Notes: a model not told the origin generated them from the letters alone. A stretch of DNA of 34,191 nucleotides from Comamonadaceae bacterium (GCA_947373605.1 CANBYM010000028.1:1-34191), one strand, 5' to 3'; counted from the stretch's first letter, positions 1 to 34,191 are shown. Numbers and translations are program-made.

Positions 1-41
1 CCGCCGCAGGCGCTTGAGAACCAAAAGTAGCTAAAGTAAAA

Positions 42-88
42 ACGGGCTGAATGCATGGACAACAATGTAGCACAGGTTTTTGGCCCGT
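42..88 (-). terminator. Possible terminator downstream of azlD
   Basis: Read on the minus strand, ACGGGC at the far side pairs with GCCCGT and is followed by TTTTTACTTT, as at the end of a rho-independent terminator. It lies 28 bases past the azlD stop codon. The stem is only six base pairs and the loop is about 35 bases, so this is a weak candidate. The rest of bases 1-115 shows no supportable gene. Confidence 0.22.
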
Positions 89-115
89 CCCTGACAGCGC
101 CTACAAACGCGTTCG

Positions 116-436
116 TCAGACCAGCCACCGCCACAAGCCATAGACCAAAAAACCGCTGACGATCGCAGTCAAAGTGTGCCCACTCCAAAAAGCGACCAAG
201 GCCGCCACTATGGCGCCCGGCAGATAGGCATTAGTAGGGAAAAGTTCGACAACATCATGCGGCGCCAACGCCATGGGAACAATCAAAGCCGTCAAAACTG
301 CAGCAGGCACGTAGCGCAATGCTCTCTCCAGCCAGGCAGGAAAGCGCAGGCGATCGCCGAACACAAGAAAGCTCAACCGAATGCCATAGGTCACCAGCAC
401 CATACCGACGACAGCCAACGCAAGGTAAGTGGTCAT
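116..436 (-). CDS. azlD: AzlD-family branched-chain amino-acid transport subunit
   Basis: A 106-residue, almost entirely hydrophobic protein with about four membrane segments, the usual size for AzlD. AzlD is the small partner of AzlC, and the pair exports branched-chain amino acids and analogues across the inner membrane. The internal pattern '[14 protein letters not shown]' and the '[19 protein letters not shown]' segment are typical of the family. The ATG overlaps the azlC stop codon by four bases (ATGA), so the two are translationally coupled. The assignment rests on the pairing and on recognising the sequence; the substrate is inferred from the family. Confidence 0.9.
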
Positions 437-1143
437 GGTGACGTCTCTTCAATGCCCGGCTCGCGGCCTGCCAAATTTTCTGCAAGAACTCCCGCCGCAA
501 CGCCCGCAGTTGTAGCCAGCATGAGTCCAAGCTTGTAAGGCAATGCGCGCCCCACCATCACAACGGTTCCGGCCACCAGTGCCGCAACCAGCACGGGTCG
601 CTCGCGCAACCGCGGTGCAACGATAGCGGCAAAAGTTGCCACCATCGCAAAATCCAAACCCAAATCAGACAACCCCGGAATATTGCTACCTACCGCGATG
701 CCCGCAATGGTCCAGAACTGCCAGTTGAAATACATCGCCAGAGACGAGCCCAGCCAGTAGCGGGCGCCATCGCGCTCCCCGGTATGGTCACGCAACTTGT
801 GCTCCACGACTGCAAAAGTTTCATCGGTCAGCCAGAATGCCAGCGCCCACCGCCAGCGTGCGGGCAAATGCCGCGCATAAGGCAACAGTGTTGCGCTGTA
901 CAGCGCATGGCGCAGATTTACGACAAAGGTAGTGAGCCACAGTACGGGCAGCGCCACACCGCCACCAATCAGACTCAGCGCTACAAACTGACTGGAGCCT
1001 GCGAAAACCACTGCGGACAAGGCCATCGCAGCCCATGCGGGGATACCCCCGGCAATGGCCAATGTGCCGAAAATGACACCAAACGGTGCCGCTCCCACCA
1101 TCATTGGCACGGTATCGCGCGCTCCGGTCCAAAACGGATTCAA
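433..1143 (-). CDS. azlC: AzlC-family branched-chain amino-acid exporter subunit
   Basis: Inner-membrane permease of 236 residues with the N-terminal '[14 protein letters not shown]' segment and the later '[10 protein letters not shown]' and 'NWQFWTIAG' patterns of AzlC proteins. It should form the larger subunit of the AzlCD exporter with the coupled azlD downstream. The ORF track opens at a TTG at 1179, inside the end of tldD. I prefer the TTG at 1143 because a GAGGGG ribosome-binding site sits nine bases upstream of it, just after the tldD stop codon, and the resulting N-terminus ([14 protein letters not shown]) fits the family. There is no ATG before residues 'MM' in the first membrane region. 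The function is secure; the exact start is inferred. Confidence 0.88.
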
Positions 1144-1162
1144 ACCAGTCCGCCCCTCGTGC

Positions 1163-2623
1163 TTAGGCGGTACCGCCAACCGTCAACCCATCAATGCGCA
1201 AAGTAGGCTGGCCTACTCCAACAGGCACACTCTGTCCCTCTTTGCCGCAAGTGCCCACGCCGCTATCGAGCTTCATGTCGTTGCCGATCATGCTGACACG
1301 CTTGAGGCACTCAGGCCCGCTGCCCACTATGGTGGCGCCTTTGACCGGATACAGAATTTTTCCGTTCTCCACCCAATAGGCTTCACTGGCAGAAAACACA
1401 AATTTACCGCTGGTAATGTCCACCTGGCCGCCGCCGAAGTTGGTGGCGTACAAACCCTTTTTGATGCTCGCAACAATCTCCTGCGGATCCTTGTTGCCGC
1501 CCAGCATGTAGGTGTTGGTCATGCGCGGCATGGGAATGTGGGCATAGCTCTCGCGCCGGCCGTTGCCCGTAGGTGCCACACCCATCAGACGCGCATTCAT
1601 GCTATCCTGGATGTAGCCCTTCAAGATGCCGTCTTCAATCAATACATTGCGCTGGCTGGCATTGCCCTCGTCGTCCACATTGAGCGAACCACGGCGGTCG
1701 GCAATAGTGCCGTCGTCCAACACCGTCACGCCCTTGGCTGCGACACGTTGACCGATACGCCCACTGAATGCGCTGGAGCCTTTGCGGTTGAAGTCACCTT
1801 CCAGGCCGTGGCCGATAGCTTCGTGCAACAAAATGCCGGGCCAGCCCGAGCCCAGTACCACCGTCATTTCGCCGGCGGGTGCCGGCCGTGCGTCCAGATT
1901 GGTCAGCGCGGCGTGCACTGCCTGATTCACATATTCTTCAATTTGCGCATCGCTGAAATACGCCAATCCGAAGCGACCGCCGCCGCCGCCGGAGCCCACT
2001 TCGCGGCGTCCCTTTTGTTCGGCAATCACGGTGACCGACAAACGCACCAGCGGACGCACATCCGCTGCAATCGTGCCGTCAGCACGGGCCACCAGTACGA
2101 CGTCATATTCACTGGCTAGACCCGCCATGACCTGCGCCACGCGCGGGTCTTTGGCACGGGCCAGGCGCTCCACCTTGCCCAGCAGTTCCACCTTGGTCGC
2201 GCTGTCGAGTGAAGCAATCGGGTCCACACCGGAATACAAGGCTCTGGCCCCGGCTAACCGGGGTTTGGGTGTTTTCACGCGGGCCGACTTGGCCGCGCTG
2301 GAAATGGTGCGCACCGTACGCGCAGCATCCAAAAGTGACGCTTCCGAAATATCGTCAGAATAAGCAAATGCAGTTTTCTCGCCACTTACGGCCCGCACGC
2401 CCACGCCCTGATCGATGCTGAAAGAGCCGGTTTTGACAATCCCTTCTTCCAGACTCCAGCCCTCGGAGCGGGTGTACTGAAAGTACAAGTCTGCCTCGTC
2501 GACCTTGTGTGCCTTGATTTCATTCAAAGCCCGGACCAGATGGGATTCATCCAGACCGAATGGCGTGAGCAACAGGGATTTGGCCGTGGCCAAACGTTCA
2601 ATGGTGGGTTCGCGAGAGATCAT
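1163..2623 (-). CDS. tldD: TldD metalloprotease subunit
   Basis: A 486-residue cytoplasmic protein of full family length. The metal-binding motif [11 protein letters not shown] gives the HExxxH pattern at residues His267, Glu268 and His272. A glycine run (GSGGGGGR) precedes it, and the C-terminal beta-rich domain ends in 'RIDGLTVGG'. TldD pairs with TldE (PmbA) to form a heterodimeric peptidase known for microcin B17 maturation, CcdA antitoxin turnover and processing of other modified peptides. TldE is not in this window, so the partner must lie elsewhere. The gene starts with ATG and lies just upstream of azlCD on the same strand, which suggests co-transcription without any obvious functional link. 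Confidence 0.95.
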
Positions 2624-2689
2624 CTGTCCATTTTAGGCCTCTGCATTGCAAAGCTGACTCGGCGCGCCTAAGTCCCTAAAACGCGCTTG

Positions 2690-3844
2690 TCAGGACTGCA
2701 CCAGCCGCTTGGAGTTGGCAATCGACATCAAGATACCGAGAGCCAGCCCCAAGGTCACCATGGCAGTTCCACCATAGCTGATGAACGGTAGCGGCACACC
2801 CACCACCGGAACAATGCCGCTGACCATGCCCATGTTGACGAAGGCATAGGTGAAGAAAATCATGGTCACACTGCCCGCCAACAGGCGCGAAAACAGGGTG
2901 GGCGCTTCCAGCGCAATCGTGAGACCGCGCAGGATGAGAAAGACAAATGCGCAGATCAGCAGCACCGTTCCCATCAATCCGAATTCTTCGGAAAACGCCG
3001 CAAAAATAAAATCGGTCGTGCGCTCCGGGATGAACTCCAGATGCGTTTGCGTGCCCTGCATAAAGCCCATCCCGAACAGACCGCCGTTACCGATGGCAAT
3101 CATGCCCTGAATGATGTGGAACCCCTTGCCCAGCGGGTCACGTGTGGGGTCTAACAGGGTACAAATACGCTGCTGCTGGTAATCGTGCAGCACCGGCCAT
3201 CGCACACCGTCTGCACACAGGCTGGGCTCAAAAACCACAATTAGCACAACGCCAATAAGGCCAATCACCACAGGAGGCACCACCAGCTTCCAGCTCATAC
3301 CAGCAAAGAAAATGACCGACATGCCCGCCGCCAGAATTAAAAGTGCCGTGCCCAGATCGGGTTGCTTGATGATCAGCGCCACCGGAACCGCCAGCAGCGT
3401 ACCCGCTACTGCGAAGTCCAAGGGGCGCAATTGCCCCTCGCGCTTTTGAAACCACCAGGCCAGCATGAGCGGCATGGCGATTTTCAGAATTTCACTGGGC
3501 TGGATGGTGACGCCCACATTCAGCCAGCGCTTGGCGCCCTTTTTGGTGACGCCGAAAACGGCCACGGCAATAAGCAAGGTCACGCCCAGCACATACAGCG
3601 GTACGGCCAACGCCATCAGCCGCTGCGGAGGCACCTGTGCCACCACAAACATGATGGTGGCAGCAATCACCATATTTCGGCCATGGTCCTCAAACCGGGT
3701 GCCGTGATCCCATCCCGACGAATACATGGTCAGCATGCCGGCACACGCCAACATGAAAACCGCAAACGCCAGCGGACCGTCAAATCCGGCAAACCAGGGC
3801 AACACGCGCTGGCGCCAGGAACGTTTTCCAAATTGATACGACAT
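2690..3844 (-). CDS. rodA: RodA (MrdB), SEDS-family peptidoglycan glycosyltransferase
   Basis: Polytopic inner-membrane protein of 384 residues with about ten membrane segments. It has the SEDS-family patterns 'KKGAKRWLNVGVTIQPSEI', 'KQPDLGTALL', 'FGLMGT' and the C-terminal 'VPLPFISYGGTAMV'. RodA polymerises lipid II during lateral wall growth together with PBP2 (MrdA) and the MreBCD elongasome. None of those partners is visible here, so the gene is detached from the mre cluster in this window. The track opens at a GTG at 3850; the ATG two codons later (MSYQFGKRSW) is the more likely start. It is divergent from the yqiA-like gene, with about 54 bases between the starts. Confidence 0.95.
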   Translation of the reverse strand: MSYQFGKRSWRQRVLPWFAGFDGPLAFAVFMLACAGMLTMYSSGWDHGTRFEDHGRNMVIAATIMFVVAQVPPQRLMALAVPLYVLGVTLLIAVAVFGVTKKGAKRWLNVGVTIQPSEILKIAMPLMLAWWFQKREGQLRPLDFAVAGTLLAVPVALIIKQPDLGTALLILAAGMSVIFFAGMSWKLVVPPVVIGLIGVVLIVVFEPSLCADGVRWPVLHDYQQQRICTLLDPTRDPLGKGFHIIQGMIAIGNGGLFGMGFMQGTQTHLEFIPERTTDFIFAAFSEEFGLMGTVLLICAFVFLILRGLTIALEAPTLFSRLLAGSVTMIFFTYAFVNMGMVSGIVPVVGVPLPFISYGGTAMVTLGLALGILMSIANSKRLVQS

Positions 3845-3898
3845 AGGCACAATTATCCAGCCCCGAAGGCCCTCCTCTTTCCAGCATATGATTTATTC

Positions 3899-4495
3899 AT
3901 GCTCGGCACCTCCACCACCCACCTGCTTTACCTCCACGGCTTTCGCTCGTCGCCCCAATCGGCAAAGGCCCGGCTGATGGCTCAGGTGGTCGCGCGCAAC
4001 TTCCCCGCGGTTCAGTGGTGGTGCCCGCAACTGCCCCCGTCACCCCGGGATGCCATGAACATGGTGGCGCAAGGCATTGCGCCCTGGCCCGCGCAAAGCA
4101 TGGCGGTGGTGGGCTCATCGCTGGGCGGCTTTTATGCCACCTGGGTGGCCGAACGGATGCAATGCAAGGCCGTTTTATTAAACCCGGCCGTCAACCCGGC
4201 GCGGGACCTGGAGAAATACATCGGCGATGTCACGTCCTGGCATGACCCCAGCGAGAACTTCTATTTCAAGCCGGAATACATTGCGGAATTACGTGGTTTG
4301 GAATGCGGACCGCTTACGCAGATGCAGCGCTATTTCACCATTATTGCCAAAGGCGACGAGGTGCTTGACTGGCGTGAAATGCATGCGCGGTACGTACATG
4401 CCAGTATGCTGTTACTTGAAGGAGGCGACCACGCCATCAGCGACTTTGAAAACCACATTGCTGCAGTGCTGGACCACCTGAAGGTGGCTACTTGA
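3899..4495 (+). CDS. yqiA: YqiA-type alpha/beta-hydrolase esterase
   Basis: A 198-residue compact alpha/beta hydrolase. It starts 'MLGTSTTHLLYLHGFRSS' with the oxyanion-type HGF motif, carries the nucleophile elbow GSSLGG (Ser74), and has likely acid and base residues at GDEVLD (Asp153 or Asp157) and GGDHAI (His178). This matches the YqiA/YcfP family of small esterases acting on short acyl esters. The ORF track extends far upstream to 3362, but that part is antisense to rodA; the ATG at 3899 gives the family's normal length. The 3' end overlaps the convergent gspF by eight bases. The physiological substrate is unknown. Confidence 0.88.
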   Translation: MLGTSTTHLLYLHGFRSSPQSAKARLMAQVVARNFPAVQWWCPQLPPSPRDAMNMVAQGIAPWPAQSMAVVGSSLGGFYATWVAERMQCKAVLLNPAVNPARDLEKYIGDVTSWHDPSENFYFKPEYIAELRGLECGPLTQMQRYFTIIAKGDEVLDWREMHARYVHASMLLLEGGDHAISDFENHIAAVLDHLKVAT

Positions 4496-5720
4496 CCCAC
4501 TGATTGAGTTGAATGATCGGCATCAACACCGCCAGCACAATCAGCATGACCACCAGCCCCATCACCACAATCAGCAGCGGCTCCAGAATGGTAGCCAAGG
4601 CCATCGCACGGCGTTGCACTTCGTTGCTGAGCTGACGCGCCGCCCGATCCAGCATTTGCGGCAGTTGCCCGGTCTGCTCACCCAAGCGCGCAAACATCGA
4701 TAGCAAACCCGGAAAGCGCTTTTTTTGCGAAAGTGCCGAGGCCAGCGGCGCGCCCTCACGCACCAGCACCAGCGCATCCAGCGCATCGCGGCGCAAGGCA
4801 CGGTTACTCAGCGTTTCAGCGGCTGCCTGCAATGCTTTGAGGATAGGCACACCGGCAGCACTGAGCATCGCCAGCGTTCCGGCAAATCGCGCTGCGTTGT
4901 AGCCACGCGCGAGCCTGCCCACCACCGGCAGATTCAGCCAAGCCGCGTCAAAACGCTCGCGAAAGGCCGGGTTTTTGAGCATAACAACCAATCCACCGAC
5001 CATCGCCGCCAACAGCAATATGACCAGCCAGCCGTAGCTGCGCACGAAGTCGCTGATAGCCATCATGGCCACTGTCAAAACAGGCAACGCGTGTTTGCTG
5101 CCGACAAACACATTCGCCACCTGTGGTACCACATAGCCCACCAGAAACAACACAATCACAAACGCGACCAGCGACACGATGGCCGGGTACAGCGCCGCGC
5201 CGATGAGTTTGGATTTGAGCTGCTGGCGCTCCTCCAGATCATCGGCCAGACGCTCCAGCACCAGGCCCAGATTGCCGCTTTGCTCACCCGCGCCAATCAC
5301 AGCCACATAAATATCAGCGAACTCGCGCGGGTGTTCCGACAGGGCTTTGGCAAATGCCGCCCCGCCATTAACAGACGCTCTCAGCGCCGCGTTAATGTTG
5401 CGCTGCGCCTCGTTGTCGGCTTCTTCGGTGAGTGAGCTCAGGGCCCGCTCCAGCGGCAAGCCCGAGGTGACCAAGCCCGCCAGTTGCCGGGTCCACACAG
5501 CAAGGCCGGTCGCGTTGAACACTTTTGCAGTGAACAAAGCGCCGCCAGAATCAGCCCCTGCAGCATTGGCGGACTGGCCGGAGCCGACCTGATCAACCGC
5601 CATCGGAATGAGCGACTGACTCCGCAACTGCGCACGCGCTGTTTTGGCGCTATCGGCTTCGATCGTGCCTTTGCGGGTTTGGCCGTCGGCATCGAGTGCA
5701 GAAAAGGAATAGGCGGGCAT
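4488..5720 (-). CDS. gspF: Type II secretion inner-membrane platform protein GspF
   Basis: A 410-residue protein with the family architecture: two repeated cytoplasmic T2SSF domains, each followed by a membrane region. 'MPAYSFSALDADGQTRKG' at the N-terminus, 'FADIYVAVIGAGEQSGNLG' in the first domain and 'RLGEQTGQLPQML' in the second are hallmarks. GspF connects the GspE ATPase to pseudopilus assembly in the inner membrane. It is separated from gspE by a plus-strand gene, so it cannot be transcribed with the rest of the gsp operon without reading through an opposing gene. It probably has its own promoter in the 82-base divergent gap upstream. Confidence 0.96.
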   Translation of the reverse strand: MPAYSFSALDADGQTRKGTIEADSAKTARAQLRSQSLIPMAVDQVGSGQSANAAGADSGGALFTAKVFNATGLAVWTRQLAGLVTSGLPLERALSSLTEEADNEAQRNINAALRASVNGGAAFAKALSEHPREFADIYVAVIGAGEQSGNLGLVLERLADDLEERQQLKSKLIGAALYPAIVSLVAFVIVLFLVGYVVPQVANVFVGSKHALPVLTVAMMAISDFVRSYGWLVILLLAAMVGGLVVMLKNPAFRERFDAAWLNLPVVGRLARGYNAARFAGTLAMLSAAGVPILKALQAAAETLSNRALRRDALDALVLVREGAPLASALSQKKRFPGLLSMFARLGEQTGQLPQMLDRAARQLSNEVQRRAMALATILEPLLIVVMGLVVMLIVLAVLMPIIQLNQWVK

Positions 5721-5802
5721 GCGGTGAACATATCACGAAGTCGCGCCCCGCCGCCGCAGGGCAGGTCCCGGCACATCAGGCAAAGTCAGGGAAAATGTTT
5801 GC

Positions 5803-6603
5803 ATGTCCAAAGCTTCCACCCAAACGCGTACCGACCATCGCGCCGCGCCGCTGCCCGTGCGCCGTGGTGAAGCGCGCTATGAAGCGGTCGACGCGTTGCG
5901 CGGCCTGGCGATGGTGTGGATGACGGTGTTTCACCTCTGCTTTGACCTGCAGCACTTCGGCTACTTGCAGGCCAACTTTTATAACGACCCGTTCTGGACC
6001 TGGCAACGCGCGGCCATCGTCAGCCTGTTCACGTTTTGTGCCGGGCTAGGCCAAGCTATTGCGGTGACACAAGCGCAGACGCCTGCACGATTTTGGAAGC
6101 GCTGGCGGCAAATTGCGGGCTGCGCGATGCTGGTAACGGCCGGCTCATACTTTATGTATCCGCAAAGCTTTATTTACTTCGGCATCCTGCATGGCATGGC
6201 AGCCATGTTGATCGTGGTGCGCTTTTTTGCGCCTTCGGGCGTGTGGCTGTGGATCGGCGGAGGTGCGGTCATTGCGCTGGCACAAATGGCCGCTTCATTC
6301 CACGCAGCGTGGCCTGCTATGGACATATTGAATATCCCTGCCTTGAACTGGCTAGGCTTCATCAGCCGCAAACCGGTCACGGAAGACTATGCGCCGCTGC
6401 TGCCTTGGATCGGCGTGATGCTCTGGGGCATGGCTGCCGGACAGTGGGTCATACGCACGCGGCCGCAGTGGCTGCAATTGCGCATCTCCCCAGCAGCCCA
6501 ACCGCTGGTCTGGCTGGGTAGAAGAAGCCTGAGCTATTACATGGTGCACCAACCGGTGATGATCGGCATGCTCGCCGCAGCAGGCATGCTGGCGGCCGGG
6601 TGA
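5803..6603 (+). CDS. DUF1624 / heparan-alpha-glucosaminide N-acetyltransferase-like membrane protein
   Basis: A 266-residue polytopic membrane protein. After a basic, likely cytoplasmic N-terminus it reads 'RYEAVDALRGLAMVWMTVFH', the DALRG motif of membrane acyltransferases in the DUF1624 / HGSNAT catalytic family. A conserved His-containing helix (FHLCFDLQHFG) follows, and a late 'RSLSYYMVHQPVMIGML' segment carries another conserved His. These proteins are thought to move acyl groups from a cytoplasmic donor to a glycan or lipid acceptor across the membrane; the bacterial substrate is unknown. It lies on the opposite strand between gspE and gspF, which is odd for a T2SS locus. Convergent with gspE, 27 bases away. 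Confidence 0.82.
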   Translation: MSKASTQTRTDHRAAPLPVRRGEARYEAVDALRGLAMVWMTVFHLCFDLQHFGYLQANFYNDPFWTWQRAAIVSLFTFCAGLGQAIAVTQAQTPARFWKRWRQIAGCAMLVTAGSYFMYPQSFIYFGILHGMAAMLIVVRFFAPSGVWLWIGGGAVIALAQMAASFHAAWPAMDILNIPALNWLGFISRKPVTEDYAPLLPWIGVMLWGMAAGQWVIRTRPQWLQLRISPAAQPLVWLGRRSLSYYMVHQPVMIGMLAAAGMLAAG

Positions 6604-6610
6604 GCGTCGC

Positions 6611-6624
6611 GCGGCTTCTGCCGC
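6611..6624. terminator. Short GC hairpin between convergent acyltransferase and gspE ends
   Basis: GCGGC TTCT GCCGC is a perfect five-base-pair stem with a four-base loop, eight bases past the acyltransferase stop codon and just before the gspE stop codon on the other strand. No T-run follows on either side, so it could be a weak bidirectional stop signal or chance. Confidence 0.2.
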
Positions 6625-6630
6625 AGGACG

Positions 6631-8019
6631 TTAGTCCCTCGTAACCCTGAGAAGTTCTTCCGGCGAGGTGACGCCGCTTTGCACCAGCCGCGCGCCATCG
6701 TCGCGCATGAGCACCATGCCCGAAGCCAGCGCCGCGTTGCGCAGTTGCGCCTCCGAGGCCTGCTCGTGGATCAGGGCGCGTTGCGCATCATCCGTAACCA
6801 GCAACTCAAAAATACCCGTGCGCCCCTGATAGCCGGTCTGCCCGCATTCGCTGCAGCCTTTGCCGCCGCAGTGGGTACACAGTTTGCGCACCAAACGTTG
6901 CGCCACTACACCCAGCAGACTGGAGCTGAGCAGGAACGGCTCCACGCCCATGTCGGTCAAACGCGTAATGGCACTGGCCGCGTCGTTGGTGTGCAGGGTG
7001 GCGAGCACCAGGTGCCCGGTCAGCGAGGCCTGAATGGCGATCTGCGCAGTCTCGTAGTCGCGGATCTCGCCGATCATGATCACATCCGGATCCTGGCGCA
7101 GGATGGCGCGCAGGGCCTTTGCGAAGGTCAGGTCAATCTTGGGGTTGACCTGCGTCTGGCCGACACCGGGCAATTCATATTCAATCGGGTCTTCCACCGT
7201 CATGATGTTGGCACTGCCTGCGTCAAGCCGGCTCAGCGCAGCGTACAGCGTGGTGGTTTTGCCCGACCCGGTGGGGCCGGTGACCAGAATAATGCCGTGC
7301 GGCTGGCCGATCAGCGACACAAGCCGCTGCAACACATTCCCTTGCAGGCCGACCGACTCCAGTTCAATTTTGTTCTGGCTCTTGTCCAACAGACGTAGCA
7401 CGGCACGCTCGCCGTGCGCACTGGGTAGCGTGCTGACGCGCACGTCCATGGCACGGGTGCCGATGCGCAGCGAGATGCGCCCGTCCTGCGGCAGACGCTT
7501 CTCGGAAATATCGAGCTGCGCCATGATTTTCAGGCGCGAGATGAGTGCTGCATGCAGCGCACGGTTGGGCTGCACTACTTCACGCAGCGTGCCGTCCACC
7601 CGGAAGCGCACGCTGCTGTGGCGCTCATAGGGCTCGATGTGAATATCGCTGGCCCCATCGCGCGCGGCCTGCGTGAGCAGGGCGTTCAACATGCGGATGA
7701 TCGGCGCGTCGTCCGCCGTTTCCAGCAAATCTTCAACGGCGGGCAGCTCTTGCATCATGCGTGAGAGGTCGGTGTCACTTTCCACTTCGCTGACAACTGA
7801 CGCGGCACTAGATTCGCCCTTCGCATAGGCCGCACTGATGCGCTGCTGCAGCGCCGGCGCAACCTGCAGTTCCACTTTGTGCGCACCGAATTTGCGCATC
7901 ACCTCGCTCACGCCCGAGGGTGGCGTCTGCTCATGCATCCAAAGGGTGAGCGTGCCTGCGTCGTCTTCCAGCAGCACTTGCTGGTTGCGCGCAAAAGCGT
8001 AAGGAAGCGGATAGCGCAT
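6631..8019 (-). CDS. gspE: Type II secretion ATPase GspE
   Basis: A 462-residue secretion ATPase that powers pseudopilus assembly at the cytoplasmic face. The Walker A motif GPTGSGKT lies at residues 248-255, a Walker B-type segment ([11 protein letters not shown]) at about 311-321, and 'DIHIEPYE' and 'RLPQDGRI' in the N2E domain. The zinc-binding loop is intact with Cys381, Cys384, Cys389 and Cys392 (CTHC...CSEC), which separates GspE from PilT-like motor proteins. The N-terminal domain is short compared with Pseudomonas XcpR. It begins five bases after gspD, so it ends the main gsp operon. Confidence 0.96.
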
Positions 8020-8024
8020 GGACT

Positions 8025-10145
8025 TTATTGACCCAGTGGGGTAAGCGGCAGGGTTTTGCTCACCGGCTTCGCACGGGCAGGATTGGGAGTGGTGGGGTTG
8101 GGCGGCAACATAGGTGCTTCGTTAATCGGCATCACCGCGCTGTTCACCGGCTGAGACTGCTGCTGAACTTCACGAATCTGACCGTAGCGTGCGGCAGAAA
8201 GTGCGTCGCTGCTCGCCGCGTCGCGCACCACCACGGGCCGCAAGAACACCATCAGATTGGTCTTCTTACGGCTGCGTGAATCGCTTTTGAACAAGGCGCC
8301 AAAGATCGGAATGTCAGCCAGCCCCGGCACGCGGTCACTGTTACCCGCATATTCGTCTTGCAGCAAACCGCCCAGCACCACAATGGCACCATCTTCCACC
8401 AAAACATTCGACTCGATAGAACGCTTGTTGGTAATCAAACCGGTCGCCGAGTTCACGCTGGACGCAGCCACGCTGGACACTTCCTGAAAGATGGACAATT
8501 TGACTGTGCCGTTTTCGCTGATTTGCGGCTTAACCTTGAGCGTCAGACCCACGTCTTTTCGCTCAATCGTCTGAAACGGATTAACCGCCCCGGTGCCACC
8601 CGAATTGGCATTGGTGTACTGGCCCGTTACAAAGGGAACGTTTTGGCCAATCACAATTTTGGCTTCTTCGTTGTCCAGCGTCAGCAGGTTAGGTGTGGAC
8701 AATACATTGCCGTCACCGTTTTGCTCCAGAAAGCGGGCCAGGAAGCCCAGCGTGTAAACGCCGTTGTATTGCGTGGCAACGCCCAGATTAAGCCCTGCGC
8801 CGGGAAGCACCGCGCCCGTGGCCGCGCCCGCAGCCAGACCAATGATGTTATTGCCCCCGGTACCGAAGTTGGTACCCAAAATTCCGATGGACCTGTCGCC
8901 CGCATTGCCGATGGGCCCTTGCCACTGCACACCGAACTCTGCGGCGCGGTCGGCATTGACCTCGGCGATCAGACTCTCAACAAAAACCTGCGCGCGCCGC
9001 GCGTCGAGCTGTTCAATGACTTCGCGCAGCTGGCGATACTGCGGATCTGGCGCTGTAATGATGAGCGAGTTAGTCGACACATCGGCCTGTATCTGCCCGC
9101 CGCCAGACGACGCACTTGCCGCCGCAGCATTGGCAGCGCCGGAAGCTGCCCCGCCGGCTGCGGACGGAGTCGCCGCCGGTGCAGCGCGCACATCCCCTGA
9201 CAGCACCGCACGCAGGGTGGCTGCAAGTTTGGTGGCATCCGCATTCTTCAGATACACCACATGAATGTTGCCGGTGCCACTACTGCCCTGCACCGAGGGC
9301 TGGTCCAGCTTGGCCACCAGCGACTTCACAAGCGCAATGCGCGCGGGATTGGCTGCACGCAGAATGAGCGAATTGCTGCGCGGCTCGGCAATGATGGTGG
9401 TCTTGAACGAGTTGTCGGTCTGCCCCGCAGCAGCCGGTGCAGCACCGTTGGAGTCCACCAGCTTAAGTAACAAAGGTCCGAGGTCACTGGCAATCGCGTA
9501 TTTGAGTGGCAATACCTCGAGATCGCTGCCATTGGAGACATCGCTGGCGGCGATGATGCGGGCAATGCGCTGCAGGTTGTCTGCATAGTCGGTGATGATC
9601 AGCGAGTTGTTACCCGGGTTGACGTTGATAACGTTGTTGGGGCTGATCAGCGGGCGCAACACCGGCAGCAGATTGTTGGCATTTTCAAAGTTGAGTTTGA
9701 AAATTTGCGTCACGATCTGGCTGCCACTGCCCGCCACCGCGCCGGCACTGACCGCGCCGCTTTGCAGTTTGGCATCTGCCTCGGGCACGACCTTGTCCAG
9801 CCCCGCCGACTCCACCATGGTGAAACCCTGCAGCCGTAACGCCGCCAGAAACTGGTTGTAAGCCGCTGTCGGAGATACCGGCTTATCACTGCTCAAACTG
9901 ATGGTGCCTTTGACACGCGGATCAACCACCACTTGCCGCCCTGTAATGTTGGACATGGCACGGGCCACCGCCTCGATTTCGGCGTTGACGAAGTTCAGCG
10001 TAACCGGCGAGCCGCGCGCGGCTTGCGCTTCGGGTTGCGCTTGCGCCTGCGAGATGGGCACCAAAACACCGCCGGCAAGCGCTGCCAAAAGCATTGCAGC
10101 CTGAAAATTCGCACCAAAAAGCGAGCGATGAAAAAGTCGTGACAT
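8025..10145 (-). CDS. gspD: Type II secretion secretin GspD
   Basis: A 706-residue outer-membrane secretin with a signal peptide (about residues 1-36, ending AQAQ). It has an N0 domain starting '[19 protein letters not shown]', repeated N1-N3 ring domains ('[15 protein letters not shown]', '[13 protein letters not shown]', '[15 protein letters not shown]') and a C-terminal secretin barrel ('[16 protein letters not shown]'). It forms the multimeric exit channel. An Ala/Ser/Gly-rich loop of about 30 residues interrupts N3. The ORF track starts 37 codons too early, inside gspN; the ATG at 10145 (MSRLFHRS) directly precedes the signal peptide and lies four bases after the gspN stop codon. A separate pilotin gene is not visible. 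Confidence 0.96.
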
Positions 10146-10149
10146 ACGG

Positions 10150-10977
10150 CTAACCCAGAGTAATAACAGATCGTACGCCATCGCGCCGACCCATGATGTT
10201 GAGAAGATTGGAGAGTTCCTGCGCATGGGCGGGTTCAGCGCGGGCCTCACCCTCAAAACGCATACGGCCCGCGTTCCAGCGGCCCTGACCGCTTAATTGC
10301 AAATCGCCTTTGAGTGTGGTGAGCGCCAGGACGGGTTGTTCACCACCCGACATATCAAGCCGGTATGTGCCAAGTGGTTGCAGGGTGGACAGGCGCGAGC
10401 GCATATCCTGCGCCTCTAGCGCAAGGCTCCCCGCGAGTGTGACGCGGTCCAGCGTCATGTTGACGGTAAAGCCCGGCGTACTAAGCGCCAGATTGCCTTC
10501 TGCCTGCACTGTATTCCAAGGCGTACCCAGGCCAGCGAGCACAGCGGCAGGCCAACTAGACTGATGCTGATGCACCTGCACACTCCAGCCATTCCAAAAA
10601 GTCAGCACGTTCAATGGCGCCAATACGACCTGCACCGGGGTCGCAGTGCAACAGGTGGCAGACAGTCCGGCATGCATGCGGGCCCATCCCAGGCCCAAGG
10701 TCCACTGCACACGTCCTGGCAGGCGCACGGAATCGCGGCTGCCGCTGCCGCCGGTCAGTGCGACTTGTGCAGAGCCCTGCCATACCGTGCCCGCACCATC
10801 GCTCATCAGCACACGGTTCTGCGTCATGGCGTTAATGGCGCTTACCAGCCACTGCGCAGGCGCAGACAACACCACGACCACGAGTGCGCCGCACACCAGA
10901 CCCGCAAACGTCCAGGACCAAGGCGCAACAAAACGGCGCTGCATATGGGCAGATAAGCGGGATGAGGAACTTGCCAT
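10150..10977 (-). CDS. gspN: Type II secretion protein GspN
   Basis: A 275-residue protein with one N-terminal membrane segment (about 'TFAGLVCGALVVVVLSAPAQW') and a periplasmic beta-rich domain containing 'GTVWQGSAQVAL', typical of GspN. GspN is an accessory inner-membrane component found in a subset of T2SS loci. The track start at 11127 would overlap most of gspM's end. The ATG at 10977 (MASSSSRLSAHM) lies 17 bases after the gspM stop codon and is preferred; the downstream Met of 'MQRRF' is an alternative. Its position between gspM and gspD matches many proteobacterial gsp operons. Confidence 0.88.
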   Translation of the reverse strand: MASSSSRLSAHMQRRFVAPWSWTFAGLVCGALVVVVLSAPAQWLVSAINAMTQNRVLMSDGAGTVWQGSAQVALTGGSGSRDSVRLPGRVQWTLGLGWARMHAGLSATCCTATPVQVVLAPLNVLTFWNGWSVQVHQHQSSWPAAVLAGLGTPWNTVQAEGNLALSTPGFTVNMTLDRVTLAGSLALEAQDMRSRLSTLQPLGTYRLDMSGGEQPVLALTTLKGDLQLSGQGRWNAGRMRFEGEARAEPAHAQELSNLLNIMGRRDGVRSVITLG

Positions 10978-10994
10978 AAAAAAGAACGACGCGG

Positions 10995-11528
10995 CTACTT
11001 CGCTGTGCCGCCTTGCGGCAGGGTAAACGTAAGCGTGCCACTCCAGCCGGGCTTGGCTTGTGAATCGCGCTGCAGGTGCACCTCGTTGGCTTGCAACTGC
11101 AACGAAGCGCCGGGTTGCGTCAACCACAAGGCCAGTTCTTTCGCCCCAACTTGCTGCAGCGTTAGGGTTACCTGATCACCCAGCACCCGCACCGTTGCAC
11201 CATTGCCAAGCGCTGTCACAGACGCTTGAAAAGCCTTCAGTGCCTCCGCCGCCGACACGACCGACTGACTTTGCAAAGCGCGTGCAAGCAGTTGCAAGCT
11301 CAGCATACGCTCCAGCTCGGCATCCAATGCCTGATGCTGGGCGGGGGCTTTTTGCAGCACCCGTATCGCTGGCGCCAACAGCACCAGCCATACCAGCGCC
11401 ACGCCCACCAGCAACGCAGCCAGGCGCACACCGCGCTGTTCGCGCGGCGCCAGGCGCATCCACTTGTCCTGCATGGGCTGCAGCACGCCAGACCAACGAG
11501 CCATCGAACCAGTGACACCGTTCGCCAT
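10995..11528 (-). CDS. gspM: Type II secretion protein GspM
   Basis: A 177-residue bitopic inner-membrane protein. A short cytoplasmic N-terminus with 'MRLAPREQRGVRLAALLVG' leads into one membrane helix, then a periplasmic ferredoxin-like domain. GspM partners GspL in the inner-membrane platform. The ATG at 11528 shares one base with the gspL stop codon (TGATG), strong evidence for this start and for translational coupling. The ORF-track start 19 codons upstream is therefore rejected. Sequence conservation in GspM is low, so the call relies partly on operon position. Confidence 0.92.
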   Translation of the reverse strand: MANGVTGSMARWSGVLQPMQDKWMRLAPREQRGVRLAALLVGVALVWLVLLAPAIRVLQKAPAQHQALDAELERMLSLQLLARALQSQSVVSAAEALKAFQASVTALGNGATVRVLGDQVTLTLQQVGAKELALWLTQPGASLQLQANEVHLQRDSQAKPGWSGTLTFTLPQGGTAK

Positions 11529-12742
11529 CAGCGGGCCTCCTTGCGTTGCAAAACCAGTTGATCGCCCTGCAAGCGCGCCTGCCAACCCTGCGCACCGATA
11601 GCGGTGGTTACCGCCGCCGCATCCGCGTCGCTCAGGCCGTTGGCCTTCAGACGCAGTTCTGAGGCACTTAAGTCCACGGCGGACAACGCTTTAGCGTTTC
11701 CAAGAGCGCTGCCCGCTGCGGTAAGCAAGCGCGCCACGTCCACATCCGCCGCGCCTCGCGATTGCGCCAGTGCGCCGACCTCGCGCTGCATTTGCACCGG
11801 CGCATCGACGATGACCGGAATGTTGGGGAAGGTTTGACGCAGCACCGCCTCAATACTGCCGCGCTTTTGCGCCAACAGCGACTGCTGGCGATAAGCTGCT
11901 GCGTTGAGCGCCACCACCTGCGAAACCAGCAAAGCCAGCAGACCCCAGCGTACCGGGCGCCACTGCGGCGCGTGCAGCAAGGTTTGCCAGGCACCGCCGA
12001 TCCGCTTCATGGCGCGCCCGCGCTTGGAGGGACTAAATTCCAGCTGCGCCAGATTGCGCGTGGACTGCGCAGCGCGCAGCATGGCTTGTTGCAAGCTTTG
12101 CGCCTGCATCGGCACGCCAAATGCAGCCTCGACTTCACCCATCACCGCAGGCTGCGCCCACATTTCAACCTCGCCATGCGATTGAATGAGTGACACCGCC
12201 GTGGCGCCAAAGGGTACCAGCATCACGCCCGAGGCCGTGCACAAGGCCACTTGGGTCCGCTCTGCGGCAGCGCTGAAATAGGCAAGCGGATTGGCCCCCG
12301 CATCCACGGGTTCGCATTCGGCCACGATACGCGCCACTTCATAGCCAGCCGCTTCCAGTGCGGCAAGTGCATTGCGCAGCCAGTCCCGTTCGCACACGGC
12401 CACCCACAATGCAGCACCTGTGGCGGGACCGGGGAATGCCGCGAAATGCAGGTTAGCTGCATCGTCCAGCAATTGCTCCTCCATCGCGCCACTGAGCACT
12501 GCACGAGCACGCATAGGGTCTGCACGGGTAGTAAGAACACTCGCCGCCACTTTGTCCGGCATGTTCACCGCATGCCACGACAGAGCGTGCGCTGGCAGCA
12601 CAGCTACCACCCCTGTGCCGCGCGCCGCGGCGGGCATGAGCGCCGGTGCCGCACGGCCATGCGTGACGGTTTGCAAGTCGTCGCGCTGCAGCACGTAGTC
12701 AAACTCCGGCGTCGCGTTGAGGTAAAGAATCAGCGTAGGCAT
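11528..12742 (-). CDS. gspL: Type II secretion protein GspL
   Basis: A 404-residue protein with an actin-like cytoplasmic domain (residues about 1-240, including 'LPAHALSWHAVNMP' and 'EEQLLDDAANLHFA'). One membrane helix follows ('RWGLLALLVSQVVALNAAAY', near residue 265), then a periplasmic ferredoxin-like domain. GspL binds GspE in the cytoplasm and GspM in the membrane. The start is a clear ATG, 19 bases downstream of the gspK stop codon. Full family length, with nothing missing that I can see. Confidence 0.95.
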   Translation of the reverse strand: MPTLILYLNATPEFDYVLQRDDLQTVTHGRAAPALMPAAARGTGVVAVLPAHALSWHAVNMPDKVAASVLTTRADPMRARAVLSGAMEEQLLDDAANLHFAAFPGPATGAALWVAVCERDWLRNALAALEAAGYEVARIVAECEPVDAGANPLAYFSAAAERTQVALCTASGVMLVPFGATAVSLIQSHGEVEMWAQPAVMGEVEAAFGVPMQAQSLQQAMLRAAQSTRNLAQLEFSPSKRGRAMKRIGGAWQTLLHAPQWRPVRWGLLALLVSQVVALNAAAYRQQSLLAQKRGSIEAVLRQTFPNIPVIVDAPVQMQREVGALAQSRGAADVDVARLLTAAGSALGNAKALSAVDLSASELRLKANGLSDADAAAVTTAIGAQGWQARLQGDQLVLQRKEAR

Positions 12743-12761
12743 GGGCTTAAAAAGTGTTGGC

Positions 12762-13676
12762 TCATTGTAGAGATTCGCGTTTACGCCAAAGCACCTTCAC
12801 ATCGGTACCCTGCCGGTCAATCACAGACACCTCTTGCACTGTGGTATCGCCGATGCGCAACTGCCCGCGCACCGCGAAATAGCGTGTGGCTACGCTGAAT
12901 TGGGCACTATCGACTTTGTCGGTACTGATGCCAGCCGCCTTCAGACCCGCGGCTACCGTCTCATAGTGGGCCAAGGCGCGCCCCGCCACCATTTGCTGGG
13001 CTTGTCCGGCATCTAGGCCCGGCAGTGCCGCCACCAGCACTGGCACAGGAGCGGTATTGAGGTTGACGGTCGTACGCGTAGGCAGCAAGGTGGCATAGGG
13101 AGCCAAAGCCTGCAGCGTTGCGTCCGGCACACCCAGCCACGTCAGCTGGTCAAAACGGGTGGGCGTCAATTGGCCCGCATCCGCCTTGCCTGCGCTGGCA
13201 GAAATCAGGTTTCCCACCAATTTATCAAGTTGCGCCGGCGGCAAATTCAAGGCCTTGAACAAGCGTCCGAAGACCTTGAGATCAGACGGCGAAGGCTTGC
13301 CATCCTGCACCAGATTACTCACATTGAGCAGCCCCTGCAAATCGGTAATTTGCCCTGACAAAAACGCTTCCATGGTGTCGTCGGTGTTGTTTTTATCCAC
13401 CGCCAGAAAACTCGACAAGCGCGCTTCAGACAGCGCCAAGGCCCAGGGCTCCGATAAATGGTCGACCTGGCTGGTGCGGCCATCTTCCCGCAAAATCAAC
13501 CGCGCCCAATCCAGCGCGCCGGTCAGTACCCAGGCCATTTGCGTGCGGGTGCGCTCAGCGCTTTCCACCTCCACGTTGCGCCATTGCTGCCACAGGGCAG
13601 CGGCGGCAAAGGTGGCCACCAATGTCACGGTCAACATGGCCGTGAGAATGGCGGCACCGCGCTGAACGGTGCGCAT
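12762..13676 (-). CDS. gspK: Type II secretion minor pseudopilin GspK
   Basis: A 304-residue large minor pseudopilin. It starts 'MRTVQRGAAILTAMLTVTLV', a prepilin-type leader ending in Gly followed by a hydrophobic helix that lacks the usual Glu at position 5, as is normal for GspK. The helix-hairpin-helix-like stretch 'VLVAALPGLDAGQAQQMV' is also typical. GspK caps the pseudopilus tip with GspI and GspJ. The ATG at 13676 overlaps the gspJ stop codon in TGATG; the track's start 12 codons earlier is rejected for that reason. Confidence 0.95.
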   Translation of the reverse strand: MRTVQRGAAILTAMLTVTLVATFAAAALWQQWRNVEVESAERTRTQMAWVLTGALDWARLILREDGRTSQVDHLSEPWALALSEARLSSFLAVDKNNTDDTMEAFLSGQITDLQGLLNVSNLVQDGKPSPSDLKVFGRLFKALNLPPAQLDKLVGNLISASAGKADAGQLTPTRFDQLTWLGVPDATLQALAPYATLLPTRTTVNLNTAPVPVLVAALPGLDAGQAQQMVAGRALAHYETVAAGLKAAGISTDKVDSAQFSVATRYFAVRGQLRIGDTTVQEVSVIDRQGTDVKVLWRKRESLQ

Positions 13677-14395
13677 CACGATTTGTTCCCAGCAACCGTG
13701 GGACGAATCCAATCGCGCGTAATCACCCCTGCCAGTACTGAGCCCTCGGGCAGCGTGAGCACCAGCCGCACACCATCGGGCGTGGCGTTGGCAGCATCAG
13801 CGCTGGACATGGGATTGCTCCACGCGTCATTGCGAAAGAAATAAATGCTCCAGTCCCCCAGCGGCACCACGGCCACTTCGCTCTTGCGGGCGGCATCATC
13901 CGGGCTTTGCGCCCAGATGGCCGCTTGCGACCAGGAAGCTTGCAAATCCACCGGGTTGTGCAACAGTTCGGACTGCCAGCGCAACCATTGCCCCTGCGAA
14001 GCGTCTTGTGCCGGCATCAGCCTGCGGCTCCAGGCCACTACGCGCAGACCGGATTCACCCGCAGCGCCGGATGCGCGCACGATGCGCAGCACCTGGCCAT
14101 TCCAATCCAGCGACACGGGTTTGCTGGCATTGGAGACATTCAGTTTTGGCGCAGCTTCCATGCTTCCGCCGTTGACCGCAGGGGCAGCAGTCTGCGCCAG
14201 ATCGACCATGGCATCCAAATCCGCGCCGAACTGGGCCATGCCGTTTTGCAGCGCCACCAGTTCATCGGCGCGCGACTGGGTAATGGCCGTTGCGCGCGCC
14301 ATTCCGTCAAGTCCGCGCCAGCTCAGCACGGATAGCAACGCCATCACCATCAGGGCGACCAGCAACTCGACCAAAGTAAAACCGCGCTGCCGCAT
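13676..14395 (-). CDS. gspJ: Type II secretion minor pseudopilin GspJ
   Basis: A 239-residue minor pseudopilin with a textbook prepilin leader (MRQRG then FTLVELLVALMVMALL): cleavage after Gly, and Glu at position 5 of the mature protein. It forms the pseudopilus tip with GspI and GspK. The start overlaps the gspI stop codon by one base (TGATG) and the end overlaps the gspK start in the same way, so three genes are translationally chained. A prepilin peptidase encoded elsewhere, probably PilD, must process it. Confidence 0.95.
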   Translation of the reverse strand: MRQRGFTLVELLVALMVMALLSVLSWRGLDGMARATAITQSRADELVALQNGMAQFGADLDAMVDLAQTAAPAVNGGSMEAAPKLNVSNASKPVSLDWNGQVLRIVRASGAAGESGLRVVAWSRRLMPAQDASQGQWLRWQSELLHNPVDLQASWSQAAIWAQSPDDAARKSEVAVVPLGDWSIYFFRNDAWSNPMSSADAANATPDGVRLVLTLPEGSVLAGVITRDWIRPTVAGNKS

Positions 14396-14754
14396 CAGTA
14401 ACGCCCCATTACCGTGGTGATTTGCAACAAGGGCTCAGCGCCACGCGATACCTTGGCTTCCAGCCGCAGAAAGTTGGGATTGGGTGTGGGGCGTACCGAG
14501 TCCACGATGGTTAAAGTTTGTCCGGCCTGCTCGCAGCTCACAGACGTGTCCCCTACGGCAGGCATTTGCTTGGACAGGCGCAAACGTACGAGTTCATTTT
14601 CGGCACACCACTGCGCCAGCATGGCATCGGACTGGCGCTGCGCGTTACGCTCCAGCGATGCCGTGGCCTTCAGACCGGCCGTCAGTGCAATAGCCACGAT
14701 GCCCAGCGCCACCAGCACTTCAATCAGAGTGAAACCGCGATGTCGAACTGTCAT
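14395..14754 (-). CDS. gspI: Type II secretion minor pseudopilin GspI
   Basis: A 119-residue minor pseudopilin, normal size for GspI. It starts 'MTVRHRGFTLIEVLVALGIV', with a prepilin leader cleaved after Gly and Glu5 present. The conserved 'AQWCAENELVRLRL' segment is characteristic of GspI. The ORF track extends 77 codons upstream into gspH; that stretch lacks the signature and is rejected, because the ATG at 14754 sits two bases past the gspH stop codon and immediately precedes the leader. Confidence 0.95.
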   Translation of the reverse strand: MTVRHRGFTLIEVLVALGIVAIALTAGLKATASLERNAQRQSDAMLAQWCAENELVRLRLSKQMPAVGDTSVSCEQAGQTLTIVDSVRPTPNPNFLRLEAKVSRGAEPLLQITTVMGRY

Positions 14755-14756
14755 GC

Positions 14757-15209
14757 TCACGGCGCCTCCACTTTGAAGGGATGCAGCCCGTCTGTAACCA
14801 CCCGCCAGGCCGAGCCACTTTGCACTTTGCTGCTGAGCAATACGCTTTGCGGGCTGAGGATGGGATCGGGTCCCAGATTCAGTGTGACCCCGGCGGCAAC
14901 TTCTGTGCCCGCGTCGAGCCAGGTATCGGGGAGCACGCTTTCGGGCAAACCTACAAATCGAAAACCCGAGCCAGTGGCTTGCCATTGCACCGCCACCCCG
15001 CGCATGCGTGACTGCGCCCTGCCGGATTCGAGCAAGGCAGCCAGGCGTTGCGCATCGCGCTCTACAGTGGTTTGTGAAGTGTCCCGCATGGCAAGGGCCA
15101 CCCCCGCCATTCCGATGGCGATGATGCTCACCACAACCAGCAACTCCAACAGCGTAAAGCCGTGTTGCGGACTGCGCCGGTGCTTATTGCCAGCTGCCGA
15201 TATCAGCAT
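14757..15209 (-). CDS. gspH: Type II secretion minor pseudopilin GspH
   Basis: About 150 residues, with 'RRSPQHGFTLLELLVVVSII' giving a prepilin cleavage site after Gly and Glu at position 5. The region after the helix, 'DAQRLAALLESGRAQSRMRG', is typical of GspH/FimT pseudopilins. I start it at the ATG at 15209 (MLISAAGNKH), which gives a leader of about 18 residues and overlaps the end of gspG by 26 bases. No start codon lies closer to the cleavage site. The overlap is longer than for its neighbours, so the start is less certain than the identity. Confidence 0.92.
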   Translation of the reverse strand: MLISAAGNKHRRSPQHGFTLLELLVVVSIIAIGMAGVALAMRDTSQTTVERDAQRLAALLESGRAQSRMRGVAVQWQATGSGFRFVGLPESVLPDTWLDAGTEVAAGVTLNLGPDPILSPQSVLLSSKVQSGSAWRVVTDGLHPFKVEAP

Positions 15210-15609
15210 CTTTGCCTTCGCCGCCTGGTTTGCCATCAGCGCCAAAGGACATCACATCAATCTCCCCCTTGATACCGGGGTTCAGATACTGGTAGGGCCG
15301 GCCCCAGGGGTCATTGGGCAACTTCTCCAGATAAGGTTTCCAGTTGGCAGGAACGGGGTCGGTGGTGGGCTTAGCCAATAGGGCCTGCAAGCCCTGCGTT
15401 GCGGTGGGGTAGCGCTGATTGTCGAGTTTATAAAGTTTGAGCGCCTGACCGAGATTAGCAATATCGGTTTTTGCTGCAGTGACACGAGCGTCATCGGCGC
15501 GGTCCAGCACATTGGGCACGATCAGCGCGGCCAGCACCCCAATGATGACCAGCACCACCATTAACTCAATCAGCGTGAAGCCACGCATCGCTTTCAATGT
15601 TTTTTTCAT
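15184..15609 (-). CDS. gspG: Type II secretion major pseudopilin GspG
   Basis: A 141-residue major pseudopilin that builds the T2SS pseudopilus. The leader 'MKKTLKAMRG' is followed by 'FTLIELMVVLVIIGVLAAL'. The C-terminal half has the GspG signature patterns 'LYKLDNQRYPTATQGL', 'NDPWGRPYQYLNPG' and 'VMSFGADGKPGG', which includes calcium-binding Asp residues in the family. I chose the ATG at 15609 because a ten-residue leader is normal; the ATG at 15630 would give 17 residues and is an alternative, and neither has a clear ribosome-binding site. First gene of the minus-strand gsp operon. Confidence 0.95.
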   Translation of the reverse strand: MKKTLKAMRGFTLIELMVVLVIIGVLAALIVPNVLDRADDARVTAAKTDIANLGQALKLYKLDNQRYPTATQGLQALLAKPTTDPVPANWKPYLEKLPNDPWGRPYQYLNPGIKGEIDVMSFGADGKPGGEGKDADIGSWQ

Positions 15610-15690
15610 GGCTGTTATTGTTGCTCGCATGAGGATTGATTCGCCGGCAATTTTAGTGCGTGGATACTTCCTTAAACGATAATCGCAATC
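15610..15690. promoter_or_regulatory. Divergent gspG / gspC intergenic control region
   Basis: This 81-base gap separates the two divergent starts of the T2SS locus, so both promoters must lie here or within the first codons. GATAAT at 15678-15683 on the plus strand resembles a -10 box for gspC, but I see no good -35 at the right spacing. On the minus strand TTGCGA and TATCCA are 16 bases apart, a weak candidate for gspG. No clear operator is visible. Confidence 0.3.
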
Positions 15691-16140
15691 ATGCAATGGA
15701 CTTCACACCAGATCTGGGCTCCGCGTGTCAGCGCTTTTGGCGTTGCATTGTTGCTGGGCGCGGGGGTGAGCTATTGGGTATTGCATTGGCCAGCGGCCGC
15801 GGTAACACCCCTTGCCAGCACCGCGCAGGCTGAATTGCCGCAAGCGGACGTCAACAGCGTAACCCGTTTGCTTGGCTCCCCTACCGGTGCCGCGCTTGAA
15901 GCCGTTGCGCCGGTGGTCAACCGATTCGTCCTGATCGGCGTCGTCGCCCGAAGCGCAGGGGTCGGTTCAGCCATCATCGCGGTGGACGGTAAACCAGCCA
16001 AGTCCTATGCGGTTGGCAGCACCATTGAAGCCGGCCTCGTGCTCAAGGCGGTAGCGGCCCGCAAGGCAATGCTGGCCGGCAGCATGGATGCAGGCACGCT
16101 CCAAACTCTTGAAATGCCTGCCCCCTCGGCGGGCAAATAA
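15691..16140 (+). CDS. gspC: Type II secretion protein GspC (short form without PDZ)
   Basis: A 149-residue inner-membrane protein: one N-terminal membrane helix ('VSAFGVALLLGAGVSYWVLHW') and a periplasmic homology-region domain ('NRFVLIGVVARSAGVGSAIIAVDGKP', 'YAVGSTIEAGLVLKAV'). GspC links the inner-membrane platform to the GspD secretin. It ends soon after the HR domain, so the PDZ or coiled-coil domain found at the C-terminus of many longer GspC proteins is absent. It is transcribed divergently from gspG-E, whereas in many species gspC heads the same operon. Convergent with dctM, 29 bases away. Confidence 0.88.
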   Translation: MQWTSHQIWAPRVSAFGVALLLGAGVSYWVLHWPAAAVTPLASTAQAELPQADVNSVTRLLGSPTGAALEAVAPVVNRFVLIGVVARSAGVGSAIIAVDGKPAKSYAVGSTIEAGLVLKAVAARKAMLAGSMDAGTLQTLEMPAPSAGK

Positions 16141-16169
16141 GCAATTTCAACGTTGTAGCCTCAGCAGGC

Positions 16170-17630
16170 CTATGGCTTGGGGCTTTCGGGTTGAGAACTT
16201 TCAGCTGGCTGCGTCATCTCCTGCATCCGGCGCACCAGATCAGTATCCGATTCCGCTGCATCACCCGGGGCATTCAGCACCGCAGGCGCATCGAGCTGAT
16301 GCACCGCTGCGGGCACGCAAAACACCACCGCGATGACCGCCACGAGCGCCAGTAAAAATGGCAGCATTGCTTTGAGCAATGCGGCATTGCTTAACGAGGG
16401 CGCCATGCTGCCGCGCGCCAGCATGACGGCATAGCCCATGGGGGGCAATAAGAAACTCAGTTGCAAAGCCAGCAACAACAACACCGAAACCTGCTGCGCA
16501 TCGCCCAGCAAGCCAATCAACGCAGGCCCAACGATGGGAATGATCACAAAAATCAACTCAAACGCATCCAGCACCCATCCACACAAGCCCACCCCCAACA
16601 ACACCAACGCGGCGGTAGCAGCATGTGGCAGGGGCGATGACAACATGGTTTGCACAAGCCAAAGGTCCGTTCCCCACAGCCGGAATACCAGACTGAACAC
16701 CGTTGCCCCCACCAGCAGCGCCAACAATGCACCGCTCATAGCCATCGACTGAACCAACAATTCGCGCCACAGCTGCAAACTCAGGGCACGCGTCAGGATC
16801 GCACCTGCAACCAGCAGCATGCAGGCGCTCGCTGCCGCCTCCACCGCGAACACCCGCCCGGCAAATACCGCCCACAACAACCCCATGATGAACACCACAG
16901 CGCACATAGCCAGCACCACTTCAGCTTTGGAAGTCGCGGGCACCACGCTGGCATCACTGCCGCTTTGCCGTCTGACCACCGCTGCCCACGACAGCACCAG
17001 GGCCAGCGCCGGCAGCAAGGCGGCATGAAACACGTCCTGGGTGTTAATGATGTGCGCACTTTGCAACAGGATGCCCGGCAGGTTGAGAGCCTCAGTGTGT
17101 GCACGCATCATGGCGTCGCCCAGCAGGATTAGCACCAGTGAAGGAGGCACCACGACACCGATGGTGGAAGCCACACTGACCCAGGCGGTGGATCGGGCCG
17201 CGTCCAAACCCTGCAACTGCGGCCTCAGCAGCAGTGTGAGCATGGATGCGCTGGACGCCACCGAACCGTTCATGGGTGCAATAAGTGCGCCCAAACCGAG
17301 TGCTGCCAAGGCCCGGCCGGCCGCCGCGCTGCCGACGCACCGGGCAAATAAGCGCGTCAATACGGCAAAAAGTGCCTGGGCCACGGCAAGGCGCTGCAAC
17401 AAAAGGCCGACAAATACATACAGCGGCAAGGCTTGCAGAATGTCACTCTCCAGCAAACCTATCACCCGCACCGGCATGGCCCCCAGCACCTGCATATCCA
17501 TGACCCCCGACGCTACGCCCGCCAAAGCCGCCGCGCTGGAAACGCCTACCAGCAACACCCAGACCGGCAGACCACTGAAGGCCGTTCCCAAGGCCAGAAC
17601 CGCAAGCATGACCAGACCGCCACAATGCAC
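16170..17630 (-). CDS. dctM: TRAP transporter large permease (DctM-like)
   Basis: A 486-residue protein with a dozen or more hydrophobic segments and the DctM-type patterns 'LPLYVFVGLLLQR', 'MNGSVASSASML', 'ASTIGVVVPPSLVLILLG' and 'FELIFVIIPIVGP'. It is the ion-coupled translocating subunit of a tripartite ATP-independent periplasmic (TRAP) transporter. I start it at a GTG at 17630 because a GGGAGG ribosome-binding site lies eight bases upstream and spans the end of dctQ; the ATG at 17663 or at 'MLAVLALG' are alternatives. About 60 hydrophilic C-terminal residues exceed the usual 425-residue length. No DctP binding protein is adjacent, so the substrate cannot be predicted. Confidence 0.88.
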   Translation of the reverse strand: MHCGGLVMLAVLALGTAFSGLPVWVLLVGVSSAAALAGVASGVMDMQVLGAMPVRVIGLLESDILQALPLYVFVGLLLQRLAVAQALFAVLTRLFARCVGSAAAGRALAALGLGALIAPMNGSVASSASMLTLLLRPQLQGLDAARSTAWVSVASTIGVVVPPSLVLILLGDAMMRAHTEALNLPGILLQSAHIINTQDVFHAALLPALALVLSWAAVVRRQSGSDASVVPATSKAEVVLAMCAVVFIMGLLWAVFAGRVFAVEAAASACMLLVAGAILTRALSLQLWRELLVQSMAMSGALLALLVGATVFSLVFRLWGTDLWLVQTMLSSPLPHAATAALVLLGVGLCGWVLDAFELIFVIIPIVGPALIGLLGDAQQVSVLLLLALQLSFLLPPMGYAVMLARGSMAPSLSNAALLKAMLPFLLALVAVIAVVFCVPAAVHQLDAPAVLNAPGDAAESDTDLVRRMQEMTQPAESSQPESPKP

Positions 17631-17635
17631 CTGTA

Positions 17636-18124
17636 CTACCTCCCACCCGAGCCGCTTGCCCATGCGCGGCGCAGTTGCACCGCTATCCACAGCAGCATGA
17701 GCAGCAGCATTAAAACCAGAGCCAGGCGGATGGCGAAGTAGCCGGGGTTCAGGGTTTCTGCAAAACGCTCCCGATTTGCGACCGACTGCACCACGGTGGG
17801 GAAGCTGGACCAGAGCATGAATACTGCCCATGGTCCGGCGCACAATGCTGCGGCCACTGCACGCCACTTGGAGCTGCCGGTAGTTGCGGAATTCGCGTTA
17901 TTCCCGGCGTTCGGCGCATGGACAACGAGGTGCAGTCCGCGCCATGAGGCAGCAGCCACACCTGCCGCGACGTACCACGCAAAAACAATCTGAGCCACGT
18001 CATTCGCCTCGCGGGAATAGGCTTGAAACACCTCCCGCAGTGGCCACTGTGCAAACAGGAGCATCGCCAGTGCAAGCACCAGCGCGGCGGCGCAGCCAAC
18101 GAACCACGAAATTGCTTTGGGCAT
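17636..18124 (-). CDS. dctQ: TRAP transporter small permease (DctQ-like)
   Basis: A 162-residue protein with four predicted membrane helices, the usual DctQ layout ('FVGCAAALVLALAMLLFAQW' first, 'AIRLALVLMLLLMLLWIAV' last) and 'LREVFQAYSREANDVAQIVFAW' in the family's first loop. DctQ is the small membrane partner of DctM. The ATG at 18124 has a GAGG site six bases upstream, so the track's longer start is rejected. It is followed by dctM with only five bases between stop and start. The call is supported mainly by size, topology and the DctM neighbour. Confidence 0.82.
   Translation of the reverse strand: MPKAISWFVGCAAALVLALAMLLFAQWPLREVFQAYSREANDVAQIVFAWYVAAGVAAASWRGLHLVVHAPNAGNNANSATTGSSKWRAVAAALCAGPWAVFMLWSSFPTVVQSVANRERFAETLNPGYFAIRLALVLMLLLMLLWIAVQLRRAWASGSGGR
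17639..17644 (-). promoter_or_regulatory. Ribosome-binding site that sets the dctM GTG start
   Basis: GGGAGG on the minus strand lies inside the last codons of dctQ. The dctQ TAG falls within the eight-base spacer before the dctM GTG. This arrangement implies tight coupling of the two permease subunits and decides the start in favour of GTG at 17630. Confidence 0.6.
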
Positions 18125-18217
18125 GAATAACCTCGGCGCCCTGTTGATCGGGCGATCCGGCCAAGAATACAGGATGCCCCGGCATCCGGAACATTTTTGT
18201 CTGGGACAATGCCCCAC

Positions 18218-20281
18218 ATGTATCTATTGTTTGAAGAAGCCGGAAAGTTCATGGCCGGTCGGGTGCTGTCGGAGGCGGAGTCCTCTGCGCAGGTAGAGCT
18301 GGATTCCGGCAAGCGCGTCAAGGTCAAGGGCGCCAACATCCTCGTCAGGTTTGAAAAACCCGCACCGGCCGCGCTGATCGCGTCCGCGCAGAGCATCGCC
18401 GCCACTATCGAACTGGAGTTGGCCTGGGAGTTTTCACCCGCCGAGGAGTTTGGCTATGCCGACCTGGCGCGCGAGTATTTTTCGGCGCAAGCGACCTTGG
18501 AGCAGCAGGTGGGCATGCTGTACCGGCTGTTTGAAGCGCCGCATTACTTCCGCCGCGCGGGCAAAGGGCGCTTCAAAAAGGCTCCTGCCGAAATCATTGC
18601 GCAAGCCCTGGCTGCGATTGAGAAAAAACGGTTGATTACCGAACAGATTGCGCAATGGGCCACTGATTTGGGTCAGGGCATTTGCCCGCCGCAGATTCAG
18701 GAGCAGCTCTACAAAATCCTGTTCAAGCCGGACAAGAATGCACCGGAATACCGGGCGGTGGTCGATGCATCACGCGCCACACACATTGCACCGTTGGAGT
18801 TGCTGCAAAAGGCGGGCGCCATCAAGTCGCCCTATCTGTTTCACTGGAAGAGGTTCCTGCTGGAAAACTTCCCCAAGGGCACCGGCTTTGCTGCCATTAC
18901 CGCCCCGGCGATTGCTGACGCCCTGCCGCTGGCGCCGGTGCGGGCATTCTCGATTGACGACTCGCAAACCACCGAGATTGACGACGCCCTGTCGGTTCAG
19001 GGCCTGGGCAGCGGTACGGTGACTTTGGGAGTGCACATCGCAGCGCCCGGTCTGGCGGTGTTGCCAGGCAGTCCGGTGGACGTGCTGGGCCGAGCGCGCC
19101 TTTCCACGGTGTACATGCCGGGCTACAAGGTCACCATGCTGCCCGACGATGTGGTGCAAACCTACACACTGCAAGAGGGGCGCGACTGTCCGTCGGTATC
19201 GCTCTATGTGACGTTTGATGAAGCGACCCTGGACATCACCCACAGCGAAACCAAGCTGGAGCGGGTGCCCATTGCCCACAACCTGCGCCATGACCAGCTC
19301 GACCATATCGTGACAGAGCCGTGGCTGCTGGATGCCAACTTTGCCCATGACAACGAAGCCGCACCGCTTCCGGCCATACGCACGGAGCTGATGTTTTTGT
19401 TCCGGCTGGCGCGCGACCTCAAGGCCAAGCGGGAAGTGGTGCGCGGCAAACCAGAAACATTCAACCGGCCGGACTACAACTTCCGTTTGCAGGGCAATGA
19501 AGGGCGTGAACCGCAGGGAGACGAAACCGTACTGATCAGCACGCGCGCGCGGGGTGCGCCGCTGGATCTGATCGTGGCGGAAGCCATGATCCTGGCCAAC
19601 AGTACATGGGGCAACTGGATGGCCGACATGGGTGTGCCTGGCATTTACCGCAGCCAGGCGTCGCTGGCACCTGGTGTCAAAGTGCGCATGGGCACCAAAG
19701 CGTTGCCACACGCAGGCATCGGCGTCAAAAGTTATGCGTGGTCCACCTCACCCCTGCGCCGCTACACCGATCTGGTGAACCAGTGGCAGATCATTGCCTG
19801 TGCGCGGCACGGAAAGACGGCGGCGCTGGCGGCACCGTTCAAGCCCAAAGACGCAGACCTGTTTTCCATCATCAGTAGCTTTGATGCCGCCTACAGCGCC
19901 TACAACGGTTATCAGGGCGCCATGGAGCGCTTCTGGACAATGCGCTATGTGCAACAGCACGGTTTAACCGACCTGGTGGGCACGGTGTTCAAGGACAACA
20001 TTGTGCGCGCGGATGACATTCCACTGGTGCTGCCCGTCATGGGCGCCCAAGGGCTGCCGCGCCATGCCAAAGTGCGCGTCAAACTGGGTGAGATGGATCT
20101 GATCACGCTGGATGTGAACGGCACGGTAGTCGAGCGTCTGGACGCGCCGGTCGCAGGTGACGAAGCCGAAGCTACACTGGATGCCACCGATGACGGTGAC
20201 GAGGAGATGGCGGGGCCGATTGCCATTGCCGTTGATGTCAGCGAAAACCCCGACGCTTCTATCGATAATTCGCCACAGTGA
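18218..20281 (+). CDS. rnb: RNase II / RNB-domain exoribonuclease
   Basis: A 687-residue 3'-to-5' exoribonuclease. The RNB catalytic signature 'FSIDDSQTTEIDDALSV' supplies the Asp cluster (Asp247, 248, 255, 256) that binds magnesium. 'RLSTVYMPGYKVTMLPDD' and, near the C-terminus of the RNB domain, 'YAWSTSPLRRYTDLVNQWQI' are further hallmarks. The N-terminal part ('MYLLFEEAGKFMAGRVLSEA') is the variant seen in beta-proteobacteria rather than the classic cold-shock pair. The ATG at 18218 matches that family N-terminus; 18209 and 18197 are earlier options. It ends in a GTGA overlap with the TonB-like gene. The symbol is by family and could equally be a paralogue. Confidence 0.9.
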   Translation: MYLLFEEAGKFMAGRVLSEAESSAQVELDSGKRVKVKGANILVRFEKPAPAALIASAQSIAATIELELAWEFSPAEEFGYADLAREYFSAQATLEQQVGMLYRLFEAPHYFRRAGKGRFKKAPAEIIAQALAAIEKKRLITEQIAQWATDLGQGICPPQIQEQLYKILFKPDKNAPEYRAVVDASRATHIAPLELLQKAGAIKSPYLFHWKRFLLENFPKGTGFAAITAPAIADALPLAPVRAFSIDDSQTTEIDDALSVQGLGSGTVTLGVHIAAPGLAVLPGSPVDVLGRARLSTVYMPGYKVTMLPDDVVQTYTLQEGRDCPSVSLYVTFDEATLDITHSETKLERVPIAHNLRHDQLDHIVTEPWLLDANFAHDNEAAPLPAIRTELMFLFRLARDLKAKREVVRGKPETFNRPDYNFRLQGNEGREPQGDETVLISTRARGAPLDLIVAEAMILANSTWGNWMADMGVPGIYRSQASLAPGVKVRMGTKALPHAGIGVKSYAWSTSPLRRYTDLVNQWQIIACARHGKTAALAAPFKPKDADLFSIISSFDAAYSAYNGYQGAMERFWTMRYVQQHGLTDLVGTVFKDNIVRADDIPLVLPVMGAQGLPRHAKVRVKLGEMDLITLDVNGTVVERLDAPVAGDEAEATLDATDDGDEEMAGPIAIAVDVSENPDASIDNSPQ

Positions 20282-21135
20282 ACTTACGCAGTCTGAGCAC
20301 ACTACAACTTGCACTGGGTGCATCCATCGCGGTGCACGCGGTGTTGCTGACGGTGCGATTTGTGGACCCAGACTCGTTCAACCGCATCTTTCAGGACACG
20401 CCTTTAGAAGTCATTTTGGTCAATGCCCGCACCAATGAAAAGCCGGACAAAGCGCAAGCCATTGCGCAGGCATCGCTGGCCGGCGGCGGTGAGGCTGACA
20501 AAGGCCGTGCCACCAGTCCCCTGCCCCCGTCAGATTTTGTAGACACCGGCGATACGCAGGAACAGGTCACCGCCAGTACGGTGCAAAGCATGCAGGAACA
20601 GCAGACGCTGCTCCTGGCGCAGGTCAAAAACCAATTGACCAAGCTATCACCCCCCGACCCTAAACAAAAATCCAACATACCAGAGCAAGTAGAGCGGGAA
20701 GAAAGGCGCAAACAACTCGCCAAAGTACTCGCCGAAATAGAGAGACGCATCAACAGCGAAAACTCCAGGCCCAAAAAGCGCTACATCAGCCCGGCTACCC
20801 GTGAAGAGATTTACGCTGTGTACTACGACACCTTGCGCCGAAGCATTGAAGACAAAGGCACCGAGAACTTTCCCACTGTGGCCGGTAGAAAACTCTATGG
20901 CGAGCTAACCATGGTCGTGACCGTGAACTATGACGGGCGTGTGCTGGAGACCGAAATCGTGGAAAGTTCCGGCAACCCGGTGTTAGACCGGCGCGCTGCT
21001 GCCATTGCCCGGAGCTCTGGCCCTTTCGGGACTTTCTCCCCCGCCATGCGTAGGAAGGCAGACCAGATTCTGGTGGTATCGCGTTTCCGGTTTACGCGCG
21101 ATGAAACCCTTGAGGCGAACGTGACCCAACCATGA
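20278..21135 (+). CDS. TonB-family energy-transducer-like protein
   Basis: A 285-residue protein starting at a GTG that overlaps the RNase stop codon (GTGA). One N-terminal membrane anchor ('LQLALGASIAVHAVLLTV') is followed by a charged, coiled-coil-prone periplasmic section ('EREERRKQLAKVLAEIERRI', about residues 140-160). The C-terminal TonB fold has 'GELTMVVTVNYDGRVLETEI' and 'LDRRAAAIARSSGPFGTFSP'. TonB proteins carry energy from ExbB-ExbD to outer-membrane receptors. No exbBD or receptor is adjacent, and the proline-rich spacer of classical TonB is weak, so it could serve an envelope role closer to TolA. Overlaps mtgA by ATGA. Confidence 0.8.
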   Translation: MNLRSLSTLQLALGASIAVHAVLLTVRFVDPDSFNRIFQDTPLEVILVNARTNEKPDKAQAIAQASLAGGGEADKGRATSPLPPSDFVDTGDTQEQVTASTVQSMQEQQTLLLAQVKNQLTKLSPPDPKQKSNIPEQVEREERRKQLAKVLAEIERRINSENSRPKKRYISPATREEIYAVYYDTLRRSIEDKGTENFPTVAGRKLYGELTMVVTVNYDGRVLETEIVESSGNPVLDRRAAAIARSSGPFGTFSPAMRRKADQILVVSRFRFTRDETLEANVTQP

Positions 21136-21854
21136 GGGCTGTGTTGCGTTGGTTGGGACTGAGTGTGCTGGCGCTGGCAATGCTCCAGATATTTTTCATC
21201 GGCCGTATTGTGCTGATGGCCAAAGTGGCCCCGCAATCCACCGCATTTGAGCGTTCGCAGGCGTGGCAGATTCTGCGCGACAAAGGGCACCTACCCTGGA
21301 GCCAGCAGTGGGTGGACTACGGACAAATTTCCGACAACCTCAAACGTGCCGTAATCGCCTCAGAGGACGATGGCTTTGTCAACCACGACGGCGTGGACTG
21401 GGACGCGCTGGAAAAGGCCTGGGCCAAAAACAGCAAGGCCGAGCAGCGCGCCGAGCAACACGGCACCACCAAACCACCAAAGATTGTGGGCGGCTCCACC
21501 ATCACCCAGCAGCTGGCCAAAAATCTGTTCCTTTCCGGCGAACGCACGCTGTTTCGCAAGGCCCAGGAGTTTGTGCTGACTATGGCGCTGGAGTTGTGCC
21601 TGAGCAAGCAGCGCATTCTGGAGATTTATCTCAACAACGTGGAATGGGGCGAAGGCGTGTTCGGTGCCGAAGCCGCCGCGCAACACTACTTCCGCAAACC
21701 GGCCAGCCGCCTGAGTGCATATGAAGCCGCGCGCCTGGCGGTCATGTTGCCGCGCCCCAAGTATTTCGAGAAGCTGCCCAACTCCGCTTACGTGAGCGGG
21801 CGCGCAGCGGTCATTACCGGACGGATGGGAGACGCCCAGCTACCCGGCCAATAA
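21132..21854 (+). CDS. mtgA: Monofunctional biosynthetic peptidoglycan transglycosylase MtgA
   Basis: A 240-residue family GT51 glycosyltransferase with one N-terminal membrane anchor ('LSVLALAMLQIFFIGRIVL'). The motifs are in order: 'ASEDDGFVNHDGVDW' (catalytic Glu78), 'GGSTITQQLAKNLFLSGER', 'ILEIYLNNVEWGEGVFGAEA' and 'YEAARLAVMLPRPKYF'. It polymerises glycan strands from lipid II without a transpeptidase domain. The ATG overlaps the TonB-like gene's stop codon by four bases, so the three genes from the RNase onward are translationally linked. Full length for the family. Confidence 0.95.
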   Translation: MRAVLRWLGLSVLALAMLQIFFIGRIVLMAKVAPQSTAFERSQAWQILRDKGHLPWSQQWVDYGQISDNLKRAVIASEDDGFVNHDGVDWDALEKAWAKNSKAEQRAEQHGTTKPPKIVGGSTITQQLAKNLFLSGERTLFRKAQEFVLTMALELCLSKQRILEIYLNNVEWGEGVFGAEAAAQHYFRKPASRLSAYEAARLAVMLPRPKYFEKLPNSAYVSGRAAVITGRMGDAQLPGQ

Positions 21855-21888
21855 GCGACTGAAGTCTGCGCTCTGTATCATCGCGGCC

Positions 21889-22500
21889 ATGCGTGCCAAG
21901 TTGATGAGTTACTTCCTGTTGGGGCTGATCCGCTTGCTCACCGGATCGCAAGCGCGTTGGTATGGATGCCCGCCCAAAGCGGAGCAGCGCATTTATTTCG
22001 CCAACCACCAAAGCCATGCCGACCTGGTAATGATCTGGGCGGCGCTGCCCAAAGAGCTGCGCAACGTCACCCGCGCCATTGCCGCACGAGACTACTGGAC
22101 CCAAACACCGTTCAAGCGCTGGATTACGTCCGCCGTGTTCAATGTGATTTATGTGTCGCGCGAGCGCACCGCTGACGAAGACCCGCTGGAGCCGCTGTTG
22201 GAGGCCCTTAACAATGGCGACTCCATCATTCTGTTTCCCGAAGGCACGCGGGGTCATGCGGGCGACCCGCAAGCCTTCAAGGCAGGGCTGTACAACCTGG
22301 CCCTGCGCTTTCCGCAGGCGGTGCTGGTGCCGGCCTGGATCAATAACGTGCAGCATGTACTGCCCAAAGGTGAGGTGGTTCCGGTGCCGGTGCTGTGCTC
22401 GGTGACATTTGGCGCGCCCATTGCCGTGAAGAGCGGCGAGGCCTGCAAAGATTTTCTGGCCCGCGCACGCGAATGCGTGATGGCCCTGCGCGAGGTCTGA
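21889..22500 (+). CDS. 1-acyl-glycerol-3-phosphate acyltransferase-like (PlsC family)
   Basis: A 203-residue acyltransferase with the HX4D motif at His40-Asp45 (NHQSHAD) and the acceptor-binding motif 'LFPEGTRG' near residue 115. These define the PlsC/LPLAT family, which adds an acyl chain to lysophosphatidic acid or a related lysophospholipid at the inner membrane. It is shorter than typical PlsC (about 240 residues). It lies six bases upstream of the CDP-diglyceride synthase gene, whose substrate, phosphatidic acid, is what a PlsC would make, so a joint role in phospholipid synthesis is inferred. Confidence 0.88.
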   Translation: MRAKLMSYFLLGLIRLLTGSQARWYGCPPKAEQRIYFANHQSHADLVMIWAALPKELRNVTRAIAARDYWTQTPFKRWITSAVFNVIYVSRERTADEDPLEPLLEALNNGDSIILFPEGTRGHAGDPQAFKAGLYNLALRFPQAVLVPAWINNVQHVLPKGEVVPVPVLCSVTFGAPIAVKSGEACKDFLARARECVMALREV

Positions 22501-22506
22501 CGCACC

Positions 22507-23496
22507 ATGTATTTCTACTTAAAGAGCCTCACGCCGGGTCAGCAGATCGGCGCGCTGTTTGTGATTGTTTTCGGCATCTTGCTCGCCGCCAGCGTCACGC
22601 TGTTTGCCTTTTCGATTAAAGAGTTCGAGGACGAGCAGCGGGCTCAGCAACGGCGCGCCGCCCTGGAGCGCTACCGGGGCGTAGTGCGCACCAGCTGGTT
22701 CATGGTGCTGGTGTTCTGGCTGGGCTGGCTCATTGGCGACCGCACGGCACTTACCCTGTTTTGTGCTGTGTCCTTTTTTGCATTGCGTGAGTTTTTGACG
22801 CTATCACCAACCCGCCGTGGCGACCACCGCAGTCTTGTACTGGCCTTTTTTGTGGTGCTGCCGCTGCAGTATTGGCTGGTGTGGGCGGAACACTTTGACA
22901 TGTTTGCGGTGTTTATTCCGGTGTATGTGTTTCTGGCGCTGCCGTTCGCCAGTGCGCTGGCCAATGACCCCACCCGCTTTTTGGAGCGCAACGCCAAGCT
23001 GCAGTGGGGCATCATGGTCTGCATCTACGGAATGAGCCACGTGCCCGCCCTGCTGATGCTCAAATTCCCGGGCTACGACCATCGCAACGCATTTCTGGTG
23101 TTCTTTCTGGTGATGGTGGTGCAGACCTGCATGGTGACCCAGCATCTGGCAACGCGCCAGTTTGCGCGTACACCCGTGGCACCAGACATCAGCACCAGCT
23201 TTCACTGGCACACCTGGGCCATTGGCCTGTTGGCGGGCAGTGTATTCGGCGCACTGCTGGCGGGCATCACGCCTTGGGTGCCAGGCACAGCGTTTGCGTT
23301 TGCGCTGATCGCCTGTCTGGCCGGCTCCATGGGCCACTTCGTGATGAAAGCATTGAAGCGCGACCGGGGCATCCCGAGTTGGGGGCCGGATGGCAGTGCG
23401 ACCACCGGCGCCGGCGGCCTGTTGGACCGCGTCGATGCCCTGTGTTTTGCGGCGCCGGTTTTTTTCCATTCCGCGCGCGGGTATTTCAACCTGTAG
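22507..23496 (+). CDS. cdsA: Phosphatidate cytidylyltransferase (CDP-diglyceride synthase)
   Basis: A 329-residue membrane protein with about eight hydrophobic segments. The C-terminal signature is recognisable: '[17 protein letters not shown]' followed by '[20 protein letters not shown]', close to the family's PGHGG-DRxD pattern. It makes CDP-diacylglycerol from CTP and phosphatidic acid. The signature loop ([12 protein letters not shown]) differs from the usual PGHGG, as seen in a CdsA-like subgroup that travels with an acyltransferase gene. It may be a second, specialised copy alongside a housekeeping CdsA elsewhere in the genome. Confidence 0.88.
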
Positions 23497-23503
23497 GCCC
23501 ACC

Positions 23504-24064
23504 ATGCGAATACTTGGCATCGACCCCGGACTGCGCACCACCGGCTTTGGCGTGGTCGATGAACAAGGTGGCGCGCTCAGCTATGTAGCCAGCGGAACGA
23601 TCAGTACGCAGCACCTCGATACCCACGCCCTGCCCGCGCGCTTGAAGGTTTTGTTTGACGGAATTGGGGAAGTGGTACAGCGCTACCAGCCTGATTGCGC
23701 GTCAATGGAAATCGTATTTGTGAATGTGAATCCACAGTCCACACTCCTGCTGGGTCAGGCGCGCGGTGCGCTGATTACTGCGCTGGTATCCCAAAATCTG
23801 CCGGTGGCCGAATACACCGCGTTGCAAATGAAGCAGGCCGTGGCCGGCCATGGCCGTGCGCAAAAAAGCCAGATCCAGGAAATGGTCAAGCGCCTCCTTT
23901 CCCTAAGCGGCCTGCCCGGCACCGATGCCGCCGACGCATTGGGCCTGGCGATCACCCACGCCCATGCCGGCAAAGCGATGGCGCGGCTGGCTGCGGCCGA
24001 CGGCATAGGCAGCACAGCAAAAATCAGCAACAAAGCTTCCTACCGGGCTGGGCGCAGCCGTTAA
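23504..24064 (+). CDS. ruvC: Holliday-junction resolvase RuvC
   Basis: A 186-residue crossover-junction endonuclease. '[19 protein letters not shown]' gives the first catalytic Asp (Asp7), '[20 protein letters not shown]' gives Glu69, and '[15 protein letters not shown]' gives Asp141 and Asp144, so the four-acid active site is complete. RuvC cuts Holliday junctions bound by RuvAB. The track ORF starts 38 codons early, inside cdsA; the ATG at 23504 is the family start, seven bases after the cdsA stop codon. ruvA and ruvB are not in the window. Its stop codon lies in the first copy of a 14-base tandem repeat. Confidence 0.97.
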
Positions 24065-24100
24065 TTCGCAGTCGTTAATTCGCAGTCGTTAGTTGGCAGT
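24059..24100. repeat. Three tandem 14-base repeats across the ruvC/alkB ends
   Basis: The unit CGTTAATTCGCAGT occurs twice exactly (24059-24072, 24073-24086) and a third time with two changes (24087-24100, CGTTAGTTGGCAGT). The ruvC stop codon is in copy one and the alkB stop codon, on the other strand, is in copy three, so the repeat makes up the whole convergent junction. It looks like a local slippage duplication. Confidence 0.85.
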
Positions 24101-25255
24101 GTTGCGGCCCCAGCGCGCGATCAGCCGCTGCGTCGCCGGGGGATGCACATTGGCCCTGTGAACGTCGCCGCCATAGTGCTTTATGACCCGGTGGTCCATC
24201 ATCGCAAACCAAAGGCTTGGCACATAGGCCACCGTGATCAAGGCCGCATAGCCCGAAGGAAGCTGGGGCGCTTCCTCAAAGTGGCGCAGCGACTGATAGC
24301 GCCGCGACGGATTGGCATGGTGGTCGGAGTGCCGCTGCAAGTGGTACAAGATTAAATTGCCGACGATGTGGTTACTGTTCCACGAATGCTCCGGTGCGCA
24401 GCGCACGTATGCGCCCTCTGCGTCTTTGGCGCGCAGCAGACCGTAGTGCTCGACATAGTTGACGGACTCCAACATAGACGCGGCATAGACCCCTTGCAGC
24501 AGCAAAAACGGCAACACTACCCAACCCAGCCACAACGCCAGTGCACCAAAAAAAACCACGGTCATGGCCCAGGCCTGCAAGTTGTCGTTACGTATGTTCC
24601 AGACGCCATGCCCCTGCCGCGCAAGTCGCAACTTCTCCAGCTGCCAGGCGGATCGCAAACTGCCGATAACTGTGCGCGGCAAAAACGCCCAAAAGCTCTC
24701 GCCCATGCGCGCACTGGCCGGATCGCCCGGTGTGGCCACATTTTTATGATGCCCCCGGTTGTGCTCTACATAAAAATGTCCGTACAGGGATGGTGCCAAT
24801 GCCAGCTTGGAAAGCCACTGGTCCCATTTTTCTTTTTTGTGCCCCAATTCATGGCCGGTGCCTATGCCGACACCGTTGATGGCACCCACGAGAAATACGA
24901 GCGCCGCATACGCATACCAGGGCATAGACTGCATCGCAACCAGCCAGGCGCCCAGCGCAGTGCCGATGATTTGGGACGGCACATAGGCCCACACCAGCGC
25001 ACGGTAGTACACATCCGTTTCCATGCGCGCTACAGCTTCGTCCGTCGGGTTACTCGCGTCTTCACCCAGCGTCTGGTCCAGTACAGGAATCAGCACATGA
25101 ATGACCAGCGGCGCATACAAAAGCCACCACCAGTGGCCGGTCCACGTGTACATCAGCGTCGCCGCAATAAAGGTGACAGGCACCGCCGGGCTCCACAGCC
25201 AAAGCCTGCGCTTTTCGTCGACGTCCGTCTTCAGGGGTTGGCTCAGAGTGCTCAT
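24089..25255 (-). CDS. alkB: AlkB-type alkane 1-monooxygenase
   Basis: A 388-residue integral-membrane non-haem di-iron hydroxylase that oxidises the terminal carbon of alkanes or related chains. All histidine boxes are present: HELGHK (His135-139), EHNRGHH (166-170), the NYVEHYGL signature (266-273) and LQRHSDHH (306-313). About six membrane helices flank them. The ATG at 25255 (MSTLSQPL) is preferred over the upstream track start. AlkB needs electrons from rubredoxin and rubredoxin reductase; neither is fused nor adjacent here. It is divergent from a two-component system, which may control it. Chain-length preference cannot be read from the sequence. Confidence 0.95.
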   Translation of the reverse strand: MSTLSQPLKTDVDEKRRLWLWSPAVPVTFIAATLMYTWTGHWWWLLYAPLVIHVLIPVLDQTLGEDASNPTDEAVARMETDVYYRALVWAYVPSQIIGTALGAWLVAMQSMPWYAYAALVFLVGAINGVGIGTGHELGHKKEKWDQWLSKLALAPSLYGHFYVEHNRGHHKNVATPGDPASARMGESFWAFLPRTVIGSLRSAWQLEKLRLARQGHGVWNIRNDNLQAWAMTVVFFGALALWLGWVVLPFLLLQGVYAASMLESVNYVEHYGLLRAKDAEGAYVRCAPEHSWNSNHIVGNLILYHLQRHSDHHANPSRRYQSLRHFEEAPQLPSGYAALITVAYVPSLWFAMMDHRVIKHYGGDVHRANVHPPATQRLIARWGRNTAN

Positions 25256-25456
25256 GATTTTTCCATAGACGATTGCAACAGTCCGCTTCCCAGCAGTCAA
25301 CAGTGCTATCCCTGCGCATTTCACTCACACAGAAAAAATTTCACAATCTCATAAGTACCAGCCCACTGCAGCTTCATGACAGATTTGTAATTACAGCCCC
25401 CGCACGCTGCCCTTTAGCTCACAGGCAGGCAATAAGAATGTGAAAAGGGACGTGTG
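25256..25456. promoter_or_regulatory. Divergent control region between alkB and the two-component system
   Basis: The 201-base gap holds TTTCAC at 25319-25324 and again at 25339-25344, exactly 20 bases apart or about two helical turns. Its reverse complement GTGAAA lies at 25440-25445, next to the regulator's ribosome-binding site (AAGGGA at 25445-25450). Direct repeats of this kind are typical of OmpR-family regulator binding, so these could be target sites. This is inference from spacing only. Confidence 0.35.
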
Positions 25457-26143
25457 ATGAAAGTTCTGCTGGTAGAAGACGAGCAAAAAATTGCCGGGTT
25501 CATGAGCGCCGGCCTCAAGGAGCAGGGCTTTGTCGTGGAGCACTGCGACAACGGCATTGACGGTTATGACCGCGCCAGCGCGGGCAGCTTTGATGTCATC
25601 GTTCTGGACATCATGTTGCCTGGGCGCGATGGCCTCTCCATCCTCAAATCGCTACGAAAGTCGGGCAACGTGACGCCGATTATTTTGCTCACTGCGCGCA
25701 ATGAACTGGACGACCGCATCGAGGGTTTGTCGATGGGTGCGGACGACTATCTGGCCAAGCCGTTTTTTGTGGAGGAGCTCATCGCGCGGGTGATGGCGCT
25801 GCTGCGCCGCGTCTCCGGTGAGCGGCAAAACGTGCTGGCCGTGGGTGAGTTGCGGCTGGACCGCATCAGCCGTGAGGTCACCTGGTACGGTCAGAGCGTG
25901 GACCTGACCGGACGCGAATTCAACCTGGTGGAATACCTTATGCGCTCACCCGGACGCGTACTCACGCGCACTCAGATACTCGAACATGTATGGGACTACG
26001 ACTTTGATCCCAGCACCAACGTGGTCGATGTCTGCATTCAGCGCATCCGCAAGAAGATGGCATCGATTGGTGTTGATGCCGGTGGCGAGTCGCCCATTGA
26101 GAGCGTGCGCGGCGTGGGCTACCGTTTTCGCAAATTGGCATGA
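25457..26143 (+). CDS. OmpR/PhoB-family response regulator
   Basis: A 228-residue regulator. The receiver domain has the acidic pair 'VEDE', phospho-acceptor Asp51 ('VLDIMLPGRDG'), Thr79 in 'LLTARNE' and Lys101 ('YLAKPF'). The C-terminal winged helix has 'LTGREFNLVEYLMRSPGRVL' and ends 'ESVRGVGYRFRK'. The track starts at a GTG one codon earlier; the ATG at 25457 has AAGGGA six bases upstream and is preferred. It overlaps the kinase gene by ATGA, so the two form one operon. It resembles the CusR/IrlR-like branch. The divergent alkB is a plausible but untested target. Confidence 0.93.
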   Translation: MKVLLVEDEQKIAGFMSAGLKEQGFVVEHCDNGIDGYDRASAGSFDVIVLDIMLPGRDGLSILKSLRKSGNVTPIILLTARNELDDRIEGLSMGADDYLAKPFFVEELIARVMALLRRVSGERQNVLAVGELRLDRISREVTWYGQSVDLTGREFNLVEYLMRSPGRVLTRTQILEHVWDYDFDPSTNVVDVCIQRIRKKMASIGVDAGGESPIESVRGVGYRFRKLA

Positions 26144-28059
26144 TCCGCTCGTTCCGTTTGCGACTGGCCTTGTTGTCGGCACTGCTGGCCGGACTGGTGC
26201 TGGCCGCCTTCGGCTTGGGCAGCCTGTGGTTGATCCGCAATATCAAGACCGAGAAAATTGACAACGAACTGCGCTTCTTTGCCGAGCGACAAGCCGCCCG
26301 GCCACGCGACCCGGACGGCTGGCCATTTGCGGAAGGTGAGCTGGCCATCCGGCTTGGTGTGCGAGACCGTACTGACCTGCTTCTGCTGGTGCAAACGCCA
26401 TCCGGCGAGACACTATTTCAATCCGCCCATTGGCCTGCCGATTTACGCACCGACAAAATCAACTGGCCCAAACCGGGCGACGGACCCGGGCAAAGGTCAC
26501 TCAATAGACCCTTGGGTATGGTGTTCATTGCATCCGCGCAGGCTGCCACCGTGTCAGAGTATGCGCCGGTGCAGTTGGCTGCCGGTGGCCCCGGCGGCGG
26601 TGGACCAGGCGGCGGTCCCGGTGGAAGAGGCAGTCCGGGCGGGCCGGGTGGGCCCGGTGGTCCACCAGGTCCTACAGGTCCTGCGCCGGGAGCGCCTGCG
26701 GTGGCTCCGCCCGGTGCGCTTCCCGGACCCTCACGTTCCACAGACAGACCGGAGCCTGCACCCTATAGGCCCCTGCCATTGGAGCAGACAGATCAGGTTG
26801 CCACACCGGAGATGCGATTGCCGCCGCCCAGCGCGGCGCAGGTGAACACACCAATGCATTCGGTGGCCGGTCCTTTAGCCAACAACACAGCGCCCGATGC
26901 CCGCCCACCGCAGCACGTGGACCGGCCACCTCCGTTGGTGCTAGAGCCACTTCCACCACTGCCGACCGACAGGCCACCGCCGGCATCCGCAGTGCAGGCC
27001 TTGTTTGCAGCCGCTGACCAGCAATGGCGCTTCGGCCTCTCAGCCGCGGACAATGTACGCGTTGCCATTGCGATTAACGCCAGTGTCATGGACAGCGATA
27101 TGCGTGGCACCCGCATCGCCTTTTTGCTCGCCCTTCCTTTTGCTTTGGTACTCATCGGCGCAGGAAGTTGGGTATTTGCCGGCAGGGCATTGCGGCCGCT
27201 GCAAAAGCTGACTGCCGTAACGCAGCGTGTGACGGCGGAAGGCCTGAGCCAGCGCATACTGGCCCGGGGCGAAGACCTGGAGTTCGCCGGGCTTATTGAA
27301 GTGTTTAACAACATGCTGGCACGGCTGGAGCGCAGCTTTCAGCAAGCACGCCGCTTCTCGGCAGACGCGGCGCATGAGCTTAAGACCCCACTGGCCATTG
27401 TTCAGGGGCAGCTGGAGCGCGCCATTGCCCAAGCGGAAGACGGCTCCAACATGCAGGGTAACCTGACCAGCATTCTCGATGAAGTGCAGCGCCTGTCCAC
27501 CATCTCTCGCAAGCTGCTATTGCTCTCGCAGGCCGATGCGGGAAAGCTCTATGTCTCAGGCACCCCCTTCGACATGAGCAGTGCCCTTGAGGATTTGCTG
27601 GAAGACACACGCATGCTGGCGCCGCAATTGCAGGTCAACGCCAACATTGAAGCGCAGCTCTTCGTGCAAGGCGACGCCAGTCTGCTACGACAGGTGTTGC
27701 ATAACCTGATCAGCAACGCCATTAAGTACAACGCGCCGCCCGACGGCGTGCGGGGATGGATTCGCATCGACGCGCAGCGCCGTGTCAAAGGCATCGAAGT
27801 AGTGGTGAGCAACTCATCAGAAGGCATTGCCGCTGCGCTACGGGAAAAAATTTTTGAACGCTTTTTCCGGGTGGACTCTGCGCACAGCCGCAGCGTAGAA
27901 GGGGTAGGCCTAGGACTGAGCGTATCGCGTGAGATCGCCCGCGCACACGGTGGCGATCTGACCCTGCAAGGTGTCGATGCGGGCGCGGTGTATTTCGCGC
28001 TGCATTTGCCACTGCAGCGCCCCACGATAAATCGATGGGGCGGCCGCGCTATGCAATAG
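26140..28059 (+). CDS. Sensor histidine kinase with collagen-like periplasmic insert
   Basis: A 639-residue membrane kinase. The first membrane helix covers about residues 5-30. A periplasmic region runs to about 325, a second helix covers about 326-348 ('IAFLLALPFALVLIGAGSWV'), then HAMP (about 351-400). The phospho-acceptor His412 lies in 'FSADAAHELKTPLAIVQGQL', the N box has Asn522 and Asn526, and a glycine box reads 'GVGLGLS' (588-594). Residues about 147-286 are Gly/Pro-rich and start with a run of Gly-X-Y triplets ('GGPGGPGGPPGPTGP'). The first ATP-binding glycine box reads NSSEGI (558-563) instead of a DxGxGI-type motif. Signal and ligand are unknown; partner of the coupled regulator. 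Confidence 0.92.
   Translation: MIRSFRLRLALLSALLAGLVLAAFGLGSLWLIRNIKTEKIDNELRFFAERQAARPRDPDGWPFAEGELAIRLGVRDRTDLLLLVQTPSGETLFQSAHWPADLRTDKINWPKPGDGPGQRSLNRPLGMVFIASAQAATVSEYAPVQLAAGGPGGGGPGGGPGGRGSPGGPGGPGGPPGPTGPAPGAPAVAPPGALPGPSRSTDRPEPAPYRPLPLEQTDQVATPEMRLPPPSAAQVNTPMHSVAGPLANNTAPDARPPQHVDRPPPLVLEPLPPLPTDRPPPASAVQALFAAADQQWRFGLSAADNVRVAIAINASVMDSDMRGTRIAFLLALPFALVLIGAGSWVFAGRALRPLQKLTAVTQRVTAEGLSQRILARGEDLEFAGLIEVFNNMLARLERSFQQARRFSADAAHELKTPLAIVQGQLERAIAQAEDGSNMQGNLTSILDEVQRLSTISRKLLLLSQADAGKLYVSGTPFDMSSALEDLLEDTRMLAPQLQVNANIEAQLFVQGDASLLRQVLHNLISNAIKYNAPPDGVRGWIRIDAQRRVKGIEVVVSNSSEGIAAALREKIFERFFRVDSAHSRSVEGVGLGLSVSREIARAHGGDLTLQGVDAGAVYFALHLPLQRPTINRWGGRAMQ
26580..26700 (+). repeat. Collagen-like Gly-X-Y coding repeat within the kinase
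   Basis: The DNA is an irregular series of GGN-CCN and GGN-GGN units encoding roughly a dozen Gly-X-Y triplets with one phase break. The region reads 'GPGGGGPGGGPGGRG' and then 'PGGPGGPGGPPGPTGP' in protein. A strongly Pro-rich tail without triplets follows to about 26995. Such repeats expand and contract easily by slippage. Confidence 0.8.
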
Positions 28060-28312
28060 GGGTCAGTGCATAGATTTCATGCGCAACGCCAAGGTCCGCA
28101 AACCGCTGCCCGTTGGCCTGAAAGAATTTTGTCATCGCTGCTTGATCTATGACCTCCGTCGCAATCATCGCCGATTTTTCATCCACCTGGCCAACCAGCG
28201 TCCCCCGCCAAAAAGCGCTTTGCGCTTGAGCGTCCGCATCAAAAGCTGCTCTCCACAAGGAATACGTAAATCCGGGTTTGGTGAATGTGGTGGTGATCAA
28301 AATATTTTTCAT
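28049..28312 (-). CDS. Small protein of unknown function, possible DUF3764-like fold
   Basis: An 87-residue protein starting at the ATG at 28312 (MKNILITTTFTKPGF) with a GGAG site five bases upstream. No signal peptide or membrane segment is seen. The pattern of an early beta strand, 'SLWRAAFDADAQ', and a later 'AMTKFFQANGQRFADLGV' helix is reminiscent of small dimeric alpha-beta proteins such as DUF3764, but I cannot confirm this by eye. Its end overlaps the convergent kinase gene by 11 bases. Function unknown. The start and ribosome-binding site make it a credible gene. Confidence 0.65.
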   Translation of the reverse strand: MKNILITTTFTKPGFTYSLWRAAFDADAQAQSAFWRGTLVGQVDEKSAMIATEVIDQAAMTKFFQANGQRFADLGVAHEIYALTPIA

Positions 28313-28441
28313 TGTTGCTCCAAGAATGTTGAGCGGACTTAAGCCTGATAACAACTACAGGCAGGGCTCTAACCACCTGAAGCAGCGCAATCTTCAGCCG
28401 TATTCAATGCAATGTAAAGAGACGCGCCGCGTTTATGCACG

Positions 28442-28458
28442 GGCTGATGGAATCAGCC
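28442..28458. repeat. Perfect short inverted repeat at the break of the IS remnant
   Basis: GGCTGAT GGA ATCAGCC is a seven-base-pair stem with a three-base loop. It sits about ten bases beyond the point where transposase similarity stops. It may mark the deletion junction or be an end of another element; no T-run follows, so it is not a standard terminator. Confidence 0.5.
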
Positions 28459-28904
28459 TCACTCAATGCTTCGACTTCTCCGTTCAGCTGGTCTCTACCA
28501 GAGCGCACCATTGCCCGGCGCAGCCGGTGCAACCTGGTCCAGGCCGTCTCATAACTTCCCAGGCCCAGAACACGTTGGAGTCCGAGGGCGTTGACTCCCT
28601 GCTTTTGGTTAGTGACATACCAGATAGCGGCAAACCAGATGCGCAGCTCCGTTCTGGTTTTGTCAAAGATGGCTCCAGCCGTCACGCTGGACTGGTGCTT
28701 ACAGCGCCGGCAAATCAGGCGGCCGCGAGTCAAACGAATAGGCTCGTTCTGGTGTTCACACTTTGGACAAACAAAGCCTTTAGGCCATCGCAGATGTTGG
28801 AGGTACTGACGGCAAGCTTCGTCAGAGTGAAACCAGTCCATGAACTGACCCCAGTTCTTGGGGTAATCCACTCCAGCCTTCAGGGATTCGCTTTGGACAG
28901 CCAC
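28459..28904 (-). pseudogene. Truncated IS1595-family transposase (N-terminal part only)
   Basis: The ORF opens at a GTG and shows the IS1595-type N-terminus: 'FMDWFHSDEACRQYLQHLRW', then a zinc ribbon 'CPKCEH...CRRCKHQ', then 'GLGSYETAWTRLHRLRRAM'. Similarity runs to 'GRDQLNGEVE', where intact family members continue into the first catalytic Asp (VDETY-like). Here it turns into an unrelated 20-residue tail and stops at 28404. The whole DDE catalytic domain is missing, so it cannot transpose. Full-length relatives are about 300 residues. The remnant lies at the border between the alkane/sensor region and the lower-GC accessory region. Family assignment is by recognition. Confidence 0.8.
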
Positions 28905-29007
28905 CCCCCGATTGCGTATGCCGTGGAGCTAAAGGGATACCCCATTTAAACGTACAGCACTCTATCGACACTTCAACTGAACGGCTAGGTCTCAAAGCGG
29001 CTTTTTT
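28905..29007. other. Gene-free gap upstream of the IS remnant
   Basis: About 100 bases with no supportable gene. On the minus strand it reads GTACGTTTAAATGGGGTATCCC at about 28931-28952, which may hold the left terminal inverted repeat of the IS1595-type element, since the transposase starts just beyond. No second copy remains to test this. No terminator is seen for the minus-strand gene that ends at 29008. Confidence 0.25.
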
Positions 29008-29658
29008 CTACGCTCTGCGCTTACGCACTTTGACACTGAGTTGGTAATTGATCACCGTCGTAGGGCCGATGAGCGTTACCCCCTTCACGGGGATCGTCTT
29101 TATCTCATTGGCCTGCCATAGGGTCACTTTGAAGTCACCGGTTGGAAGGTCGTCAAGGGTGGCGATGCCATCAACACCAGTTTTTGCGGCCCATGGCGAA
29201 TCGGCAACGTAAACGTACCCGGTCATGGATGAATGCAAGTGGCACCCAAGCAGTACGACGCCTGCGGCATCGACGGTGACTTCAAAAGATTGAGGCGCCT
29301 TGCCCTCAACCAATGCGTTCTCGCGCGCTTGGAATAGCGGCGCGTAATCGACGCCAAACTGGTTACCGGTGGTCGCACGAATATGGTGGTCCCACGGATC
29401 CATATTGACGAATCGGAGCTTGCTGCCGGGTGTCACCAGAGTCACCTTGGGAACAAACTGCATCTTCTCTTGCTTCACAATAGAAAGCGCGCTCGGTAAA
29501 ACTTTTGGCGCAGTGCCGGACGCCGGATGCACAGACACCACTGCTTCCTCAACGGGCACGCCGTCTGCATCAACGACCATTACTTTCAACGTCGCTGCTT
29601 CGCTCACTAAACAAATGAGCGCACTGACTAGCAGTACAGGTAAGTGTTTCTTTTTCAT
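29008..29658 (-). CDS. Secreted amicyanin-like cupredoxin ('methylamine utilization protein' type)
   Basis: A 216-residue exported protein with a signal peptide (residues 1-21, 'MKKKHLPVLLVSALICLVSEA'). The cupredoxin-like domain has His91/92 (MDPWDHHI) and the ligand loop 'GCHLHSSMTGYVYV'. Its Cys139, His142 and Met145 have the +3 and +6 spacing seen in amicyanin, so a type-1 copper site is likely. Carboxypeptidase-regulatory-like strands ('DADGVPVEEAVVSVHP', 'GIATLDDLPTGDFKVTLW') flank it. Relatives are often labelled methylamine utilization proteins, but no mau genes are present, so that name is probably misleading. The ATG overlaps the globin stop codon (ATGA). Confidence 0.82.
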   Translation of the reverse strand: MKKKHLPVLLVSALICLVSEAATLKVMVVDADGVPVEEAVVSVHPASGTAPKVLPSALSIVKQEKMQFVPKVTLVTPGSKLRFVNMDPWDHHIRATTGNQFGVDYAPLFQARENALVEGKAPQSFEVTVDAAGVVLLGCHLHSSMTGYVYVADSPWAAKTGVDGIATLDDLPTGDFKVTLWQANEIKTIPVKGVTLIGPTTVINYQLSVKVRKRRA

Positions 29659-30083
29659 TGGGTAATGATGTCGCGGTGCATGGGAGCCAGTTTGGCTAAC
29701 AGCTGGTTTTGTGCGGAAAACGGAATATTTTTTGCGTCCATTGCTGCTTGCAAATCTTCTACGAGTGCGTTGAAGTTCCCCTTGGTAATGTCCAAGCTGG
29801 AATGCGCGCTTTTCATATCAGCACCTGTGTATTTGCAAGAACCGCCGGAAAGCACACAAAATTGCTCTGCCAGCCGATCACTCAGATTCTGTGAATTGGT
29901 TTTCTTGAACATATCTCCGAACCGCGTATCGGCTTTTAGCCGGGCTACAAAGTCTACCGTCAGGCTTGTAATACCGGCATTTTCGCCAAGCGCCTTGTAG
30001 AGGGCCGGGTCAGTTTGTGCAGTTGCTACCGACGCGGCCATTGCGCCGCAAATCAGCGCCAAATAAAGTAAAGTTCTCTTCAT
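29655..30083 (-). CDS. Exported group I truncated haemoglobin
   Basis: A 142-residue protein with a signal peptide (about 1-23, 'LALICGAMAASVATAQ') and a truncated-globin domain starting 'LYKALGENAGITSLTVDFV'. The proximal haem-ligand candidate is His94 in 'DMKSAHSSLDIT'. Two cysteines (Cys76 and Cys83, 'QFCVLSGGSCKYTG') sit just before it and could form a disulphide in the periplasm. Most truncated globins are cytoplasmic, so export is unusual. It probably binds O2 or NO or passes electrons. The track opens at a TTG; the ATG at 30083 is preferred. It lies 35 bases after the DUF3034 gene and overlaps the cupredoxin gene by ATGA. Confidence 0.88.
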   Translation of the reverse strand: MKRTLLYLALICGAMAASVATAQTDPALYKALGENAGITSLTVDFVARLKADTRFGDMFKKTNSQNLSDRLAEQFCVLSGGSCKYTGADMKSAHSSLDITKGNFNALVEDLQAAMDAKNIPFSAQNQLLAKLAPMHRDIITQ

Positions 30084-30118
30084 GGTATTGGGTTCCAAAT
30101 GGGGTAATAAGACGCTAA

Positions 30119-31066
30119 TCAGAATGCCACTTGTGCAGAGACATACAGACCCTCTTGCTTACGAAAGGCGTTGGCAACAGGAACGACCTGTCCCAAATTG
30201 ACGTAAGCAGCGGTCAGCGAAAAGTTTTTGCCAGGTGCCCAAGCCACAAAGAGGTCCTGCCAATCGTCCGAATGCAAATAGCCCGGCGCGATAGAGTTCT
30301 GATAGTTGTTGGGCATCACCCGGTACTCCGCGCCCAAGGCGAAGTCCTTTCGCAGCAGGTAGGCGACTGACAGCTCTGGTACCAACTGGTATTTTTGTTC
30401 GCCATTGGCGCCAAAACCCAGCAGACCGCCCTGGTTTGCTTCCGTCATTCGCAAAGTCCCATTGAGCAGAATACTGTTGGCCAAAAAAAGCTTGGTCGCT
30501 GCAAGGTACACATCGGTTCCGGATGTTTTAGCGCCTAAGGCACTAATGACAGCGCTGTAGGAGCCTGCGGATGTACTTTTATAAAGCAATCCCGCCGATA
30601 TTTGCGGCATGAGTGAATCACTATCCAAAACCGCGTCACCCACAAGCCTTACCTTCGCACCGAGAACATCCATTTTGAGATGCTGTCCTGCAGTGATAGT
30701 AGGAACTACGGTGGAGATCACGCCATAGGTAGAGCTTGCATTCAGGTCCTGTTGTGCGCACGACAGCTCCACGCGCTCATTGATTCCAACGGCCAGACCA
30801 TAGGTTGTCAAGTCAAAGTCTTGTGTATTGAGGCGACTGGCATTGGCGCTTAATCCATACTCCCCGGCGGTTGCATTGCTGCCAATCACTGCCCATGGAC
30901 TGATACCGCCGCCAGCCGCACCTTCAACGGTCGATACACCACCTGTCAGCAGCAGTTTCCCCGTGTCAGCCGAGGCCGCAACGCAGGCAGTCGCTAACAA
31001 CGTAGCGGTCAAGGTCACGCGCACAGGGGTTCGATTACGGCGCTTGCGTTGAGCGATTGATTGCAC
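30119..31066 (-). CDS. DUF3034 outer-membrane beta-barrel protein
   Basis: A 315-residue exported protein. After a basic N-terminus and signal segment ('VTLTATLLATACVAASA') it reads 'DTGKLLLTGGVSTVEGAAGG', the opening of DUF3034 proteins. Alternating hydrophobic strands and a terminal Phe ('GLYVSAQVAF') indicate an outer-membrane barrel inserted by the Bam machinery. The GTG start at 31066 is supported by GAGGA seven bases upstream. First gene of the minus-strand set with the globin and the cupredoxin, which suggests an outer-membrane port or sensor for that redox pair. Function unknown. Confidence 0.85.
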   Translation of the reverse strand: MQSIAQRKRRNRTPVRVTLTATLLATACVAASADTGKLLLTGGVSTVEGAAGGGISPWAVIGSNATAGEYGLSANASRLNTQDFDLTTYGLAVGINERVELSCAQQDLNASSTYGVISTVVPTITAGQHLKMDVLGAKVRLVGDAVLDSDSLMPQISAGLLYKSTSAGSYSAVISALGAKTSGTDVYLAATKLFLANSILLNGTLRMTEANQGGLLGFGANGEQKYQLVPELSVAYLLRKDFALGAEYRVMPNNYQNSIAPGYLHSDDWQDLFVAWAPGKNFSLTAAYVNLGQVVPVANAFRKQEGLYVSAQVAF

Positions 31067-31201
31067 GGAAATTTCCTCAATTATTTAGTTGGCGGGCAAG
31101 CTTAGACGGAAAATTGCCACACATGTACTTTAACTGTGCTTTCAAGAACACGTGACTGCCCCACAATACCGGTCTAACCAGTTGGTGTAATAATTTGTAA
31201 T
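31067..31201. promoter_or_regulatory. Divergent control region between DUF3034 and DUF2946 genes
   Basis: This 135-base gap must carry both promoters of the envelope redox region. GAGGA at 31074-31078 on the minus strand is the DUF3034 ribosome-binding site. ACCGGTCTAACCAGTTGGT at about 31169-31187 has imperfect dyad symmetry (ACCAGTTGGT) and could be an operator. The plus-strand start follows an AT-rich run (GTAATAATTTGTAATATG) with no Shine-Dalgarno, so the DUF2946 transcript may have a very short or absent leader. Confidence 0.4.
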
Positions 31202-31558
31202 ATGCAGACCTTACGCAACGCCAAAACTTTAGCCCGCTTCGCGCTGGTGTGGTTTGCGTTGTTCTTGGGTGTTGCTACAGCCGCGCCATTCGTTAGCCCG
31301 CAAACTACGCAGGTGATTTGTTCTGTGGATGGCACGACGAAAGTGGTCGTCGCCAACGCCGGCCTGAACGAATCAGACAGTGGCCACCACTTGAAGTGTC
31401 CCTTATGTACTGGTGTCGGGGCACTACCTCCAATGGAACTGGTGCTCTTCGATGCAGTGAAAACTTCGGCTTACTTGCCACGAAGTATTGACGCAGCCCG
31501 GATTGCGTCGAAGGCCGGCGCAACTCTTCCGCCGCGCGGCCCCCCTACTTTCCTGTGA
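31202..31558 (+). CDS. DUF2946-family exported Cys/His protein
   Basis: A 118-residue protein with a signal peptide or anchor (about 1-28, 'FALVWFALFLGVATAA'). The DUF2946 core has Cys40 ('QVICSVDG') and the motif 'HHLKCPLC' (His62, His63, Cys66, Cys69), followed by 'LPP'. Such proteins are small, periplasmic and often found near copper or other metal genes; the Cys/His set suggests metal or thiol chemistry, though a binding role is not proven. No clear ribosome-binding site. Followed after about 106 bases, with a hairpin in between, by the CASCGC barrel gene on the same strand. Confidence 0.78.
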   Translation: MQTLRNAKTLARFALVWFALFLGVATAAPFVSPQTTQVICSVDGTTKVVVANAGLNESDSGHHLKCPLCTGVGALPPMELVLFDAVKTSAYLPRSIDAARIASKAGATLPPRGPPTFL

Positions 31559-31572
31559 ACGCCTGAGTTACT

Positions 31573-31598
31573 TGCGCTGGATATTTTTTTCCAGCGCA
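31573..31598 (+). terminator. Nine-base-pair hairpin between DUF2946 and barrel genes
   Basis: TGCGCTGGA pairs perfectly with TCCAGCGCA around a loop of TATTTTTT, 14 bases after the DUF2946 stop codon. The T-run is inside the loop rather than after the stem, so it is not a classical terminator. It could be a processing or attenuation hairpin that sets the ratio of the two products. A second small stem, GCGCA TC TGCGC, follows at about 31606-31617 and could compete with it. Confidence 0.45.
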
Positions 31599-31664
31599 GC
31601 GTCAGCGCATCTGCGCCCTTCAACACCGTCTTTGTGGCCTCGTGCCCATTAATTGAAATACACC

Positions 31665-32675
31665 ATGAAAAAATACACACGCATTGCTTTGGCAATCGCA
31701 ACAGCATTACCAACCGGCGCGGCTTTCGCATGTGCGAGCTGCGGTTGCACCTTGAACTCAGACTTTGGTACCCAAGGACTATCCACTTCCTCCGGATGGA
31801 GCCTGGACGTGCGCTACGACACGCTCAATCAGAACGAGCTCAGGAAAGGAACGGGAACCATCTCCGCTACAGAAGCGGCCTCGTCAGTCAACCCGACTAC
31901 CGGCAATAAAGCGGAAGTAGAAAAGTTCACCGACAACAAGTACCTGACCACCACGCTGGACTACAACAACGGTGACACATGGGGCCTGAGCATTTCAGTT
32001 CCCTACATCGACCGTTCTCACAGTACTTTGGGCGTTAACGGCGATGGTGTAAGCGCTGGCGATGGCGCCTATGACTCGAGTGCCTCAGGGCTTGGGGATG
32101 TCCGCGTCATCGGCCGCTATTACGGGTTTTCAGAGGAGAAAAAATTCGGCATTCAATTCGGTCTCAAACTTCCCACCGGAAACACAAAACAGACTGCACC
32201 CGCCGCTGACGGTTCAGGCCCGGTGGATGTTGACCCCGGATTGCAGCTGGGAACCGGAACCACGGATGCCATCGTTGGCGTCTACTATTTTGACAACCTG
32301 AATCAGAATTGGGACTACTTTGTACAGGCTCAATTCCAAACCGCGCTGAATTCTTCCAGCATGGGCGCGGGCTCCCTTTCGTACCGCCCCGGAGACAGTG
32401 TCAACCTGACCGGCGGTATGCGTTACCACGGTTTTGAATCATTCACACCCACAGTGCAGTTCAATGCGCGTAATGTCAATGCGGACTCCGGCGATGCGGC
32501 GGACAAATACGCCACCGGAGGGACATTGATTTATTTCACACCGGGTGTTACGGTTCCTGTGAATTCCGCAATGTCGGTGTACTCCAACGTGCAGATTCCG
32601 CTTTATCAAAACGTCAATGGCATTCAAATCGCACCGACCAGCATTATCTCTATCGGTGCACGGGTAGCGTTCTAA
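31665..32675 (+). CDS. Outer-membrane barrel protein with CASCGC N-terminus
   Basis: A 336-residue protein with a signal peptide (about 1-22) whose predicted mature end begins 'CASCGCTLNSDFG', giving Cys23, Cys26 and Cys28. The rest is an alternating-strand barrel with 'DVRVIGRYYGFSEEKKFGIQ', 'FGLKLPTGNTKQ' and a terminal Phe after 'ISIGARVA'. It resembles unnamed barrels found near TlpA-type thioredoxins in beta- and delta-proteobacteria, and loosely the phenol-degradation MetA-type transporters. The cysteine cluster at the mature N-terminus suggests a bound metal or a redox-exchange site. The ATG at 31665 is preferred to the TTG at 31653. Ends four bases before the convergent tlpA-like gene. 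Confidence 0.78.
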   Translation: MKKYTRIALAIATALPTGAAFACASCGCTLNSDFGTQGLSTSSGWSLDVRYDTLNQNELRKGTGTISATEAASSVNPTTGNKAEVEKFTDNKYLTTTLDYNNGDTWGLSISVPYIDRSHSTLGVNGDGVSAGDGAYDSSASGLGDVRVIGRYYGFSEEKKFGIQFGLKLPTGNTKQTAPAADGSGPVDVDPGLQLGTGTTDAIVGVYYFDNLNQNWDYFVQAQFQTALNSSSMGAGSLSYRPGDSVNLTGGMRYHGFESFTPTVQFNARNVNADSGDAADKYATGGTLIYFTPGVTVPVNSAMSVYSNVQIPLYQNVNGIQIAPTSIISIGARVAF

Positions 32676-32679
32676 CGGT

Positions 32680-33177
32680 CTATTTCGCCAGCAATGGCGT
32701 CACCAGCGACTCCAGTTCTGCGGCGCTGATTTCAGCGTCGCCGACATGGCCGTTCTTTCGCAGGACGCCCTCTTTGTCGATCACAAAGGTGGTCGGCATT
32801 CTCCATATACGCCCCAGACCCTTGAAATTGGCATCTGCTTTGAGTGCCACTTGAAAGCTGAATTGCTGCGCCATTTTCTTTACCATCGGCTCGTCTTTGG
32901 GGTCATCCATGCTGATCGCGAGAACCTCCAGTCCATCACCCCGATGCTGCTGCAGATATGACTGCAAGGCTGGCATTTCGGCCTTGCAAGGCGCACACCA
33001 AGTCGCCCAAAAATTAACTATGACGACCTTCCCACGCTGCTTTACGAGTTGAAAGACTTCGTTGCTGTCCAACAATTTGGCCTGTATATCGGGCGCAGCC
33101 TGTCCCACGGACAAATCCGCAGCGATCAGCTTGGAACACATGACGAGTGACACCAGCAACAAAGGCAGTTTTTTCAT
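32680..33177 (-). CDS. TlpA/ResA-type periplasmic thioredoxin
   Basis: A 165-residue exported thioredoxin-fold protein with a signal peptide (1-20, 'LLLVSLVMCSKLIAA'). The active site is WCAPC (Cys61, Cys64) in 'VNFWATWCAPCKAEMPAL', and the cis-Pro (Pro128) sits in 'WRMPTTFVID'. TlpA/ResA-type proteins reduce disulphides or metal-site cysteines in the periplasm, for example during cytochrome c or Cu-A assembly. The client is unknown here, but the exported cysteine proteins next to it (CASCGC barrel, DUF2946, globin Cys pair) are candidates. It follows the OmpA-like gene on the same strand by 41 bases. Confidence 0.92.
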   Translation of the reverse strand: MKKLPLLLVSLVMCSKLIAADLSVGQAAPDIQAKLLDSNEVFQLVKQRGKVVIVNFWATWCAPCKAEMPALQSYLQQHRGDGLEVLAISMDDPKDEPMVKKMAQQFSFQVALKADANFKGLGRIWRMPTTFVIDKEGVLRKNGHVGDAEISAAELESLVTPLLAK

Positions 33178-33218
33178 CGCTCAATTTTGCATGTGAAAAG
33201 GCAGCCACGCAGGTGTGC

Positions 33219-34191
33219 TTACTTGATCTTCACAAACTCCACACGTCTGTTATTTGCGCGCCCTTCCGGACTGGTGTTGTCGGCAATCGGTTTGGTATCT
33301 CCAAGACCCTTGGTGCTAAGGCGACCAACGTCAACGCCCATGCTGACCAGTTGCTGCTTTACGGCTTCCGCGCGCTCTTTGGACAGCGCAAGATTGTGGG
33401 CGGCATTACCGCTACTGTCGGTGTGGCCCTGAACGTCGAAGCGGAGTTCCGGATTGTTCTTAAGAATTTCCACAATCGCGTTGAGCGTGCCCATGCTCTC
33501 AGGCTTAATAGTGGCCCGGTCGTTGTCGAAATTGATACCGTGGGTGACGATCTTGGCATCGGTAAATTTCTTATCGACAATTTTGATGCCCGCACCATTA
33601 GCAATGCGCATATTGGCAATCACGGCTGGCTTGGTATTTTCGCCAGCAGATCCGAAAGCAACCGCCTGGGGTCTAACACCCAGATCCTGCAGCGAATAAA
33701 CGCGGTATTGGTCCACATAAATTTTAAGGCGACCTTCACGATACGCCACAGCGATATGGTGCCATTGATTCTTAAAACTTGGCTTAGACATGAAGTCGGG
33801 GTTTGAAGTCTGCACACTGACTTCATCGACATGATCCTTGGTATGGGTCTGGAGCTGCAGATCGTAGAAATTGTTCTTGCTCAGGTTGATCATGGCAACC
33901 CAATCGGACCAGGCAAAGCGATCGGGTCCGCGCTTTTTGTTGTCAGGCTGGAGAAATATCCGCGGCATTTCAACACCATCGATTGCATAGGTGTCGTAAT
34001 CGATAGTCCAGCTGTCTGCAAGGTACTTCAGCGCCTTGATTGCCGGGCTCACCTGCGTCAAACTGCCGCCAGTGAGGGTCAGCGCCTTGCGTCCCGCAAA
34101 ATTGTTGACTGCGCCCTGGCCATCCCCCTGGTTCCAGTGTGATGGGAATTCGCCATCTTCATCTTTCTCGAAGCTGTCCTCGAAAACAATG
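33219..34191 (-). CDS. OmpA-domain protein with N-terminal LamG-like region (partial)
   Basis: The gene runs off the right edge: the frame stays open beyond the track's TTG start to the last base, giving at least 323 residues ('FEDSFEKDEDGEFPSHWNQG' near the cut). The N-terminal part looks like a concanavalin/LamG-type beta sandwich ('WHHIAVAYREGRLKIYVDQY'). The C-terminal part is an OmpA peptidoglycan-binding domain with 'INFDNDRATIKPES', 'VQGHTDSSGNAAHNLALSKE' and 'RANNRRVEFVKI'. It should be anchored to peptidoglycan and possibly bind a glycan or partner. Signal peptide and true start are outside the window. Upstream of the tlpA-like gene on the same strand. Confidence 0.88.
   Translation of the reverse strand, partial: IVFEDSFEKDEDGEFPSHWNQGDGQGAVNNFAGRKALTLTGGSLTQVSPAIKALKYLADSWTIDYDTYAIDGVEMPRIFLQPDNKKRGPDRFAWSDWVAMINLSKNNFYDLQLQTHTKDHVDEVSVQTSNPDFMSKPSFKNQWHHIAVAYREGRLKIYVDQYRVYSLQDLGVRPQAVAFGSAGENTKPAVIANMRIANGAGIKIVDKKFTDAKIVTHGINFDNDRATIKPESMGTLNAIVEILKNNPELRFDVQGHTDSSGNAAHNLALSKERAEAVKQQLVSMGVDVGRLSTKGLGDTKPIADNTSPEGRANNRRVEFVKIK

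Follow-up and report, generated by a model that had tools for sequence, protein, structure and literature searches.

Do six neighbouring genes for exported redox and metal proteins act as one system of the bacterial envelope, or are they separate sets that lie side by side? The question is raised by positions 29008-33177 of a contig of a Comamonadaceae bacterium, analysed here over its full 34,191 nt (the window). A preliminary description had proposed that these genes form a single copper/haem/thiol redox module. All six ORFs lie where that description had placed them (Table 1), in the order of three genes on the minus strand, two on the plus strand and one more on the minus strand. Its account of six adjacent exported redox or metal proteins was borne out, as the families and ligand residues are all present and Sec-type signal sequences could be read by eye at the start of every protein. 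The proposed ATGA couplings reduce to one overlap between the globin stop and the cupredoxin start (29655-29658), with no other inside the set and a 35-nt gap between the DUF3034 and globin genes. The best globin start is the ATG at 30083. The arrangement in two divergent sets is correct insofar as the DUF2946 and CASCGC barrel genes run on the plus strand, away from the three minus-strand genes, but the TlpA gene lies on the minus strand and converges with the CASCGC barrel gene across a 4-nt gap.

Table 1. Features of the six-gene stretch, with the profile match or pattern behind each assignment (block A and block B are the two gene sets distinguished in the text).
Feature	Position	Strand	Support
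Cupredoxin, 216 aa, exported (block A)	29008..29658	-	PF00127 Copper-bind, 26.7 bits (cut-off 21.2)
Group 1 truncated globin, exported (block A)	29655..30083	-	PF01152 Bac_globin, 42.1 bits (cut-off 21)
DUF3034 outer-membrane barrel (block A)	30119..31066	-	PF11231, 300.5 bits (cut-off 25)
DUF2946 CruR/CutF-type exported leader ORF (block B)	31202..31558	+	PF11162, 34.7 bits (cut-off 23.7)
Hairpin TGCGCTGGA-TATTTTTT-TCCAGCGCA, candidate attenuator element (block B)	31573..31598	+	9-bp stem
Probable outer-membrane barrel, mature N-terminus CASCGC (block B)	31665..32675	+	sequence pattern
TlpA/ResA-like exported thioredoxin, WATWCAPC (block B)	32680..33177	-	PF00578 AhpC-TSA, 81.6 bits

We assessed whether the six genes travel together by scoring their presence and absence in 151 genomes from the same family and applying Fisher tests. 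Presence was called at E<1e-30 for the globin profile, at E<1e-45 for the cupredoxin and by strong full-length matches for the CASCGC barrel; the E-value cuts were chosen after a gap in the match lists was visible, and kinship among the genomes means that the p-values overstate the count of independent events. DUF3034 was present in 52 genomes, all of which also held the globin, while the other 99 held neither, so that no genome carried one alone (p=9e-42). The cupredoxin was found in 68 genomes, namely 46 of the 52 with DUF3034 and 22 of the 99 without it (p=1e-15). By comparison, the ten genomes with a CASCGC barrel comprised 4/52 with DUF3034 and 6/99 without (p=0.74), the barrel was likewise independent of the cupredoxin (p=0.35), and the 146 DUF3034 loci considered, drawn and named together, contained no CASCGC barrel gene at a distance of 6 kb or less from DUF3034. 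In addition, the same genome carries a second trio on another contig (C135), with 84, 70 and 71% identity to the DUF3034, globin and cupredoxin of the window, and there the remaining three genes are missing. A single functional module is suggested by the contiguity of the six genes and by their exported, metal- and thiol-rich products, but these counts make it very improbable, and we rejected it.

The locus thus holds two independent neighbouring sets, one of DUF3034, globin and cupredoxin (block A) and one of DUF2946, CASCGC barrel and TlpA (block B), and the linkage inside block A is far beyond chance. The joint envelope role put forward in the preliminary description survives as a haem/copper idea for block A, at the level of genetic linkage; the genes of block B fall outside it, as a separate conserved group.

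Within block A, the DUF3034 barrel and the exported two-Cys globin constitute an obligate gene pair. We compared three draws of DUF3034 loci (46 family-level, 20 wider and 80 from named genomes), which share some genomes and hence yield partly dependent counts. The globin gene neighbours DUF3034 directly in 46/46, 20/20 and 76/80 of these loci, respectively, and two of the four misses, all in named genomes, are contig ends. A phylum-wide draw gave the same picture, with the globin carried by 25/25 DUF3034 genomes and a similarly strong globin in one further genome (G302). The cupredoxin is present at fewer DUF3034 loci (25/46 family-level, 16/20 wider and 36/80 named), and in 62 of the 126 family-level and named loci the DUF3034-globin pair stands alone. 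Separately, one locus of Polaromonas sp. CG9_12 (L213, near 8001) has two adjacent DUF3034 matches, separated by 4 nt, upstream of a single globin and cupredoxin; these are either a tandem copy or a frameshift.

The exported cupredoxin belongs to a second gene pair, its partner being an inner-membrane dCache_3-HAMP-GGDEF-EAL protein. This enzyme is absent from the window and is found elsewhere in the host genome, beside a third cupredoxin on contig C10. Cupredoxins remote from DUF3034 and globin adjoin the enzyme in 13/13 checked loci, that on C10 included, and outside the family the enzyme gene is next to the cupredoxin in 15 of 20 DUF3034 loci. The two pairs are strongly associated, often within a single four-gene cluster that occurs in several orders across Gamma- and Alphaproteobacteria. 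In Caballeronia sp. SBC2, for example, the NCBI annotation lists DUF3034, group 1 truncated hemoglobin, methylamine utilization protein and EAL domain protein consecutively, and in that of Novosphingobium sp. EMRT-2 the same four genes are rearranged. At least eight arrangements keep the block A genes and the enzyme together, among them cupredoxin-enzyme-DUF3034-globin, DUF3034-globin-cupredoxin-enzyme, and enzyme plus cupredoxin divergent from DUF3034-globin. Gene order that varies so widely argues for selection to stay together and not for shared descent of one arrangement. The linkage of DUF3034, globin and cupredoxin is tight across Pseudomonadota. In the open-licence literature we found no description of a DUF3034 system, DUF3034 being named there in two papers and in passing only, and none that joins a truncated haemoglobin, a GGDEF protein and a cupredoxin; the block A trio is widespread and apparently undescribed.

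We then considered what each component brings to the set. By sequence, fold, HisF8 and CD1 Phe, the globin of the window is a group 1 truncated haemoglobin. Its best PDB match is M. tuberculosis HbN, and its AlphaFold model, a 2-over-2 fold, matches HbN and P. caudatum Hb (1dlw) at an rmsd of 1.2-1.6. The proximal HisF8 (His94, numbered from ATG 30083), the CD1 Phe and a Cys pair (Cys76 and Cys83, at E15 and in the EF loop) are each kept in 143/143 aligned homologues, and the two Cys could plausibly form a disulphide in the periplasm. HbN is an NO dioxygenase, in which the TyrB10/GlnE11 pair supports O2 binding and NO dioxygenation. The block A globin has the fold, proximal His and CD1 Phe of HbN, but it is exported, carries the invariant Cys pair and lacks the TyrB10/GlnE11 distal pair. 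The window protein has Val/Leu at these positions; of the 143 homologues, 130 carry an apolar B10 residue (Val, Met, Leu, Ile), and every one has Leu, Ile or Phe at E11, never Gln. NO dioxygenation of the HbN type is disfavoured by this apolar distal pocket. Two lineages without DUF3034, in which globin, cupredoxin and enzyme adjoin, have lipoprotein-like globins that lost the proximal His and kept both Cys (L238 5563-6240 and L239 5587-6231), which means that haem is not always needed. A phage search with the globin returned no match. At a locus unlinked to DUF3034 (L246 5925-6833), two different truncated globin ORFs stand in tandem.

The cupredoxin contains an amicyanin-like type-1 copper domain at about residues 61-151, set between N- and C-terminal segments similar to a CarboxypepD_reg/Ig-like domain (27 of 34 members match CarboxypepD_reg). 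Judged from its sequence, it has the type-1 His, Cys, His, Met ligand set, and these residues (H91, C139, H142 and M145) are invariant in alignments of 20 and of 34 cupredoxins. The nearest profile matches are amicyanin and a CuNiR cupredoxin domain. With amicyanins and the 'methylamine utilization protein' cupredoxins, as NCBI names the block A homologue, it shares the C-x2-H-x2-M ligand loop and the upstream His. It differs from amicyanin in that its copper domain lies between Ig-like pieces and that its gene neighbours encode globin, barrel and EAL enzyme; neither the window nor the annotated neighbours included a methylamine dehydrogenase gene. For DUF3034, the AlphaFold model (pLDDT 81) is a 12-strand barrel with long strands, and the Foldseek matches, OmpG and FapF, were generic (about 1e-7, with TM scores of a modest 0.4-0.5). 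In the enzyme, the EAL, ITE, DD(F/Y)G and AEG motifs are kept in 38/38 sequences, while the GGDEF domain is degenerate in about half of them, which points to phosphodiesterase as the likelier common activity. The copy on C10 (L229, 4082-6487 and next to it) has an intact EAL and a degenerate GGDEF (AGGQF).

We put the chances at about even that block A supplies the envelope components of a periplasmic set for haem/copper sensing that feeds c-di-GMP hydrolysis, a reading that adds a proposed mechanism to the observed linkage. The cupredoxin, and the globin either directly or by way of the cupredoxin, would report a periplasmic condition to the dCache_3 domain, the cupredoxin binding that domain and the globin acting with the cupredoxin. 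The signal would be the ligand or redox state of the haem and the type-1 copper, most likely reflecting O2, NO or redox stress. The dCache_3 domain would then tune c-di-GMP hydrolysis by the intact EAL, with lower c-di-GMP as the output, and the DUF3034 barrel would anchor the globin at the outer membrane or admit its ligand or cofactor. In Comamonadaceae the surroundings of the trio often include a cytochrome c, a Ferritin_2 protein and an ECF sigma factor together with an RskA-type anti-sigma, and the sigma and anti-sigma genes lie nearer to the DUF3034-globin pair than any c-di-GMP enzyme; the output there may therefore be transcriptional. The C135 trio (L033 3200-8500) is flanked by an ECF sigma factor, an RskA-type anti-sigma, a Ferritin_2 protein and two cytochromes c.

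Block A could instead be a redox or detoxification module, in which the globin reduces or scavenges periplasmic NO, O2 or peroxide, the cupredoxin (with cytochrome c where present) gives electrons, the barrel admits the substrate and the enzyme is merely co-regulated. The complete type-1 copper site, the NO dioxygenase activity of HbN as nearest solved relative, and the cytochrome c, ferritin-like and ECF sigma genes near many Comamonadaceae loci are consistent with such a role, but the missing TyrB10/GlnE11 pair is not, and electron transfer does not explain why every DUF3034-remote cupredoxin checked pairs with a c-di-GMP enzyme. We regard this alternative as unlikely and prefer the sensor reading because the globin pocket is apolar and the cupredoxin pairs so strictly with the enzyme. 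More doubtful still is a role in cofactor acquisition or storage, with barrel and globin binding or importing haem, the cupredoxin binding copper and c-di-GMP control secondary. The constant pairing of an outer-membrane barrel with a haem-protein fold and the metal-related neighbours, such as Ferritin_2 proteins, would fit this role. Haem uptake, however, usually proceeds via 22-strand TonB-dependent barrels, whereas DUF3034 is a 12-strand barrel, and the universal retention of proximal His and CD1 Phe in the aligned globins suggests a protein with stably bound haem.

A sensing role can be compared with known c-di-GMP systems. In YfiBNR a periplasmic partner, an inner-membrane c-di-GMP enzyme and an outer-membrane protein are encoded together, and block A with its enzyme resembles YfiBNR/HmsCDE in this respect. 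The periplasmic partners there are YfiR/HmsC, compared with cupredoxin and globin here, and the outer-membrane protein of YfiBNR is an OmpA-like lipoprotein and not a 12-strand barrel; block A thus presents globin, cupredoxin and DUF3034 barrel in place of a YfiR-family repressor and an OmpA-like lipoprotein. Its enzyme also differs from those of YfiBNR/HmsCDE in having the dCache_3-HAMP-GGDEF-EAL architecture with a conserved EAL. To our knowledge, the list of periplasmic inputs known for c-di-GMP enzymes is short. The periplasmic protein HmsC, which contains Cys pairs, works together with HmsD in a response to redox, and copper is unmentioned in a 2022 census of such inputs (PMC8846402). A further likeness is to DgcO-type globin-coupled sensors, in which a globin is linked to c-di-GMP metabolism (PMC8846402). 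The globins of those sensors are cytoplasmic, fused and 3-over-3, whereas that of block A is separate, exported and truncated (2-over-2). We tentatively propose, at somewhat less than even confidence, that an exported two-Cys truncated globin, a type-1 copper protein and an outer-membrane barrel work together to control a c-di-GMP phosphodiesterase in Alpha- and Gammaproteobacteria, which would make them a new envelope sensor class and a split periplasmic counterpart of globin-coupled sensors.

Through the linkage alone, DUF3034, a barrel family of unknown function, acquires a partner that co-occurs with it perfectly in the drawn genomes. The comparison also defines a subfamily of exported truncated globins whose Cys pair is invariant and whose pocket is apolar. 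As DUF3034 and globin are now linked to a cupredoxin and a c-di-GMP enzyme, a signalling role becomes testable, and directly so in culturable Caballeronia and Novosphingobium, which carry four-gene clusters.

Block B falls within the copper-responsive CruR/CutF kind, which is known, and its barrel is an unusual cargo for such a set. DUF2946 corresponds to the CruR/CutF family, in which copper is sensed by the nascent chain, which controls the gene that follows (PMC9426467, PMC9973294). In such systems an exported DUF2946 ORF with a CxxC and a Pro-rich C-terminus heads a gene set after a long gap, and the same layout is seen in block B. The window protein fits the family by its profile score above the cut-off, its CxxC and an export signal read by eye. 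The gap between it and the CASCGC barrel gene measures 106 nt and includes a hairpin region (31566-31610) with a folding energy of -20.2 kcal/mol (z -5.3, 0/200 shuffles), within a larger region that is not unusual in folding (z -1.6). Among ten loci homologous for the barrel, a DUF2946-like ORF (pattern CxxC-(40-50)-[RK]xPP end) lies directly upstream in six, and a TlpA homologue lies within 0.8 kb in seven; the same CxxC...[RK]xPP pattern gave 3 matches in 2.55 Mb of control loci, one of them apparently a real DUF2946 gene. AhpC_TSA genes are among the reported CruR/CutF companions (PMC9426467), as TlpA is here.

Block B departs from other CruR/CutF sets in its downstream gene, the CASCGC barrel in place of a TonB receptor or multicopper oxidase, and in the end of its leader ORF. 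The leader ORF has CPLC at residues 66-69 and, stopping three residues short of the C-terminus, RGPP at 112-115, a motif spacing of 42, compared with RAPP at about 45 in the family and at 45 in two homologues (L122 and L124); its attenuator function may be weakened as a result. The CASCGC protein, probably an outer-membrane barrel, had no Pfam or NCBIfam match. Its predicted mature end (GAAFA/CASCGC) presents a C-x2-C-x-C cluster, which reads CASCGC or CATCGC in the homologues listed. The leader ORF would control this barrel according to copper, and TlpA would keep its Cys cluster reduced; copper regulation of the predicted unit is plausible from these features.

The assembly comprises 331 contigs with 5.98% contamination. 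At 28404-28904, beside the six genes, an IS1595-type transposase remnant, reduced to its zinc-ribbon part, coincides with a fall in GC from 0.60 to 0.53 and has partial copies elsewhere in the genome. It is a possible insertion edge or assembly join, and in so fragmented and contaminated an assembly it may mark a misjoin, which would leave our conclusions unchanged because they rest on other genomes. The GC step at about 28 kb is real, but it was rejected as proof of an island, since other contigs of the assembly span 0.50-0.64. A repeat search found no flanking repeats of an island, and scans for promoters and terminators found nothing beyond the level of shuffled sequence. Elsewhere in the window, the periplasmic part of a sensor histidine kinase at 26140-28059 carries a long Gly/Pro-rich insert, and an ordinary-looking type II secretion set (GspF, E, D and pseudopilin genes, recognized by eye) occupies 4488-15696.
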